A stretch of DNA of 64,000 nucleotides from positions 2,976,001 to 3,040,000 of the forward strand of contig NZ_CP115396.1 in the NCBI RefSeq assembly GCF_027625995.1. Reading direction: 5' to 3'. The notes under the pieces were generated by a model, which was not told the DNA's origin, ran no database searches, and saw only the letters and a program-made list of their open reading frames with translations. The number at the start of each line of letters is the position of its first letter. The stretch's first letter is position 1. Below, piece by piece: positions 1-64,000 of the stretch. This DNA comes from Hymenobacter yonginensis (GTDB taxonomy: Bacteria > Bacteroidota > Bacteroidia > Cytophagales > Hymenobacteraceae). The translations under genes were made by a program, and so were the position numbers.

Positions 1-834
1 GTCCGGACGCTTAGCCGCCGCCCCCGCCACCCCGACGACCTCGCCTGGGACGGCCGCACCCTCGGGCCCTGGGCCGCAGCCCTGGAAGGCGCCGCGGTAG
101 TGCTCAACCTGGCCGGTCGCTCCGTCGACTGCCGCTACCACGCCGTCAACCGCTACGCCATCGTGCGCAGCCGCACCGACAGCACTCGGGTGCTGGGCGA
201 CGCCATAGCAGCCTGCCGCAACCCACCGGCGCTGTGGCTGAACTCCTCCACAGCTACCATTTACGAGGACACCATCGGCGCAGCTCCGGCCAACACGGAG
301 GCCACCGGCCGGATCGGGCGCGGGTTTTCGGAGATGGTGGCGCAGCAGTGGGAAGCCGAGTTCAACCTGGCTGCCTTGCCTCGTACCCGCCGCGTGGCCC
401 TGCGCACGGCCATTGTGCTGGGGGCCGATGGGGGCGCGCTGCCTACGCTGGCCCGGCTGGCGCGCCGGGGCCTCAGCACCCCGCACGGCCACGGGCAGCA
501 GTGGGTCAGCTGGCTGCACATCGAGGATTTCTGCCGGGCCGTGGAGTTTCTGGTGGCGCATCCGGCCCTGGCGGGTGCCTTCAACCTGTGCGCCCCCGAG
601 CCCCTAACCAACGCTGCCTTGATGGCGCTGCTGGATGCCCACTACCGCCCCCGCTGGCACCTGCCGCAGCCCCGCTGGCTGCTCGAAATCGGGGCCTTCT
701 TGCTGCGCACCGAAACCGAGCTGCTCCTGAAAAGCCGCAAAGTGGTGCCGCAGCGGCTGCTGGAAGCCGGCTTCCGGTTCCGCTACCCCACCTGCGCGCC
801 AGCCCTGGCCGACCTGCTACCCCAACTGCCCTAG
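1..834 (+). CDS. TIGR01777-family NAD(P)-dependent epimerase (5' truncated)
   Basis: The frame is open from base 1 to the stop at 832-834, so the N-terminal Rossmann glycine motif lies outside the window and 277 residues are visible. The visible part fits the TIGR01777 branch of extended short-chain dehydrogenases (SulA/YfcH-like). It has the WLNSSTATIY stretch, in which the serine and the tyrosine match the family's catalytic region. It also has a GQQWVSWLHIEDFC segment, the NLCAPEPLTN segment, and a C-terminal helix ending in a VVPQRLLEAGFRF motif. The family is a cytosolic oxidoreductase or epimerase of unknown physiological substrate, so no reaction is assigned. The next gene starts 60 bases downstream on the same strand, with a CT-rich spacer between. 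Confidence 0.85.
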   Translation, partial: VRTLSRRPRHPDDLAWDGRTLGPWAAALEGAAVVLNLAGRSVDCRYHAVNRYAIVRSRTDSTRVLGDAIAACRNPPALWLNSSTATIYEDTIGAAPANTEATGRIGRGFSEMVAQQWEAEFNLAALPRTRRVALRTAIVLGADGGALPTLARLARRGLSTPHGHGQQWVSWLHIEDFCRAVEFLVAHPALAGAFNLCAPEPLTNAALMALLDAHYRPRWHLPQPRWLLEIGAFLLRTETELLLKSRKVVPQRLLEAGFRFRYPTCAPALADLLPQLP

Positions 835-844
835 CCACTCAGCC

Positions 845-882
845 TTTTCACTTCATCGCCTTTTCACCTCATCACCTTTCAA
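845..882 (+). repeat. CT-rich CACCTCATCACC-type leader repeat
   Basis: Degenerate tandem copies of a TTCACTTCATCGCC / TTCACCTCATCACC motif sit just upstream of the start codon at 895. The same word family recurs in the accD leader (15499-15663), which suggests a dispersed intergenic repeat rather than coding sequence. Confidence 0.5.
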
Positions 883-894
883 CCCCCAAACGCC

Positions 895-1284
895 ATGAAT
901 TACTATCTGCTGGTTTACGGAATTTATCTGCCTGTCACGGTGCTGCTCACCGTGTGGGTGGCGCGCACGCTCTTCACCAACGGCCGCACCTTCCTGGTCG
1001 ACATCTTCCACGGCAACGAGCCCCTGGCCGATTCCGTGAATAAGCTGCTCATCACCGGCTTCTACCTTATCAACATCGGCTACGCCACCCTGATGCTGCG
1101 CAGCACCGACGAAATCGGGAGCTACCAGCAGAGCGTGGAAGAGCTCAGCATCAAAATCGGGACGATTATCCTGATTCTGGGCGGCATGCACTTCTTCAAT
1201 CTGTATGTATTCTACAAGCTCCGCAGCCGCGCCCAAGACTATACCAACGCCCTGAACTTTGTGGTGAACAAGCCCGAGAAATAG
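895..1284 (+). CDS. Small integral membrane protein, unknown function
   Basis: This 129-aa protein has three likely membrane segments: about residues 3-24 ([20 protein letters not shown]), 53-71 ([18 protein letters not shown]), and 90-112 ([19 protein letters not shown]). A charged loop lies between the first two. I do not recognise a functional family, although the protein looks like a conserved Bacteroidota membrane protein. It follows the epimerase gene on the same strand and could be co-transcribed. The ATG at 895 is the first start after the CT-rich spacer, and the N-terminus leads directly into the first membrane segment, which supports this start. Confidence 0.75.
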
Positions 1285-1478
1285 CCCCATGCCCGACCAG
1301 ACGGCGCTTTGCTGGCCCGCAGAAGGCTATCCGGCGCTTTGCTTGGTTTGACGGCCGATGCCCGGTATTGATCGAAGTGAACTTTCCCGACGCAGCCTTG
1401 TTGAAACGCAATCTGCTACCTTGCGCCCCCAAGAATCGTAAGAAGCAATTTTCAACGTCACACAAACCCCCTTCTGTC

Positions 1479-1808
1479 ATGGGACATAAAGCCATCGAAA
1501 TTACCGATGCTAACTTCGATCAGATCATCAACTCCGATAAGCCCGTGCTGGTGGACTTCTGGGCCGAATGGTGCGGCCCCTGCCGCATGGTGGGTCCGGT
1601 AGTGGAAGAGCTGGCCGGCGAATATGAAGGCAAAGTCATTATCGGTAAAGTCGACGTAGACGCCAACCCGCAGACGTCGGCCAAGTTTGGCATCCGCAGC
1701 ATCCCTACGCTGCTCGTGTTCAAAAACGGCCAAGTAGTTGACAAGCAGGTAGGTGCTGTTCCAAAGCATGTACTGGCTCAGAAACTCGACGCCCAGGTAA
1801 CTGCCTAA
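1479..1808 (+). CDS. trxA: Thioredoxin
   Basis: This is a 109-aa cytosolic disulfide reductase of standard thioredoxin length. It carries the WCGPC redox motif in [11 protein letters not shown] at about residues 26-36, the buried Asp in VLVDFWA, and the cis-proline segment [10 protein letters not shown]. The frame is open further upstream, but the ATG at 1479 gives a normal N-terminus ([13 protein letters not shown]), whereas the earlier ATG at 1368 would add 37 unrelated residues. A strong bidirectional hairpin follows 22 bases after the stop, so the gene is probably monocistronic. A TACCTTGC word at 1417-1424 is a weak match to the Bacteroidota -7 box. Expected partners are thioredoxin reductase and ribonucleotide reductase, neither of which is in this window. 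Confidence 0.97.
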
Positions 1809-1830
1809 GCGCTTCTGTTTGCCTTTTGGC

Positions 1831-1879
1831 AAACGCAAAAAGCCCGGACCTGCTGAGCAGGTCCGGGCTTTTTGCGTTT
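1831..1879. terminator. Bidirectional terminator between trxA and the convergent small secreted protein gene
   Basis: A perfect 24-bp stem (1831-1854 paired with 1856-1879) is built around AAGCCCGGACCTGCT. The A-run on the left arm and T-run on the right arm allow rho-independent termination in both directions. It lies exactly between two convergent genes. Confidence 0.9.
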
Positions 1880-1901
1880 CAGACGTCCAACGCGAAGCAC
1901 C

Positions 1902-2216
1902 TTAGCGGCGGGGCCGGGTCTGGGCGTCGCGCTTCTGGCGGTAGAGCACCCGGTCGGCCTGGCGCTCTTCCTTGCGGATGCCCTGGCGCTCCTCGGTGGT
2001 TACTACGCCGTCGGCGCGGGCGCCCTGGCGGGCCTGGCGGGCGTCGGCCTGCTGGGCCTGGGCGCGGGCGGCTTCGGCGCGCGTCAGCTGCCCCGATTGC
2101 ACGCCCTGCCGGATGCGGGCCTGGTCGTTGGCGCGGGGACGCGCAGTCTGGGCGAAGGAGGCGGTGGTGGCCAGCACACTCAGGGCCGCGCCGCAGAAGA
2201 TGGCGGAGATTTTCAT
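1902..2216 (-). CDS. Small secreted Gln/Ala/Arg-rich protein, unknown function
   Basis: This 104-aa protein begins with a signal peptide (MKISAIFCGAALSVLATTASFAQ), leaving a mature chain of about 80 residues. The mature part is almost entirely Arg, Ala, Gln, Glu and Asp, with heptad-like runs such as ARAQAQQADARQARQGARAD and RQGIRKEERQADRV, so it is probably a highly charged helix or coiled coil in the periplasm. The ATG at 2216 was chosen because it starts the signal peptide; in-frame codons further upstream encode non-signal-like sequence. No family is recognised. The composition resembles small periplasmic chaperone-like or DNA/metal-binding proteins, but no function can be assigned from it. 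Confidence 0.7.
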   Translation of the reverse strand: MKISAIFCGAALSVLATTASFAQTARPRANDQARIRQGVQSGQLTRAEAARAQAQQADARQARQGARADGVVTTEERQGIRKEERQADRVLYRQKRDAQTRPRR

Positions 2217-2289
2217 AGTCAGGAAAGTGAGGAGGTGAAATGTAGTATGGCTCTTGGAGAGCCGCAGGCGCGGCAGGTTTAATGACCGC

Positions 2290-3255
2290 TCAATACATTT
2301 CCTCGGGGCGGGCGGCGCGGGCCTCCGTGGGCGGCACCTGTGGCGGCCGGGCACCGTTGAACAGCGAGAAGCTGGGGGAGAAATGGATGGGCACCGTGAA
2401 GGTCATGGCGGTGGGCACGTGGTACTCGCGGCCGGGCCGGAACGCGGGCAGGCTGGCCACCACGCGCCGCGCCTCCTGGTCGGTTTCCGGCGACAGGCCC
2501 TGCACCACCTGCACCTGCCCCACGCGGCCCTGCTCATCCACGGTGTAACTCACGTAGACCTTGCCCGTGATGCCCTTGCGGCGCGAGTTGCGCGGGTAGT
2601 TGGTGTTGCGGGCCACGTAGTTGAGCAGCGCCGTTTCGCCGCCCGGAAACTGCGGCAGCTCGCGCTTCTGCAGCTTGCCCACGTACGGCGAGCCATCTTC
2701 GTTGAAAAACGCCAGGGCCGGCCCTTTGTCGCGGCTGAGTAGCTCCAGCGCACTCAGCTGGCCGGTGTCGTAGTAGTAGCGCCACTCGCCCACGGCCCGG
2801 CCGGCGGCGTAGGTGCCCTTGGAGCGTTTCTGGCCGTTGCGGTGCACGCTGATCCAGGTGCCGGTGCGCTGGCCGTTGAGGTACTCTCCACGCTGGCGCA
2901 CGCGGCCTTCCTCGTCCCAGGCCACGTACACGCCCTCAGCCTCATCGGCGCGGTAGTGCACCTGGGCGGCCTTGGCACCGTTGGGGTGGTACCAGGTCAG
3001 CAGGCCGGTGCGCACCACGGGGTCGATGGAGCTGAGCGTGCCGCGCAACAGCAGCGTGCCCGTCAGCGAAAACTCGCGCATGGCATAGGTGCCCAGCAGC
3101 TCGTTTTTGCGGTCAATCACCCGGTAGTGGGTGGCGCTATCCGGCACCGTAGCCTCATCACGGCTATTCAGATACACGGCCGGCATACTCTGCGCCCGGG
3201 CCGACCCTGCGCAGGCCAGCAGGCAGATACTCAACGCGGCTAAAAGTGCTTTCAT
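2290..3255 (-). CDS. TonB-family protein with YwqK/MORN-like repeats
   Basis: This 321-aa protein has a cleavable signal peptide (residues 1-21, ending ARAQ). The middle part (about 80-180) contains MORN/YwqK-like repeats with the pattern WYHPNGAKAAQVHY, GEYLNGQRTGTWISVHRNGQ and GEWRYYYDTGQLS. The C-terminal part (about 200-300) is a TonB C-terminal-type domain: QFPGGETALLNYVARNTNYP, GKVYVSYTVDEQGRV, then ARRVVASLPAFRPGRE. No N-terminal membrane anchor is seen beyond the signal peptide. It may therefore be a periplasmic or outer-membrane protein rather than a classical energy transducer. The arrangement is common in Bacteroidota. The ATG at 3255 begins the signal peptide. Confidence 0.85.
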   Translation of the reverse strand: MKALLAALSICLLACAGSARAQSMPAVYLNSRDEATVPDSATHYRVIDRKNELLGTYAMREFSLTGTLLLRGTLSSIDPVVRTGLLTWYHPNGAKAAQVHYRADEAEGVYVAWDEEGRVRQRGEYLNGQRTGTWISVHRNGQKRSKGTYAAGRAVGEWRYYYDTGQLSALELLSRDKGPALAFFNEDGSPYVGKLQKRELPQFPGGETALLNYVARNTNYPRNSRRKGITGKVYVSYTVDEQGRVGQVQVVQGLSPETDQEARRVVASLPAFRPGREYHVPTAMTFTVPIHFSPSFSLFNGARPPQVPPTEARAARPEEMY

Positions 3256-3407
3256 GAAGTGGAATCGGCAGAGGTGAGTTCAGGAAATATACCATCTACC
3301 GAGCTGCTAGCCAAGCACTTCATGAATTGTTCACAAAAATATTTATACATTCCTATTAGCAGCCGCGGATGGTCCGGGGCGTTACTTTTCCATCTTATTT
3401 TCTTCCT

Positions 3408-3740
3408 ATGTTCCGCTTCCTTTCCTACCTGTTTCTGCTGAGTTTGCTGACTCCGGCAGCGTTTGCGCAGGCACCCGCCGCCCGCGTGCAGCAAGCTACT
3501 CCAGCCACCCCCGCCCGCCCAGCCACCCCGGCTACCCGCAGCACGGCCACGCAAACCAGCACGACCACCACGGCACGCACCAAAGCCGATGGCTCGCCGG
3601 ATATGCGCTACAAGGAAAACAAGATGGCCAAAACCACCACCGTCACTGGCCCCACCCGCAAAGACGGCTCGGCCGATATGCGCTACAAAGCCAACAAAAC
3701 CACCCGCACCACTACCACTAAAACCACCGGCCGGCCCTAA
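3408..3740 (+). CDS. Small secreted Thr/Pro-rich protein with duplicated DGSxDMRYK motif
   Basis: This 110-aa protein starts with a signal peptide (MFRFLSYLFLLSLLTPAAFAQ). The mature region is Ala/Pro/Thr-rich, followed by two copies of a motif: KADGSPDMRYKENK and KDGSADMRYKANK. Each copy is followed by a Thr-rich tail. The ATG at 3408 places the signal peptide at the N-terminus. The DGSxDMRYKxNK repeat looks like a conserved short module of secreted Bacteroidota proteins. Its function is not known to me, and the extended composition suggests an unstructured surface or periplasmic protein. Confidence 0.75.
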   Translation: MFRFLSYLFLLSLLTPAAFAQAPAARVQQATPATPARPATPATRSTATQTSTTTTARTKADGSPDMRYKENKMAKTTTVTGPTRKDGSADMRYKANKTTRTTTTKTTGRP

Positions 3741-3760
3741 ATCGGTTACACAGGTTTCCA

Positions 3761-3804
3761 ACGCAAAAAGGCCGTCCCCGGTGCAGGGTACGGCCTTTTC
3801 GCGT
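3761..3804. terminator. Bidirectional terminator
   Basis: ACGCAAAAAGGCCGT (3761-3775) pairs with ACGGCCTTTTCGCGT (3790-3804), with near-complete complementarity and A/T runs on both arms. It lies between the convergent secreted-protein gene and the Lrp-type regulator gene. Confidence 0.8.
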
Positions 3805-3816
3805 GTAGCAGGAGTA

Positions 3817-4281
3817 TTACAGCAGCTGGATAGGGCGGTTGAGCGACTCTTCCAGCGAAATCAGGGTTTCGGTACGCTCAATACCTTCGATGAGCTGCAT
3901 CTGCCCGTGCAGCACTTCGCGCAGATGCTGCGTGTCGCGGCAGCGAATGCGGGCAAAGATGCCATAGGCGCCCGTAGTGAAGTGGATGCTGACCACCTCC
4001 GGAATTTCGCGCAGCTGGGCTGCCACGCTGGCATATACCGAGCTTTTCAGCAGATAAATCCCCAGGAAAGCATCTACACCGTAGCCCAGCTTCTGGTAGT
4101 CAATCTCCAGCGTAGCGCCTTTCACGATGCCCAATTCTTCCAAGCGAGCCATCCGCACATGCACCGTACCACCAGAAACATGCACTTTACGGGCAATTTC
4201 GGTGTAGGGCATCTTCGCATCGTGGATCAGCAGATCCAGAATCTTGCGGTCGGTGTCGTCAAGTTCGTAATTCTTAGCCAT
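3817..4281 (-). CDS. Lrp/AsnC-family transcriptional regulator
   Basis: This 154-aa protein has the family's usual length. An N-terminal winged helix-turn-helix spans about residues 5-60 (DDTDRKILDLLIHDAKMPYTEIARKVHVSGGTVHVRMARLEELG). A C-terminal RAM/ligand-binding ferredoxin-like domain follows at about 65-150 (VDAFLGIYL, FTTGAYGIFARIRC, QLIEGIERTETLISL). Such proteins form octamers that respond to amino acids. The promoter region is shared with the divergent tRNA-like transcription unit, and a 41-bp AT-rich imperfect palindrome at 4336-4376 could be its own operator. The regulon is unknown. Confidence 0.93.
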   Translation of the reverse strand: MAKNYELDDTDRKILDLLIHDAKMPYTEIARKVHVSGGTVHVRMARLEELGIVKGATLEIDYQKLGYGVDAFLGIYLLKSSVYASVAAQLREIPEVVSIHFTTGAYGIFARIRCRDTQHLREVLHGQMQLIEGIERTETLISLEESLNRPIQLL

Positions 4282-4335
4282 TTTGAAGGTGTGTGATTAT
4301 CTATATTCAAATTAGGAACGGCATTTTTCAGAAAT

Positions 4336-4376
4336 ATTGTAAATTTTCAGACAATGCGCTGTCAAAATTTTACAAT
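4336..4376. promoter_or_regulatory. AT-rich imperfect palindrome between the Lrp gene and the tRNA-like unit
   Basis: ATTGTAAATTTTCAGACA is followed, after the short core ATGCGC, by the near-inverted TGTCAAAATTTTACAAT. The element is centred about 75 bases upstream of the Lrp start and just upstream of the TAnnTTTG box at 4391. Lrp-family proteins commonly bind AT-rich palindromes and autoregulate, so an operator is plausible but inferred. Confidence 0.45.
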
Positions 4377-4390
4377 TCAAGGCAAACATC

Positions 4391-4398
4391 TACATTTG
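4391..4398 (+). promoter_or_regulatory. Bacteroidota-type -7 box (TACATTTG) for the tRNA-like RNA
   Basis: This is an exact match to TAnnTTTG, placed about 35 bases before the first base of the tRNA-like fold. No clear TTG is seen at the usual -33 spacing. Transcription would begin near 4403. Confidence 0.5.
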
Positions 4399-4432
4399 TT
4401 ATAATCCTACGCAAACGGCGCGGGATTGTCCT

Positions 4433-4547
4433 TGTAGAATGATGAAACTGGCAGACATGCCCTCCTCTCTCGGGGGTGGTGATTCGGGAAAAACTGGTCC
4501 GGCGGCCGGCTAACCACACCGTGGAGGTTCGAATCCTTCTTCTACAG
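4433..4547 (+). ncRNA. tRNA-like RNA, class II fold with 46-nt variable region
   Basis: A cloverleaf can be drawn. The acceptor stem pairs 4433-4439 with 4540-4546 (TGTAGAA with TTCTACA, 7 of 7). The 3-bp D stem ATG/CAT has the loop AAACTGGCAGA, as in tRNA-Leu. The anticodon stem pairs 4460-4464 with 4472-4476 around the loop CTCTCTC. The T stem pairs 4523-4527 with 4535-4539 around the canonical loop TTCGAAT. The discriminator would be G4547, and no CCA is encoded. Oddities are the 46-nt variable region (4477-4522), which can form nested stems (GGTG/CACC, TGGT/ACCA, CCGG/CCGG), a formal CTC anticodon in a Leu-like body, and U at position 37 where a purine is normal. It could be a non-canonical tRNA, a regulatory tRNA mimic or a decayed tRNA. 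Confidence 0.6.
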
Positions 4548-4581
4548 CTGACTGGGTGGATAATGTGAGGAGGAAAAAAAT

Positions 4582-4648
4582 GGAACGTATCTGGGTGGGT
4601 GCGTTCCTTTCCAAGAGGCGGCATCTGGGTGGGTGCCGCCTTTTTTTT
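4582..4648 (+). terminator. Twin hairpins with identical loops; the second is a terminator
   Basis: Hairpin 1 pairs GGAACG (4582-4587) with CGTTCC (4602-4607). Hairpin 2 pairs AGGCGGC (4616-4622) with GCCGCCT (4635-4641) and runs into a T-tract at 4641-4648. The stems differ in sequence but both loops contain ATCTGGGTGGGT, and CTGGGTGG also occurs just upstream at 4552-4559. The second hairpin is a good rho-independent terminator for the tRNA-like transcript. A strong AGGAGG sits 7 bases before an ATG at 4580 that opens a 32-codon frame to 4678, but the terminator lies inside that frame. Confidence 0.7.
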
Positions 4649-4759
4649 GTCCTGTCCTGTCGCTTTACGTTCCATTAAAGGAAGCTTTTCACCCTCACTA
4701 CTTCAAATCGGGTGCAAAGAACGTAAAATAAGAGAGGCCATAGTACCACCGTCCCAAAC

Positions 4760-4799
4760 AAAAGCCCGATTTGTGGTATAACTCACAAATCGGGCTTTT
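4760..4799. terminator. Terminator of the isoaspartyl peptidase gene
   Basis: A 16-bp stem, AAAAGCCCGATTTGTG (4760-4775) with CACAAATCGGGCTTTT (4784-4799), has an A-run on the left and a T-run on the right. It lies 29 bases beyond the stop of the minus-strand gene and can act in both directions. Confidence 0.85.
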
Positions 4800-4827
4800 T
4801 ATTTGAGCCTGGGCGGCGGGTAGCCGG

Positions 4828-5991
4828 CTACTTGTAAATCTGGATCTGGCTTTTGCCATCGGCCTTGATGAAGCCGCGGTACATACCTTCCGAGTTGAAG
4901 GGCATGGCCAGGTTGCCCTGGCGGTCCAGCGCAATCAGGCCGCCGTCGCCGCCCAGCTTGGCTACTTTATCGATGGTGGCCTGGGCGGCCTGAGCTACGG
5001 GCTGCTGCTGGAACTCCACGCGGGCGGCCACGTCGCGGGCCACCGTAGCCCGGATAAAGTATTCGCCCCAGCCCGTGCACGACACGGCGCACGACTGGTT
5101 GTCGGCGTAGGTGCCGCAGCCGATGATGGGCGCATCGCCGACGCGGCCGTAGCGCTTGTTGGTCATGCCGCCGGTGCTGGTGGCGGCAGCCAGGTTGCCG
5201 TACTGGTCGAGGGCCACGGCGCCGACGGTGCCGTATTTCTTGCCTTCGGTGAAGATCAGGCGGGCATCCTGAGCCGGATCCATGACGGCGCTGGTGGGCT
5301 TGCCGGCTTTGGTTTTCATCTTCATTTTGGCCGGCGCCGCGGCTGGGGCAGCTTTGGTGGGCGCGTTCAGCTGGTCGGGGGTGCCGGCGGCGCGGTCTTC
5401 GGCCAGCGCCTTCTGCAGCTGGTCGTAGCGGGCCTGGGTGAAGAAATAGGCCGGCTCGACGATGGTCAGGCCCTTTTCGCGGGCAAACTGCTCGGCGCCC
5501 GGGCCGGTCATCATCACGTGCTCCGACTTCTCCATCACAGCGCGGGCGGCCGCAATGGGGTTGCGCACCACCGTGACGCCCGCCACGGCTCCGGCGGCCA
5601 GGTTCTGGCCGTTCATGATGGCGGCGTCCATCTCGTTGCGGCCTTCGTGGGTGAAAACGGCACCCTTGCCGGCATTGAACAGCGGCGAGTCTTCCATCAC
5701 GCGCACGGAGGCCTCCACGGCGTCCATTGAGGTGCCGCCGCGCTTGAGCACAGCGTAGCCGGCTTGCAGGGCCTGGTCGAGGGCGGCGTTGTAGGCCTGC
5801 TCCTTCTCAGGCGTCATGTTGGCGCGGGTGATGGTGCCGGCACCGCCATGAATGACGAGCGTGATGCGCGAAGGATCGGGCGCGAGGGTTGCTGCCGGGG
5901 CGGCAGATTGGGCCCGCGCCGCCAGCGGCAGGGTCAGGGGTGCAGCAAGCAGCAGGGCCAGCAGGGCCAGCAGGTGAGTACGAAGCGACAT
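4828..5991 (-). CDS. Isoaspartyl peptidase / L-asparaginase (Ntn hydrolase)
   Basis: This 387-aa exported enzyme has a signal peptide (residues 1-28, LPLAARAQ). It belongs to the plant-type asparaginase family, which removes isoaspartyl residues or hydrolyses asparagine. The precursor cleaves itself before a catalytic threonine, here Thr255 in KKYGTVGAVALDQYG. Supporting motifs are IHGGAGT (about 48-53), NAGKGAVFT (106-114), the downstream TSTGGMTNKRYGRVGD substrate-binding segment, and a C-terminal GGDGGLIALD. The linker before the cleavage site contains an Ala/Pro/Lys/Met-rich insertion (AAPAAAPAKMKMKTKAGKP, about 214-232). This is longer and lower in complexity than is typical, and it would lie in the part that becomes the end of the alpha subunit. 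Confidence 0.93.
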   Translation of the reverse strand: MSLRTHLLALLALLLAAPLTLPLAARAQSAAPAATLAPDPSRITLVIHGGAGTITRANMTPEKEQAYNAALDQALQAGYAVLKRGGTSMDAVEASVRVMEDSPLFNAGKGAVFTHEGRNEMDAAIMNGQNLAAGAVAGVTVVRNPIAAARAVMEKSEHVMMTGPGAEQFAREKGLTIVEPAYFFTQARYDQLQKALAEDRAAGTPDQLNAPTKAAPAAAPAKMKMKTKAGKPTSAVMDPAQDARLIFTEGKKYGTVGAVALDQYGNLAAATSTGGMTNKRYGRVGDAPIIGCGTYADNQSCAVSCTGWGEYFIRATVARDVAARVEFQQQPVAQAAQATIDKVAKLGGDGGLIALDRQGNLAMPFNSEGMYRGFIKADGKSQIQIYK

Positions 5992-6039
5992 AGCAGCAGA
6001 GTAGTTGGGATGGACGATGAAACCGGAAAGCGGCGGTAA

Positions 6040-6081
6040 GATAAAGCCCCGCCCCGGACTCTCGTCGGGGCGGGGCTTATC
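6040..6081 (-). terminator. Terminator downstream of the DsbD-like gene
   Basis: GATAAAGCCCCGCCCCG (6040-6056) pairs with CGGGGCGGGGCTTATC (6066-6081), one A being unpaired. The GC-rich stem lies between the DsbD-like stop and the start of the downstream peptidase gene on the same strand, and no long T-run follows. Confidence 0.65.
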
Positions 6082-6115
6082 GGTGGTTTTCTACCGGCCG
6101 AAACCGGTGACGCAG

Positions 6116-8314
6116 CTACGGATTCTGCTGGCGGTAGCGGGCCAGGCCGGCATCCAGAAACTTCACGAAGGCCTCGGCGCTGGGCTCGTAGGCTACGGGC
6201 GTGGCCAGGGTGTGGGCCAGGTCGGCAGGCGCGGTGGGGTCGAGGAGCACGTAGAAGGGCTGGGCGTTGACGTTGAAGCCCGACAGTTGCAGGTCGGCGT
6301 TTTTCTTGCCCAGCGTGGTTTTCTGCTTGTTGTCGTAGGTGGAGGTGTACCACTCATTCTGGGGCAGCTCGGCCTTGTCGTCGACGTAGAGCGCCACTAC
6401 CACAAAATCGTCGCGTAGGCGCTGCAGCACCCGCGGGTCGCTCCAGACGGAGGCTTCCATCTTGCGGCAGTTCACGCAGGCGTGGCCGGTGAAGTCGATA
6501 AACAGCGGCTTGTTCAGGGCCTTGGCGCAGCGCTGGGCTTGGGCTAGGTCGAAGTAGCCGCGCAGGCCGTGGGGCAGCTCCAGGAAGTCGTCGTAGCGCG
6601 GGGCTTCGCAGGCGGCGTTGAGGGGCGTGGCCGAGGGGGCAGCGGCAGTGCCGCCAGAGGCAATGGAGAAGTCGTTGCGGCTCTGCGGGGGCAGGTAGCC
6701 GGCCAGCAGCGGCAGCGGCGCCCCAAACAGGCCCGGTATCAGGTAGGTCATGAAGCCAAAGGCCAGCACCGCCATCAGCAGGCGGCCTACGCTCAGGTGC
6801 GCGAGGTCGGAGTCGTGCGAGAGTTTGAAGCGGCCCAGCAGGTACAGGCCCAGCAGGCCCGAGAGCGTAATCCAGAGCACTAGGTACAGGTCGCGCGGGA
6901 GCAGGTTCCAGTGGTAGGCCAGGTCGGCCATGCTCAGGAACTTGAGGGCCAGCATCAGCTCCACAAAGCCCAGCACCACCTTCACGGTGTTCAGCCAGCC
7001 GCCGGAGCTGGGCAGGCTTTTCAGCCACGCCGGAAACAAGGCAAACAGCATAAACGGCAGCGCAAACGCCAGCGAGAAGCCAAACATGCCCACCACCGGC
7101 TGAATGCCGCCGCCGTGGGCCGCCATGGCCAGTATGGTACCCACGATGGGCCCGGTGCAGCTGAACGACACCACCACCAGCGTGAGGGCCATGAAGAACA
7201 CCCCGGCCCAGCCGCCTTTGTCAGCCTGCTCGTCAATCTTGTTGACCATGCCGTTGGGCAGCGTGATTTCAAACAAGCCCAGGAAGGACAGGCCGAACAC
7301 CACGAACACGGCAAAGAAAATCAGGTTGGGCAGCCAGTGCGTGCTGATCAGGTTCAGGCCATCGGCCCCGAGCAGCACGGTAGTGAGCAGCCCCAGCACC
7401 ACGTAGATGAAGATGATGCTGAAGCCGTAGAACAAGGCCTTCAGGATACCCTGGCGGCGGTTGGCCGAGCCCTTGGTGAAGATGGACACGGTCATGGGAA
7501 TCAGCGGGAACACGCACGGCGTAAGCAGCCCGCTCAGCCCCGAAAGAAACGCCACGATAGCCAAGGACAGCAGCCCCGAATCGGCCGAAACGGCGCCATT
7601 GGTGGCGGGCGTAGCGGTGGCTACTACCGGCGCGCTGGAGGCGGCCGTGGCGGTATCGGAAGTGGCAGGCATGGCGGCGGCTGTTACTACAGTCGCGGTA
7701 TCGGCAGCGGCAACAGGAGTCACGGCAGCGGCGGCCTCGCCGGCGGCCGACGTGGCTGCTGCCGCCGTGGTGGTGGTGGCGGCTGTAGTAGCCGCCGCAG
7801 GAGTGGCAGGTGTGGCGGCAATGGCCGTGCCCGTTACGGGCAGCGGGCCGAAGCTCAGGGTTTCCTCGCCCGGAATGCAGCGGCCATCAATGTCGGTGCA
7901 GGTCTGGTATTCCACGTCGGCCTGCACCGTGAGGGCGCCGGGCTGCAGCAGCCGGATGCGCTGGCGCATCTGGCCGGTTTTCTCGAAGTACGTAATGTCG
8001 CCCTTGAAAACGTCGTCGTACTTCTTTTTGGAGCTGATGGATTTGGGCTTGCCTACCAGCTCGTAGGCGGGGCTTTTAGTGAAGCTGAACGTGAACACCG
8101 TGGGGCCCAGGTCGGGGTCGAAGTCGGTGGCGTAGAGGTGCCACTTGTCGTCGATGCGGGCATTGACGATCAGGTCCACCTCCTCTCCCACCTTGGCCGT
8201 GGGCTGGCTCAGGGCCACGCTTAGCTTGGTAGGCTTCAGAATTTGGGCGGTGGCTGCGCCGGCCAGGCAGAGCACAAGCAGCAACGGCAGCAGAAAATAC
8301 TTTCGGAAGAACAT
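6116..8314 (-). CDS. DsbD-family thiol:disulfide interchange protein
   Basis: This 732-aa inner-membrane protein passes electrons from cytosolic thioredoxin to periplasmic thiol proteins. A signal peptide (1-23) leads to an N-terminal immunoglobulin-like DsbD-alpha domain with the cysteine pair in EYQTCTDIDGRCIPGEE. A long Ala/Thr-rich linker (about 160-245) follows. The membrane domain carries the two redox cysteines in TPCVFPLIP and SCTGPIVGT. The C-terminal thioredoxin-like domain has HACVNCRKME (CVNC motif). The linker is unusually long and of low complexity. The domain order alpha-beta-gamma matches E. coli DsbD, although the C-terminal domain is closer to the thioredoxin_7 type. The thioredoxin at 1479 is a plausible electron donor. 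Confidence 0.93.
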   Translation of the reverse strand: MFFRKYFLLPLLLVLCLAGAATAQILKPTKLSVALSQPTAKVGEEVDLIVNARIDDKWHLYATDFDPDLGPTVFTFSFTKSPAYELVGKPKSISSKKKYDDVFKGDITYFEKTGQMRQRIRLLQPGALTVQADVEYQTCTDIDGRCIPGEETLSFGPLPVTGTAIAATPATPAAATTAATTTTAAAATSAAGEAAAAVTPVAAADTATVVTAAAMPATSDTATAASSAPVVATATPATNGAVSADSGLLSLAIVAFLSGLSGLLTPCVFPLIPMTVSIFTKGSANRRQGILKALFYGFSIIFIYVVLGLLTTVLLGADGLNLISTHWLPNLIFFAVFVVFGLSFLGLFEITLPNGMVNKIDEQADKGGWAGVFFMALTLVVVSFSCTGPIVGTILAMAAHGGGIQPVVGMFGFSLAFALPFMLFALFPAWLKSLPSSGGWLNTVKVVLGFVELMLALKFLSMADLAYHWNLLPRDLYLVLWITLSGLLGLYLLGRFKLSHDSDLAHLSVGRLLMAVLAFGFMTYLIPGLFGAPLPLLAGYLPPQSRNDFSIASGGTAAAPSATPLNAACEAPRYDDFLELPHGLRGYFDLAQAQRCAKALNKPLFIDFTGHACVNCRKMEASVWSDPRVLQRLRDDFVVVALYVDDKAELPQNEWYTSTYDNKQKTTLGKKNADLQLSGFNVNAQPFYVLLDPTAPADLAHTLATPVAYEPSAEAFVKFLDAGLARYRQQNP

Positions 8315-8462
8315 CAGCGAAATGGAAAACAGCGAAAATGCAGGCCGACAAAGGTCGGCAGAAACCCTAACAGGCAGGCGGGTTTACCGGTTTTTTAGCG
8401 GGAGGTTGCCAGGGAATAGTAGCAAACCCCGACGGTAAGCCAACTGCTTGACCGGAATCACG

Positions 8463-8470
8463 TACTTTTG
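8463..8470 (+). promoter_or_regulatory. Bacteroidota-type -7 box (TACTTTTG)
   Basis: This exact TAnnTTTG match sits 45 bases upstream of the CNNM/CorC-like start, in the divergent spacer with the DsbD gene. A TTG at 8448-8450 is closer than the usual -33 spacing, so only the -7 box is claimed. Confidence 0.45.
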
Positions 8471-8515
8471 TTTCATAAAGGCAACTGAGCCGCGTGAGCC
8501 CGAGTTGCCGCACCT

Positions 8516-9850
8516 ATGATCCTAAATATCGTTCTCACCGTTCTGCTGGTATTGCTGAACGGATTTTTTGTGGCAGCTGAGTTTGCCTTCGTCAAAGTTC
8601 GTCCGTCGCAGATCGACATCAAGGCCCAGAGCGGCAACCGGCTGGCCAAGCTCGTGCAGGGCATGATGCAGGACCTCAACTACTACCTGTCGGCTACGCA
8701 GCTGGGTATTACGGTAGCCTCGCTGGCCCTGGGTTGGGTAGGCGAAAGTGTAGTGGCGGCCGTGGTAATGGCCATCATCGACCAGCTGGACATCACGCTT
8801 AGCCCTACGCTGGTTCACCAGATTGCCATTGCCACCTCCTTCACGCTCATCACCGTGATGCACATTGTGCTGGGTGAGCAGGCCCCGAAGGTGCTGGCCA
8901 TTCAGAAGCCTGAAACCACCTCCATGGCGGTAGCTATTCCGCTGCGGGCGTTTGCCTTCATCACCTTCCCCCTCATCTGGGTGCTCGACCGGCTTTCCAA
9001 CCTGGTGGCCGGCCTGTTTGGCGGCAACGCCAGCCACGGCTCGGAAGTGCATACCTCGGAAGAGCTGCGCCTGCTGCTCGACCAGAGCAAGCAAAGCGGC
9101 GAAATCCAGGAATCGGAGCATGAGCTGCTGGAAAACGTGTTTGAGTTCAACGACCGGATGGTGAAGCAGATTATGGTGCCCCGCACCAAACTGGCCGCCA
9201 TCGACGTGAACACGCCCCAGGATGGCATCCTGGAAATGGTTTACAACGAGGGCTACTCGCGCATTCCGGTGTTCGAAGGCAATATAGACAACATCGTAGG
9301 TGTGCTTTACGTGAAGGACCTGCTGCAGATCATCCGCCGCAACGAGCCCATCGAGCTGCCCAAGATCATGCGGCCGGCCTACTTTGTGCCCGAAACCAAG
9401 AAAATCAACCGCCTGCTGCGCCAGTTCCAGCGCAAGCACATGCACATGGCCATCGTGTCCGACGAGTTCGGCGGCGTGTCGGGCATCGTGACGATTGAGG
9501 ACATTATGGAGGAGCTGGTTGGCGAAATTCAGGACGAGTACGACAACGAGGTGCCGGTAGTGGAGCGGGTGTCGGCCGTGGAGTTCCGCGTGAACACCTC
9601 CACCTCCATCTCCGACGCCAACGAGTACCTGCCCTTCCCGCTGCCCGAAGGCGAAGACTACGAAACGGTCGGCGGCCTGCTGAACGTCATCTACGGCAAC
9701 ATTCCGGAAGTCGGCGACGTGGCCGTGCTCGACAACTACGAGTTCCGGGTGCTGAAACGTTCCCGCCGTTCGGTGGAGCTGGTGCAGTTGCGCGTCACGA
9801 CCGAAGCCGAGCGCGAAGAGCAGGAAGACGAAGGCCTGCAGGCGCTGTAA
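8516..9850 (+). CDS. CNNM/CorC-type membrane protein (DUF21, CBS pair, CorC_HlyC)
   Basis: This 444-aa protein has the three-part structure of the hemolysin-C/CorC/CNNM family. The DUF21 membrane domain (about 1-195) begins ILNIVLTVLLVLLNGFFVAAEFAFVKVRPSQI. A pair of CBS domains (about 210-345) carries MVPRTKLAAIDVNT, SRIPVFEGNIDNIVGVLYVKD and HMAIVSDEFGGVSGIVTIED. The C-terminal CorC_HlyC domain (about 365-435) carries EDYETVGGLLNV. Members are implicated in Mg2+ or Co2+ efflux and do not act as haemolysins in general. The gene is transcribed away from dsbD and ends in its own terminator. The ATG at 8516 is the natural start, since the first membrane helix begins at once. Confidence 0.92.
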   Translation: MILNIVLTVLLVLLNGFFVAAEFAFVKVRPSQIDIKAQSGNRLAKLVQGMMQDLNYYLSATQLGITVASLALGWVGESVVAAVVMAIIDQLDITLSPTLVHQIAIATSFTLITVMHIVLGEQAPKVLAIQKPETTSMAVAIPLRAFAFITFPLIWVLDRLSNLVAGLFGGNASHGSEVHTSEELRLLLDQSKQSGEIQESEHELLENVFEFNDRMVKQIMVPRTKLAAIDVNTPQDGILEMVYNEGYSRIPVFEGNIDNIVGVLYVKDLLQIIRRNEPIELPKIMRPAYFVPETKKINRLLRQFQRKHMHMAIVSDEFGGVSGIVTIEDIMEELVGEIQDEYDNEVPVVERVSAVEFRVNTSTSISDANEYLPFPLPEGEDYETVGGLLNVIYGNIPEVGDVAVLDNYEFRVLKRSRRSVELVQLRVTTEAEREEQEDEGLQAL

Positions 9851-9883
9851 GCGGCGTCCGGCGTTTGCCTGAAGCAACATCGA

Positions 9884-9918
9884 AAAGGACCTTCCGCTGG
9901 TAGCGGAAGGCCCTTTTT
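9884..9918. terminator. Bidirectional terminator
   Basis: CCTTCCGCT (9890-9898) pairs with AGCGGAAGG (9902-9910), flanked by AAAAGG on the left and CCCTTTTT on the right. It separates the convergent CNNM-like and gamma-carbonic anhydrase-like genes. Confidence 0.85.
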
Positions 9919-9949
9919 ACGTTCAGCAACAGCTTACTCAGCAGACGCC

Positions 9950-10474
9950 TCAGGCGTTTTGCTGCTGAAACCAGCTGGCGTACAGCACATAGTTGTCGGC
10001 GGTGCGAAGCATGTTGGCGCGCTGCTCCTCCGTCACGGGCTTGATGCGGCGGGCGGGCACGCCGGCGTAGAGGTAGCCCGGCTCGCACTGCGTGTTTTCC
10101 AGCACCACGGCCCCGGCGGCCACAATGCAGCCCGCCCCCACCACGGCGTGGTCCATCACAATAGCGCCCATACCAATCAGCACGTCGTCTTCCACAGTGC
10201 AGCCGTGCACGATGGCCTTGTGCCCGATGCTCACGCGCGCCCCGATGGTAGTGGCCGCCTTCTGGTAGGTGCAGTGCAGCACGGCCCCGTCCTGCACGTT
10301 GGTTTTGTCGCCGATGCGGATGGCGTTGACGTCGCCGCGGATGACGGCGTTGAACCACACGGTGCACTGCGCGCCGAGCGTCACGTCGCCGACGATGGTG
10401 GCATTATCGGCTACGTAGCAGTCGGCAGGAATTTGTGGGTGTTTGCCCTGGACGGGCAGGATGAGGGCAGGCAT
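9950..10474 (-). CDS. Gamma-carbonic anhydrase-like hexapeptide-repeat protein
   Basis: This 174-aa protein is built of left-handed beta-helix hexapeptide repeats (for example VADNATIVGDVTLGAQCTVWFNAVI). It has the family signature VIRGDVNAIRIGDKTNVQDGAVLHCT, followed by SIGHKAIVHGCTVEDDVLIGMGAIV. The histidines in LHCT, IGH and VHG correspond to the three zinc ligands of the gamma-carbonic anhydrase fold, so metal binding is likely. Many members (YrdA, PaaY) have weak or no anhydrase activity, so the reaction is uncertain. The protein has no signal peptide and should be cytosolic. The gene lies 78 bases downstream of the radical SAM gene on the same strand. Confidence 0.9.
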   Translation of the reverse strand: MPALILPVQGKHPQIPADCYVADNATIVGDVTLGAQCTVWFNAVIRGDVNAIRIGDKTNVQDGAVLHCTYQKAATTIGARVSIGHKAIVHGCTVEDDVLIGMGAIVMDHAVVGAGCIVAAGAVVLENTQCEPGYLYAGVPARRIKPVTEEQRANMLRTADNYVLYASWFQQQNA

Positions 10475-10552
10475 AGAAGTGGGCAGCTAGTGAGTGATGC
10501 GCAAAGCTACTCGCTGGCGGCCGGGCGGTGGCTACTTTCTGCTTGCCTAGGT

Positions 10553-11536
10553 TTACCGCGCCAGCATGCGTTTCCAGGTGCCTTTGGTCCAGTTGTATTT
10601 GAGGGTGCTGGGCAGCGCCTGCCAGAAATACTTGCTGGTTTCGACGGCAAAGCTGGGCTGCATATAGCAGTTGATGGTACAGCCCTCGCACTGCGGCAGG
10701 CGGCCTTCCAGCGCTACCAGGCGGCCCACTTCGGGCGCGTGGTAGAGGTCGTAGAGCTGGCCGTTGATGGGAAATTTCTGCTCGCCGAGGTGGTAGCAGG
10801 GTAGAACCAGCTCGTTGGAGGGCGAAATAACCAGTGTGGTGCTGGCCGCCCGGCACACGGGCGCCGCCACGTGGTTGCCACCGTCGCGCCGGAGCTCAAT
10901 GAAGGCCTCGTTGAGGTACACGCCCTTGCGCTTGCCAAAGGCCGACAGGTAGTCCAGCTCGGCCGGCGTCAGCTGCCCGCCGGTTTCCACGGTGTTGTAC
11001 TCGAAGGCCGGGTTCAGAATCAGCACTAGGCCGTTGGGCTGGGTGATGTCGCGGTACACGGCTTCCAGCTCGTGCAAGTTTTCGCGGAACACCGTGAACA
11101 GCACGTCAGGCCGCTCACCCAGCTCCCGGGCCACGCGGATGCTTTCCAGCACGAAATCGTAGCAGGCCACGCCCCGGCCCTTGTCGTGCACCTCCTTCTC
11201 CGACGAGTCGAGGGAGAAATGCAGCATGTCCACTTTGCCGCGCAGCTTCTCGGCGTATTTGGGGTAGAGTAGGCAGTTGGTGGTGAGAGTGGTGATGAAG
11301 CCCATGTCGTGGGCCAAACCTACAAACTCATGAATCTGGCGGTGCAGCAGCGGCTCGCCGCCCGTAAAGTCCACCACCGACACGCCTAGGCGCTTCAGGT
11401 CGCGCAGGTTGCGCTCCACATCTTCCAGCGTGATGTAGGGCGAGGGTTTCTCCCAGATGTCGCAGAACGAGCACTTGGCATTGCACCGGTACGTGACGTA
11501 GTAATTGCACAAAACCGGATGACGAACTAAGCGCAT
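10553..11536 (-). CDS. Radical SAM/SPASM-type protein
   Basis: This 327-aa enzyme has the radical SAM iron-sulfur motif CNAKCSFC (CX3CX2C) near residues 14-21. The glycine-rich SAM-binding segment DFTGGEPLLH follows at about 50-59. Further cysteines near the C-terminus (PVCRAAS, LVLPCYH, PQCEGCTINCYM) look like a SPASM or twitch auxiliary cluster site. The start chosen, ATG 11536, gives MRLVRHPVLCNYYVTYRC, which resembles other members; the frame is open for 26 more codons upstream but these lie in the AGCTTGCAGCTT repeat. The substrate is unknown. Similar proteins modify peptides or lipids or act as heme-biosynthesis-like enzymes. Confidence 0.85.
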   Translation of the reverse strand: MRLVRHPVLCNYYVTYRCNAKCSFCDIWEKPSPYITLEDVERNLRDLKRLGVSVVDFTGGEPLLHRQIHEFVGLAHDMGFITTLTTNCLLYPKYAEKLRGKVDMLHFSLDSSEKEVHDKGRGVACYDFVLESIRVARELGERPDVLFTVFRENLHELEAVYRDITQPNGLVLILNPAFEYNTVETGGQLTPAELDYLSAFGKRKGVYLNEAFIELRRDGGNHVAAPVCRAASTTLVISPSNELVLPCYHLGEQKFPINGQLYDLYHAPEVGRLVALEGRLPQCEGCTINCYMQPSFAVETSKYFWQALPSTLKYNWTKGTWKRMLAR

Positions 11537-11545
11537 TTTTTTGGA

Positions 11546-11668
11546 GCTGTAAGCTTTAAGCTGCAAGCTACAAGCTTTTGCTGGGGTGTAGCGGCACACT
11601 GTGGAACAGAGCACATAAGCAGAGCTTGCAGCTTACGGCTTACGGCTTGCAGCTCATAGCTTGTAGCC
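11546..11668. repeat. AGCTTGCAGCTTACGGCTT-type intergenic repeat cluster
   Basis: The spacer between the radical SAM and glycosylase genes is filled with degenerate, partly inverted copies of AGCTTGCAGCTTACGGCTT / AAGCTGCAAGCTACAAGCTT. It can fold on itself and does not code. It resembles the dispersed low-complexity repeats found in spacers of this group. Confidence 0.65.
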
Positions 11669-12436
11669 CTAATGCGCCAGCGCGCCCCAGGCGGTGTCCC
11701 AGTGGGTGGGCGTGGCGGCCAGGGCCTCGGGGGTAGCGGGGCCGTGGTGCTCCAGGTAGTAGTTGCAGAAGCCCTTGAGCGGGCACCGGGCGCAGTCGGG
11801 CTTGGTGAAGAAGCACACCTTCTGGCCGTGCCAGTAGTTGTGCTTGTGAAAATTGAGTAGCGTCAGGGCATCCTTCGGCAGCTGCTCCAGCAACACCTGG
11901 TGGGCCTTGTCAGCGGAGGCTTTGGGCCCGATCATGCCCACGCGCTGCGCGATGCGGTGCACGTGCGTATCGACGGGCAGTACGGGCTTGCCGAAATTAA
12001 ACAGCAGCACCAGCGAGGCCGTTTTCAGGCCGATACCGGGCATATCGTTCAGCCACGCCATGCCTTTTTCCGTGGGCCAGTCGGCCAGAAAATCCAGCTC
12101 AAACGCCCCGCGTTCCGCCCAGATCCGGCGCAGAATCTCCTGGATGCGGGGCGCCTGGGTGTCGGGCCAGCGAGTAGTGCGGATGGCGTGGGCCAGCTCG
12201 GCGGTTGGCGCCGCCAGCACTCCAGCCCAATCGCCGAAGGCTTCCAGCATCCGGTCGTAGGCCAGTTCCTCGTCGGCGTGGGTGGTGCGGTGGGAAAGCA
12301 CCGTGGAAATCAGCTCCCGCATAGGCGAGCGGCGCGGCGTATCCAGCGAGAGCGGCGGATAAAACTCGTTCAGCAGCTGGTGGTTTTGCAGGGTCTTGTC
12401 GGCAGCCGGCGAAGAGTAGGTGGCGGGGGTGGGCAT
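11669..12436 (-). CDS. nth: Endonuclease III-like DNA glycosylase
   Basis: This 255-aa base-excision repair enzyme of the Nth/HhH-GPD superfamily has the helix-hairpin-helix LNDMPGIGLKTASLVLLF, which contains the catalytic lysine. The catalytic aspartate follows in PVDTHVHRIAQRVG. The C-terminal [4Fe-4S] ligands are arranged CX6CX2CX5C (CFFTKPDCARCPLKGFC). Earlier the segment MRELISTVLSHRTTHAD matches the LISTVLSAQTTD region of Nth. ATG 12436 (MPTPATYSS) is preferred; an upstream in-frame ATG would add 30 low-complexity residues. The protein probably removes oxidised pyrimidines. The 45-residue N-terminal extension is not part of the catalytic core. Confidence 0.88.
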   Translation of the reverse strand: MPTPATYSSPAADKTLQNHQLLNEFYPPLSLDTPRRSPMRELISTVLSHRTTHADEELAYDRMLEAFGDWAGVLAAPTAELAHAIRTTRWPDTQAPRIQEILRRIWAERGAFELDFLADWPTEKGMAWLNDMPGIGLKTASLVLLFNFGKPVLPVDTHVHRIAQRVGMIGPKASADKAHQVLLEQLPKDALTLLNFHKHNYWHGQKVCFFTKPDCARCPLKGFCNYYLEHHGPATPEALAATPTHWDTAWGALAH

Positions 12437-12526
12437 GTCTGCTTGTACCGGCCGGCCGGGCTCGGGGTTGCGCCCGGCGCCTAACTCCCCTGCCCCAGAG
12501 CCGACGGCGCAGGCAGCCGGACACAA

Positions 12527-12561
12527 AAAAACGGCAGCTCCCTGCGGAAGCTGCCGTTTTT
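12527..12561. terminator. Terminator of the glycine-zipper OmpA gene
   Basis: AAAAACGGCAGCT (12527-12539) pairs with AGCTGCCGTTTTT (12549-12561), with a T-run in the minus-strand direction. It lies 34 bases beyond the stop of the OmpA-family gene at 12595. Confidence 0.9.
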
Positions 12562-12594
12562 CAGACTAGTGCTTTAGCGGACTATCCAGCCAGC

Positions 12595-13308
12595 TTAGAT
12601 GGTGCCTTTTTCGGCAGCCTTCTTCAGCTTCTCGTTGGCGAAGATGGCAATTTCCACGCGGCGGTTGGCAATGCGGCCGGCTTCGGTGGAGTTGTCAGCT
12701 ACAGGCTGGCGCGAGCCATAGCCCGTTACGGTGAAGCGCGAAGCGTCTACGCCCTGCTGCTGCGTGTAGTTGGCCACGGCCTGAGCCCGGCGCTGCGACA
12801 GTGGGTCGTTGATGGCGTCCGAACCGCTGGTGTCGGTGTGGCCTTCCACGATGACGTTGGTGTCGCCGTACTTGATGAGGGTTTTAGCCAGGTCCTGGAT
12901 GTTGGCCTGCGCAGCCGAGGTCAGAGCCGACGAGTTCTTAGCGAACAGCAGGCCCGAGTCGAAGGTGATTTTGATGCCTTCCCCTACGCGCTCCACTTTG
13001 GCGCCGGCCATTTCCTTTTTCAGCTCAGCCGCCTGCTTGTCCATGCGGCGGCCAATCAGCGCACCACCGGCACCGCCCACGGCAGCTCCAATGATGGCAC
13101 CTTTAGCCGTGCCCGACTTACCGCCAATTACGCGGCCCAGTACGGCACCACCGGCCGCGCCACCCAGGCCACCGATTACGGCGCCTTTAGCGGTTTTGCT
13201 CCAGGGCTTCTTGGTGGTAGTTGTGCCGGCATCCTGAGCCTGTACCGTGCTGGTGCCAAACAGCAGCACAGCCATCATCAAAGCGAAAAGTGAACGAAGG
13301 TTTTTCAT
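12595..13308 (-). CDS. OmpA-family protein with glycine-zipper domain (copy 1)
   Basis: This 237-aa exported protein has a signal peptide (MKNLRSLFALMMAVLLFGTSTVQAQ). It is followed by a glycine-zipper membrane-associated region (about 40-85: AVIGGLGGAAGGAVLGRVIGGKSGTAKGAII and similar). The C-terminal OmpA peptidoglycan-binding domain carries VEGHTDTSGSDAINDPLSQRRAQAV and RIANRRVEIAIFAN, with the Asp and Arg that bind diaminopimelate. ATG 13308 begins the signal peptide. The protein probably tethers the outer membrane to the cell wall. It is very similar to the neighbouring gene at 13662, so the two are tandem paralogues. Confidence 0.9.
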   Translation of the reverse strand: MKNLRSLFALMMAVLLFGTSTVQAQDAGTTTTKKPWSKTAKGAVIGGLGGAAGGAVLGRVIGGKSGTAKGAIIGAAVGGAGGALIGRRMDKQAAELKKEMAGAKVERVGEGIKITFDSGLLFAKNSSALTSAAQANIQDLAKTLIKYGDTNVIVEGHTDTSGSDAINDPLSQRRAQAVANYTQQQGVDASRFTVTGYGSRQPVADNSTEAGRIANRRVEIAIFANEKLKKAAEKGTI

Positions 13309-13661
13309 GAGTGAAAAAGAGGTTAAGGGGTTTCGGAGTTGGTGAAGAAAAGAGCAGAACAGTGGCAGCCGCTGAGTGGCTCTGTGGTGAGGTAATTCGC
13401 AACCACCTTGCCAAAAACGCATTTCGGTGTCTAAAATTGCTGAAAAGTTCGTTTTCAGCTAATGGAAGGCGTTTTTATTGAGCGATATTTTTACAAATCA
13501 GGCTGAGCACTTGCCTTTTAGCCCACAGTAATTCCTGCCGTATTGCGGCTGCCTTCAGCAGCCATACAACCGCACGAAAGGCCGCAAGGTGGGCTCAACC
13601 TACGCAAAAAAAAGGCCGCACAGAGCGTGCGGCCTTTTTTAGTGTGCGAATGCCTGACGGC
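13309..13661. other. Non-coding spacer between the two OmpA paralogues
   Basis: This stretch of 353 bases has no supported gene. It holds the promoter region of the downstream paralogue (copy 1) and, at 13608-13640, a terminator for copy 2: AAAAAAGGCCGCA pairs with TGCGGCCTTTTTT around a 7-nt loop. No exact TAnnTTTG box was found. Confidence 0.7.
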
Positions 13662-14408
13662 TTACAGTTTGCCGGCTTCGGCAGCCTTCTTCATTTTTTC
13701 GTTGGCATAGATGGCAATTTCTACGCGGCGGTTAGCCTGCTTGCCAGCTTCCGTGGTGTTGTCGGCAATAGGCTGCGACGAGCCGTAGCCGCTGCTGGTG
13801 ATGCGCGAAGCATCTACACCCTGCTGCTGCGTGTAGTTGGCCACAGCCTGAGCGCGGCGCTCCGACAGCGGCTGGTTGATGGCATCCGAGCCCGAAGCAT
13901 CGGTGTGGCCTTCTACCAGTACGTTGGTGTCGGGGTACTTCTGCAGTACGGCCGCCATCTTCTGGATTTCGGTCATCGAAGCAGGACGCAGGTCGCTCTT
14001 GTTGGTGTCGAAGAGGATGCCCGAGTCGAAGGTGATTTTGATGCCTTCGCCTACACGCTCCACTTTGGCGTTCTGCATGTCGCGCTGCAGGTCTTCAGCC
14101 TGCTTGTCCATTTTGCGGCCGATCAGAGCCCCACCGGTGCCGCCTACTGCAGCGCCAATGATGGCACCAGCAGCCGTGCCGTTTTTGCCGCCAATCACGC
14201 GGCCCAGAATAGCGCCGGCTGCAGCACCGCCGCCAGCCCCGATGAGGCCGCCTTTAGCCGTTTTGCTCATTCCCGTCTTGCGGGGGCCGGTGCCGTTGGT
14301 GTCAGGAGCGTCCGGAATGTTGGGATTGCGGGGCTGAGAAGTAGCGCATGAGCCCAGCAGCAGCGTGAAGGCCATGAAGAACGAGAGCAGCGAATTAGGA
14401 GCTTTCAT
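13662..14408 (-). CDS. OmpA-family lipoprotein with glycine-zipper domain (copy 2)
   Basis: This 248-aa protein has a lipoprotein signal ending in the lipobox LLGSC (Cys21). A Pro/Asn-rich linker precedes a glycine zipper (GGLIGAGGGAAAGAILGRVIG). The C-terminal OmpA domain carries VEGHTDASGSDAINQPLSERRAQAV and QANRRVEIAIYANE. It differs from copy 1 mainly in being lipidated, while the core from the zipper to the C-terminus is closely similar. Both are transcribed in the same direction but have separate terminators. The likely role is outer-membrane to peptidoglycan anchoring. Confidence 0.9.
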   Translation of the reverse strand: MKAPNSLLSFFMAFTLLLGSCATSQPRNPNIPDAPDTNGTGPRKTGMSKTAKGGLIGAGGGAAAGAILGRVIGGKNGTAAGAIIGAAVGGTGGALIGRKMDKQAEDLQRDMQNAKVERVGEGIKITFDSGILFDTNKSDLRPASMTEIQKMAAVLQKYPDTNVLVEGHTDASGSDAINQPLSERRAQAVANYTQQQGVDASRITSSGYGSSQPIADNTTEAGKQANRRVEIAIYANEKMKKAAEAGKL

Positions 14409-14541
14409 TGAAGTGAACTAGGGAGTGAGAAAAATCAAGTGAGGTTGGTCGTGCTTTACTGGAATTACCGCTAAAAAGTTGGCCGAATATAGACTTGCAT
14501 CTATATCAACCAATGGCTCAGGCAGAAAAAAACCATGCGGC

Positions 14542-14586
14542 AAAATGCCCGGCCCATGCAGCAAATCCGCACAGACCGGGCATTTT
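14542..14586. terminator. Terminator of accD
   Basis: AAAATGCCCGG (14542-14552) pairs with CCGGGCATTTT (14576-14586). The hairpin lies just beyond the accD stop on the minus strand. Confidence 0.8.
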
Positions 14587-14604
14587 CAACAAGTGTGCCG
14601 AAAG

Positions 14605-15498
14605 TTAGCGGGCCCGCTGGCCCAGCTTGGCTCCAACCGGCTCGGCCGCCTCGGTAGGGCGCAGCATGCCCAGCAAATCAGACAGTTGCTGCTTGAGCTG
14701 CTTGCGGTCGACAATAAAATCGAGGAAGCCGTGCTCCAGCACAAACTCGGCGCTCTGGAAGCCCTTCGGCAAATCCTTGCCGATGGTCTCCTTGATAACA
14801 CGCGGCCCGGCAAACCCGATGAGGGCACCCGGCTCGGCAATGTTGAAGTCGCCGAGCATGGCAAACGAGGCCGTTACACCGCCGGTGGTGGGGTCGGTGA
14901 GCAGCGAAATGTAGGGCACGCCGGCTTCGGAAAGCAGCGCCAGCTTGGCCGAGGTTTTGGCCATCTGCATCAGCGAGAAGCCGGCTTCCATCATGCGGGC
15001 GCCGCCGGAGCGCGAAATCATCAGGAAGGGCAGGCGCTGCTGGCGGGCGTAATCAATGGCGCGGGCAATCTTCTCGCCGACCACCGAGCCCATGGAGCCG
15101 CCGATGAAGCGGAAGTCCATGGCGGCTACCACTAGGCCCTGGCCGTTGGAGAGGCCGTGCGCCGTCCGGACGGCGTCGCGCAGGCCGGTCGTCTTTTCAG
15201 TAGCCACCAGGCGTTGCGGATAGGCTTTAGTATCCACGAAGTGTAGCGGGTCGCCGGAGTGCATATCGGCATCCAGCTCCGTAAACTGCCCGTCGTCGAA
15301 GAGGAAATCGAAGTATTCGGCCGCGTCAATCCGGTCGTGGTGGTTGCAGTTGCCGCAGGTGGAGAGCAGGCGCTTGTGCTCGGCCATGGTGGCCACGGTT
15401 TTGCACTCGGGACACTTGTACCACAGCCCGTCCGGCGTCTCCTTCTTTTGCTCCGTCGGCGTGACGATGCCCTTTTCTACGCGCTTAAACCAAGACAT
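14605..15498 (-). CDS. accD: Acetyl-CoA carboxylase carboxyltransferase subunit beta
   Basis: This 297-aa subunit transfers the carboxyl group from carboxybiotin to acetyl-CoA in the first step of fatty acid synthesis, as a heterotetramer with AccA. The N-terminal zinc ribbon has two CX2C pairs (KCPECKTV near residue 29 and STCGNCNHH near 48). The crotonase-like core includes [11 protein letters not shown], the oxyanion-hole region [19 protein letters not shown], and [18 protein letters not shown]. The N-terminus MSWFKR matches the family. accD lies 165 bases downstream of fbaB on the same strand. The other Acc subunits are not in this window. Confidence 0.97.
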
Positions 15499-15663
15499 TC
15501 TTTTTAGGTGATTAGGTGATTAGGGAATGAGGCGATGAAGCAAATAAGTAGTCAGGCTGAGAAGGTAAGCATTTATAAAGGGTTGGTGTTGTCTAACAGA
15601 TATGTTGCTGTCAGCAAGTTTCTATTCCCTTATTACCTCATCACTTAATTACTTCATAACCAC
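15499..15663. repeat. Inverted CT/AG-rich repeat spacer between fbaB and accD
   Basis: On the minus strand the spacer begins with a TGAAGTAATTAAGTGATGAGG-like run. It ends with CTTCATCGCCTCATTCCCTAATCACCTAATCACC, so its ends are imperfect inverted copies of the same word family seen at 845-882. The middle is AT-rich and may hold the accD promoter. No gene is seen. Confidence 0.5.
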
Positions 15664-16716
<1,053 letters not shown>

Positions 16717-16886
16717 GGCAGAAGGGGAAGGAAAGGGCCGCTGAAATCAGCCGTCAAATATAGGTTGAAAATCGGTTGATTGCGGGGCGGCATTGCAACA
16801 TGCAGCAGCCCCTGAGTACCTTGCCGCGGGATGGAGCGGGCCCAGAGCCCGGCCGCCCAACTCTGGCTTTTCAACCCGTGTGTTTC

Positions 16887-17897
16887 GTGAACAACTCTGT
16901 TTCTCTGCTTCCTGCGCTGGCCCTGGTGGCGGCCCTGGCACTGCCCGGCTGTGTGGCCTCCAAAAAATACGACGACCTGAAGGCCCGCCAGGCGTCCACG
17001 GAACAAGGCAAGGCCGAAGCCGAGCGCCAGCAGCGCACGGCCGTAGCCGAGCTGCGCAAAGCCACCGACGAGCTGGCCGAAATGCGCCTGCAGAACCGCC
17101 GCCTCCAGGACGACTCCACACAGACCGGCACCGCCCTGCGCCGCACCCGCCAGCTCTACACCCAGCTCACCGACAGCTACGACAAGCTGCTGAAAAACTC
17201 CGACCGGGAGCTGGCCAACAAGTCGTCGGACTACAACAAGGTGGCCCAGGACCTGGCGCGCCGCGAGGCCGAGCTGGGCGAGCTGGACGCCGGCCTGCGC
17301 CGCAGCCGCGCCGACATCGACAAGCTCAACGCCGACCTGAAAACCCGCGAAGCCCGCTTGGCGGAGCTGCAGAAAGCCCTAGCCGAAAAAGACAAAGCCG
17401 TGAACGACCTGCGCGCCAGCGTCACGAACGCGCTGCGCGGCTTCCAGGGCACCGATTTGCAGGTGCAGATGAAGGACGGCAAGGTGTACGTGTCGCTGTC
17501 GGAACAGCTGCTGTTCAAGTCGGGCTCGACGAAGGTGGACCCCAAGGGCCAGGAGGCGCTCAAGCAGCTGGCCACCGTGCTGCAGCAGCAACCCGACGTG
17601 AACGTGGTGGTGGAAGGCCACACCGACAACGTGCCGTTCAGCCGCCCAGCCGGCGCCATGCAGGACAACTGGGATTTAAGCGTACTGCGGGCCACCGAAA
17701 TTGCGCGGCTACTGGCCGCGGGCGGCGTGCCGCCGCAGCGCGTTACGGCCTCAGGCCGCAGCCAGTACGTGCCCGTGGCCGCCAACGACTCGCCCCAGAA
17801 CAAGGCCCTCAACCGCCGCACCGAAATCATCCTGACGCCCAAGCTCAACGAGCTGCTGAAGATTCTGGACTCGAACTCGACGACGGGCGGCAAATAA
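16887..17897 (+). CDS. OmpA-family lipoprotein with coiled-coil spacer
   Basis: This 336-aa protein probably starts at GTG 16887, which places a lipoprotein signal (LLPALALVAALALPGC) at the N-terminus; the ATG at 16776 would add 37 residues and bury the signal. A long coiled coil follows the lipidated cysteine (about 25-190, rich in Glu, Arg, Lys, Leu and Ala, for example QNRRLQDDSTQTGTALRRT). The C-terminal OmpA domain carries VVVEGHTDNVPFSRPAGAMQ, WDLSVLRATEIARLL and NRRTEIIL. It probably spans the periplasm to bind peptidoglycan. The divergent neighbour is fbaB, and its terminator lies at 17944. Confidence 0.88.
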   Translation: MNNSVSLLPALALVAALALPGCVASKKYDDLKARQASTEQGKAEAERQQRTAVAELRKATDELAEMRLQNRRLQDDSTQTGTALRRTRQLYTQLTDSYDKLLKNSDRELANKSSDYNKVAQDLARREAELGELDAGLRRSRADIDKLNADLKTREARLAELQKALAEKDKAVNDLRASVTNALRGFQGTDLQVQMKDGKVYVSLSEQLLFKSGSTKVDPKGQEALKQLATVLQQQPDVNVVVEGHTDNVPFSRPAGAMQDNWDLSVLRATEIARLLAAGGVPPQRVTASGRSQYVPVAANDSPQNKALNRRTEIILTPKLNELLKILDSNSTTGGK

Positions 17898-17943
17898 ATA
17901 CCGGCGGGGTTGTTTCCTATTCCTCACTCTATCAACTACTTTC

Positions 17944-17971
17944 AAAGGGCAGCCGCTAGCGGCTGCCCTTT
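17944..17971. terminator. Terminator after the OmpA-family lipoprotein gene
   Basis: A perfect 12-bp stem, AAAGGGCAGCCG with CGGCTGCCCTTT, around CTAG, is followed by T-rich sequence (TATTGTTTTT). Confidence 0.85.
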
Positions 17972-18001
17972 ATTGTTTTTCATCCTTATCCCCTCTTCGT
18001 T

Positions 18002-19543
18002 ATGCGCATACATTTCCGCATCTGCTTTATCCTACTGAGCATCTTACTGCTGGCCAGCGCGCCGGGCGCCCACGCCAGCCACGTGCTGGGCGGCGACCTT
18101 GACTACAGCTACATTCCCGGCTCGGCTTCGCAGTACCGCATTACGGCGCGGCTGTACAGCAACCCAGCCGATGCAGGTGCCATGTTTCCCGACCCCACGA
18201 GCCTGTCTTTGTTCGGTTCGCAAAATGGGTGTACCAGCACTTCAGCCAACAATTTTCAGTTGGTGGTGCCCCGCATGCAGCTCACGCGCCGGGCACTGGG
18301 GTGTGCGGTCAATGGGCGCAGCTACAACATCAGCCAATATGAAGCCACCGTGACGCTGCCGCCGGGCCAATGGACGCTCAAGGCCATCGAGGAGCTGCGC
18401 TCGGGTGGCATGCTAAACCTGCTTGATAGCGGCACACAGGGCTTTTACATAACGGCCTACCTTGACAACTCCAGCGGCCTAATCAACAACTCGCCGCGCT
18501 TCACCTCCTTTACGCTGCCCTACGTGTGCGGCAGCCAGCCAAACCGCTACAGCTTCAGCACCTTCGAGCCTGACGGCGACTCGCTGGTGTACCGCTCCGT
18601 GCAGCCGCTGGCTAGCACCCTAACAGAACAGGGCTGCGGCAATACCATTCCGTACACCAGCTACAGCGCCGGGCAGTTTCAGGACCCTGTCAGCGGGCAG
18701 ACGGCGACGTACCCGGCCGGGCAGTTCACGGCGGGGTTTCCGCTGCTGTCGTTTCGGGCTATCAACGGGGTGGCGGTACCGCAGTTCGAGCTGAACGCAG
18801 CCAACGGCGACCTGCAAACCACCCCCGTAACGGTACGTGGCTTCAACACCGTGGCCGTGCAGGTAGACGAGTACCGCCGTGTGAATGGCACCTGGAGGCG
18901 CATCGGCAGCGTAATGCGCGACGTAGTATACTCCGTGTTTGATGCGGGTGGCAACCGCAACCCCGGCTTCACGGGCCTGCAGATTGGCGGCACCAGCCAG
19001 CCCCTCGACCAGACCATCGTGGTGCAGCGCGGCCAGCAAGTGGCGCTGACGCTCACGGCCGCCGACCCCGACGCGGGACAGGCCGTGCAGATCAGCAGCG
19101 ACGTGGCGGCCGTTATTCCCGGGGCTTCTTTCCAGCTGCAGGGCGCCAGCCAGGCCGTGCTGAGCTGGCAAGTACCGGCCACGCTGCCGGCAGGCCGCTA
19201 CTCCTTCACCGTGACGGTGGCCGACAACAACTGCCCGACCAACGGCTCGGAAGTGCGGACTATCAATTTCCGGGTTTCGGCGCCGGCTTTGGCTACGGCC
19301 AGCACCCGGGCCCGGGTGCTGGCGGCTTACCCGATGCCGTTCCGCAGCCAGGTGCAGTTTCAGCTCCCCACGCCCGGCGTGCAGCCTGTGTACGTCACCG
19401 ATGGCCTGGGCCGGCTGATAGCCACGCTGCAAAGCCGCCCCGATGGCACCGTGGCCTGGGCGCCGGCGGCCAGCGTAGCTCCGGGCGCCTATTTTGCCCG
19501 GCCGGTTTCAGGCGAAGCGGTATTCCGGCTGCTGCGCGAATAA
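18002..19543 (+). CDS. Secreted protein with T9SS-type C-terminal sorting domain
   Basis: This 513-aa protein has a signal peptide (residues 1-25, PGAHA). Its mature N-terminus, SHVLGGDLDYSYIPGSASQYRI, is typical of large secreted or gliding-associated Bacteroidota proteins. The middle part has several beta-rich stretches, including a cadherin/PKD-like TLTAADPDAGQAVQISSD segment. The C-terminal ~75 residues (AYPMPFRSQVQFQLP to GAYFARPVSGEAVFRLL) match a type A type IX secretion sorting domain. The protein is therefore probably exported by T9SS to the cell surface. Its biochemical role is unknown. The next gene converges on it. Confidence 0.82.
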   Translation: MRIHFRICFILLSILLLASAPGAHASHVLGGDLDYSYIPGSASQYRITARLYSNPADAGAMFPDPTSLSLFGSQNGCTSTSANNFQLVVPRMQLTRRALGCAVNGRSYNISQYEATVTLPPGQWTLKAIEELRSGGMLNLLDSGTQGFYITAYLDNSSGLINNSPRFTSFTLPYVCGSQPNRYSFSTFEPDGDSLVYRSVQPLASTLTEQGCGNTIPYTSYSAGQFQDPVSGQTATYPAGQFTAGFPLLSFRAINGVAVPQFELNAANGDLQTTPVTVRGFNTVAVQVDEYRRVNGTWRRIGSVMRDVVYSVFDAGGNRNPGFTGLQIGGTSQPLDQTIVVQRGQQVALTLTAADPDAGQAVQISSDVAAVIPGASFQLQGASQAVLSWQVPATLPAGRYSFTVTVADNNCPTNGSEVRTINFRVSAPALATASTRARVLAAYPMPFRSQVQFQLPTPGVQPVYVTDGLGRLIATLQSRPDGTVAWAPAASVAPGAYFARPVSGEAVFRLLRE

Positions 19544-19555
19544 CATTTTGTCTCC

Positions 19556-19601
19556 ACAGATTACGGGGCGGTTTCCTGACGGAGGCCGCCCCATAGTCTG
19601 T
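19556..19601. terminator. Bidirectional terminator between convergent secreted-protein genes
   Basis: ACAGA (19556-19560) pairs with TCTGT (19597-19601), with an inner GGGGCGG/CCGCCCC stem. The structure lies between two convergent stop codons. It lacks a strong T-run. Confidence 0.6.
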
Positions 19602-19613
19602 GCAGGCGAGCTG

Positions 19614-22600
19614 CTAGCGTATCAGCCGGAATTGAGTTGGTCGGCCGGGGCCTGTAATCCGAAGAAAGTAGACGCCGGCTTGTAACGGGAGCTGAGACAC
19701 ATCCAGCTCGGCCCTTTTGCTGCCTGGTGCCAACTGCAGTTCCCCCTGCCCCACGGTACGGCCCAGGGGAGCAAGCAGGCTGTATTGCACCACAGGCCCG
19801 GGCGCAGCCGGGAAGTTCAGCGTATAGCGACCTGATGGTGAAGGGTTGGGATATAGCGTAACCTGAGGCACGGCAGTAGCAGGTGTTGCCAAGGCCGTTT
19901 GCGGCCGGGGCACCGCGCCCGTCCCGCGCCAGACTTCCAAGCCCGACAGGTTCACGGTGCCGCCCGTGCTGGTCAGCGCCAGCGTACCGGCCGCCGTCAC
20001 GCTTACATCATACGGCCCGAGCTTGGCCCAGGTGCCGGCCGAACCGCTGTTGTAGTTGGCCTCAACTGGCAGCCCGTTCAAACTCAGCGAAAATACTTCC
20101 GGGTTATTGTCTTCCCAGACGTAGGCCCACACCCGATACTGGCCGGCCGGCACGCCGCTGAGCGTGGCCGTCAGCCCGGTTACCTTCCAAGCCGAGCTGC
20201 GGATCATGCTCGTGCGCGGCGCGTCGGTGGCTGGCACCAGCGGCACAGCGGTGGTGCTAAAGGTGGCGCCGTTGGTGGCGAAGCCCGGGGCCGTGCCGCC
20301 TTCCCAAGCGTTGCCGTCCAGGCTCACGGCCGCCCCGCCCACGTTGATGGCCCGGTAGAAGGCATAGCTCGTACCACCGCTGGCGTTGACCTGCACGCTC
20401 ACCTGGTCGGGTGTGCTGCTGGCTCCACCGTTGTCAGTGACCACCAGACTGAACACGTACGTGCCCGCTACCAGCCCACTCACCGTAGGCTGAGCGGCAG
20501 CCAGCGAGGAAAATGCGGCTGTATTTGGTCCGCTAACCTGGCTCCAGGTATAGGTGTTGATGGTGCCGTCCGGATCGGTGCCGCTGCCTAGTAGTTGCGC
20601 TGTGCTAGTCGGCAGGGTCAGGGTTTGATCCGGACCAGCATTGGCCGCGGGCGGCTGGTTGGTGGGTGGCGTACTCGTGCTACGCCAGACTTCCAAGCCC
20701 GACAGGTTCACGGTGCCGCCCGTGCTGGTCAGTGCCAGCGTACCGGCCGCCGTCACGCTTACATCATACGGCCCGAGCTTGGCCCAGGTGCCGGCCGAAC
20801 CGCTGTTGTAGTTGGCCTCAACTGGCAGCCCGTTCAAACTCAGCGAAAATACTTCCGGGTTATTGTCTTCCCAGACGTAGGCCCACACCCGATACTGGCC
20901 GGCCGGCACGCCGCTGAGCGTGGCCGTCAGCCCGGTTACCTTCCAAGCCGAGCTGCGGATCATGCTCGTGCGCGGCGCGTCGGTGGCTGGCACCAGCGGC
21001 ACAGCGGTGGTGCTAAAGGTGGCGCCGTTGGTGGCGAAGCCCGGGGCCGTGCCGCCTTCCCAAGCGTTGCCGTCCAGGCTCACGGCCGCCCCGCCCACGT
21101 TGATGGCCCGGTAGAAGGCATAGCTCGTACCACCGCTGGCGTTGACCTGCACGCTCACCTGGTCGGGTGTGCTGCTGGCTCCACCGTTGTCAGTGACCAC
21201 CAGACTGAACACGTACGTGCCCGCTACCAGCCCACTCACCGTAGGCTGAGCGGCAGCCAGCGAGGAAAATGCGGCTGTATTTGGTCCGCTAACCTGGCTC
21301 CAGGTATAGGTGTTGATGGTGCCGTCCGGATCGGTGCCGCTGCCTAGTAGTTGCGCTGTGCTAGTCGGCAGGGTCAGGGTTTGATCCGGACCAGCATTGG
21401 CCGCGGGCGGCTGGTTGGTGGGTGGCGTACTCGTGCTACGCCAGACTTCCAAGCCCGACAGGTTCACGGTGCCGCCCGTGCTGGTCAGTGCCAGCGTACC
21501 GGCCGCCGTCACGCTTACATCATACGGCCCGAGCTTGGCCCAGGTGCCGGCCGAACCGCTGTTGTAGTTGGCCTCAACTGGCAGCCCGTTCAAACTCAGC
21601 GAAAATACTTCCGGGTTATTGTCTTCCCAGACGTAGGCCCACACCCGATACTGGCCGGCCGGCACGCCGCTGAGCGTGGCCGTCAGCCCGGTTACCTTCC
21701 AAGCCGAGCTGCGGATCATGCTCGTGCGCGGCGCGTCGGTGGCTGGCACCAGCGGCACAGCGGTGGTGCTAAAGGTGGCGCCGTTGGTGGCGAAGCCCGG
21801 GGCCGTGCCACCTTCCCAGGCATTGCCATCCAGGCTCACAGCCGTCCCGCCCACATTGATGGCCCGGTAAAAGGCGTAGGTAGGCGCCGTGCTGCAATCC
21901 GGGTTCAGGCGTATTTCCCGGGTGGTGGCCAAGCCCGCCGCGTCCGTTACGGTCAGTACCACGCGGTAGTAATAGGTTTCGGCGCCGCAGCCTACCGGGG
22001 TGGTCGTGAGGCTGCCTTCGGTGGTAGTCTGGATAGGCTCAGGATGCTCGTGGTCGGCGTGGTGCAGGAAGCTCTGCCATTGGTAGCTCAGTTGGGCCGG
22101 GCTGTGCTCCTGGTCCGTGACAGTGGCGCGCAGCACAAAGCTGGTCTGGCTGGCAATGGAGTACAGCGTATTCGGGGCCGGGCTGGTAATCGTGACCTGC
22201 GGCGGCGTATTGTTGGCTGAAATCAGCAGCGTGGCCTGGCCGGTCTGGCCCTGCGGGTCCGTCACGGTCAGCCGGACGGTGTACGCCGTGGGAGCCGTGG
22301 TAGGCGTCACGAAGCTATGCGTGGGGCTGGCCACCGTGCTGGTGGTGCCATCACCAAAATCCCACCGATACGTGAGAGCCTGGTTTTCGGGGTCGGTGGA
22401 GGCCGTGCCGGTAAACTGTACGCTCAGCGGACTTGCCCCAAAGCTCAGGTTAGAGCTGGCCACGGCCACCGGCGGCTGGTTGACAGGGCTATAGGTGACT
22501 TTGCGGATTTCGGAAGGAAAGTTGACGTAGTATAGGCCGGGCGTGGTGGGGTGTACCGCCAGGTAGACCGGCACGGCATCAGCCGAAACAAAATCACGCA

Positions 22601-24056
22601 CGGCGGACGGAGTGTTCGTTCCGCTCACCGTCATATTGCGAATCCAGCCTCCGGAGTAGTCGCCGAAAAAGTAGGTATTTTGATACTGCGCCGGAAAATC
22701 GGTGTACGGATAAAACACGCCGCCTACGCTGGCGCTGCCGCCAAACTGTGGCCCCGAAACCGGCGAGCCAGCTGCTCCGATATTGACGACGCCCGGCGTG
22801 GAGCCGCTGAAGATCCCCGTGCGCGAAGGCCCGGTATCGTGGTGCCAGTCGATGAGTGGGCGCGTATGCACAAAGGTGGGAATCGAGGCCGGAATAGCCT
22901 GCCCCCCGCAGGAATTGGTGAAGGTGGCCGTACCGCTAGGCGTGGCCTGTACCAGCAGGTTTTTGAAGTAGAAATATTGCTGCGTACAGCCGTTGACGCC
23001 ATACTGCGGGTTGGGGGCGTAGAAATTGTACTGATTGGGGCCCTGATACGTGGTATTGGGCTCCAGCCCTTCAAAAAGCGGCCAGCCCATATTCTGCCGG
23101 GCCTGGCTCACAACGTCCACTTCCTCCCAGGTGAAATAGCCCACGTCGCCGACGTAGAGCGTACCGGGGTTGCCGTCAGCCGGGTTGGTGCTGCCGGTGC
23201 CGGGCTTGCGCGTCATCCGAAACGGGTTGCGGAAGCCCAGCGCCCACACCTTGGAGCGGGGCGCCTGCGGATCGGCCGCAACATAGTAGGGGTTGCTGGG
23301 CACGCCGGCCCCGGTTTCGGGGTCGAGGCGCAGAATCTTGCCGTTCAAACAGTCGATGGCCTGCGCCCGGAAGGCGCCCACGTTGTCTTTGCTGGTCATC
23401 ATGCCATCGGCCAGGGCCTGGGCGTAATAGGTGTTGGGGTTGCTGCCATAGTCGTTGTCGGAGCCGTGGGCGCCGTCGCCTACCGACGCCAGCAGCGTAC
23501 CATCGGCCCCGAAAACCAGGCTTCCGGCGCTGTGGCTGCGCTCCAGGCAGATGACGCCCGTTGATTTGGTGGCCCCCAGCAGAATCTTGCGGCTGGCTAG
23601 GTTCACGCTGTACTGGGTGCCGCTACGCGTGGCTGTGTAGCGCGTGAGCCGGCTGATACTGGCGCTGAAATAATCGTTGGCCGTGGCGCTATAAGCCGGC
23701 GTCCCGAAGTTCATCAGATAATGCCGATCAACGAGGTAGAACAGGTAGAAATAGCCGTTGGTCTCGAACTGTGGGTGCAGCGCAAAGCCCAGCAGGCCGT
23801 GGTCGTTCCAGGCCCCTACTTCCGGGCTGATATCTAGCAGCAGCGCCCGCTGGCCGTTGTTGACCACCCATACCTTGCCCCCTCGCTCCCACACAAACAT
23901 GTGGCTGCCGCTGGCATTGAACGTAAGCCCAACGGCCTCATTCCACTGATCGGAAACAAGCGTGGAGACGAAGCCCGCAGGCGGCGCCTGTGCACGCACC
24001 GGCGGCACCAAGGCCAGGAGCAGCAGGCATAGCAGTAGGTAGAGAAACTTGCGCAT
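19614..24056 (-). CDS. Secreted PQQ-type sugar dehydrogenase with PKD domains, triplicated carbohydrate-binding-like domain and T9SS tail
   Basis: This 1480-aa protein starts at ATG 24056 with a signal peptide (MRKFLYLLLCLLLLALVPPVRAQ). The N-terminal ~500 residues fit the glucose/sorbosone dehydrogenase beta-propeller: LLGFALHPQFETNGYFYLFYL, DGTLLASVGDGAHGSDNDY, KILRLDPETG, VWALGFRNPFRMT and GDVGYFTWEEVDV. A PKD domain follows (QALTYRWDFGDGTTST). Three copies of a YAFYRAINVGG-starting beta-domain then alternate with two PKD-like domains (YTWSQVSGPNTAAF). The last ~75 residues are a T9SS type A sorting tail (TLYPNPSPSGRYTLNF). It is probably a surface-exposed oxidoreductase that binds glycans or debris. 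The repeats are near-identical at the DNA level. Confidence 0.88.
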   Translation of the reverse strand: MRKFLYLLLCLLLLALVPPVRAQAPPAGFVSTLVSDQWNEAVGLTFNASGSHMFVWERGGKVWVVNNGQRALLLDISPEVGAWNDHGLLGFALHPQFETNGYFYLFYLVDRHYLMNFGTPAYSATANDYFSASISRLTRYTATRSGTQYSVNLASRKILLGATKSTGVICLERSHSAGSLVFGADGTLLASVGDGAHGSDNDYGSNPNTYYAQALADGMMTSKDNVGAFRAQAIDCLNGKILRLDPETGAGVPSNPYYVAADPQAPRSKVWALGFRNPFRMTRKPGTGSTNPADGNPGTLYVGDVGYFTWEEVDVVSQARQNMGWPLFEGLEPNTTYQGPNQYNFYAPNPQYGVNGCTQQYFYFKNLLVQATPSGTATFTNSCGGQAIPASIPTFVHTRPLIDWHHDTGPSRTGIFSGSTPGVVNIGAAGSPVSGPQFGGSASVGGVFYPYTDFPAQYQNTYFFGDYSGGWIRNMTVSGTNTPSAVRDFVSADAVPVYLAVHPTTPGLYYVNFPSEIRKVTYSPVNQPPVAVASSNLSFGASPLSVQFTGTASTDPENQALTYRWDFGDGTTSTVASPTHSFVTPTTAPTAYTVRLTVTDPQGQTGQATLLISANNTPPQVTITSPAPNTLYSIASQTSFVLRATVTDQEHSPAQLSYQWQSFLHHADHEHPEPIQTTTEGSLTTTPVGCGAETYYYRVVLTVTDAAGLATTREIRLNPDCSTAPTYAFYRAINVGGTAVSLDGNAWEGGTAPGFATNGATFSTTAVPLVPATDAPRTSMIRSSAWKVTGLTATLSGVPAGQYRVWAYVWEDNNPEVFSLSLNGLPVEANYNSGSAGTWAKLGPYDVSVTAAGTLALTSTGGTVNLSGLEVWRSTSTPPTNQPPAANAGPDQTLTLPTSTAQLLGSGTDPDGTINTYTWSQVSGPNTAAFSSLAAAQPTVSGLVAGTYVFSLVVTDNGGASSTPDQVSVQVNASGGTSYAFYRAINVGGAAVSLDGNAWEGGTAPGFATNGATFSTTAVPLVPATDAPRTSMIRSSAWKVTGLTATLSGVPAGQYRVWAYVWEDNNPEVFSLSLNGLPVEANYNSGSAGTWAKLGPYDVSVTAAGTLALTSTGGTVNLSGLEVWRSTSTPPTNQPPAANAGPDQTLTLPTSTAQLLGSGTDPDGTINTYTWSQVSGPNTAAFSSLAAAQPTVSGLVAGTYVFSLVVTDNGGASSTPDQVSVQVNASGGTSYAFYRAINVGGAAVSLDGNAWEGGTAPGFATNGATFSTTAVPLVPATDAPRTSMIRSSAWKVTGLTATLSGVPAGQYRVWAYVWEDNNPEVFSLSLNGLPVEANYNSGSAGTWAKLGPYDVSVTAAGTLALTSTGGTVNLSGLEVWRGTGAVPRPQTALATPATAVPQVTLYPNPSPSGRYTLNFPAAPGPVVQYSLLAPLGRTVGQGELQLAPGSKRAELDVSQLPLQAGVYFLRITGPGRPTQFRLIR
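19928..21870 (-). repeat. Near-identical 756-bp tandem repeats within the sugar dehydrogenase gene
   Basis: The same sequence recurs at exactly 756-base spacing (for example AGACTTCCAAGCCCGACAGG at 19931, 20687 and 21443). Units 1 and 2 are full 252-codon units, each a carbohydrate-binding-like domain plus a PKD-like domain. The third copy is partial, lacks the PKD half and diverges slightly near 21808-21870. Only scattered single-base differences separate the copies, which implies recent duplication or gene conversion. Confidence 0.95.
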
Positions 24057-24881
24057 GGTAGCAGAAAAGTGATTTGGGCGTAGCATAGCCAGCAGACGGC
24101 TACAGGCAGACGACACAGCAGATGTGCACAGAGCAGAAACTCAGACCGGCGGGCAGACAGGCGCACAACTGACAGGCGCTGCTGCGCGGAGCCAATCGGC
24201 ACTGATGGCCTGGGACTAAAACGGTGGAAAAAGCGCTGTTCGGGGCGAAGCAGCTAGAACCGGCAGGTGAGCGGTGCTGGCTAGCTTGAATGAAGGACAA
24301 CCACTGCACAGCAGGTGGCAGCTCATAGGATGGTGTAATTCTATCACGCACAAACCGCCTATAGCGGCTTGCCTACCGGAATATCCCCACGGTACTTCCG
24401 GCCAACTCAACAATTCTCAGCACGCTGGCTGCAACTACGAGACAGATGAAATTTACAATAATTATTCAAATAAATAATATGATTTAATGAATATTAAATC
24501 ATCAAAAATACTCTTCCCACATATTCATGTGGCTTTTTAGTCAACTCAAAATGCCAGTCTACTTGGCGCTGTGGCTGGTGCGGCTGCCTTGCTCTGTCGC
24601 AGATCAGTAGAATAGGAAACCAGCACGCTATTCTTTTTTGGCAGAATCCGCGCTACCCTTGGCCGGCTAAAGGCGTCGCTCTTTTACTTCTGAATTCTGG
24701 CAGTAACCTGCACCGAGGACTGAAAAATAGGGTGAATCTATCATTGATATAAAGTCAAAAAAACACTGCTCTTTACTGTGTTTTCACACATTTAGGCCGC
24801 TGAATGATATCTGGCATAAAGTCTAAAAACTATGAAGGATGGTTAGGCTATATGTGAGCAGCACGGCACCTTTCCAACGTC
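24057..24881. other. 825-base spacer upstream of the putative lipid cluster
   Basis: No convincing gene is seen. The part at 24430-24560 is strongly AT-rich and includes a perfect inverted repeat (GATTTAAT-GAAT-ATTAAATC at 24481-24500) and a terminator-like hairpin at 24517-24538. The word ATAAAGTC occurs at 24749-24756 and again at 24816-24823, about 65 bases before the ligand-activating enzyme's start, and may be an operator. An AACAC/GTGTT hairpin lies between the two copies. No exact TAnnTTTG box was found near the start. Confidence 0.6.
24517..24538 (+). terminator. Terminator-like hairpin in AT-rich spacer
   Basis: CCACAT (24517-24522) pairs with ATGTGG (24527-24532) around ATTC, and is followed by CTTTTT. 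No gene upstream on the plus strand is evident. Confidence 0.45.
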
Positions 24882-26417
24882 ATGCAGCCACTCACCCAGA
24901 TTTCCGCTTCTGCCGTACCCGGTCTCATCGCCCGACCGGGCACCGGTGCCCACCGTCGCCCGGCAGCGCCGGCCCCGGTAAGCCCCGAAATCAACTACGC
25001 GAGCCTTATTCTGGCGCAGCTGCGGCGCCATCCGGCCCAGCCGTGCCTAGTGTGGCCTGCCGCCGATGGTAGCACCAGCCAACACACCAGCCACGACCTG
25101 CTGCAACGCATTGCAACCCACCGGCAACAACTGCTGGCGGCGGGCGTGCGGCCCGGCCACTCCGTGCTGCTGGCCTTGCCTGTTAGCGCAGAGCTGATTG
25201 CGGGTTTGCTAGCCGTGCAGGCGCTGGGCGCCGTGCCGGTGCTGCCCCCCGCCGGGGCTTCTGCATGGCAGCTGCTGCAGCTTACGCGCTGCCTAGGCAT
25301 CCGGGCGGTACTGACCGGCCCTGCTGCTTCGCCTCTGGTCCGGCTGGCGGCCGGGCTGTGCGGTGTGCAGCTGCTGGCGGCAGTAGATAGGCCGCTGGCC
25401 GCTGCTGTTGAGGGCTGGGAAGCCTGGCCGGTACCGGCGCAGCAGCCGGCGCTGGTGTCGCATAGCTCCGGCTCCACGGGGCAGCCCAAGGCCATCCGGC
25501 GCAGCCACGCAGTGCTGCAGGCCCAGCACGCGGCTATCAAGGCCGCGTTTCCGCCGTGGCAGGGGCAGCGCGACTTCCCGCTGTTTCCGAACGTGCTGCT
25601 GCACAACCTGGCGGCGGGCGTGGTAAGCGTACTGCCCGCCGTGCCCTGGCACAACCTGCGGCAACTCAACCCGGCCCGGATTGTAGAGCAGCTGCAAACA
25701 GAACAGATCCAGACCCTGACCGGTAACGTGGCCTACTTCACCGCTTTGCTTGCGCACCTGCAGCAGCAACCGGTTGCGCTGCCTCACGTGGTGGCCGTGG
25801 GCGTGGGTGGCTCACCGGTGCCGGAGCCGCTGGCGCAGCAGCTGCGGCAGGCGTTCGGGCAGGCGGCGGTGCACATCATTTACGGCTCATCGGAGGCCGA
25901 GCCCATTGCCGTGCGGCAGGTGACCGACGACGTGCCCGACCCACTGGCCGGATACTGCGTGGGCCCCATTCAGGCTGGGCTGGAATGGCGTTTTGAGTTG
26001 CTGGGCGTGCTGCAGGGCCGCGCCACGCCCGGCCAGCCGGTGGGCGAGCTGTGGGTGCGGGGCGCGCACGTGGCCGCCCCGTCCGGCGAGTGGCTCCGTA
26101 CCGGCGACTACGGCTACGTGGCCGATGGCCTACTCTACCTCACCGGCCGTCAGGGCAACGAGCAACTGCACCACGGCGTGCAGCACTACCAATTGGAGCA
26201 CCTGCTCTACCACCTGCCCGGCGTGGAGCGCGCCGCCGCTCGCGCCGACGCCGCGGGCTTCACGGTGTTCGTGCAGGGCACCGTACCGCCCGCAAGCGTA
26301 GCCCAACTGCTGGCCGAGCAATTTCCGCAGGTGCCGGTGCTGGGCATTCAGGCGCGGGCCACGCTGCCCATAGACGCGCGCCATCATTCCAAAATTCTCT
26401 ACTCTCAACTTCGCTAG
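24882..26417 (+). CDS. AMP-forming acyl/aryl ligase (ANL superfamily)
   Basis: This 511-aa enzyme activates a carboxylic acid as an acyl-AMP and passes it to CoA or a carrier thiol. The core motifs are complete: the P-loop SHSSGSTGQPKAI (about 192-204), YGSSEAEPIA (about 330-339), RTGDYGYV (about 405-412), LTGRQGNEQLHHG, and a C-terminal PIDARHHSKILYSQLR whose lysine fits the catalytic lysine. The N-terminal 30 residues are Pro/Ala-rich and less conserved. The substrate cannot be read from the sequence. The gene opens a co-directional cluster, with the next start two bases after its stop. The ATG at 24882 is preferred by frame continuity. Confidence 0.9.
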   Translation: MQPLTQISASAVPGLIARPGTGAHRRPAAPAPVSPEINYASLILAQLRRHPAQPCLVWPAADGSTSQHTSHDLLQRIATHRQQLLAAGVRPGHSVLLALPVSAELIAGLLAVQALGAVPVLPPAGASAWQLLQLTRCLGIRAVLTGPAASPLVRLAAGLCGVQLLAAVDRPLAAAVEGWEAWPVPAQQPALVSHSSGSTGQPKAIRRSHAVLQAQHAAIKAAFPPWQGQRDFPLFPNVLLHNLAAGVVSVLPAVPWHNLRQLNPARIVEQLQTEQIQTLTGNVAYFTALLAHLQQQPVALPHVVAVGVGGSPVPEPLAQQLRQAFGQAAVHIIYGSSEAEPIAVRQVTDDVPDPLAGYCVGPIQAGLEWRFELLGVLQGRATPGQPVGELWVRGAHVAAPSGEWLRTGDYGYVADGLLYLTGRQGNEQLHHGVQHYQLEHLLYHLPGVERAAARADAAGFTVFVQGTVPPASVAQLLAEQFPQVPVLGIQARATLPIDARHHSKILYSQLR

Positions 26418-26419
26418 CT

Positions 26420-27568
26420 ATGGAATCCGAGTTCTACAAAGTGGCGCTGGACCGCCTGCTCTATTCGCTGGTGTGGGAAGACAGCCGTACTCTCTACGGC
26501 GCCCTCACCCTGCAGCCCACCGACCACGTGCTGGTTATAGCCTCGGCGGGCTGCAACGTGCTCAATGCGCTGCTCAAGAACCCGCGCCACGTCACGGCCA
26601 TCGACCTGAATCCGGTGCAGCTACAGCTGCTGCGCCTGAAGCTGCACGTCATCCGGCACCACGAGCACGCGGTGCTGCGCGGCCTGCTGGGGCTGGCCGG
26701 ACCAGCGGCCGTGGCGGCAGCCTGGCAAACGGTGGCGCCCACGCTGACGGCTGCCGAGCATGGCTACTGGGCCTCGTTTTTCGAGAGCCATCCGGCCGGG
26801 ATTCTCACGGCGGGGCGGCTGGAAAGCTACGTCACGGGCTTTCTGCCGACGCTGGCTCCCACCCTGCAGGCCCACCTGCGGCAGCTGCTGGAGTTTGATA
26901 CGGTGGCTGAGCAGGCCGCCTACTTTGAGGCTACTCTGGCCAGTTCGGAGTTTCCGGCGCGGTTCACAGCGTATTTCGATGAGGCAAACCTGAGCAAGGG
27001 CCGCGACCCGCGCCTGTTTCGGTACGCGGCCGAGTCGGGCGGCGAGGCCTTTTACAGCCGCCTGCGCGACACGCTGCGCACCGAGCTGATGCGCGACAAT
27101 TTCTTTCTGCGGTTCTTCTTCTTCGGACCCGAAAACCTGCCCTGCGCCATCCTGCCGCCCTGCTACCAGCGCCGCAACTACGCGCTGCTGCGCCGGCAGC
27201 TGCCCAAGCTCACGTTGGCAGCAGGTGAGGCTGTGGACTACCTGCGTAGCGCGGCGGGCCAGCACATCAACAAAGCCAGCCTGTCTAACATCTTCGAGTA
27301 TACCAGCCCGGCCGAGTTCCAGCGGACCACGCAGGCGCTGTTTGCGAACAGCCGGCCGCTGCGGGTGGTATACTGGAACCTGCTGCTCGACCAGGGCGCC
27401 GACAACGCTCCGGGTGCGGAACCGCTGCCAGTAGCCACGGCAGTTTCTGAGCGGTTGTCGCAGCAGGAGGCCTGCTTCTACTTCCGCAACGTGCGCGTGC
27501 TCGACTCGCGCCAGATCTGCGCCGCTGCTTCTTCTGCCACACCTTCTTTCCTCGCTGACTGTGCCTGA
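26420..27568 (+). CDS. BtaA/DUF3419-like SAM-dependent aminocarboxypropyl transferase
   Basis: This 382-aa protein matches the DUF3419/BtaA family. It starts FYKVALDRLLYSLVWEDSRT, followed by the SAM-binding segment VLVIASAGCNVLNALL (about 38-52) and AIDLNPVQLQLLRLKL (about 60-75). BtaA transfers the 3-amino-3-carboxypropyl group of S-adenosylmethionine to diacylglycerol to start betaine-lipid synthesis; here the acceptor is unknown. The family's BtaB N-methyltransferase is not seen nearby, so the product may be an unmethylated homoserine-type lipid or something else. ATG 26420 starts two bases after the ligase stop, and the stop overlaps the next gene by 8 bases, so translation is probably coupled. 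Confidence 0.88.
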   Translation: MESEFYKVALDRLLYSLVWEDSRTLYGALTLQPTDHVLVIASAGCNVLNALLKNPRHVTAIDLNPVQLQLLRLKLHVIRHHEHAVLRGLLGLAGPAAVAAAWQTVAPTLTAAEHGYWASFFESHPAGILTAGRLESYVTGFLPTLAPTLQAHLRQLLEFDTVAEQAAYFEATLASSEFPARFTAYFDEANLSKGRDPRLFRYAAESGGEAFYSRLRDTLRTELMRDNFFLRFFFFGPENLPCAILPPCYQRRNYALLRRQLPKLTLAAGEAVDYLRSAAGQHINKASLSNIFEYTSPAEFQRTTQALFANSRPLRVVYWNLLLDQGADNAPGAEPLPVATAVSERLSQQEACFYFRNVRVLDSRQICAAASSATPSFLADCA

Positions 27569-28769
27569 TACCACCACCCTCGACCTGGTGAGCCCGGCGT
27601 TTCTGGAAGAAATGCTGCGCGCCCACGCCCCCAATTCCGCCCACAAAGTGCTGGCCGTGGATCCCCTGCCGCTCGACAACTCCGCCAGTATTCTGGTGAC
27701 GCTCACGGCGGGCCAGAGCGCCCGTCCCATCGGGCACTTCGGGCTGGCCGTGACGTTGGAAGAAGCCGGCCGGCCGCCCACGACCCATCATCTGGTGCTC
27801 AAGGTGAAGCCCCACGGCGGCGAAATATCCAGCATGCTGGCCGGGCTGGCTGGTTTGTGCGGCGGCGAGCTGGCTGCGGTGTACTCAGCCTTTGCCGAGC
27901 GCACCGGCTTCCAGCACACCCACCAGCGCGAGCTGGCCGTGTATGAGCACGCCGCGCCCGGCCTGATGCCGCGCATTTGGGGCACGCACGCCGACAAGGC
28001 AACCGGCCTTTACTGCGTGCTGATGGAGTATCTGGAAGACGTGACGCTGCTCAACTCGGTGCAGACGCCCGCCGCCTGGACCAACCACCATATCCGGACG
28101 GCGCTGGCACAGCTGGCCGCCTGGCACGCCTGCCACCTGCTGCCGCCCGGTTTTGCCGCGCCCGCCTGGCCCGACCTGCCCACCGGCGCCTACATGCAGG
28201 AGCTGGCCCCGCTCTGGACAGCACTGCTCCACAACGCCGCGCCCCGCTTCCCGGAGTTGTTCGGGGTCCAGCGTACGGCACAGCTACAGGCCGCCATCCA
28301 GCAGATTCCGCAGCGCAAGGCCTGGCTGGATGCGCGGCCCCGCACGCTCATCCACAACGACCTGAACCCGCGCAACACCTGCTTCCGGGGCGCCGGGGCC
28401 AGCCTGCAGCTCTCCGCCTACGACTGGGAGCTGGCCACTTACCACGTGCCGGTGTACGATGCCGTAGAGCTGCTCTGCTTCGTACTCGATACCGACCGCT
28501 ACCACCTGCGCCCCGCCTATCTGGAGCACTACCGCCACACCCTGCACGCCCTCACCGGCCGCTACGCCGACCCAGCCGCCTTCCGCCGGGAAACCCACTA
28601 CGCCGCCCTCGATTTCGGTTTGCACCGTCTGGGCATGTACCTGATGGCACATTCCGTGGGGCCCTACCCCTTCCTGCCCCGCGTGGTCGAGAGCTTCTTC
28701 GATACGCTAACCCAGACGGTGCCCACTGAAAACACCGCACCTGCCGCTATTGCCTCACACATTGCTTAA
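27561..28769 (+). CDS. APH-family (aminoglycoside/choline kinase-like) phosphotransferase
   Basis: This 402-aa protein has the catalytic signature of the APH/choline kinase fold. LIHNDLNPRNTCF (about 263-275) provides the catalytic Asp and a metal-binding Asn, followed by SAYDWELATYHVPVYDAVEL, in which Asp takes the DFG-equivalent place. A lysine in HLVLKVKPHGGEISSML (about 75-90) fits the ATP-binding position. The start is GTG 27561, which overlaps the BtaA-like stop. In this context it probably phosphorylates a small alcohol or lipid intermediate; it is not evidence of antibiotic resistance. It is the third of three translationally coupled genes. Confidence 0.85.
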   Translation: MPDTTTLDLVSPAFLEEMLRAHAPNSAHKVLAVDPLPLDNSASILVTLTAGQSARPIGHFGLAVTLEEAGRPPTTHHLVLKVKPHGGEISSMLAGLAGLCGGELAAVYSAFAERTGFQHTHQRELAVYEHAAPGLMPRIWGTHADKATGLYCVLMEYLEDVTLLNSVQTPAAWTNHHIRTALAQLAAWHACHLLPPGFAAPAWPDLPTGAYMQELAPLWTALLHNAAPRFPELFGVQRTAQLQAAIQQIPQRKAWLDARPRTLIHNDLNPRNTCFRGAGASLQLSAYDWELATYHVPVYDAVELLCFVLDTDRYHLRPAYLEHYRHTLHALTGRYADPAAFRRETHYAALDFGLHRLGMYLMAHSVGPYPFLPRVVESFFDTLTQTVPTENTAPAAIASHIA

Positions 28770-28810
28770 AACCTGTTTGCCTGAACTGCGGAAGCTGTCA
28801 GTGCGATGTA

Positions 28811-28902
28811 GAGACGCCATATTTTGCGTCTCGTCGTTGCTGATGTTTTTTGGGCAGCACGGTTCCGGTCGCCCAACGACGAGACGCAAAATATGGCGTC
28901 TC
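28811..28902. repeat. 29-bp inverted repeat (GAGACGC/GCGTCTC type)
   Basis: GAGACGCCATATTTTGCGTC... at 28811-28839 is perfectly inverted at 28874-28902. Each arm also holds its own hairpin, GAGACGC around an 8-base core with GCGTCTC. A related unit occurs at 29888-29907. This looks like a REP/MITE-type intergenic element with no coding capacity. Confidence 0.8.
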
Positions 28903-28985
28903 GTCGTTGGGCGATGATAACTCAAATAGCTTATCAGGTGCCGCAAAAACAGCCGCACACTCCTTCCTGCCGCTCAACTCTCCCG

Positions 28986-29888
28986 ATGAATATCCGCCAC
29001 CTGGCCGCGTACCTGAATCAGCGGTTTCCACCCGTCAATATGGGCCTGTTTGCCATTCTGTTTCTGACGGTATGGGCTGTGGCGACGCTGGATGCGGCAG
29101 GCCAGGGGCTGGGCCGGTTCCGGTGGCTGGAGGTGGGCGGCGGGCTGGCTACCATTTCCTTTTTTTTTCGCCTGCGGGTGTTCGATGAGCTCAAGGACTA
29201 TGCCGCCGACGCCATCAACCACCCGCAGCGCGTGCTGCAGCGGGGCCTCGTGACGCTGCCGCAGCTGCAGCAACTGGCGTGGCTGGGCGCGGCAGGCGAG
29301 CTAGTATGGTCGGCGCGGATGGGGCGGGCGGCGCTGGGCGGCTGGGCGCTGACGCTGGGCTACAGTGTGCTGATGCGCTACGAGTTCGGCGTGAGTGCGT
29401 TTCTGAAGCGCCGGCTGGTGCTGTACGCCTTCAGCCACATGCTGATTATGCCGCTCGTCGTGTATTGGCTGTGGCAGGCGTACCAGCTGTTTCAGCCCGA
29501 TGGCGCCACGCCGCCGCGGTTCTGGCTGCTGGCGGCCCTGAGCTTGCTGGGCGGCTTTGCGTTCGAGCTGGCCCGCAAAACCCACGCCCCCGCCGCCGAG
29601 CGCCCCGGCATCGATTCCTACTCCCGCACGCTGGGCTACCGCGGGGCCATTGCGGCGGTGCTGCTGGTGCTGCTGGGCGGCACTGCGGTGCAGGGCGTGC
29701 TGCTGCGGCAGCTGCAGGCCGGCAGTTGGGCGCTTGAGCTGCTGGCGGGGCTGTTTGGGCTGGCGCTGCTGGTGTACGGCCGGGCGGCGGCCAAGCCCCA
29801 GGAAAAGCTGCTGCGCACCGCCGAGCTGCTGGTATCGGTGTTCATGCTGACCAGCTACCTGGCCCTCATCGGCCTTATTCTGCTGTAG
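28986..29888 (+). CDS. UbiA-like prenyltransferase
   Basis: This 300-aa membrane protein has about eight or nine hydrophobic helices. It carries the UbiA-type first Asp motif in FRLRVFDELKDYAADAINHP (D67, E68, K70, D71, D75), which binds Mg2+-prenyl diphosphate. The following VLQRGLVTL resembles the family's RPL-x-RG motif. The second motif region is GIDSYSRTLGYRGA near residue 205. The family condenses isoprenoid diphosphates with aromatic or polar acceptors in membranes. ATG 28986 is the natural start, since the first helix begins about 20 residues later. In this cluster it may supply a prenyl or polyprenyl chain to the lipid. Confidence 0.82.
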   Translation: MNIRHLAAYLNQRFPPVNMGLFAILFLTVWAVATLDAAGQGLGRFRWLEVGGGLATISFFFRLRVFDELKDYAADAINHPQRVLQRGLVTLPQLQQLAWLGAAGELVWSARMGRAALGGWALTLGYSVLMRYEFGVSAFLKRRLVLYAFSHMLIMPLVVYWLWQAYQLFQPDGATPPRFWLLAALSLLGGFAFELARKTHAPAAERPGIDSYSRTLGYRGAIAAVLLVLLGGTAVQGVLLRQLQAGSWALELLAGLFGLALLVYGRAAAKPQEKLLRTAELLVSVFMLTSYLALIGLILL

Positions 29889-29907
29889 AGACGCGTATTC
29901 GCGTCTC
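29888..29907. repeat. Short REP-like hairpin (GAGACGCG/CGCGTCTC)
   Basis: GAGACGCG TATT CGCGTCTC forms an 8-bp stem overlapping the last base of the UbiA-like stop codon. It is related to the larger element at 28811-28902 and could help end transcription. Confidence 0.55.
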
Positions 29908-30006
29908 GTCGTCCGCGTCGCCTGCCAAAACCAGAATCTTTCGGCAACCACAGGGCTTCAGTTGAAGTCGCCTGATGACCATGGCTTGCCCAACAATCGT
30001 TCGGCT

Positions 30007-30031
30007 CCCCCTCTCCTTTGCGGAGAGGGGG
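30007..30031. repeat. C-rich hairpin repeat
   Basis: CCCCCTCTCC TTTGC GGAGAGGGGG forms a perfect 10-bp stem in the spacer before the PEP-synthase-like gene. The form suggests another dispersed intergenic repeat; its function is unknown. Confidence 0.55.
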
Positions 30032-30092
30032 CCGGGGGGATGAGGCGCCCGGCAGCACGAGTACCAAAGCACCGTTTTATTTCACTACACCC

Positions 30093-32636
30093 ATGATACT
30101 TCACGGTTCCACTCCGCCTGCTCACCACACCATCGGCCACAAGGCGCGCGGGCTGTTCCGGCTACAGGCAGCGGGCATGCGCGTGCCGGAGTTTCTGGTG
30201 GTGCCCGCCGAAACCTTCGATGGGCTGCTGCTGGCCGCGCCGGATGCGGCGCAGCAGCGGCAGCACCTGCAGGCGTTCCAGCTGCCCGCCGCCGACCAGC
30301 AGGCCATCCGGCAGGTGCTGGCCGGATGGGGGTTTCCGGCGCAACCGGTAGTGGTGCGCTCCTCGGTAGCCGATGAGGATGGCGCGGGCGCCTCGTTTGC
30401 GGGGCTTATGGATTCGTTTCTGAACCTGACGTCGGAGGCAGCGGTGTGGGCGGCGGTGGGACAGTGCGCGGCCAGCGCCTACTCCGAGCGGGCCCTGGCC
30501 TACCGACGGCAGAAGCAGCTGCCGCTGGCGGCGCGGCCGGCCGTCATCATTCAGCGGCAGCTGGCCGCCGAAGTCAGCGGCGTGGTGTTTTCCACGTTTC
30601 CGGAGTATCCGCAGGAAATGGCCGTGCACGCCGTCTGGGGCTTTGGCGAAGGTTTGGTGGGCGGGCAGCTGCAGCCCGATGAGTTCTACCTCGACAAGCA
30701 CACCGGCACCCGCTGCCACACCCAATTAGCCGCCAAGGAAACCCAGTTTCAGTGCGCTGCCTACGTCGATGGGCTCCGGCAAACCGCCGTGCCCGCTGGC
30801 CAGCAGCACGCCGCCTGCCTCACCGATGCCCAGCTGGCCACGCTGTTTGCGGCGGCCACGCAGCTGGAGCAGCAGTTCGGCCAGCCCCAGGACCTGGAGT
30901 TTGTGGTGGAAGCTGGCCAGCCGTGGCTGGTGCAGGCGCGGCCCATCACCCAGCCCATTCCGGAGGTGGTGGTCTACGACAATTCCAACATCCAGGAAAG
31001 CTACTGCGGGGTCACGACGCCGCTCACGTTCAGCTTCGCGCAGCGCGCCTACGCCACCGTGTACCGCCAGACCATGCACGTGCTGGGGCTGCCGCCGACC
31101 CGCATTAAGGCCCACGAAAGCACCGTCACGCAGCTGCTGGGATTGGTGAAGGGGCGCATCTACTACAACATCAACAATTGGTACCGCGGCCTGCAGCTGC
31201 TGCCCTCCTTCCGCCAGAACAAGGCCGACATGGAGCGCATGATGGGCCTGGAAGAGCCCGTGGATTTCGTGGTGAGTCAGCGCAAAACGCTGGGTGCCAC
31301 GCTCCGGCTGTTGCCCGGCCTGGGCCTGAACCTGCTGCGGCTGCTGCGGGCCTTCGGACAGTTGAAGAAGCGCGTGCCAGCCTTTCATGCCCACTTTCGG
31401 GCGCACTACCAGCGTTTCTACGCCCTGCCGCTAGCCACGCTCAACGGCGCGGAGCTGCGGCAGCAGAAGGACCTACTGGATGCGCAGCTGCTGCAAAACT
31501 GGACCACGCCCATCATCAACGACTTCTTCGTGATGACCACCAACGGCCGCGTGAACCGGGGTTTGCAGCGGGCCGGCATCGTGCAGCCCGACGAGTTTCT
31601 GAGCCGCTACCTGTCCGGCGACCAGCAGGTGGCCAGCACCCAACCCACGCGCCGGCTGCAGGCCCTGGCCCGCGCCGCGTGGCCCCAGGCAGCATTGCGC
31701 GAGCTGGTGCTGGCCGCCCCGCACGATCTGCACGCCCAAGTGGCCCAACTGGCGCCGGATTTTCACCGGGCCGTGGAAGAGTTCATCGGGCAGTACGGCG
31801 ACCGGACGGTGGGCGAGCTGAAGCTGGAAACGGCCACCATGCGCGTGGAGCCCGCCGTTTTCTACCAATACCTGCGCAACTTCCTGCTGGCGCCTCCCGC
31901 CCCGGAAACCGAAACCGGCAGCCCTCTGCAACAGCAGGCCCGGCAGGAGCTGGCCGATAAGCTGGCCGGCCGCAGCCGCTGGTTTCGGTGGCGGCTGCAG
32001 CGCAGCCTCAACCAGCTGCAACAGGCCATCCGATACCGCGAGGCGCTACGGCTGGAGCGCACCCGGCTGTTTGGCATGTACCGGGCGCTCTACCGGGCTA
32101 TGGGCACCCAGCTCACGGAGCGCGGCCAACTGGCTTTTCCCGAAGATGTGTTCTGGCTGACGGAGCCGGAGCTGCTGGCCGCCCTGGCCGACGGCGCCAC
32201 TCCCCTGCTGCCGCTGGTAGCCGAGCGTCGCCGCGAGTTCCGGCAGTATGCCCAGGAAGACGTACCGTCCCGCGTGACGGTGCCCGCCCGGCCCGCTGAC
32301 GCCCCGCCCCTGCCCGAAGGCGCCATAGCCGGCACCGGCTGCTACCCCGGCGTGGCCGAGGGCGAGGTAATCGTCATCACCGACCCCGGCGGCGACCTGA
32401 ACGTGAGCGGCAAAATCGTGTGTGCCCTGCGCACCGACCCCGGCTGGGCAGCCCTGTTCCCAATGTGCCGCGGCGTCATCATCGAGAAAGGCTCGTCGTT
32501 ATCGCACTCCGTGATTCTGCTGCGCGAGCTGGGCATCCCCACCATCATCAACGTGCCGCACGTTACGCAGCGCCTACGCACCGGCCAGCAATTCCGCCTC
32601 AACGGCGAAACCGGCCGGATTGAGGTGGTGGACTGA
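30093..32636 (+). CDS. PEP-synthase-like phosphotransferase (ATP-grasp and His domains, no PEP barrel)
   Basis: This 847-aa protein has an N-terminal PPDK/PEP synthase nucleotide-binding domain (about 10-310) with KARGLFRLQAAGMRVPEFLV, VVRSSVADEDGAGASFAGLMDSF and LEFVVEAGQPWLVQARPI. A mid region (about 320-770) is not related to the PEP-binding barrel. The C-terminal swivelling phospho-His domain carries IIEKGSSLSHSVILLRELGIP, with His805 in place of the phosphohistidine. The architecture is like that of rifampin phosphotransferase rather than PEP synthase itself. It probably phosphorylates a hydroxyl with ATP via a phosphohistidine, releasing AMP and phosphate. The substrate is unknown. ATG 30093 is preferred, since codons upstream lie in repeat sequence. 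Confidence 0.85.
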   Translation: MILHGSTPPAHHTIGHKARGLFRLQAAGMRVPEFLVVPAETFDGLLLAAPDAAQQRQHLQAFQLPAADQQAIRQVLAGWGFPAQPVVVRSSVADEDGAGASFAGLMDSFLNLTSEAAVWAAVGQCAASAYSERALAYRRQKQLPLAARPAVIIQRQLAAEVSGVVFSTFPEYPQEMAVHAVWGFGEGLVGGQLQPDEFYLDKHTGTRCHTQLAAKETQFQCAAYVDGLRQTAVPAGQQHAACLTDAQLATLFAAATQLEQQFGQPQDLEFVVEAGQPWLVQARPITQPIPEVVVYDNSNIQESYCGVTTPLTFSFAQRAYATVYRQTMHVLGLPPTRIKAHESTVTQLLGLVKGRIYYNINNWYRGLQLLPSFRQNKADMERMMGLEEPVDFVVSQRKTLGATLRLLPGLGLNLLRLLRAFGQLKKRVPAFHAHFRAHYQRFYALPLATLNGAELRQQKDLLDAQLLQNWTTPIINDFFVMTTNGRVNRGLQRAGIVQPDEFLSRYLSGDQQVASTQPTRRLQALARAAWPQAALRELVLAAPHDLHAQVAQLAPDFHRAVEEFIGQYGDRTVGELKLETATMRVEPAVFYQYLRNFLLAPPAPETETGSPLQQQARQELADKLAGRSRWFRWRLQRSLNQLQQAIRYREALRLERTRLFGMYRALYRAMGTQLTERGQLAFPEDVFWLTEPELLAALADGATPLLPLVAERRREFRQYAQEDVPSRVTVPARPADAPPLPEGAIAGTGCYPGVAEGEVIVITDPGGDLNVSGKIVCALRTDPGWAALFPMCRGVIIEKGSSLSHSVILLRELGIPTIINVPHVTQRLRTGQQFRLNGETGRIEVVD

Positions 32637-32799
32637 CGCTAGAACGGCTCCGGTCCGGCGGCTTTTTCCAGCCGTGGGGCCGGTCGTCACTTGAACGTAG
32701 CCACCAGAATATACCAACGATACAACATCAGCAGGCGCGACTACCGGCCCGATGGCTTCAACAGCCGCCGAACCGGTAGGCATCAGCCACACTCCTCTT

Positions 32800-33867
32800 A
32801 TGAACCCCATTCACCAGCTGCCCTTTGAGGGCACTTTGCCGGATTCGTTCTTTCAGATTCCCGGCCCGCTGTACGCAGCGCTGCCCTACCAGCCACAGGA
32901 AGACGCGGCGGCCGTGCGGCAGCTGTTCCGGCAGGAACTGGAGCGCAACGACATCGTGCTGTTCACCGACCACGCGCAGCTGCGGCTGGTAGGCATCTTC
33001 CCCAAGAACGGCCGCACGGCCTACTTCGGGTTCTGGGAAACTGTGGACGACGTGACCCTGAACGCAGCGGCCTTCGCGCAGCTGCAGCAGGCGGCGCGGC
33101 AGCGCGGCTACACCCACCTGCAGGGCCCACTCAACTTCAGCACCTACCACTCCTACCGCCTGCGGCTGGGCAGCGCGCCTTCCTGGCAGCAGTTCGACCG
33201 GGAGCCGGTTAACCCCACTTACTACCCCGGCCTGCTGGAGCAGCTGGGTTTTGCGCCGGTGCTGACGTTTGAAAGCCGCCTGATTGCGCCCGCCACGGTG
33301 CCGGCTGTGTATGCAGACAAAGCCGCGCTGCTGGCCGCCGTCCGGAGCCTGCCCTACGAGTTTCTGCCCCTCACGCCGGAGACCTGGCCGGAGCACGAAG
33401 CGGCGCTGTTTGAGCTGGTACACCAGGTGTTCAGCGCCAACCCGGCCTACCAGCCTATTCCGGAAAGCCAGTTCCGGCAGCTCTACAACGCCCAGTATGC
33501 CGCCCGGCTGTGCCCCCATACATCGGTGCTACTGCGCGAAAAAGCGCACGGCCGCCTGGTGGCGCTCAGCCTCTGCCACCCCAACTACGCGCCTTTGCAG
33601 CTGGGCTCCGAGCCACCCAATTTCCAGCGCGACTACCCGCGCCTGCCGCGCAAGACCCTGCTGGCCAAAACCATCGGCGTGCACCCCGATTTCCGCAACC
33701 AGCAGCTGATGAGCTACCTGGGCGCCTACGGCATGCTGGCCTTCCGCGAGTTGTACGACGAGGCCATCTTCTGCCTGATGCGCTCCGACAACTTCTCCCT
33801 GCACTTCACCGACGGCCTGCCCGCCGAAACCGCCCATTACGCGCTGTACGAGCTGCCACTGACGTGA
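32800..33867 (+). CDS. GNAT-like acyltransferase (YghO-type)
   Basis: This protein of 355 aa (371 if ATG 32752 is used) resembles a YghO-type group of GNAT-fold acyltransferases. It has GRTAYFGFWETVDDVTLNA, the group's GPLNFSTYHSYRLRLG segment (about 124-139 from ATG 32800), a YYPGLLEQLGF segment, and a C-terminal GNAT-like half with KTIGVHPDFRNQQLMSYLGA. The donor and acceptor are unknown, and a lipid-linked substrate would fit the neighbourhood. No signal peptide is seen. The gene is separated from the PEP-synthase-like gene by 163 bases and from the exporter gene by an inverted-repeat element. Confidence 0.75.
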   Translation: MNPIHQLPFEGTLPDSFFQIPGPLYAALPYQPQEDAAAVRQLFRQELERNDIVLFTDHAQLRLVGIFPKNGRTAYFGFWETVDDVTLNAAAFAQLQQAARQRGYTHLQGPLNFSTYHSYRLRLGSAPSWQQFDREPVNPTYYPGLLEQLGFAPVLTFESRLIAPATVPAVYADKAALLAAVRSLPYEFLPLTPETWPEHEAALFELVHQVFSANPAYQPIPESQFRQLYNAQYAARLCPHTSVLLREKAHGRLVALSLCHPNYAPLQLGSEPPNFQRDYPRLPRKTLLAKTIGVHPDFRNQQLMSYLGAYGMLAFRELYDEAIFCLMRSDNFSLHFTDGLPAETAHYALYELPLT

Positions 33868-33869
33868 AC

Positions 33870-33951
33870 TGTCATTCCGAGCGGAGCGAGGAATCTGGGT
33901 GACGCTGCTGCACGATTTCAACTCAGATTCCTCGCTCCGCTCGGAATGACA
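33870..33951. repeat. 28-bp perfect inverted repeat (TGTCATTCCGAGCGGAGCGA type)
   Basis: TGTCATTCCGAGCGGAGCGA... (33870-33897) is exactly inverted at 33924-33951 with a 26-base loop. It lies between stop and start of two cluster genes and could form a strong transcript hairpin. It resembles a dispersed REP-like element. Confidence 0.85.
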
Positions 33952-33971
33952 ATCTATCCTCTATTCCCATT

Positions 33972-36200
33972 ATGCTGTATCTACACAAACTCCGCTACCT
34001 GCTTCTGCTGCTGATTGTGGCAGCCTGCGTGGCGCTGTGGCCCGGCGTGAAGGCCGCCATGGTGGTCGATAACAGCCTTTCCACCTGGTTTCTATCCGGC
34101 GACCCGGCTTTGCGCGAATACCACGCCTTCCAACAGCGCTTCGGCAACGACGAAGTAGTGATTCTGGCCGTGCATGATGTGCAGCCGGTACTTTCGCCCA
34201 AGTATCTGGCTGCCTTCTGGCACCTCACCCGCGAGCTGGAAGCCCTGCCCGCCGTGGCGGGCGTGAACGGGCCCGGCAACACCCAACTGCCCGGCCGGGG
34301 CCTGGCCGGCTCCTCGCGGCAGCTGCTGATGCCCGGCACCACGGCCGCCGAAGTACGGCAAACACTGCATCCGCTGCCCACGCTGCGCCAGAGCCTGTTT
34401 TCCGACGATTATCGCACGGCGCGCTTTATCATCCGGCTGCGGCAAATGCCTGATTTCGATGACCGGCGCGGCGAGATTCTGGCGCAGGTGCAGCGGGTGG
34501 TAGACCGGCACTTCCGGCCGGAGCAGGCCCACCTGGGCGGCGTGGGCATCGTGTACGCGGGCCTCAATGCGCTGTCACAACACGATTTTGGGCTTTTTCT
34601 GGGGCTGGGCTATTTGCTGATGTTCGGGGTGCTGCTGCTCATTTACCGCAACCTGCTGCTGCTGGTCTACATGCTGGGCATCGTGGGGCTGGCCACCTAC
34701 GTCACGTTTGGGGTGTACGGGGCGCTGGGCTACCGCGTAAACCTGATGACGGTGCTGCTGCCCATCGTGCTGATTCTGCTCGGCATCATGGATTCCATGC
34801 ACGTCATCAACGAGCGCAACCGCCTGCGCACGCCCACCAGCCCCGCCCGCCACGACGCGCTGCAGGCTTTGCGCAACGTGTTTGCGCCCTGCCTGTTCAC
34901 CATGCTCACCACCGTAGCCGGGTTCCTGGCGCTGCTCTCGTGCCCGATGGCCATTCTGCGCAACTTCGGGATGTTTGCGGCGCTGGGTATCGCGCTATGC
35001 CTGGTGTTTACGTTTTTGCTGGGAGTGCTGCTGCTGCCACTGGCCAAAGCCCCGGCCCGCACCGCCGCCGCCACCCACTCGGCCGCCAGCCGCATGGTGG
35101 CGTTCTACCAGTATCTGCTGGCCCGGCCGCGCTTTTTTGCCACGCTTTCGGTGCTGCTCACGCTGGCGCTGGCTGCCGGCCTGCCCCGCCTCCGCTCCGA
35201 CACCTACACGCTCGGCTACCTGCCCGCCACCCACCGCGTCGTCACGGACCACGAGGCCATTGAAGCCAGCTGGGGGCCCTACATGCCGCTGGAGCTGCTG
35301 GTGGAGCCCCGCCCCGGCCACACCCTGTCGGACGTAGCCGTGGTGCAGGCCACCTTCACCTTCGCCGACTCGGTACGGCGGCTCAGCGGCGTAGGCCAGG
35401 TAACAGGGTTTCACTCTTTGTATCAGGCCGGCCTCGAAGCCCAGGTGGGTCGTAAGGCTACCCGCCTGCGGGCCAGCCAGGGCGCTTTGCACGCCGTGGA
35501 GCGGCAACTGGGGCTGGAGTTTCCGGCGCTGCTGGCGCAGTTCGTGCACGCGCCGTCCGGCACTGGGCGCGTCACGGTATCAGGCCGGATGCTGTCGGCG
35601 CGGCAGCTCACAGCTAAAGTGGATACGCTACTGCAGATTGCGCAGGCTACACTGGGGCCGGTGGCTACGGTGCGGCCCGCCGGCTACCAGCCGCTCTACG
35701 CCAATATCGTGGCCTACGTCACTGAGTCGCAGACCAACAGTCTGCTGCTGTCATTCGGGCTGGTGTTTGCACTGACGTGGGCGTTTATCCGCAGCTTCCG
35801 GCTGGCACTGCTCACGGTGGTGCCCAACCTGTTTCCGGTGCTGGTGCTGCTGGGCGCCATGGGCTGGCTGGGCATCCCGCTCGACACGGCTACGGCCAGC
35901 ATTGCCTCCATCGTGCTCAGCTTGTGCGTCGATGACACCATTCATTTCGTGTACAGCTACCAGCAGCACCGCCGCCACGGCTTCACGCCCGCCCAGGCCC
36001 GCCTCACTACCATTGCGCACGTCGGCCCCACCATCGTCCTGACCAGCGTGGTGCTGTTTCTGGGCTACGCCGTCATGACGCTGGGCTCCCTGAAAACCGT
36101 ACAGCTGTTTGGCCTGCTCACAGCCATTGCCGTAGCCGGCGCCTTCTACGGTGAGCTGGTTATCTTCCCGCTGGTCCTGAAAAAATACGACCCGGAATAA
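33972..36200 (+). CDS. MMPL/RND-family exporter
   Basis: This 742-aa inner-membrane protein has two halves, each with an initial helix, a periplasmic loop and a bundle of helices. Helix 1 is LRYLLLLLIVAACVALW. The first bundle includes LGLGYLLMFGVLLLIYRNLLLLV and LPIVLILLGIMDSMHVINERN. The second includes TNSLLLSFGLVFALTWAFI and SIVLSLCVDDTIHFVYSYQQHRRHG. The charged Asp residues in helix 4 (GIMDSMH) and helix 10 (CVDDTIH) fit the proton relay of RND transporters. Family members export lipids, such as mycolate esters or hopanoids. It ends the cluster and is a plausible exporter of its product. Confidence 0.87.
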   Translation: MLYLHKLRYLLLLLIVAACVALWPGVKAAMVVDNSLSTWFLSGDPALREYHAFQQRFGNDEVVILAVHDVQPVLSPKYLAAFWHLTRELEALPAVAGVNGPGNTQLPGRGLAGSSRQLLMPGTTAAEVRQTLHPLPTLRQSLFSDDYRTARFIIRLRQMPDFDDRRGEILAQVQRVVDRHFRPEQAHLGGVGIVYAGLNALSQHDFGLFLGLGYLLMFGVLLLIYRNLLLLVYMLGIVGLATYVTFGVYGALGYRVNLMTVLLPIVLILLGIMDSMHVINERNRLRTPTSPARHDALQALRNVFAPCLFTMLTTVAGFLALLSCPMAILRNFGMFAALGIALCLVFTFLLGVLLLPLAKAPARTAAATHSAASRMVAFYQYLLARPRFFATLSVLLTLALAAGLPRLRSDTYTLGYLPATHRVVTDHEAIEASWGPYMPLELLVEPRPGHTLSDVAVVQATFTFADSVRRLSGVGQVTGFHSLYQAGLEAQVGRKATRLRASQGALHAVERQLGLEFPALLAQFVHAPSGTGRVTVSGRMLSARQLTAKVDTLLQIAQATLGPVATVRPAGYQPLYANIVAYVTESQTNSLLLSFGLVFALTWAFIRSFRLALLTVVPNLFPVLVLLGAMGWLGIPLDTATASIASIVLSLCVDDTIHFVYSYQQHRRHGFTPAQARLTTIAHVGPTIVLTSVVLFLGYAVMTLGSLKTVQLFGLLTAIAVAGAFYGELVIFPLVLKKYDPE

Positions 36201-36222
36201 GCACAGGGCCTATTCCGGGTCG
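36188..36222 (-). terminator. Terminator of the TonB-dependent receptor gene
   Basis: CGACCCGGAATA (36188-36199) pairs with TATTCCGGGTCG (36211-36222), and on the minus strand is followed by TATTTTT. It overlaps the end of the exporter gene. Confidence 0.8.
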
Positions 36223-36255
36223 CGGGACATTTGAAGAAAGCCTGCCGGCAGCCGG

Positions 36256-39036
36256 CTAGAGCGTCAGGTTGAGGCGGCCGAAATAAAAGGCCCCGCTGTA
36301 GCCAAACTGGTTGGAGCTGTACAGGAACCGGCCCCGGTTGGTGGCGTCGAGGGTGGAGTAGGCCAAGCTTTGCGGGTTGTTGTTGGGGTCCTGATAGAGG
36401 CGGTCGGGGTACACGTCGAACAGGTTGTTGACGCCCACACTCACGCCCACGTTCTTCAGCACCTGGGCGCTGAGCACGAAGTCGGTAATCCACTTGGCCG
36501 AAAACGTCTGGTCGATGAAGGCGCGGTCGGGGTTAGCATCCTTGGTCTGCACCTCGCCGAAGCGCACGGTGCGCAGGTTGGCACTGAAGATTTTGTAGCC
36601 GTAGTCGGCGCTCAGGTTGATTTTGCTGCGCGGCTGGCCGTTTTCGAGGCGCGCCCGCTGGGCCCGGTCAAACAGCGTGTTCTGCAGCGTGGGGTTGGCA
36701 TCAATGAAGCCGGAGCTGTTGAAGCTACGCACCTTCGTGGCGTTGAAGTTGGCGGCGGCCGTCAGGGTCAGGCGGCTTTCAGTGCCCAGAGTCAGGCGCT
36801 CATTGGCTACCACATCGAGGCCGCGGGTGCGGGTGTTCACGGCGTTGGCAAAGAACTGGATGCCCTGCACCGGCAGCGTACCCAGAATCTGAGCTACGGC
36901 CGCGTTGCCGCGGTTGTACTGGCTGCTGAGCACGATTCGGTCCCGGATGTCAATCTGGTAGGCATCCACGGTAAGCGTGATGGTACGCAGCACCCGCGCC
37001 GTCAGGCCCAGGCTGTAGTTCGTGGATTTCTCCTGCTTCAGCGAGCCAATCCCGAAGGAGCGCGTGAGCGGGCTGTCGTTGTTGGTGGTCAGCACTTCGC
37101 GCAGCTCGCCGCTATTGAACTGGGTGCTGGAGTTGGTGAAGTAGCGCTGCTGCAGCGAAGGCGCCCGGAAGCCGTTGCTGATGGCGCCGCGCACGGCCAC
37201 GTCGGGCAGCACGCTGTAGCGGGCGGCCAGCTTGCCGCTCACGTTGCTTCCGAAATCGGAGTAGCGCTCGGCGCGGCCGGCCACGCTCACCAGCAGCTTT
37301 TCGGTGATATCACTTTCCAGATCAACATAACCGGCCACGTTGGTGCGCGAACGGTCGGTGGCGTCCTGCGGGCGGTAGCCGGCAAAGCCCTGCGAGCCCG
37401 CCGCCGCATAGGTAGCCGGCGTGCTGCCGGAGGCCGGCGTGATAATGCGGCCCTGCTCGTTGATGCCGTTAGCGTAGGAGCCCAGCTCGCCAGCCTCAAT
37501 CTGGAAGTTATCCACCCGGAATTCACCGCCGAAGGCCACGTTGAGGGTGCTCAGCACCGGCAGTTCCAGGAACTTGCGCGAGAAGCCCAGGTTCACGGTG
37601 TTCTGCTGAAACAGCAGCTCGCCGGCGTAGAACTCGGTGGGGCTGGTGCCCAGCGGCAGCGAGGCGTTGAGCGTGTTGCTGATGTCGTAGCGCAGGCTGT
37701 TGCGGCCGTAGGTGTTGCTCAGGTCGGCCTGGAAGCCCAGCACCCGGCCCCGCACACCCGTAATCAGCGAGGCGTCATCCACGGTGCTGTTGATGAACGG
37801 CAGGTAGCCGTTTGGGTAGAGGCCCAGGTCGATTTGGGTGGTTTGGGTGGGCAGGCGGTAGAGGGCGCCGCCGCGGCCGGTGCGGCGCGTGAGGCCGCCG
37901 GCCACGTAGGCTTCCAGCTCCTGAGCCGGCAGCAAGGTGTAGGCTGCGTTCAAAAAGCCGCCGTAGGTGCGCGTGTCGGAAGCGCCTACCCGAATGTTGC
38001 GGCGGTTGAAGCCGTTCTGGGCCACCAGCGCGTCGTCCTGGGCCTTGAGGGACAGCTTCTGGTCGTTGGTGAGGCCGCCAGGGTAGTTGCCGGCGCTGGT
38101 GCCTTTGTAGATGAGCGGGGCCGTGTCGGTGCCGCTGCGGTCGAAGTAGCTGCGGTTGCTGAACTGCCCGCTCACGTTCACGAAACCGCGCTTGTTCAGC
38201 CCGAAACCGGCGTTGGCATCGGCCTGAAACAGCTGCCCGTCGCTCTCGGTGGTCTGGCCGGCGGTGCTGCTCACGTTCACGCCGGTGGTGTCGTCTTTGA
38301 GCTGGATGTTGATGACGCCGGCAATGGCGTCGGAACCATACTGGGCCGCAGCGCCGTCACGCAGCACCTCAATCCGCTTGATGGCGGCCGGCGGAATGAC
38401 GTTCATATCAGTGCCCACCGAGCCGCGGCCGGGCGTGCCGTTGATGTTCACCAGCGCCGACGTATGCCGCCGCTTGCCGTTCACGAGCACCAGCACCTGA
38501 TCGGGCCCCAGGCCGCGCAGCGAGGCCGGGTCTACGAAGTCGGTACCGTCGGTTACGGTCTGGCGCGTGCTCTGGAACGAAGGCGCGATGTACGTCAAGA
38601 TCTGCGTGACGTCGGTTTGTGCGTAGGCCTTGATTTCGCGGGCCGAAATAACGTCGACCGGCGCCGTGGTCAGGATGTTGGAGCGGCCTTCGGTGGCGCG
38701 CGAGCCGGTTACCACCACCTCGTTGAGGGCGGTCTGGTTGTCGGCGAGGCGCACGTCAACGGAGGTGCGGCCGTTGAGGGGTACCTGCTGCGTCACGGAG
38801 CCAATGGCCGACACCACCAGCGTGGCATTGGGCTGCACGCTCAGGCGGTAGCGGCCGTCAGCGTCGGTGCTGGTGCCGTTGCTAGTGCCCTGCTCCAGCA
38901 CGGTCACGCCGGGCTGGCCCTGGCCGGTGGTGTTGGTTACGCGGCCCGTCACGGGCACGGTCTGGGCAAAGGCGGCGTAGCTGGCCACCGACAGGGCCGT
39001 GACTAGGCCCAGCCGCGTTGCGGATAGATTATTCAT
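36256..39036 (-). CDS. TonB-dependent outer-membrane receptor
   Basis: This 926-aa protein has a signal peptide (about 1-24, AAFAQ). A carboxypeptidase-like regulatory domain follows (VTGRVTNTTGQGQPGVTVLEQ, about 29-105), then a TonB box-like LNEVVVTGSR (about 108). The plug domain carries RGLGPDQVLVLVNGKRRHTS and IEVLRDGAAAQYGSDAIAGVIN. A 22-strand barrel ends in the aromatic residue-rich GAFYFGRLNLTL. Such receptors import large ligands (siderophores, cobalamin, glycans) using TonB energy. The substrate is unknown, and no SusD-like partner is adjacent. It is transcribed toward the lipid cluster. The TonB-like protein at 2290 is not close enough to imply a link. Confidence 0.92.
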   Translation of the reverse strand: MNNLSATRLGLVTALSVASYAAFAQTVPVTGRVTNTTGQGQPGVTVLEQGTSNGTSTDADGRYRLSVQPNATLVVSAIGSVTQQVPLNGRTSVDVRLADNQTALNEVVVTGSRATEGRSNILTTAPVDVISAREIKAYAQTDVTQILTYIAPSFQSTRQTVTDGTDFVDPASLRGLGPDQVLVLVNGKRRHTSALVNINGTPGRGSVGTDMNVIPPAAIKRIEVLRDGAAAQYGSDAIAGVINIQLKDDTTGVNVSSTAGQTTESDGQLFQADANAGFGLNKRGFVNVSGQFSNRSYFDRSGTDTAPLIYKGTSAGNYPGGLTNDQKLSLKAQDDALVAQNGFNRRNIRVGASDTRTYGGFLNAAYTLLPAQELEAYVAGGLTRRTGRGGALYRLPTQTTQIDLGLYPNGYLPFINSTVDDASLITGVRGRVLGFQADLSNTYGRNSLRYDISNTLNASLPLGTSPTEFYAGELLFQQNTVNLGFSRKFLELPVLSTLNVAFGGEFRVDNFQIEAGELGSYANGINEQGRIITPASGSTPATYAAAGSQGFAGYRPQDATDRSRTNVAGYVDLESDITEKLLVSVAGRAERYSDFGSNVSGKLAARYSVLPDVAVRGAISNGFRAPSLQQRYFTNSSTQFNSGELREVLTTNNDSPLTRSFGIGSLKQEKSTNYSLGLTARVLRTITLTVDAYQIDIRDRIVLSSQYNRGNAAVAQILGTLPVQGIQFFANAVNTRTRGLDVVANERLTLGTESRLTLTAAANFNATKVRSFNSSGFIDANPTLQNTLFDRAQRARLENGQPRSKINLSADYGYKIFSANLRTVRFGEVQTKDANPDRAFIDQTFSAKWITDFVLSAQVLKNVGVSVGVNNLFDVYPDRLYQDPNNNPQSLAYSTLDATNRGRFLYSSNQFGYSGAFYFGRLNLTL

Positions 39037-39436
39037 GTCAGAAAGAAAAAAGAAAACAAGCCAGGGGGCCGGCCGCGCCCTGCGGGGCGGCCGTGCCGTT
39101 CACACATCCGACGCACCGCCTTTGGCGGGGTCCGTTCAGCACAATCCGGGAAAAGAAAGAATATCAGCGCAGCCCTATGTACGCACTACCGCGCTGGTGG
39201 TTGGCGCCAGCCGGCGCAGCCTCAACAACAGCAACAGCACCCCGCCGCCACACCTGCGGAAGCAGGCCGGCAAATCGGCATCGGGGAGAAAGCGGGCAGG
39301 TTGAGCAAGTACATCAGGCGGGCAAACAGAAACCAGGGTGCCGGCGCACAACCGCGCGCCAGAACAACCCCTGCACTACCGCTTACGGCGCCGAATGTTT
39401 CGCGAACGGAAAAAAACCAACGTCAGCGCGCCACAC
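39037..39436. other. 400-base spacer upstream of the TonB-dependent receptor
   Basis: No gene is supported. Hairpins occur at 39071-39092 (GGCCGC...GCGGCC with one bulge) and 39116-39128 (CCGCC/GGCGG), both in the receptor's leader on the minus strand. I do not recognise a riboswitch. The open frames seen here are low-complexity shadows. Confidence 0.55.
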
Positions 39437-40147
39437 CTACTGCACCAGGCGGCGCACCAGCAGCAACGCCCGGGTGGCCCACTGCTGCATATGCAGGCCG
39501 GAGTAGTGCAGGCCGTCGGACGCGAACTGGGCGGGGTCGTAGCTGGTGGCGCGGGTCAGGTCGGTGATGTCGAGGAAGGCCACGCCGGCCGCCGCGCACT
39601 CCTGCCGGGCGGCATCGTTGAACTGATCGATTTCCTGGCTGATGGCGGCCTGCGAGTAGCTGCGGCCCATCCGCGACTGGCCCCAGTCGGGAATAGACAG
39701 CACCACCACGCGCCCGGGCCGCCCGCCAGCCAGCCGGATGGCCGTTTGCAGCAGCTCCCGAAAATCGGTGCGGTACTCCGCCAGCGGCAGTCCCTGAAAC
39801 TGGTTGTTCACCCCAATCATCAACGACACCAGCTCGTAAGACGCAGGCGGATTGGCGGCCACAATGGCCTCGCGGAGCTGCTCGGTGGTCCAGCCGGTGC
39901 GGGCAATGATGTCGGGCTTCTGCAAGCCCTCGGCCTGGGCCAGCCAGGCCAGCTGCACGCCCCAGCGGTCGGCGGCCGGTACGCCCTGCCCGATGGTGTA
40001 GGAGTCGCCGAGGGCCAGAAACCGCCGCGTGCCCGCCGGGGCCGACACCGGATCTGCCGCGGGCGGCAGCGCGGCTGGCGCTGGTGTTTCGGCCCCACAA
40101 CCCAACGTGAACAGCCAGACGGAAAACAAAACAAGCAAGCGGGACAT
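39437..40147 (-). CDS. SGNH/GDSL-family lipoprotein esterase
   Basis: This 236-aa protein has a lipoprotein signal (SRLLVLFSVWLFTLGC, lipidated Cys18). The SGNH hydrolase blocks are present: block I FLALGDSYTIGQGV with the nucleophile Ser, the GVNNQ block (MIGVNNQFQG) in the place of GxND, and the C-terminal DGLHYSG with the catalytic Asp and His. Members hydrolyse esters of lipids or polysaccharides. ATG 40147 was chosen because it begins the signal peptide, and upstream codons run through the downstream terminator of the next gene. The lipoprotein should sit in the outer or inner membrane facing the periplasm. Confidence 0.88.
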   Translation of the reverse strand: MSRLLVLFSVWLFTLGCGAETPAPAALPPAADPVSAPAGTRRFLALGDSYTIGQGVPAADRWGVQLAWLAQAEGLQKPDIIARTGWTTEQLREAIVAANPPASYELVSLMIGVNNQFQGLPLAEYRTDFRELLQTAIRLAGGRPGRVVVLSIPDWGQSRMGRSYSQAAISQEIDQFNDAARQECAAAGVAFLDITDLTRATSYDPAQFASDGLHYSGLHMQQWATRALLLVRRLVQ

Positions 40148-40221
40148 GGGCAGCGGCGCAACTACGTGAGGCCAACGTACGGCCCCACCGCGCCGCCAGA
40201 TTGCCCGGCATATCACCCCAC

Positions 40222-40261
40222 AAAAAAGCGCCGCCCGGAAACTACCGGACGGCGCTTTTTT
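40222..40261. terminator. Terminator of the cystathionine gamma-synthase gene
   Basis: AAAAAAGCGCCG...CCGG (from 40222) pairs with CCGG...CGGCGCTTTTTT (to 40261), and has A and T runs on both sides. It lies between this gene and the GDSL gene, both on the minus strand. Confidence 0.85.
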
Positions 40262-40318
40262 CACAGAATCCACGGCCAGCCCCGGCGCAGCAGCGCGCCG
40301 GCAGCCAGCCGCGCTACG

Positions 40319-41458
40319 CTAGCCGATGGCTTGCTTCAAATCTTCAATCAGGTCTTCCACATCCTCGATGCCCACGCTCAGGCGGATCAGCGAGTCGGAG
40401 AGGCCGGCCTTGCGGCGCTCCTCGGCCGGAATGCTGGCGTGCGTCATGGTGGCGGGGTGGCCCGAGAGGCTTTCCACGCCGCCCAGGCTTTCAGCCAGCG
40501 AAAACAGCTCGAACTTCTCCAGCACGGCCACGGCGTCTTCTTTCCGGTCGCCTTTAAGCACGAAGGAAATCATACCGCCGAAGTCACGCATCTGCTTGGC
40601 CGCTACGGCGTGATTGGGGTGCTCCGCGAAGCCGGGCCAGAACACTTTCTCCACTTTTGGGTGGCTCTTGAGGTATTCGGCTACGGCGCGGCCGTTTTCG
40701 CAGTGGCGCTGCATGCGCAGGTGCAGGGTTTTGAGGCCGCGCAGCACTAGGAAGCAGTCCTGGGGGCCGGGCGTGCCGCCGCAGGCGTTCTGCAGGAAGC
40801 GCAGCCGCTCGTGCAGCTCGTCGTCCTTCACAATCACGGCGCCCATCACCACGTCGGAGTGGCCGCCCATGTACTTGGTCAGCGAGTGCATCACCATGTC
40901 GGCGCCCAAATCCAGCGGTGTCTGCAGGTAAGGCGTCGAGAAAGTATTATCCACCACCAGCAGCGCGCCAGCCTTTTTGGCCACGGCGGCGGCGGCTTCA
41001 ATGTCGATGACGTTGAGCAGCGGGTTGGTGGGCGTTTCCACCCAGATCAGCTTGGTATTGGCCGTTACTTTCTCTTCCACGGCCGCCATGTCGTGCATCG
41101 GCACGAAGTGGAACTTGATGCCGTAGTTGGCGAATACCTTGGTGAAGATGCGGTAGGAGCCGCCGTACAGGTCGTTAGTGCTGATGACCTCGTCGCCGGG
41201 CTGCAGCAGCTTGATGATGCAGTCGATGGCGGCCATGCCCGAGGCGAAAGCCAGGCCGTGCTGGCCGTTTTCCAGCGCTGCCAGCGCGTCCTGGAGCTGG
41301 GTGCGGGTGGGGTTGTGCGTGCGCGAGTACTCGTAGCCCTTGTGGTCGCCGGGCGAGCGTTGCACGTAGGTCGAGGTCTGGTAGATGGGCGTCATGATGG
41401 CCCCGGTTTCGGGGTCGGGGTGCACGCCGGCATGGATGGCTTTGGTTCCGAATTTCAT
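40319..41458 (-). CDS. metB: Cystathionine gamma-synthase-type PLP enzyme
   Basis: This 379-aa protein belongs to the Cys/Met metabolism PLP-dependent family. It carries TKAIHAGVHPDPETGAIMTPIYQTSTYVQ, the PLP-lysine region ADMVMHSLTKYMGGHSDVVMG (Lys in SLTKY), YVQRSPGDHKGYEYSRTHNPT, and the C-terminal SLGGVESLSGHPATMTHAS. It uses O-acyl homoserine and cysteine to form cystathionine in methionine synthesis. Cystathionine gamma-lyase and methionine gamma-lyase share this fold and cannot be excluded, so the gene symbol is tentative. It appears monocistronic, with a terminator downstream. No SAM riboswitch is visible in the 200-base leader. Confidence 0.88.
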   Translation of the reverse strand: MKFGTKAIHAGVHPDPETGAIMTPIYQTSTYVQRSPGDHKGYEYSRTHNPTRTQLQDALAALENGQHGLAFASGMAAIDCIIKLLQPGDEVISTNDLYGGSYRIFTKVFANYGIKFHFVPMHDMAAVEEKVTANTKLIWVETPTNPLLNVIDIEAAAAVAKKAGALLVVDNTFSTPYLQTPLDLGADMVMHSLTKYMGGHSDVVMGAVIVKDDELHERLRFLQNACGGTPGPQDCFLVLRGLKTLHLRMQRHCENGRAVAEYLKSHPKVEKVFWPGFAEHPNHAVAAKQMRDFGGMISFVLKGDRKEDAVAVLEKFELFSLAESLGGVESLSGHPATMTHASIPAEERRKAGLSDSLIRLSVGIEDVEDLIEDLKQAIG

Positions 41459-41658
41459 CTGGTACGACTAAGGTTCTGGGGAACTGGGGTTGGGCCCGCA
41501 AAGGTAACCACGCGCCGGTAGCATTGCCCGAGGCGCCCGCGGCCGGCCGGTGAAAAGCCGAACCCTGAAAATCAGAATTTTGCCGGCTCCGGTGGCTAAA
41601 TCCTCCGGATGGCGTTCTATCTTGTTGGCAAAATTCTATTCACACTTTTTTTATCCGC

Positions 41659-42543
41659 TTGAAAACACTCCTACTCCTATGGGCCCTGCTGGGCCTGCCC
41701 GCCGCCGTTGCCCTGGCCACCCCCACCCCACCCGACTCCATCGACAGTGAGCGGCACTACATCGACTCGGTGCAGGCCACCCTGCACTACCAGACCGGCC
41801 TAATTACGTTGCCCGACGGCTTGGGCTCCATTACAGTGCCGGCCGGCTTCCGCTACCTCGATGCCAAGCAGAGCGAGTACGTGCTGACCAAGCTCTGGGG
41901 CAACCCCGATGGCGAGTCGCTGGGCATGCTGTTCCCGGCCGAACGCGGCCCACTCGATGAAAACAACTGGGCCTTCGCCGTCGAGTACGACCCTTCGGGC
42001 TACGTGGAAGACACCGACGCGGCCGAAATCGACTACGACGACCTGCTGGAGGACATGAAGGAGGCAACCGAGGAAAGCAACGCCGAGCGTGAGGAAGCCG
42101 GCTTCGGCCGCATCATGCTCATCGGCTGGGCGTCCAAGCCCTTCTACGATGCCAAGCTCAACGTGCTGCACTGGGCCAAGGAGCTGCGCTTTGCCGGCAC
42201 CGACTACAACACGCTCAACTACAACGTGCGCGTGCTCGGCCGCAAAGGCGTGCTCAACCTCAACGCCATCGGCGACATGGGCCAGCTGCCGGAAATCCGC
42301 CGCAGCATCCCGCAGATGATCAAGAGCGTGGAGTTTGCCCAGGGCCAGCAATACGCCGACTTCGACCCCAAAATCGACGAGGTGGCCGCTTACGGCATCG
42401 GCGGGCTGGTGGCGGGCAAGGTGCTGGCCAAGGTGGGCGCCTTTGCGCTGCTGGCCAAGTTCTGGAAGGTGATTCTGGCGGTGGTGGCCGGCGGCTGGGC
42501 CTCCATCCGCCGGTTCTTCGGCGGCAGCTCCTCCGACGAGTAG
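41659..42543 (+). CDS. DUF2167-family membrane protein
   Basis: This 294-aa protein matches the DUF2167 family. A signal peptide or first helix (KTLLLLWALLGLPAAVALA) is followed by a large soluble part with ITLPDGLGSITVPAGFRYLDA, GMLFPAERGPLDENNWAFAVEY and SKPFYDAKLNVLHWAKELRF. The C-terminus has a hydrophobic helix pair (AAYGIGGLVAGKVLAKVGAFALLAKFWKVILAVVAGG). The start is TTG 41659; an alternative ATG further in would remove the signal. Family function is unknown. It is followed by a terminator and the VTT-domain gene. Confidence 0.85.
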   Translation: MKTLLLLWALLGLPAAVALATPTPPDSIDSERHYIDSVQATLHYQTGLITLPDGLGSITVPAGFRYLDAKQSEYVLTKLWGNPDGESLGMLFPAERGPLDENNWAFAVEYDPSGYVEDTDAAEIDYDDLLEDMKEATEESNAEREEAGFGRIMLIGWASKPFYDAKLNVLHWAKELRFAGTDYNTLNYNVRVLGRKGVLNLNAIGDMGQLPEIRRSIPQMIKSVEFAQGQQYADFDPKIDEVAAYGIGGLVAGKVLAKVGAFALLAKFWKVILAVVAGGWASIRRFFGGSSSDE

Positions 42544-42594
42544 GCGGGCCGGCCACGCTATGTAGCCTTCTGCCCCGTTCTTACGTTCTACCTT

Positions 42595-42628
42595 CGGGCC
42601 GGCGCCTTCACGCCGGCCCGTTTGTTTT
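42595..42628 (+). terminator. Terminator of the DUF2167 gene
   Basis: CGGGCCGGCG (42595-42604) pairs with CGCCGGCCCG (42611-42620) around CCTTCA, followed by TTTGTTTT. Confidence 0.85.
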
Positions 42629-42640
42629 CACTTGCAGTCT

Positions 42641-43351
42641 ATGGCTTTTCTCCGGGAGCTTTTTCAAAAAAACGCCTCTACCTTTCTTTCCATGGCGCTG
42701 CTGGCGGGTTTGCCGTTTGTGGGCAGTTCGTCGCTGGGGTTCCTGCTCTACCGCAACCAGGAGCTGCTGCAGCACCCCACGCTGCTGCAGGCGGTGCTGT
42801 ACTTCGTGGTTATCGGGGTGGCCATGGCGTTTTCGCTGCTGCACACCACGCTGGCCGTGCTCATCACCGGGTTTTACTTCGGCTGGGCCGGCTTCCCGGG
42901 CATGCTCATCGCCTACACGCTGGCGGCCCTCACCGGCTACCAGGTAGCCTCCAGCCTCGACCACGGCAAGATGCTGGCGTTTCTGCAGCGCTTCCCCAAA
43001 GCCGCCGCCGTCATGCGCGAAATGAAGACCGACAGCTGGAAGCTGGTGTTTCTGCTCCGCATCTCCCCGGTCACGCCGTTTGCCCTGATGACGTTCATTC
43101 TGGCCGTGATGGGCGTGGATCGGCGCCGGTTTCTGCTGGCTTCCATCGTGGGGATGCTGCCGCGCAGCCTGTTTTTCTACTGGCTCGGCACCAAAGCCCA
43201 GGATATTATGCTGCTGCTCCGCGACCCGGGCACTGGCAACGCCGGCAAAGTGCTGGTGGCGGTGCTGGTCACGGTGTCGCTGTTTGGCCTGTATTACCTT
43301 TTCAACCGCGCTATGCAGCGCGCGCTACGCCAAGGCACGAAAATCGAGTAA
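42641..43351 (+). CDS. VTT-domain (TVP38/TMEM64-like, SNARE-associated) membrane protein
   Basis: This 236-aa inner-membrane protein has about five hydrophobic segments and the VTT-domain features. These include a GFYFGWAGFPGMLIAYTLAALTGYQVAS region (about 83-110), the re-entrant-loop-like LLRISPVTPFALMTFILAVMGVDRRRF, and MLPRSLFFYWLGTKAQDI. Related proteins (DedA, TVP38, TMEM64) act in lipid scrambling or membrane homeostasis. The ATG 42641 follows directly on the DUF2167 terminator; a TTG nine bases upstream is also in frame. It sits 145 bases before the tRNA-Arg gene. Confidence 0.85.
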   Translation: MAFLRELFQKNASTFLSMALLAGLPFVGSSSLGFLLYRNQELLQHPTLLQAVLYFVVIGVAMAFSLLHTTLAVLITGFYFGWAGFPGMLIAYTLAALTGYQVASSLDHGKMLAFLQRFPKAAAVMREMKTDSWKLVFLLRISPVTPFALMTFILAVMGVDRRRFLLASIVGMLPRSLFFYWLGTKAQDIMLLLRDPGTGNAGKVLVAVLVTVSLFGLYYLFNRAMQRALRQGTKIE

Positions 43352-43422
43352 AAAAATCCAGCTGAAATTCAGCATCTTGCAGTCTTTCGCGAAAAAAAAC
43401 CAGGCTAAATGCGGGACCCGGC

Positions 43423-43454
43423 TTGCACCGCCGGAATTTTCCCTGCTATCTTTG
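43423..43454 (+). promoter_or_regulatory. Bacteroidota-type promoter of tRNA-Arg
   Basis: A TTG at 43423-43425 and an exact TAnnTTTG box (TATCTTTG) at 43447-43454 are 21 bases apart, close to the expected spacing. Transcription would begin near 43460, about 35 bases before the tRNA. Confidence 0.7.
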
Positions 43455-43495
43455 CACAACCAAAACGGATAAACGATCCGCCAAACGGTAAAAAT

Positions 43496-43569
43496 GGTTG
43501 TGTAGCTCAATTGGATAGAGCATCTGACTACGAATCAGAAGGTTTAAGGTTCGACTCCTTACACGACCA
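43496..43569 (+). tRNA. tRNA-Arg (anticodon ACG)
   Basis: The 74-nt gene folds into a canonical cloverleaf. The acceptor pairs GGTTGTG with CACGACC (one T-G), the D stem pairs GCTC with GAGC, and the anticodon stem pairs TCTGA with TCAGA around CTACGAA. The variable loop is AGGTT, and the T stem pairs TAAGG with CCTTA around TTCGACT. The discriminator is A, and no CCA is encoded. It marks the left edge of a region of different composition. Confidence 0.96.
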
Positions 43570-43582
43570 CATAGCAGCTCTA

Positions 43583-43617
43583 AAACACCCTGTAAACCAA
43601 GCGTTTACAGGGTGTTT
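43583..43617 (+). terminator. Terminator of tRNA-Arg
   Basis: AAACACCCTGTAAAC (43583-43597) pairs perfectly with GTTTACAGGGTGTTT (43603-43617), 13 bases after the tRNA end, and is followed by CTGTTTTC. Confidence 0.85.
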
Positions 43618-43799
43618 CTGTTTTCAGGTAAAACATAGGTAAAACAACTGGTCATTTGGCGATAGCGGTGATGGTGGCCTGTGTGTGCTAACATGTCCCT
43701 ATACCCCAACCCGGACCGCCAGCAGACATTGATGAGTGGTGTCACATCCGGCGAAGCTGTAATGGTACTCGCCCCCACGAGGCAGATGTTATGACAGAA

Positions 43800-44241
43800 T
43801 CTACGAGTCACCGACCGCCGTATTCAGCCGCAATGATTGGTGGTCGAATAGGACGACTGAAAAAAGTACGCCCGCAGCCGAAGCGATAGACCGTTCAAGC
43901 GGTGGGTTTTGCATGAAAGTACACGCCGTGGTGGATGCTCTGGCTAACTGCCTGCACTTGGTGCTAACGCCGGGCAAAGCCGCCGACAGCCCGCAGTTGT
44001 CCGGCCTACTGGCCGCACAGCCCAGCACGGTGGTGGCTGACAAAGCGTACGACACCAATAATATACTGGAAGCCATTACCCTTCGTCAGGCCGCCGCCGT
44101 CATTCCGCCTGAAGTCAACCGGTTGAACCAGCGCGACTACTTTTTGGCCGCCTGAAAGAGGCCTGCGGCTTTGCCACCCGCTACGAGAAAACCGCTCTCT
44201 CCTTTTTAGCTGTGGCCTACCTGCTTGCTGCCCTCGATTAG
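43800..44241 (+). pseudogene. Decayed IS5-family (IS427-group-like) transposase
   Basis: The fragment AEAIDRSSGGFCMKVHAVVDALANCLHLVLTPGKAADSPQL...VVADKAYDTN...AAAVIPPEVNRLNQRDY fits the catalytic core of an IS5-type DDE transposase, with two of the acidic positions. Near 44150 the frame shifts and the text continues as FGRLKEACGFATRYEKTALSFLAVAYLLAALD to a stop at 44239-44241. Compared with intact relatives, the KHLYKERHLVE-type stretch is missing, so there is an internal deletion with a frameshift. No terminal inverted repeats or target duplication were recognised. It is an inactive relic between tRNA-Arg and the GTPase operon. Confidence 0.8.
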
Positions 44242-44320
44242 ATGCGTTAGATGTCCACACAGCTTAATGCAGGAGCCCCGCAGACAACTCAAAAAGTATT
44301 TACCCCTCACTAACTGCTCC

Positions 44321-47300
44321 TCACAGCAACCCGTAGTAATGCTGCATCACTGGGCTTGATGGGAAATCAGTTTTCACGGTTTCAAGTAGGGAGCGGATGG
44401 TAATGGTGTTACTGCCACCCTTTGCTAAATTTTCGAGGGCGTGATGCCATTGCGTATCACCGTCATCTGTTTGTTTTAAGAAACCAACTCTACCGCCAGC
44501 CCGCTTCCATACTTGTCGCTCCTCCGGCCCTCTTTCATACAAATCGGCAAGAATGGCGGAGAGTTTACCCCTACTCGGCGCGGAAACTAATAGCTCAGCA
44601 AGCGTATCGGCGGCGGATAAAGCATTGATTACCACAACTTCTGACTGCGGATGCGCTGCAACTGGGGCAACTTGTGCAATAGTGTTTGTACTGATTTGGT
44701 CATCCAGAAGTCGGGCCAGCATCTCGGCAGCGAAAGCGGCGGCGTTAGCGGCGGCAATGGGTTGCCAACCGGCTTGGTCGGAAGCTGTCTTATTCACCAG
44801 CAGGTCGGAAATACCGCGGATGACGATGCCTTTTGCGTGGTGCGAGTGAACGGGAGCTAGGAACCCATACCCTTCCATTTCTACAGCAATGGCTTGACTT
44901 ACACTTTGGGCGATTAGCTTAAAGGTGGCGGAGCGGTTGGAAGCTACTACTTTCTCGCCGGCGGCAATGGGCTTTACTTCGGCTTTGTAATCATTAGCTG
45001 GTCCAAGTCGATGTTGCCACATTTTGTTGTTAGCAATGAATTTAGCCAACTCTGTAAGCTCGTGCGCTCCAGAATGAGTCTTGATACGGGATTTGTACTC
45101 TTCGCCGTCCTTCCCACCCTCGTAGTGCAATATTTCGGATGAGGCGACAACATCACCGAGGTTCACGTCTTTAATGCCGCCTCCTACGCCCACGAAGAAG
45201 GCGTAGCGGGGCTTGAAGTAGGAAAGGGCACGCTCGGTGGCCTGAGCGGCATCTACGTTTCCCGCACCAGACTCGGCCAAGGCAACTGAGAACTTACGCT
45301 CGTTGTGGTTGAAAATCCCTCGCGTGTAGCGGGTACCCGTTTCAGGGTGTCTTGTGGGCTGCGTTTCCGTTAGAATTTGCTGTACAGCGTTAAATTCTAG
45401 ACCGAGCGCGGTCATTATTAGAACTTCGGTTGACATGTTGGAGGGTGAAAGTTGGGTCGGTGGAACCAGGGTTGAAGACTTGTAGTCAGCCCCCCCTGTG
45501 AATAGACTGGTGAACAAGTGTTTCCATCCACCAAGCTGACTTTCGCATTCGGCCAGAGCAAGGTGGAAATGCTTTTGGTACTTAGCCTTGTCCGCTACTT
45601 TCTGCGCAGACTGCGACCATCTTTTACTGTTAATGAGCCGACCGAGAGCTACCGCGGCTCTCGAATCAATAACTGTGAGGTTTGCCACATAGTCAGCTAG
45701 GTAATAGTCGGTCAGGTTGTCGCAGACAGCCTGCACGGCGAGAACGGCCGTAGGGTCGGCGCGGTATGTGTAAAGCAGCCGAGTGGTGAATGTTGGCTTT
45801 TGTACTTCTTGACGTAAGGTGCTTTCTATGAGTTGAGGATGCTGTCCACGCACCAGTTCGACAATGAGAGCATTAGCGGTTGCCAGCAAGAAAGCCGGAC
45901 GAAAGGCAGACGGAAGCAGTGACCACAACGCCGGACGCTGGGGATGGTGTAACACGTTGGCAAACGACGACTTGGCAATAAGAGGCAGCAACGGGAAAGA
46001 ATCAGTCGGGTTTTCGACCAGCAATCCTAAGTAAGCGTCAACCGTTGCAGCGGGGGTAGTCAGACCCGCAGTTAGCCGAGTTGAATGATGTACCGCGCAC
46101 TCCCAGATTTGTCGCCAAGCGCGTTGCGCGAGGTCAAGGCTGGCCAGCAATGAAGGTCTTCTGACGCACGCAACGCCCGCCAATTCCATCAACTGGCTGT
46201 TGTCGGTTGCTAGGGCTAGGTCCAGCAGGTCGTCATCCGCCACGGTCTGGGCAAGCTTCGCCACATGCGGTGATGTATGACTACGGTGAGTGCTTTCTGC
46301 TGCTACCTGGCGTTGTAAGGCCTCGGCTGGAGGCAGAGTTACTGCAGCTACAGCGGCGTGTAATTCCCACCAGCCACGCTTGCGGCTCAGGGCAAGTAGC
46401 GGTTCAGCAACCACTTTGTCAAGTACAGCCGGCACCGTGGCGGCGAGCAGTGAAGCCGTTTCAGGAGCCGAAGCCAATGTGGCGAGCAGCTTTTTACGAG
46501 TGTCGTCGTAGTGCTGCACTCCCAGCCACCATGCGCGGGTTAAGGTTGGCGTGGGCTGCCGCAACAGGGCAGCAAGGGTAGCATCTATCCCCGTTCGCAA
46601 CCACTGCTGATTTTCCGCGGCGTTTGGTCCCGTATCGAGGTCGAAGGTTTCAGTTATGGCGTCATCCGAACTGGTCGCGGCCGTTAACAGATTTTTTACA
46701 CGGGTGGCAACGGCGGCTTCCAATGCTGAGGCGTCGGCAAAGGGCCTCAGTGAAAATTTTCGCAGCATTCTCAGTGGAGGCTCAGGGGTCGTAGCAATGA
46801 CTTTGGCCACGCACTGTAGCACGGCAGCTTTCACGGATACCCCTTTGGATGGTGCGGGCTGAAGCACTGCCACATCACGCGCCAGTGACATCATCTCAGT
46901 CGCGGGTAACTCAGCCAAACGCCCGTAGTTTGTGAAAGCCCGTTCGTACTGCGTGAGGGCACGAAACTGAACTGGCGCAACCTCCAAAACGTCTAGGAAA
47001 ACGCGAAACGGGGTGGCTTCGGCTGCATTCCAGAGCAGATGCTCTTGAGGCGATAAATCACTAACAGGATCTGCGTCAGCAATGGTAATCAGCGACCGGC
47101 CAGACCAACGCCCCGCCACCACTGGCGGTACGCCAATCAAAAGGCTGCTAACGGTCTCAGAAGCCGGCGGACTAAAGCGGGTTGCCCATGTCAGCAACGG
47201 GCGTAGGCTAGGCAGCATACCATTCCACAGACGTACCAGTAATGCCTCCATCTGCTCCGGCTCGGCGATTACTGCCACCGACGGCACCCCACTGAATAGC

Positions 47301-47749
47301 TGCTCGCCAACCTGCTGCAAGCTACCAGATACCGGCGCAAGGGGTAATTCAATTCGCTCGGCTGGCAAAAATGAAACAGGGGCTAGATTGGTACGGTTGG
47401 CAGCAGCGGGTAGCACCGGCAGCAGCAGGGACAGCACTGCCCCTAGGTCGGGCAGACTGGGTACCGCCTCCAATGGCAGTAGCAGTACGTGCGTAAAAAC
47501 CATGCCGGAGCGAGCAGTAGCCACGTCGGGCCATGTGCGGCTAAGCAGGAAATATCCAGCAGTGGTAGCGGCGGACAGATAGGAAGAAATGCCCGGCGGA
47601 ATTACATCGTTGCCAGGGCGGTCAGTAAAGCCAGGCAGAAAGTTCTGTAGCTGCTCACTGAGCGAAGTACTGCTGGCCAGGTAGCCGTGCGAAGTGCCCC
47701 TAACTGCCCCGTAGTAGGCTTGCTGAATAATGACGGGCGCGGCGGGCAT
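44321..47749 (-). CDS. GAP1-like protein fused to nucleoside-phosphorylase domain and C-terminal EAD-like domain
   Basis: This 1142-aa protein is the last gene of the GTPase operon. The N-terminal ~750 residues (IIQQAYYGAVRGTSHGYLASS, then long helical stretches) resemble the GTPase-associated GAP1 N/middle/C regions of double-GTPase conflict systems. From about residue 772 (STEVLIMTALGLEFNAV) to 1035 lies a nucleosidase/phosphorylase (PNP_UDP/MTAN) domain with AESGAGNVDAAQATERAL, FFVGVGGGIKDVNLGDVV, AVEMEGYGFLAPV and the catalytic-Asp motif IRGISDLL. The final ~90 residues (INALSAADTLAELLVSAP to VMQHYYGLL) resemble an effector-associated (EAD1-like) adaptor. Expected role: sensing plus nucleotide-cleaving toxicity under GTPase control, which is inferred. 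Internal ATG 45436 has no ribosome-binding site, so the fusion looks genuine. Confidence 0.72.
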   Translation of the reverse strand: MPAAPVIIQQAYYGAVRGTSHGYLASSTSLSEQLQNFLPGFTDRPGNDVIPPGISSYLSAATTAGYFLLSRTWPDVATARSGMVFTHVLLLPLEAVPSLPDLGAVLSLLLPVLPAAANRTNLAPVSFLPAERIELPLAPVSGSLQQVGEQLFSGVPSVAVIAEPEQMEALLVRLWNGMLPSLRPLLTWATRFSPPASETVSSLLIGVPPVVAGRWSGRSLITIADADPVSDLSPQEHLLWNAAEATPFRVFLDVLEVAPVQFRALTQYERAFTNYGRLAELPATEMMSLARDVAVLQPAPSKGVSVKAAVLQCVAKVIATTPEPPLRMLRKFSLRPFADASALEAAVATRVKNLLTAATSSDDAITETFDLDTGPNAAENQQWLRTGIDATLAALLRQPTPTLTRAWWLGVQHYDDTRKKLLATLASAPETASLLAATVPAVLDKVVAEPLLALSRKRGWWELHAAVAAVTLPPAEALQRQVAAESTHRSHTSPHVAKLAQTVADDDLLDLALATDNSQLMELAGVACVRRPSLLASLDLAQRAWRQIWECAVHHSTRLTAGLTTPAATVDAYLGLLVENPTDSFPLLPLIAKSSFANVLHHPQRPALWSLLPSAFRPAFLLATANALIVELVRGQHPQLIESTLRQEVQKPTFTTRLLYTYRADPTAVLAVQAVCDNLTDYYLADYVANLTVIDSRAAVALGRLINSKRWSQSAQKVADKAKYQKHFHLALAECESQLGGWKHLFTSLFTGGADYKSSTLVPPTQLSPSNMSTEVLIMTALGLEFNAVQQILTETQPTRHPETGTRYTRGIFNHNERKFSVALAESGAGNVDAAQATERALSYFKPRYAFFVGVGGGIKDVNLGDVVASSEILHYEGGKDGEEYKSRIKTHSGAHELTELAKFIANNKMWQHRLGPANDYKAEVKPIAAGEKVVASNRSATFKLIAQSVSQAIAVEMEGYGFLAPVHSHHAKGIVIRGISDLLVNKTASDQAGWQPIAAANAAAFAAEMLARLLDDQISTNTIAQVAPVAAHPQSEVVVINALSAADTLAELLVSAPSRGKLSAILADLYERGPEERQVWKRAGGRVGFLKQTDDGDTQWHHALENLAKGGSNTITIRSLLETVKTDFPSSPVMQHYYGLL

Positions 47750-47751
47750 TT

Positions 47752-48594
47752 TCAGGAAGCTACTAACAGGGTGAGATCGGGGCTGTGCGTGCCATCCGCT
47801 AGCACCACGTAGCCTTTTTGCTCGGGACCATCTACAAAATCTTCGTTGGGCATGTCGGGGTCGAGCGTAGTTTCGGTAGATGAGACACCCAGGATACGTA
47901 GCGCGTTAGGCTCCCAGGTAGCCGCTAGGAAATCGGCTAGGAAAGGCAGGCAGCTACGGAGTTGGTCGGCAGGACGAGGGGCATCGGCTACGTTGGGCAG
48001 GGTATCCCAGCAGGTAAGCGCCACTGTTAGGCGCGGTTGCCGGGCGAGGATAAGTGCCGACTGCCCCCTAACATAGCGCAGCATTTGCAACAGCTCGATG
48101 TAAAAAGCTGGGTCCGACAGCTCGCCGTTAGCCAGTGCCTCTTTAGCTCGGGGCCGCTGCTCGATGAGGTGTGAGCGGGACCGGTTAGTAACATCTTCGA
48201 GAGACTTGACTTCGTCCGGCCGAATAAACAGCAACCACTCGTCGGCCTGCGTAATCAGCTCCTGCCAACGCGGTGAAATAAGGTATTGATTGACAATGCG
48301 CTGCACCTGTTCGCCGGCGTAGTCCGGGAACGTAAGCGCTACTTCCTGTCCCTGAAGGTTGGTCACGGTGAAGCTAATTTCCTCATTGAACCCACTCGGG
48401 GTGTGCCCGGCCGATCGGCCTTCACGCAGACGTTCGATGATGTGGTTGATGGCCGTTAGGTCAGTGGGTGGGGCAGCCATTTGCAGTGCGTACTGCGGTG
48501 CCCGCCGCCTATCGGTGAGGCGCAGGTAGAGCTGGCCGACGTAGTGCGTTTTGCCAACGTGAGGACCGCCCAGAATCAGTAGTTGATGGGACAT
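47752..48594 (-). CDS. Double-GTPase-type GTPase 1 (DO-GTPase1-like)
   Basis: This 280-aa protein has a P-loop at the very N-terminus (LLILGGPHVGKTHYVGQLYL, GxxxxGKT at residues 9-16). The G3-like motif LTFPDYAGEQVQRI follows near 90, and a G4-like TCWDTLPN near 185. This matches the first GTPase of the double-GTPase conflict systems (with GAP1 and an all-helical partner). It starts 5 bases after the stop of the second GTPase gene and stops 2 bases before the GAP1-like start. It probably forms a switch with that GTPase. Confidence 0.75.
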   Translation of the reverse strand: MSHQLLILGGPHVGKTHYVGQLYLRLTDRRRAPQYALQMAAPPTDLTAINHIIERLREGRSAGHTPSGFNEEISFTVTNLQGQEVALTFPDYAGEQVQRIVNQYLISPRWQELITQADEWLLFIRPDEVKSLEDVTNRSRSHLIEQRPRAKEALANGELSDPAFYIELLQMLRYVRGQSALILARQPRLTVALTCWDTLPNVADAPRPADQLRSCLPFLADFLAATWEPNALRILGVSSTETTLDPDMPNEDFVDGPEQKGYVVLADGTHSPDLTLLVAS

Positions 48595-48599
48595 CGATT

Positions 48600-49622
48600 T
48601 CAGCGGATTACTTGGCGACGTAGCAGAAAAAGGTCTTGTTCAGTAGTGGACGGCACTGGCACCGGCGGCGTGGTGCCTAGTTCGCGGCAGTGCGTATCAA
48701 GCAGCCACGCCACACTGTCCAGCACCTGCGGGTGCCAGCGGTCGGCCCCGCTCAGTTCCACGCTAACTTCGAACTCGCGGTAATGGCGCGGGGCGGCGTG
48801 TTGCAGGTGCTGACTGATATCGGTCAGAAACTGCGGACGCTCATTAGGCACATCGGCTTTGGTCCACACTAGTCCTAGCGGACGGGAACCGAGCCGGTGC
48901 GTGAGCCGGTCAGCCAACTCCTTGATTTCCCCGCGGGCCTGACCACGCTGGGTTCCAGTAAGACGTTCACGGTCGGCAAATAGCAGGAAGGCGCGGCTGT
49001 GCTGATAAACCCAGCGGGCACCCGCAGCAGTATCGGAGTCGTGCTTGATAATCCAGTCGGTAAACCACTCCCCGGGCGCATCGGTGAAGAGGACATCGAG
49101 TACGGCCGCCGGCTCATCTTCTGACCGCAAGGCCAAGTGCAGAATACCCGGTACGCGGCCCTCATCTCTACCGGTGCTTCGGCTGGTGTGCGGTGGAAAC
49201 TGAATATCTGTTCGGCTTTCCTTGAAGGTAAGGTAGCTGGCAATAGCCTCCCAACCGGGCAGTGTATAAGAGCCCGCAAACCTGTAGCCCGGAATGCCTT
49301 GCCCCTGCCGAAGCAGCGCGTAGAGAAGGGCTAGAAACGTGGTTTTGCCAGCATTGGCCGCCCCTACTAGCCCAATGCATAGCACCCGTGAGCGGGCCGT
49401 AAGCAGGCGCATATCCTGCGCCCCTAGCGGGCTGCCCGTCCAACTCACCCGAAAGCCGGCCGGCAGCTCCGTAACCTCGCTCGGCCCTAACGCGGCGGCT
49501 TTACCAGATTCGGCTTGGTTGGCTGCTTTCTTTCGAAACTTGCACTTGGTTCCGTCGCCGCCACCTTCTTCAGCGCAACCCGACTCCTCGGGGTGGCAAT
49601 AGGTTTGGGTGCACGTTATCAT
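48600..49622 (-). CDS. Double-GTPase-type GTPase 2 with N-terminal Cys-rich segment (DO-GTPase2-like)
   Basis: This 340-aa protein has a P-loop in LCIGLVGAANAGKTTFLALLYAL (GxxxxGKT at 87-94). It also has FTDAPGEWF (G3 DxPG near 175) and VWTKADVP (G4 near 255). The N-terminus contains four cysteines and a histidine (C4, C9, H10, C16, C27) that could bind a metal. It overlaps the preceding gene by 4 bases (ATGA at 49619-49622), indicating translational coupling. It fits the second GTPase of double-GTPase systems. No GAP arginine can be identified by eye, so regulation by the GAP1-like protein is inference. Confidence 0.75.
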   Translation of the reverse strand: MITCTQTYCHPEESGCAEEGGGDGTKCKFRKKAANQAESGKAAALGPSEVTELPAGFRVSWTGSPLGAQDMRLLTARSRVLCIGLVGAANAGKTTFLALLYALLRQGQGIPGYRFAGSYTLPGWEAIASYLTFKESRTDIQFPPHTSRSTGRDEGRVPGILHLALRSEDEPAAVLDVLFTDAPGEWFTDWIIKHDSDTAAGARWVYQHSRAFLLFADRERLTGTQRGQARGEIKELADRLTHRLGSRPLGLVWTKADVPNERPQFLTDISQHLQHAAPRHYREFEVSVELSGADRWHPQVLDSVAWLLDTHCRELGTTPPVPVPSTTEQDLFLLRRQVIR

Positions 49623-50905
49623 AAGCGGGAAGCCAGCAGGCGGTCGGTGAGTAAATCGTGAAGCAGAATGACAGCTAGTTGGTCAGGGGCGGCAGGATGG
49701 TCAGAGCGCAAGCCGGTGCGGTCTTGTAACTGTTCAGGGGCGGCGTGCTGGTGCAGTACTTGAGTAAGAAACGCCGTGAGAGTGGTGCGCTCGGCACAGG
49801 CAGTCATTACCAATGGTAATGACTGACGCAATGCCGCGCGGTTTTCATCGACGGCAAAGACCGCAACCAAATCGGCCAGCGTTTGGGGTTCGGGTTTGCC
49901 ACCCACCACAGCGCGGTAGGTATCAGTTAGCAGAAAATCTACGCTCACCGGAATGGTATCGGGTACCAGCTTCGCCAATTCTACGGCCATCACGGCGGGT
50001 AATAGGGCAGCATCCAGGTCACGGTAGCTTCGGCGGAGCGTAGTGGAGTACAGCGTTTCCTTCCACCACAGTAACTGGCTACGCCGCTCCACCGCCTTCA
50101 GCGACTGATGCGATTTGGCAAGTGTGTCGGTTATGGCTTTGCTGACAGAGCCGAAGAACTTGTTGACTTCTGCCTCTAAGCTTACAGTAGAAAGCGACTG
50201 GCTGAAACTTTGCAGAGCGGTTTCAACGGCTGACGTAATGCCAGCGGACGCTTTTATGCCAAAGTTCTCATACCAATCAGCTGAAGGTTCCTGAGTATTT
50301 CTGTAAGCGGTTTCTATCTCTAGGGACTGCACTGAGTTGGTCATTTCAACTCGCAACTTGTCATTGTCCACCTTGGCACTCCCAAATTTAAATCCGCTCA
50401 GTTTAAACGGCTCAATCTGAGGTGTCAACGCTGTCTGCTCTAATGACCACTCCGCAACAGCATGCACCTCCAACTCGCTGCCGAACTTCTCTAGCAGCAG
50501 TTCGATAGCAGGTTGCTCCGAGCCGAAGTCCGCGAAATGGTAATATCCGCTGGCGGTGTAGTAGAGGACTTTTAAAGCCGTCATGTCTTCCGCTGCTCGC
50601 TCGTACAGGGCGCTCAACATAACTCCCCGCACTGTTTGACGGGGCATGGCTCCCCTGAACTTGCCGCCAGCTCCCGGCCAGTGTTTTTTTATTACCTCAT
50701 ACGTAGCAACCAGTAAGGGACTGTCCTCCGCCACGTGGGCATCGAGAGCTACTAGCGTGTAGCAGCGTATCTGGCTGGGAGTTTTCTTGAAAAGTTTGAC
50801 CAAGTCCCCAACAGCTTTTAGAAGTTGTTCGCGGCGCGTATCATCGTCTCCGATGCCGAAGAAGTCGTTTTCGTGCCAGAGGTCAAAAAGGGGATTGACA
50901 GACAT
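49619..50905 (-). CDS. GTPase-associated all-helical protein (GASH-like)
   Basis: This 428-aa soluble protein is predicted to be almost entirely alpha-helical. It begins MSVNPLFDLWHENDFFGIGDDDTRREQLLK and includes a helical TALKVLYYTASGYYHFAD stretch, an amphipathic VETALQSFSQSLSTVSLEAEVNKFFGSVSKAI segment, and a C-terminal LAVILLHDLLTDRLLAS. It occupies the position of the helical partner in GTPase-centred conflict operons (GASH), and this assignment rests mostly on context. The start ATG 50905 is preferred; the longer open frame would add 33 residues from the spacer. It is the first gene of the four-gene operon. Confidence 0.65.
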   Translation of the reverse strand: MSVNPLFDLWHENDFFGIGDDDTRREQLLKAVGDLVKLFKKTPSQIRCYTLVALDAHVAEDSPLLVATYEVIKKHWPGAGGKFRGAMPRQTVRGVMLSALYERAAEDMTALKVLYYTASGYYHFADFGSEQPAIELLLEKFGSELEVHAVAEWSLEQTALTPQIEPFKLSGFKFGSAKVDNDKLRVEMTNSVQSLEIETAYRNTQEPSADWYENFGIKASAGITSAVETALQSFSQSLSTVSLEAEVNKFFGSVSKAITDTLAKSHQSLKAVERRSQLLWWKETLYSTTLRRSYRDLDAALLPAVMAVELAKLVPDTIPVSVDFLLTDTYRAVVGGKPEPQTLADLVAVFAVDENRAALRQSLPLVMTACAERTTLTAFLTQVLHQHAAPEQLQDRTGLRSDHPAAPDQLAVILLHDLLTDRLLASRL

Positions 50906-51250
50906 AAACCTGGAGTAATTTCTAAAATGGTTAGCGTGAGATGCTAACGCAAGATAAGCGAGCTGTGACGAACAAACGGCAGTAAAACTGGCATGAAGCC
51001 CCATCTATGGACTTTCACTCGTTTAACTTGTAAGAAGATTACGTCAGGATAATGCTCTTGCGTACGCCCTACAGCATAAAGTTGATGAACAGCTTGTCAG
51101 TTTTACTACCCAGTCTGGCCTGTGGCAGTGCTAGTCCAACATAGAGAGTTGTATACTCTGATCCCGGATAGTTCAACCGCGGAGAGGTGTGATTTAACGT
51201 TCCAACAGCTGTTCACACGCTCTAAGACCGCTTCGAGCTTTGTTAGTATG
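50906..51250. other. 345-base spacer upstream of the GTPase operon
   Basis: The region lies between the helicase stop (51251) and the first GTPase-operon gene, both on the minus strand. A TATCTTGC word (reverse complement of 50949-50956) resembles the Bacteroidota -7 box, with a TTTG roughly 18 bases upstream, so a promoter is plausible. A GTTAGC/GCTAAC inverted repeat lies at 50930-50947. No coding gene is supported. Confidence 0.45.
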
Positions 51251-54200
51251 TCAGGCACTACCAATGACCCGCAGTGGTACCCCAGCCAGTTCATGCACGA
51301 AGTTTTGCGTAACTCCAAGCAGCTTCAACAGTTCCGGCCCCACGTCCCCCTGTTTGATAGAGGGCTGTACAATGATGAAGGAAAATTCGACTGGCAGCTG
51401 CCGCTTAGCCAGCCGTCGTAGCGTTTCCAATTCCTTCACCGTTCCCTTTTCCAATCGGTCGCGTGTCATCCCCTTCTCCGTCTTGGGCTTGCGTCGAAGC
51501 AAGTGTAACAGAAGTGCATCCGGACGGCGGTGCTTCCAGTGGACTGACCGTTGCGTCTGTCCGCATACTTCATACAAGTTCTTTACCGCGTTTCCGATCT
51601 TACCCTTACTGGCGTACTTCAGATGGTATAGCTCCACGGCAATCCGGTCAGGGTGTAGCTTGAGTGTTACTATGTCGGCCGCTTCACCCGCGCTGTCATC
51701 ATCATAAATAATGTCGTAGTCACCCTGCTGAAGCCTCTGGATCACCCGATACTGGATAGAATCCGTTACCGGAAGTACACCCTGTGACTCGGCACTGAGA
51801 TCAACACCCGTCCAATCCCAATATTCGATTCCCGCCGCCGGGAATAACCCAATTGAGTGCTTCGGGGCCAAGTGGTCGTTGCCTCGCACTGAGGAGCCAT
51901 CGGCAAACCACACCGTTGGCGGCAAGCGCTGTAGGAACTGTACTCCTTCCTCCTCCCGCCGCCCAAATAAGGCCTGTACGGCTGGCCCACCAGTCTGCAT
52001 GATGGCATAGTGCGGGTATCTGGCCCTGGCCTCCCCTGCTTCTTGTAAGGTTACGCGAAATGCCGCCTGCTGGGTATCACTAACCAAAAGGAAATCGATT
52101 GTAGTAGCACTGAATACCCCAGTTAGCTCCAGTGTTGCGTTTGACAGATCAACTACTTCGTCGCCCAACCTGAACTTGAAGTACACCTCGTCTTGAAGGT
52201 ACAAGTCTTCGTGCCAGTCAATCCACACTGGGTCACTCTCCGGAAACTCGCTCACATAAGTCGGCACCAACGTCTCTTTCAGAAACTGGTTGGGGTCGAT
52301 GTTCGGATCTAGCAGCTGCTTGCCAACTTTGGAGCACCATTTGGTGAACACGCTCAAGTCGTTCTCCCGCTTCAGCCAGATACGCCCCTTGTAAGAAGCC
52401 CCCAGGTTGCGCTGCTTGCCGTCTTCGTAGCCCATTCCCATCACGAAGGCTTTTTCACCTTTCTGCTGCTCCAGTGCGCTAACTGCCTCCTCCAGGTCAC
52501 GCCCCACCATCATCCTAAATCGGACGTCTTTACCCACGTGGTTGCGTAGCCCCACGTTTTGCAGACTGATGCGGTGCAGGCCATCAAACGTTTTGAACAC
52601 ATCCACCCCCTTGATGATCTGTGCATTGTTGTCCAAAATAGCGTTAGCCAGCGGCTCGTAGAGCGACGAGTTGTCGGAACTATGGATAAAGAGTAGCTTG
52701 AGTCGTGCCTCCCAGAATACTACGATAATCCGCCAGGTCAACTGGTACACCTCTTTCGAGTCCAACCAATCTACGCCGTCTTGGTGGGCTGTCAGGATAA
52801 GCAACAACTGCTTGTCGCTGTTGAGGTCGTCAAACTGGTAGAATGCCTTATCGTAGTCGGGTAGTCCTTGTCGGAAGTTACGTGGGTTCCATGTATCAGC
52901 GGTACGATACACTACCGTACTCAGCTTAATTTTGATGTTGTTAAGGGGCAGCTTGGCCTCGTTGAGCCGGGAGAAACCCGCCAGTAGTCGCTTGAAATCT
53001 ACCTCTTCTTGAATCCGGGTCTGGCCCATGTTGGCCAGCAGCTTGTTCCAGTCTGTGTCGGCTGCATACAACTCATCCAACTCGTCACCCACTTGCGGAT
53101 CGGCGATGTTGGCAATGAAGCACGCATTACCCAGTTGCTCGTCGCGCTTGGTGCGCGTGAAACGCCCAGCCAGTTGGAGAGTGATGGGCAGGCTTTTACG
53201 AATATCGTGGAAGGCGGCAATCTTCAACTCCGGCAGGTCGAAGCCTTCACCCAGCATATCTACGCACACAATGATGCGAGCTTGGCGTGTAGTAATCTGA
53301 CGTAATATTTCCTTAGCCCCGGTCACACCCGAGTATAACAACACGGGGGTCAGGTCATTATGCGGTGCGTAGAGTTGATACACCTGTTTGGCCCGCTCCT
53401 TTGTGGCGCAGCGGGCCATCAATATGTGGTTGTAGCCAGCTGTCAAGTCCTCGCGTAATCGGGCCATCGCCGCATCAGCAATGGCTTGGTCGGCCTTCTC
53501 GGGCTGAAACACACTGACCGGTTTGAACTCGATGGTTTTGTAGTACCCCTGCCGTTGGGCCTCGCTTAGGGGGAAGTTGAAAAGAAGGTTGCCTTCAAGC
53601 CGCTGCCCATCGTTGCGAAACGGGGTGGCTGTGAACTGTAGCACCTTGTGGCTGTCAAAATGGTCTTTCACATATTGCCAAGAGGCGGCCTTTACGTGGT
53701 GTGCCTCGTCGATGAACACATGAGAGCAAACGTCAGCCATATGTTGCAACTGAGTTGGCTCCAGTGTCTGCAGAATTGACATCGTAGCTACCAGAACGTT
53801 GCTTTGAGCTACGAACCGCTCGAAATCAGCGCCATCAGCAAATGACTGACGCATCACGCCAACTGCTGGGTACCCAGCCCCCTGACCGACAATGCCAAAC
53901 TCCTTGAGTAAGCCCAGTGTGATGAACTTCTCGGCAATCTGAGTGCGCAACGCATCGGATGGTACGACGACGAGTAGCTTGGCGCACTGTTTCGCGACAA
54001 GCACTGCCAGCATAGTCTCAGTTTTTCCTGTGCCAGTAGGTAGCACTACGAGTCCCGCATCGGAAGGTAACGTCAGATGCCCTAGCACAGAGTAAATGGC
54101 ACCAAGTTGTGGCTGGCGTAAACCGGGACTCTCAGTAGCCTGGTCTTCCTCAACGAAAAAGAAGTTGTTGCACCACGAGCTTACGATGTCAGCGGGGGTG

Positions 54201-54499
54201 GTAGCAGCAGATTCTTCGGCCTTCAGCCACCGCTTAAACTCAACTTTCTCTAACTGCCACGCCGCAAGCGTAGGTTTATGTTTAGTCTGCACCACATGTG
54301 TCTCACCAACCGGAACATCGGCCGGATCTGCGGTTAGGTAGAGTGACATGTGTGTGCTCTGCAGGCGTAGGCCGTTTAGGTGAGGGGTTGCGGTTATGTC
54401 AACCAGTTTATTTCCTCGCCGCCGCAGCCGGGTAACGGTATTTTTCTGGCCTGGTACCGAATAGACCTCCGTATGCCAATCTGGTAGTAATAACTCCAT
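51251..54499 (-). CDS. DEAH-box helicase with probable C-terminal PD-(D/E)xK nuclease
   Basis: This 1082-aa protein has a superfamily 2 helicase core: VLPTGTGKTETMLA (Walker A, 156-160), IDEAHHVKA (DEAH, 264-267), LQFTATPFRNDG (motif III-like), GVTGAKEILRQI and CVDMLGEGFDLPELKIAAFHD, and QLAGRFTRTKRD (motif VI). A long middle region (about 480-900) is unassigned. The C-terminal part has ADIVTLKLHPDRIAVELYHLKYA, in which D942, E956 and K961 fit a PD-(D/E)xK nuclease centre. It could be a restriction or defence helicase-nuclease acting on DNA or RNA. ATG 54499 is preferred over 54532. It lies 345 bases upstream of the GTPase operon on the same strand and may belong to the same defence island. 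Confidence 0.8.
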   Translation of the reverse strand: MELLLPDWHTEVYSVPGQKNTVTRLRRRGNKLVDITATPHLNGLRLQSTHMSLYLTADPADVPVGETHVVQTKHKPTLAAWQLEKVEFKRWLKAEESAATTPADIVSSWCNNFFFVEEDQATESPGLRQPQLGAIYSVLGHLTLPSDAGLVVLPTGTGKTETMLAVLVAKQCAKLLVVVPSDALRTQIAEKFITLGLLKEFGIVGQGAGYPAVGVMRQSFADGADFERFVAQSNVLVATMSILQTLEPTQLQHMADVCSHVFIDEAHHVKAASWQYVKDHFDSHKVLQFTATPFRNDGQRLEGNLLFNFPLSEAQRQGYYKTIEFKPVSVFQPEKADQAIADAAMARLREDLTAGYNHILMARCATKERAKQVYQLYAPHNDLTPVLLYSGVTGAKEILRQITTRQARIIVCVDMLGEGFDLPELKIAAFHDIRKSLPITLQLAGRFTRTKRDEQLGNACFIANIADPQVGDELDELYAADTDWNKLLANMGQTRIQEEVDFKRLLAGFSRLNEAKLPLNNIKIKLSTVVYRTADTWNPRNFRQGLPDYDKAFYQFDDLNSDKQLLLILTAHQDGVDWLDSKEVYQLTWRIIVVFWEARLKLLFIHSSDNSSLYEPLANAILDNNAQIIKGVDVFKTFDGLHRISLQNVGLRNHVGKDVRFRMMVGRDLEEAVSALEQQKGEKAFVMGMGYEDGKQRNLGASYKGRIWLKRENDLSVFTKWCSKVGKQLLDPNIDPNQFLKETLVPTYVSEFPESDPVWIDWHEDLYLQDEVYFKFRLGDEVVDLSNATLELTGVFSATTIDFLLVSDTQQAAFRVTLQEAGEARARYPHYAIMQTGGPAVQALFGRREEEGVQFLQRLPPTVWFADGSSVRGNDHLAPKHSIGLFPAAGIEYWDWTGVDLSAESQGVLPVTDSIQYRVIQRLQQGDYDIIYDDDSAGEAADIVTLKLHPDRIAVELYHLKYASKGKIGNAVKNLYEVCGQTQRSVHWKHRRPDALLLHLLRRKPKTEKGMTRDRLEKGTVKELETLRRLAKRQLPVEFSFIIVQPSIKQGDVGPELLKLLGVTQNFVHELAGVPLRVIGSA

Positions 54500-54613
54500 T
54501 GATGATGTGGTTACGCGTATAATACCGCACAAGCTACTAAAGAATGGTGTAGTCAGCAGCTTCTAACCTGTACCCTTTCCGACTGGTAAAAACACCGAGC
54601 CTGCTGTTTTGCG

Positions 54614-54621
54614 TACCTTTG
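54614..54621 (+). promoter_or_regulatory. Bacteroidota-type -7 box (TACCTTTG) close to the metal operon start
   Basis: The exact TAnnTTTG match ends only 6 bases before ATG 54628. With the usual distance from box to start point, transcription would begin within a few bases of the ATG, which would make the first mRNA of the operon nearly leaderless. Confidence 0.5.
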
Positions 54622-54627
54622 TTCCAC

Positions 54628-54957
54628 ATGCGTTTTTTGTCTCTGTTCTTCGCCTTCTACTTCGCTTGCCTGTCGACGCTGACGTGTGCCGATGAAGTAA
54701 TCGTGTGCCAGGACCAGACGCAGACCATCGTGGCTGCTTCCTCTCATGCTGATTGTAGCGCGGCTAACGTAGGAGACTGGTGCTCCCCTCTGTGCCAATG
54801 CCATTGCTGCGGTGGTGCCGTCACTCTGTTACCTTCTCTAGCAGCCCCTGCTTCACAGAATGCCTTGGAATGGGGTTCTACGGAACGCCATGCCCATTCT
54901 CTAGCTACCGCCCCAACGCGGGCACCCGCCGCCGTCTGGCAACCGCCGCGAGCCTAA
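54628..54957 (+). CDS. Small secreted Cys/His-containing protein (DUF6660-like) preceding metal efflux genes
   Basis: This 109-aa protein has a signal peptide (MRFLSLFFAFYFACLSTLTCA). The mature part carries a Cys cluster, CQDQ...HADC...DWCSPLCQCHCCGG, that could bind a metal ion. Such short proteins (DUF6660) commonly precede CzcA/CusA-type genes in Bacteroidota. Their exact role is unknown; a metallochaperone in the periplasm is the simplest guess. ATG 54628 is chosen for the signal peptide. The gene is followed by a 185-base spacer and then the pump gene. Confidence 0.75.
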   Translation: MRFLSLFFAFYFACLSTLTCADEVIVCQDQTQTIVAASSHADCSAANVGDWCSPLCQCHCCGGAVTLLPSLAAPASQNALEWGSTERHAHSLATAPTRAPAAVWQPPRA

Positions 54958-55142
54958 AACGTCCCCCTTTTTTCCTGCTGAGTACCCCTTAAGGGCAGTT
55001 CGTGGCTGTACGTCATGGACGACCCCTCGTATGGGCGCATCGCGTCCTAGTGGGAGTCACTCCCGTGCCGTTCCCACCCGTTTGGTCGGAACGGCTGGTC
55101 AGGCAGGGTTTACGGAAGCGTTAGACCTTACCCCAGCGACGG

Positions 55143-59546
<4,404 letters not shown>

Positions 59547-59573
59547 GGAAACTCCTTTTCCTGAACCCAACCC

Positions 59574-60746
59574 ATGCATAAGATTGCAACCCTGGTGCTG
59601 CTGCTGAGCCTGACCGTAGCCAGCTGCACCAACAAGAACGAGAAAGAAACGGCCGAAACTACGGAGACACCCGCGTCGGCAGAAGAAGAGGAAGCAGAGG
59701 AAGCCTCGGACCTGGTTTCCCTTTCGCCCGCCGAGCAGCAAGCGGCAGGTATCCAGACCGGACGCATCCAGAGCCGCCCGATGGGAGCCGGGTTGGCGGT
59801 AACGGGTACGCTGGACGTGCCCCCGGAGAGTGCCGTATCCATTACCGCCCCATTGGGAGGCTTCGTAGAGCGCACGGAGCTGCTGCAGGGGGCCCGTGTG
59901 CGCAAAGGAGAGGTGCTAGCCACCATTCGCAACCCGGAGTTTGTGACCCTGCAGCAGGACTACCTGGAAACCCGCGCTCGGCTGGCATACGCCCGTACGG
60001 AGCTTGCCCGCCAGAAAGAGCTCTACGAGCAGGAGGTCGCCCCGCAAAAAAACTACCAGCGCGCCCAGGCTGACTACAATGCCCTGCAAGTGCAAACCAA
60101 CGCCCAGGCTGCCCGATTGCGGCTGGCGGGCCTCCCCGTGGGCGGCAAGATTGTCACCACGGCCAGCTTACGGGCTCCCCGGGCGGGCTTTGTGCGCGCC
60201 GTGAACGTGACGGTCGGCCAGGCAGTGACGGCCACCGATGCCTTATTTGAAATCGTGGACCCAGAACACCTGCACGTCGAACTCACGGTCTTCGAGCGGG
60301 ATGTGGCCCGGGTACAAAAGGGGCAGCTGATCCGCTTTACCCTGGCCAGCGACTCTACCGGCTCCCACCGGGAGCGTACGGCTCACGTGTACCTGGTCGG
60401 CAAAGCTATTGGCGAGGACCGGACCGTGCGGGTGCACGGCCACCTCGACCAGGAAAACGACCCAGCGTTGCTGCCAGGCCTCTACGTGCGCGCTATGATT
60501 GAAACCGGCCGCAGCGACGCGCCGGTGCTCCCCGATGCGGCTCTGGTGCGCTTTGAGGGCAAGAATTACGCCTACGCGGTGGAAGCGCCGGGCCGCTACC
60601 GGATGGTACCCGTTACGCTAGGTCGTAGCGAGGACAACTTCACGGAAGTCACCTTGCCTGAAGCCGTGCCGGCCACGACGACGTTCGTGACGACGGGAGC
60701 CTACTCGTTGCTGGCCAAGATGAAAAACGCCGAAGAGGAGGAATAA
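59574..60746 (+). CDS. Periplasmic adaptor (membrane fusion) lipoprotein of the RND system
   Basis: This 390-aa protein has a lipoprotein signal (KIATLVLLLSLTVASC, lipidated Cys17), then a Glu-rich linker. The membrane-fusion core carries AVTGTLDVPPESAVSITAPLGG (barrel-sandwich), then LQGARVRKGEVLATIRNPEF, a coiled-coil hairpin (QQDYLETRARLAYARTELA to KNYQRAQADYNAL), and VRAVNVTVGQAVTATDALFEIVDPEHLHVEL. It bridges the inner-membrane pump to the outer channel. The start is 27 bases after the CzcA-TolC stop, and the next gene begins 3 bases after its own stop, so all are one operon. Confidence 0.9.
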   Translation: MHKIATLVLLLSLTVASCTNKNEKETAETTETPASAEEEEAEEASDLVSLSPAEQQAAGIQTGRIQSRPMGAGLAVTGTLDVPPESAVSITAPLGGFVERTELLQGARVRKGEVLATIRNPEFVTLQQDYLETRARLAYARTELARQKELYEQEVAPQKNYQRAQADYNALQVQTNAQAARLRLAGLPVGGKIVTTASLRAPRAGFVRAVNVTVGQAVTATDALFEIVDPEHLHVELTVFERDVARVQKGQLIRFTLASDSTGSHRERTAHVYLVGKAIGEDRTVRVHGHLDQENDPALLPGLYVRAMIETGRSDAPVLPDAALVRFEGKNYAYAVEAPGRYRMVPVTLGRSEDNFTEVTLPEAVPATTTFVTTGAYSLLAKMKNAEEEE

Positions 60747-60749
60747 ACT

Positions 60750-61172
60750 ATGGCTCACCCCCAAGAAGACACCCTCATCGCCCGGCAGATTACGCCGACG
60801 CCCGTGCGCCTGCTCGTACTGGATGTGCTGCAGCACCACCCGGCCGCGCTCAGCCTGGCGGATGTGGAACTCCTGCTCGGGTACGCGGACCGTATTACCG
60901 TGCACCGAACGCTGAAAATCTTTACCGAGAAGGGACTCGTGCACCGCATCGAGGACGGCAGCGGAGCCGTCAAGTTTGCCCTGTGCGAGCCGGGCTGCAC
61001 CCCGGAGCACCACCAGGACTTCCATGTGCACTTCTTCTGTACCCGCTGCCGGGAAACCTCCTGCTTGTCCACGGTGGCGGTACCCGTCATTGCCTTGCCG
61101 GGAGCGTACCAGGTACAGGAAACCAGTCTGGTGATGAAGGGGCTGTGCGAGAACTGCGCCAGCGCCGGCTGA
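60750..61172 (+). CDS. Fur-family metal-dependent regulator
   Basis: This 140-aa protein is of normal length for the family (Fur/Zur). An N-terminal winged helix (ITPTPVRLLVLDVLQHHP, then SLADVELLLG and RITVHRTLKIFTEKGLVHRI) is followed by a metal-binding dimerisation domain with HHQDFHVHFFCTRC and GLCENC. The two CX2C pairs (CTRC, CENC) bind structural zinc, and the His residues fit the regulatory site. It sits within the metal efflux operon and probably represses it in response to metal. A perfect palindrome follows its stop. Which metal it senses is not evident from sequence. Confidence 0.88.
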   Translation: MAHPQEDTLIARQITPTPVRLLVLDVLQHHPAALSLADVELLLGYADRITVHRTLKIFTEKGLVHRIEDGSGAVKFALCEPGCTPEHHQDFHVHFFCTRCRETSCLSTVAVPVIALPGAYQVQETSLVMKGLCENCASAG

Positions 61173-61176
61173 AACA

Positions 61177-61193
61177 ATGCAATAGCATTGCAT
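61177..61193. promoter_or_regulatory. Putative Fur-family operator, 17-bp perfect palindrome
   Basis: ATGCAATAGCATTGCAT is a perfect inverted repeat (7-bp arms around AGC). It is 4 bases after the Fur stop and about 55 bases upstream of the P-type ATPase start. Its form resembles Zur/Fur-type boxes, and the adjacent regulator makes this the strongest candidate operator in the window. Confidence 0.6.
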
Positions 61194-61247
61194 CGTCCAG
61201 CCCCCGAGGTTTGCCTCTTCTAGTTGATCTACCTCATTCCTTAGCTC

Positions 61248-63335
61248 ATGCCTGACCCTTCTCTAGATAAAACCAACGAGGAGCTGAACACCGCCAAGCA
61301 GGTGCAGCTCGAAAATGTAGGCGCGCTGACCCGCGACCAACTCTCCCCCGACGCCGCGACAGAGCCACAGGGCCACGACGTACCCGGCCATGACCACGCG
61401 CCAGCGGCGGATACCACACCCGATGCCCAGGCCGGCCACACCCATGAAGAAGGTGACGACCATGACCATGAAAATGCGGGAGCCAGCCCTTACCTGTGGC
61501 CGGGCGTGAGTCTGGCGCTGCTGCTGGCCGGTATCGCGCTGGACTACTTCGACGTTTCCTTCTTTAGCGGCACCGTACGCCTGCTGTGGTACGGGGTGGC
61601 CTTTTTGCTGGTCGGCTGGAAAGTCATCAAGGCGGCGGTGCTAAGTATTCCATCCGGGAACGTGTTCAACGAGTTTCTACTCATGAGCTTGGCCACGCTC
61701 GGGGCGTTTGCCATCGGCGAGTACCCGGAAGGAGTCGCCGTGATGCTGTTCTATACCGTGGGCGAACTGTTCCAGGACGCGGCCGTTAACCGGGCCAAGC
61801 GTAGCATTCGAGCCCTTCTAGAGATCCAAGCCACGGAAGTCACAGTGTTGCGCGGAGGCCGTAGTCTGGTGCTGGATCCTAAGCAGGTACAGCTGGGCGA
61901 TATCATTGAGGTGAAGCCCGGGGAGAAAGTAGCCCTCGACGGGACCCTGCTAGTTGGACCCGCCAGCTTCAACACGGCCGCTCTTACCGGCGAGTCAGCT
62001 CCTCAAACCAAGCAAACTGGGGACATGGTACTGGCCGGCATGATCAACCAAGAGTCACTGGCGCAGGTGCAGGTAACTGCGACGTACCAGGACACGAAGC
62101 TGGCCAAAATCCTGTCGATGGTGCAGGATGCGGTCGGGCGTAAGGCGAAAACCCAGCTGTTCATCACCCGCTTTGCGAAGATCTACACACCCATCGTCGT
62201 GCTACTGGCCGCGCTGCTTATTGTCGTGCCCTATTTTCTGGTGGACGACTATGTGTTTCGAGACTGGCTCTACCGGGCCCTCGTCTTTCTGGTCATCTCT
62301 TGCCCCTGCGCCCTAGTCGTGAGCATTCCATTGGGCTACTTTGGTGGCATCGGCGCGGCCTCCCGGGCCGGCATCCTGCTTAAGGGCTCCAACTTCCTGG
62401 ACGTGCTGCGTGAAATCGACACCGTGGTGATGGACAAGACCGGTACGCTGACCCAAGGCGTGTTTGCCGTGCAGCAGGTGCAGCCCGCCGCTGGGTTTGA
62501 CGCTGAGCAACTGTTGCGCCTGGTCGGAACCCTGGAAACGAAATCGACTCACCCCATTGCCAAAGCCGTAGTACAGCATGTCGGTAACGCAGTGGCAGGC
62601 GTCATGGTAGAGAACGTCGAGGAAATAGCCGGCCACGGGTTGCGTGGCCGGATCGATAGCAAGGACGTCCTGGCCGGCAACACCAAGCTGTTGACCAAGT
62701 TTCAGGTTTCCTACCCCCCCGAAGTAGATCAGGTAGTAGATAGTATTGTGGTTGCGGCTGTAAATGGTCAGTACGCCGGCTACCTGACTGTGGCCGACGC
62801 ACCTAAGGCTGACGCAAAGCAAACCGTGCGGGAGCTGCGGGCCGATGGCATCACGAAGATCGTCATGCTCTCGGGTGACAAAGACAGCATTACTCAGCGG
62901 GTAGCCAAGGAGCTCGGTATTGACGAAGCCCACGGTGGGCTGTTACCGGAAGACAAAGCCCGTTATGTACAGCAATATCTCACGGAAGGCTGCAAGTTGG
63001 CGTTTGTGGGTGATGGGGTGAACGATGCGCCGGTCGTCGCCTTGGCCGACGTAGGCATTGCCATGGGTGGTCTGGGGTCGGACGCGACGATTGAAACAGC
63101 CGATGTAGTCATTCAGACGGACCACCCTAGCAAGATTGCCACGGCTCGCCGGATTGCTCGCGCCACGCACTCAGTAGTGTGGCAGAACATCTGGCTCGCG
63201 TTCGGGGTGAAAGCCATCGTCCTGGCCCTCGGGGCGGGTGGCGTGGCCACGATGTGGGAAGCCGTGTTTGCCGACGTCGGAGTGGCTCTACTCGCGATTC
63301 TAAACGCTTGGCGCATTCAACGGATGAAGTTTTGA
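61248..63335 (+). CDS. Zn/Cd/Co-type P-type ATPase with His-rich N-terminus
   Basis: This 695-aa P1B-type ATPase has the heavy-metal CPC motif SCPCALVVSIPLGYFGG in helix 6, the phosphorylation site VMDKTGTLTQG, the actuator loop ALTGESAPQTKQ and VGDGVNDAPVVALADVG. It lacks the N-terminal GMxCxxC metal domain; instead residues 40-75 are rich in His and Asp (HDVPGHDHAP, AGHTHEEGDDHDHE). This suggests Zn, Cd or Co rather than Cu, although specificity is inferred. It is downstream of the Fur-family regulator and its likely operator. The start ATG 61248 is supported by the conserved N-terminus. Confidence 0.92.
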   Translation: MPDPSLDKTNEELNTAKQVQLENVGALTRDQLSPDAATEPQGHDVPGHDHAPAADTTPDAQAGHTHEEGDDHDHENAGASPYLWPGVSLALLLAGIALDYFDVSFFSGTVRLLWYGVAFLLVGWKVIKAAVLSIPSGNVFNEFLLMSLATLGAFAIGEYPEGVAVMLFYTVGELFQDAAVNRAKRSIRALLEIQATEVTVLRGGRSLVLDPKQVQLGDIIEVKPGEKVALDGTLLVGPASFNTAALTGESAPQTKQTGDMVLAGMINQESLAQVQVTATYQDTKLAKILSMVQDAVGRKAKTQLFITRFAKIYTPIVVLLAALLIVVPYFLVDDYVFRDWLYRALVFLVISCPCALVVSIPLGYFGGIGAASRAGILLKGSNFLDVLREIDTVVMDKTGTLTQGVFAVQQVQPAAGFDAEQLLRLVGTLETKSTHPIAKAVVQHVGNAVAGVMVENVEEIAGHGLRGRIDSKDVLAGNTKLLTKFQVSYPPEVDQVVDSIVVAAVNGQYAGYLTVADAPKADAKQTVRELRADGITKIVMLSGDKDSITQRVAKELGIDEAHGGLLPEDKARYVQQYLTEGCKLAFVGDGVNDAPVVALADVGIAMGGLGSDATIETADVVIQTDHPSKIATARRIARATHSVVWQNIWLAFGVKAIVLALGAGGVATMWEAVFADVGVALLAILNAWRIQRMKF

Positions 63336-64000
63336 ACTCCTGTACTGATGTAGTTGCCGCTCCCTTGTCGACGAGTGGTTAATAGAGTTGCTACGTCAGC
63401 ATGAACTATCGTCTGAGTACACGACTCCCTAGTCGAAGTAATGACGTCACATCATTCTCGACTAGGGAGTTGTGTACTTATACATGTATACACTCACATG
63501 TCATGACAACATGTAAGCTGAGTCTGTGAGCGTGTCGCTGCCCTCATCGAAGACACACCAATGGAAGCAATCTGCGTTTGCTGCTTAAACAAGTCACCCC
63601 CCTGCCCCCTCCAGGAAGATGACTTCTGATTGCTGCTCCCGTGGACTACAACCAGAAGGTTGCTGTTCGCAGGTAAGAGTCGTTACAAGTCGTCGAAAAA
63701 CGTTGCTCTCCTCAATCCTCCGGCATAGAGGATGAGTAGCCCGCCACTCCGAAGAAACGGAAGTGGGTCGTTGCAGAAGCGGTTCAGGCAGCGGCTCGTG
63801 CTACTACCTAGTGGTAGTAGTTAGGTTGTTGTCCGGTACAAAACCACGCAAAAAAACCGAGTTAGCTATAAGGTACTGCAGACGACTTGTGAGAAGAGTT
63901 CTATGTCCGAACTGGACTCGCATGACTTCTTGCTGCAGTGGAGCACTCTATAATCTACTAAATAATTCGTCGTCGTGCAAGCTGTAGGCGGTTGACGTCG
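63336..64000. other. Last 665 bases: no supported gene
   Basis: The stretch is less GC-rich than the chromosome. A long hairpin at 63415-63479 is followed by the palindrome TATACATGTATA (63480-63491) and an 8-bp stem CTACTACC/GGTAGTAG near 63800. Two short Cys-rich frames at 63561-63629 and 63619-63735 overlap out of frame and are not called as genes. The window may end inside an unrecognised element. Confidence 0.5.
63415..63479. terminator. Long hairpin after the P-type ATPase gene
   Basis: GAGTACACGACTCCCTAGTC... (63415-63436) pairs with its inverted copy at 63458-63479 with only 2 mismatches in 22, plus an inner AATGA/TCATT stem. It could terminate the operon, although no T-run follows. 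A mobile-element end or recombination site is the alternative. Confidence 0.5.

Follow-up and report, generated by a model that had tools for sequence, protein, structure and literature searches.

The closest described relatives of the locus analysed here are the GAP1-N1-type systems predicted by Kaur, Burroughs, Iyer and Aravind (2020; PMC7159879), which, in the parts of that work dealing with them, combine GASH, two DO-GTPases (one with a zinc ribbon), GAP1-N1, a variable effector and EAD1. The same parts place PNP on the list of effectors and give an effector fused to GAP1 as an alternative way of coupling. PNP effectors are tied to the degradation of (d)ATP in the table of a review (PMC10952713) and in a passage of a meeting report (PMC9966839). 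No bench test of GTPase-centred systems, whether a phage, GTPase or nucleosidase assay, was found in the literature searched.

The locus compared with these systems, 44321..50905 on the minus strand, lies in the window, i.e. the whole stretch of 64,000 nucleotides that was analysed, to which all coordinates refer. According to the list of open reading frames, it consists of four genes in the order GASH (GTPase-associated system all-helical protein), DO-GTPase2, DO-GTPase1 and GAP1, and the features of the region, with the values of their profile matches, are as follows:

43496-43570, plus strand: tRNA-Arg(ACG), its 3' end being the left edge of the non-syntenic region
43913-44152, plus strand: transposase relic between the tRNA and the operon (DDE_Tnp_1, 1.5e-9 over 73 aa)
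44321..47749, minus strand: GAP1-PNP-EAD1 fusion gene (1142 aa, no internal stop)
44339..44578, minus strand: EAD1 domain, residues 1058-1137 (PF19955, 1.4e-6, 29.1 bits versus a cut-off of 24.2)
44717..45424, minus strand: PNP/nucleosidase effector domain, residues 776-1011 (PF01048, 2.1e-19)
45437..45541, minus strand: fusion junction, residues 737-771, a fast-evolving linker (selection value taken over residues 737-773)
47423..47728, minus strand: GAP1-N1 domain, residues 8-109 (PF20012, 8.4e-21, 74.6 bits versus a cut-off of 27)
47752..48594, minus strand: DO-GTPase1 gene, a P-loop GTPase without zinc ribbon (PF19975, 3.8e-66)
48600..49622, minus strand: DO-GTPase2 gene, with an N-terminal zinc-ribbon-like four-Cys motif and a P-loop GTPase domain (PF19993, 9.2e-58)
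49619..50905, minus strand: GASH gene (PF19994, 2.8e-43, 149.1 bits versus a cut-off of 27)

The four genes are linked as tightly as the original prediction had claimed, the end of GASH at 49619 and the start of DO-GTPase2 at 49622 giving an overlap of 4 bases, followed by gaps of 5 bases (DO-GTPase2/DO-GTPase1) and 2 bases (DO-GTPase1/GAP1). The GASH frame is open from 51004, and its start was placed by homology at the ATG at 50905, as previously assigned; this codon aligns with the methionine of six homologues (M1 invariant, alignment A5). The Bacteroidota-type promoter motif TAnnTTTG was not found in the 345 bases upstream of GASH. The claimed shift in composition is seen both in the GC content of the operon—0.562, against a mean of 0.632 and a minimum of 0.598 in 79 overlapping stretches of equal length elsewhere in the window—and in GC3, which is 0.56-0.64 in the operon and 0.77 and 0.83 in two flanking genes. 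A role of the helicase gene at 51251-54532 as a fifth component was rejected, since this gene does not adjoin the operon in Hymenobacter sp. CRA2 (locus L001), nor was it recognised by eye at 10 further loci listed.

All the families named in the original prediction match over the Pfam cut-offs, so that the proposed layout of a GTPase-centred conflict system holds, its all-helical protein and two distinct P-loop GTPases being GASH, DO-GTPase2 and DO-GTPase1. The matches of all four proteins are far above the cut-offs, the margin of EAD1 being narrower, and together with the gene order recurring in 25 other distinct loci they place the operon above chance. By its predicted proteins, the operon is thus the core of the "GTPase-centric subsystem 1" of Kaur et al. 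2020 (PMC7159879). In DO-GTPase2, the four cysteines, the Walker A pair G92-K93 and the residues D181, G184 and E185 are each kept in 26/26 loci, whereas in DO-GTPase1 the Walker A residues G9, K15 and T16 are present in 24/24 aligned sequences and the pair G94-E95 in 25/25. Both GTPases have a conserved glutamate in the Walker B region (E185 in 26/26 and E95 in 25/25 aligned), located in a GE pair after D. PADLOC 2.0.0 returned nothing for GASH or DO-GTPase1 and only a chance-level AriA match for DO-GTPase2. Concerning the fourth protein, described originally as a large GAP1-like effector protein, the GAP1 assignment stood, but the description was incomplete, one chain carrying GAP1-N1, PNP and EAD1. 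The GAP1-M model (PF20014) has no match in this protein at E up to 1 and none over the cut-off in 4/4 related genomes, including their operons; this absence is not decisive, as relatives with clear GAP1-N1 miss PF20014 too and the model may not reach N1-type proteins.

The 25 other loci, drawn by a DO-GTPase1 or GAP1-N1 match, come from Bacteroidota, Proteobacteria, Deinococcus and a Leptospira phage record, and GASH homologues are present in all of them. The core order is constant over the 26 distinct loci (window included) while the effector varies: the PNP is fused in two, forms a split PNP-EAD1 downstream in 12 (GAP1-EAD1 plus a separate PNP-EAD1 in 12/26) and lies upstream in two, the others being caspase-EAD1 (five), metallophosphoesterase-GAAD (three), trypsin-EAD1 (one) and a protein with EAD1 only (one), i.e. 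four enzyme kinds plus the EAD1-only protein. The neighbours of the system loci include RADAR, GmrSD and HsdR, and two copies, L001 and L006, are decayed. A conserved housekeeping locus is at variance with the occurrence of GAP1-N1 in just 8 of the 200 family genomes sampled, the centre genome CRA2 among the eight, and in 10 of 390 sampled from the order, one of the ten being a weak, partial match.

Among the 26 distinct loci, only the window and Hymenobacter sp. CRA2 have the fused form. The CRA2 operon consists of the same four genes, with a fusion of 1142 aa that is 70% identical over its length, but it differs in its surroundings and in a frameshift interrupting DO-GTPase1; the comparison partner may therefore be decaying. 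In the core tree—21 of the 26 distinct loci, without L006, L032, L038, L045 and L046, which are decayed, partial or distant, and rooted at midpoint as was the EAD1 tree—five split loci form the sister group of the fused pair and the split L037 branches next outside, the ultrafast bootstrap being 100 at both nodes. The fused state is, by parsimony on this tree, the derived one. At the junction, a linker replaces the GAP1 EAD1, the stop and the start found in relatives, and an internal Met codon (772) follows directly after it. The operon in the window has by Pfam a single EAD1, on the fused chain, and none on a separate effector. This retained domain groups with the PNP-EAD1 copies in the EAD1 tree (alignment A1, 39 of 43 hits, without two L039 duplicates of L006 and the GAP1 copies of L043 and L034), and judged by that grouping it is the EAD1 of the effector by descent.

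Between the window and CRA2, the w value is 0.14 (0.065-0.276) for EAD1, which points to purifying selection, 0.084 for PNP and 0.57-0.62 for both linkers; these values are rough, because dS is near saturation (1.06-1.31, and 0.76 and 0.95 in the two linkers). The CRA2 genome contains no EAD1 over the cut-off besides the fused copy, as agreed by the PF19955 and A1 searches, both of which are incomplete: a divergent EAD1 on the trypsin protein of G031, found by PF19955, escaped A1, and one copy each in G002, G003 and G104, found by A1, escaped PF19955. Since the PNP is covalently fused, an EAD1 tether is needless in the window and CRA2, and a domain that is kept under purifying selection, derives from the effector and is the only one over the cut-off in CRA2 hints that EAD1 may be a self-assembly domain and not solely an adaptor tethering the effector to GAP1, a reading put forward tentatively and with clearly less than even confidence. 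If this is so, the GTPases would be expected to set off the polymerisation of EAD1, and the resulting crowding would activate the nucleosidase, in a GTPase-driven bacterial parallel to death-fold signalling.

Concerning the PNP domain, its residues E785, M958, E959 and D982 align with the active-site residues of nucleosidases; the same E, M, E and D are found in 15/15 aligned system PNPs (alignment A2, 15 of 18 rows, leaving out an L039 duplicate and two partial L043 pieces), which were also aligned to MTA/SAH nucleosidase structures. The domain matches the PADLOC model 'Effector, PN-superfamily' (1.1e-20, PADLOC 2.0.0), and its best NCBIfam matches are the MTA/SAH nucleosidase and futalosine hydrolase models, all below their cut-offs. 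In the plasmid collection, the seven PNP records matching it best are 42-49% identical to it. Five of the seven were opened (L078-L082), and four of these were scanned with Pfam: L078, L079 and L081 lie on proteins with AAA or NB-ARC-TPR regions, the AAA_16 match of L078 being just below the cut-off, and L082 is a PNP without any other Pfam match. Residues tabulated for the window PNP are identical at 18/18 positions in L078, L081 and L082 and at 17/18 in L079. The PNP-SAVED protein L083, which adjoins a CBASS cyclase, also shares 17/18 and has K105/R113/K158 (alignment numbering), lacking in two MTA/SAH nucleosidases of relatives except for one R; L084, the only protein with Cap17-like_N, shares just the R of this trio.

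A clade joining the window PNP with two CBASS PNPs was not supported by the PNP tree. It should be noted that the 'house' rows of this tree were selected solely for matching PF01048, with 3 of 19 loci of this sort passing the score and length filter, and that the L078 row includes both PNP copies of a single protein. The house rows L091 and L092 are MTA/SAH nucleosidases over the NCBIfam cut-offs, whereas L106 does not qualify as one and clusters with a system PNP; because L106 has three of the four residues of the signature, the latter is not confined to proteins whose immune setting is known.

Based on the above, the locus is read, with slightly better than even confidence, as a mobile defence operon of the GAP1-N1 type that is gated by GTPases, most likely acting by abortive infection through a nucleotide-cleaving PNP effector; phage defence and ATP cleavage are what we infer. 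An invader-derived signal, detected by GASH, by the large helical region of GAP1 or by both, would move the two GTPases to an active GTP-bound pair, which would change the shape or oligomeric state of GAP1. The PNP domain would then cleave the N-glycosidic bond in a nucleotide of the cell, probably ATP/dATP by analogy with what is reported of the CBASS and Detocs PNP effectors, and the infected cell would stop or die before releasing phages. The GAP1 and PNP of most PNP-bearing relatives are two proteins, each carrying its own EAD1, and presumably come together via an EAD1-EAD1 contact; in the window, the covalent fusion would replace this contact, and the remaining EAD1 probably gathers several GAP1-PNP chains.

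The PNP might alternatively be a signalling enzyme that frees a base for a second messenger or removes an inhibitory nucleotide, another protein being the killer. Kaur et al. (section 13, PMC7159879) proposed that the PNP domains found in sister systems generate a second messenger, and SLATT pore partners of nucleotide effectors are reported on several occasions in parts of the same work. Against this, the list of open reading frames has no further gene in the window after GAP1 before the relic and the tRNA, no co-directed partner-like gene was recognised in CRA2 among ORFs of at least 150 aa judged by eye alone, and the same place is filled in other loci by caspase and trypsin domains, all of which makes the signalling role unlikely.

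The tRNA-Arg and the transposase relic noted originally beside the operon were both recovered, the latter as a DDE_Tnp_1 fragment, and the proposed horizontal origin has been strengthened, as similarity to the close relatives L074-L077 ends at 43570-43571 (4/4 fetched), exactly at the tRNA 3' end, downstream of which all four carry another shared block. This departure may reflect an insertion or, alternatively, a rearrangement. A second copy of the tRNA end as the right att site was not found in the window, the right edge lying beyond 64000, and no integrase was recognised by eye among the ORFs listed for 42000-64000. With the non-synteny at the tRNA 3' end and GAP1-N1 in 8/200 family genomes, the operon is, on genomic grounds, a mobile accessory.

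Mobile settings recur among the relatives: a DO-GTPase1 relative occurs in 23 plasmid records (9 of them opened), 17 of which are typed conjugative, a share not compared with the base rate of the collection, and the Leptospira phage record has the complete five-gene split form adjoining an integrase; a scan of IMG/VR for DO-GTPase1 relatives confirmed none. These records, and the non-syntenic region at the tRNA that contains the window copy, would fit a role of the operon in conflicts between mobile elements (competition among plasmids or prophages, or superinfection exclusion) rather than in protecting the cell from phages. The window copy is, however, probably chromosomal, because the adjoining DNA shows synteny with contigs of 4.5-4.9 Mb from relatives, and on the contig of L001, 629 kb long, inspection by eye revealed no plasmid or phage genes flanking the operon; defence between elements is accordingly regarded as quite improbable. 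A regulatory operon of stress or development, with the GTPases as switches, is very improbable in view of the few family genomes, changing effectors, mobile settings and decayed copies, even though no functional test is known to us and the GAP1-N1 systems are, in the parts of Kaur et al. dealing with them (PMC7159879), without link to multicellularity.

The locus is a compact four-gene member of the systems predicted in 2020 and carries its own effector. Instead of an EAD1 pairing, GAP1-EAD1 with a separate effector-EAD1, it has the published alternative of a fused effector, and one chain here joins two coupling modes published in the relevant parts of Kaur et al., direct fusion and EAD1; the GAP1-PNP-EAD1 arrangement is not described in sections 28 and 30 of PMC7159879, but the figures or source data of that work may show it. 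The effector, usually a separate protein, sits inside the control protein, a hint at how the parts connect, and the split and fused forms are a natural experiment on the role of EAD1: if the fused form still needs EAD1, this domain must assemble or bind something else, beyond recruiting the effector.

Outside the system, the closest PNP domains in the plasmid collection belong to the AAA/STAND-like and NB-ARC-TPR proteins of cyanobacteria and Streptomyces, which in the proteins scanned are without GTPases, GASH and GAP1; an ATPase-type switch is present on the same chain in L078, L079 and L081, and none was found in L082. With the PNP (ATP nucleosidase) effectors of CBASS (Cap17) and Detocs, the window shares the PF01048 fold and the catalytic residues, but its PNP protein has by Pfam no Cap17-like_N (SLOG) domain (PF18178), present in L084, its PNP is not united with the two CBASS PNPs in the PNP tree, and a GTPase/GAP1 core is the predicted trigger. 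Should ATP be a substrate of the PNP, a GTPase switch would be added to the triggers that the table of the review (PMC10952713) reports for such enzymes—CBASS, Detocs, NLR-like and others.

The four minus-strand reading frames of the original prediction are present at their place, all of them open, and follow one another with an overlap of 4 bases and gaps of 5 and 2 bases, just as it had described. In the order of transcription, the genes and the domains of the last product (1142 residues) are, with their Pfam matches:

50905-49619, minus, first: GASH (PF19994, 2.8e-43)
49622-48600, minus, second: DO-GTPase2 (PF19993, 9.2e-58)
48594-47752, minus, third: DO-GTPase1 (PF19975, 3.8e-66)
47749-44321, minus, last: GAP1, with three Pfam domains
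GAP1 product, residues 8-109: GAP1-N1 domain (PF20012, 8.4e-21)
GAP1 product, residues 776-1011: PNP domain (PF01048, 2.1e-19)
GAP1 product, residues 1058-1137: EAD1 domain (PF19955, 1.4e-6; 29.1 bits, cut-off 24.2)

These matches support the system identification proposed from the sequence, but the PNP effector on the GAP1 chain had not been mentioned there; the EAD search proposed at the same time does yield a match over the cut-off, the EAD1 on that chain.

The operon is horizontally acquired, as had also been claimed: it is GC-poor for the window, and the relatives diverge at the end of the tRNA-Arg (43496-43570). Each of the 200 family genomes searched has a match to at least part of the left flank or tRNA-Arg; of the 12 best matches, ten stop at query base 971 or 972—window positions 43570-43571, the tRNA end—and the remaining two extend to bases 975 and 1024. 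Four close relatives fetched (L074-L077) are 83-97% identical up to the tRNA end, followed by other DNA, and their stretches of 14.9-17.0 kb contain no match to the window right of 43571; the window thus leaves the relatives' arrangement at the tRNA end without returning by 64000, the right edge of the non-syntenic region lying beyond that position. A 337-residue FAD/NAD(P) reductase-like protein (named by eye; inside a longer reading frame in L077) is found downstream in all four. One of them, L076, carries a different small gene cluster (1379-4835) at the same tRNA-Arg, with about 4.3 kb of extra genes between the tRNA and the shared block, and the site is suggestive of an integration hotspot.

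Further features of the window are:

51251-54532, minus: SF2 helicase, 1093 residues (ResIII, 8.3e-21, and Helicase_C; Pfam)
55143-63335, plus: efflux gene cluster past the operon, likewise located in the non-syntenic part right of tRNA-Arg
59574-60746: RND periplasmic adaptor of that cluster
20641-20733 and 21397-21489: two tRNA-Thr(CGT) predictions, 93 bases each, 756 bases start to start

The helicase, which has tblastn relatives (up to 44% identity) on 176 plasmid records and, in its C-terminal part, an ELYHLKYA stretch that by eye may be a nuclease core, could be a defence gene in its own right within this region. The efflux cluster, which also comprises a P-type ATPase and an AcrB-family pump of 1467 residues with an additional outer-membrane efflux (OEP) domain, may be further cargo. 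The paired tRNA predictions possibly reflect a local duplication or are false.

All four core parts were found in 26 distinct loci, the window included (27 entries, as L039 duplicates the contig of L006), some of them decayed, interrupted or cut. It should be noted that a match to DO-GTPase1 or GAP1-N1 was the criterion for selecting the loci, and hence what is informative is the co-occurrence of the other parts. The zinc-ribbon cysteines as well as D181, G184 and E185 of DO-GTPase2 are present in 26/26 loci, and G94-E95 of DO-GTPase1 in all 25 aligned sequences. The effectors are distributed as follows:

Fused PNP-EAD1: window, L001 (Hymenobacter sp. CRA2)
Separate downstream PNP-EAD1 gene, GAP1 with its own terminal EAD1: L002-L006, L021, L023, L024, L031, L036-L038
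Upstream PNP: L020 (GAAD below cut-off), L043 (PNP match partial, EAD1 over cut-off)
Caspase-EAD1: L032, L033, L041, L042, L044
EAD1-trypsin: L022
Metallophosphoesterase-GAAD: L035, L045, L046
EAD1-only protein: L034 (EAD1 just under the Pfam cut-off)

GAP1-N1 was found in 8 of the 200 genomes from the family and 10 of the 390 from the order, and DO-GTPase1 relatives on 23 of 72,556 plasmid records (17 typed conjugative) and one of 50,697 phage records. The latter, a Leptospira phage (L031, KF114878.1, 5793-12378), has the complete five-gene system in its full split form, with a separate PNP-EAD1 and an adjoining integrase gene. On the conjugative-typed plasmid pVSAL840 (L046, NC_011311.1, 5266-14807), the system, with a short GASH adjoining an IS30-family transposase gene, lies directly beside RADAR rdrA/rdrB; neighbours elsewhere include GmrSD (L003) and HsdR (L005).

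The fusion arrangement is common to the window and CRA2: as the alignment shows, GAP1's own EAD1 is missing, and a short linker leads to the PNP start at Met772. A sequencing slip is unlikely, since both share the junction; the DO-GTPase1 of CRA2, compared with that of the window, is broken by a frameshift, either real decay or an assembly error. A midpoint-rooted tree of concatenated core proteins (21 loci) groups the fused pair with five split-PNP loci as its sister and places the split L037 on the next branch outward, each of the two nodes having an ultrafast bootstrap of 100; this nesting makes the fusion, by parsimony, the derived state. The retained EAD1 is, judged by its sequence, the effector's copy, grouping with the PNP-EAD1 copies of close relatives (support 100) and not with their GAP1-EAD1 copies, its mean identity being 43% to 12 PNP-EAD1, 41% to four caspase-EAD1 and 32% to 18 GAP1-EAD1 copies. 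By the Rosetta-stone argument, the fusion speaks for a physical association of GAP1 and PNP. It agrees with the idea of EAD coupling in PMC7159879, where effectors are described as either fused to GAP1 or coupled to it by an EAD1 on each of the two proteins.

Between the window and CRA2, dN/dS is 0.14 (0.065-0.276) for EAD1, 0.084 for PNP, 0.15 for GASH, 0.095 and 0.073 for the GTPases (the latter over codons 1-170 only) and 0.57 and 0.62 in the two linkers, values that are rough because dS exceeds 1 outside the linkers. In the CRA2 genome, the fused copy is the only match of a home-made EAD1 profile and scores 40.7 bits with PF19955, three others (13.4-13.7 bits) remaining below the 24.2 cut-off; at this loose threshold PF19955 matches 5 of 14 control genomes, none over the cut-off. 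With both profiles combined, two EAD1 copies were found at the operon in 5/5 split-PNP genomes tested (G002, G003 and G104, which depend on the home-made profile, G483, with either profile, and G004), and two in G031 with PF19955. Taken together, these results suggest that EAD1 has a function besides the capture of a separate effector. That this function is self-assembly is put forward only tentatively; alternatively, EAD1 may bind a non-EAD1 partner.

With regard to the PNP domain, E785, M958, E959 and D982 align with solved MTA/SAH nucleosidases at active-site positions that are catalytic in those enzymes, and are invariant in 15/15 aligned system PNPs. Tyr101, Lys105, Arg113 and Lys158 (alignment numbering), which could hold a triphosphate, are all present in 14 of the 15, L020 being devoid of Lys158. 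The seven best PNP records of the plasmid collection (rows H25-H31) show 42-49% identity; the five examined carry the domain on an NB-ARC-TPR protein (L079), an AAA protein (L081), a protein whose AAA_16 match falls slightly short of the cut-off (L078) and a PNP-only protein (L082), the fifth being L080. Next, at 30%, comes a PNP-SAVED protein adjoining a CBASS cyclase (L083), and it and the five have all four signature residues; the MTA/SAH nucleosidases L091 and L092 of relatives have none, except Arg in one, and L106, chosen by its PF01048 match, has three. PF01048 effectors degrade (d)ATP according to a table in PMC10952713 and the meeting report PMC9966839, with a similar remark in PMC10197012.

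No experimental study of GAP1-N1 systems was found among the open-licence papers searched, including passages of the follow-up PMC8195603; the fused effector makes it possible to test whether phage defence is the role of these GTPase systems, and whether EAD1 acts by recruitment or by polymerisation. In contrast to the CBASS effector Cap17, the window PNP has no Cap17-like_N domain, and two CBASS PNPs are placed elsewhere in the tree (ultrafast bootstrap 77-87 at deep nodes); both points speak against a simple equation of the two. For Kaur et al. (2020, PMC7159879), the defining parts of a GAP1-N1 system are GAP1, GASH and a pair of DO-GTPases of which one has a zinc ribbon; PNP is on their list of effectors. 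The window operon fits this definition and belongs to a kind of system already known from prediction; all functions given here are predicted as well.
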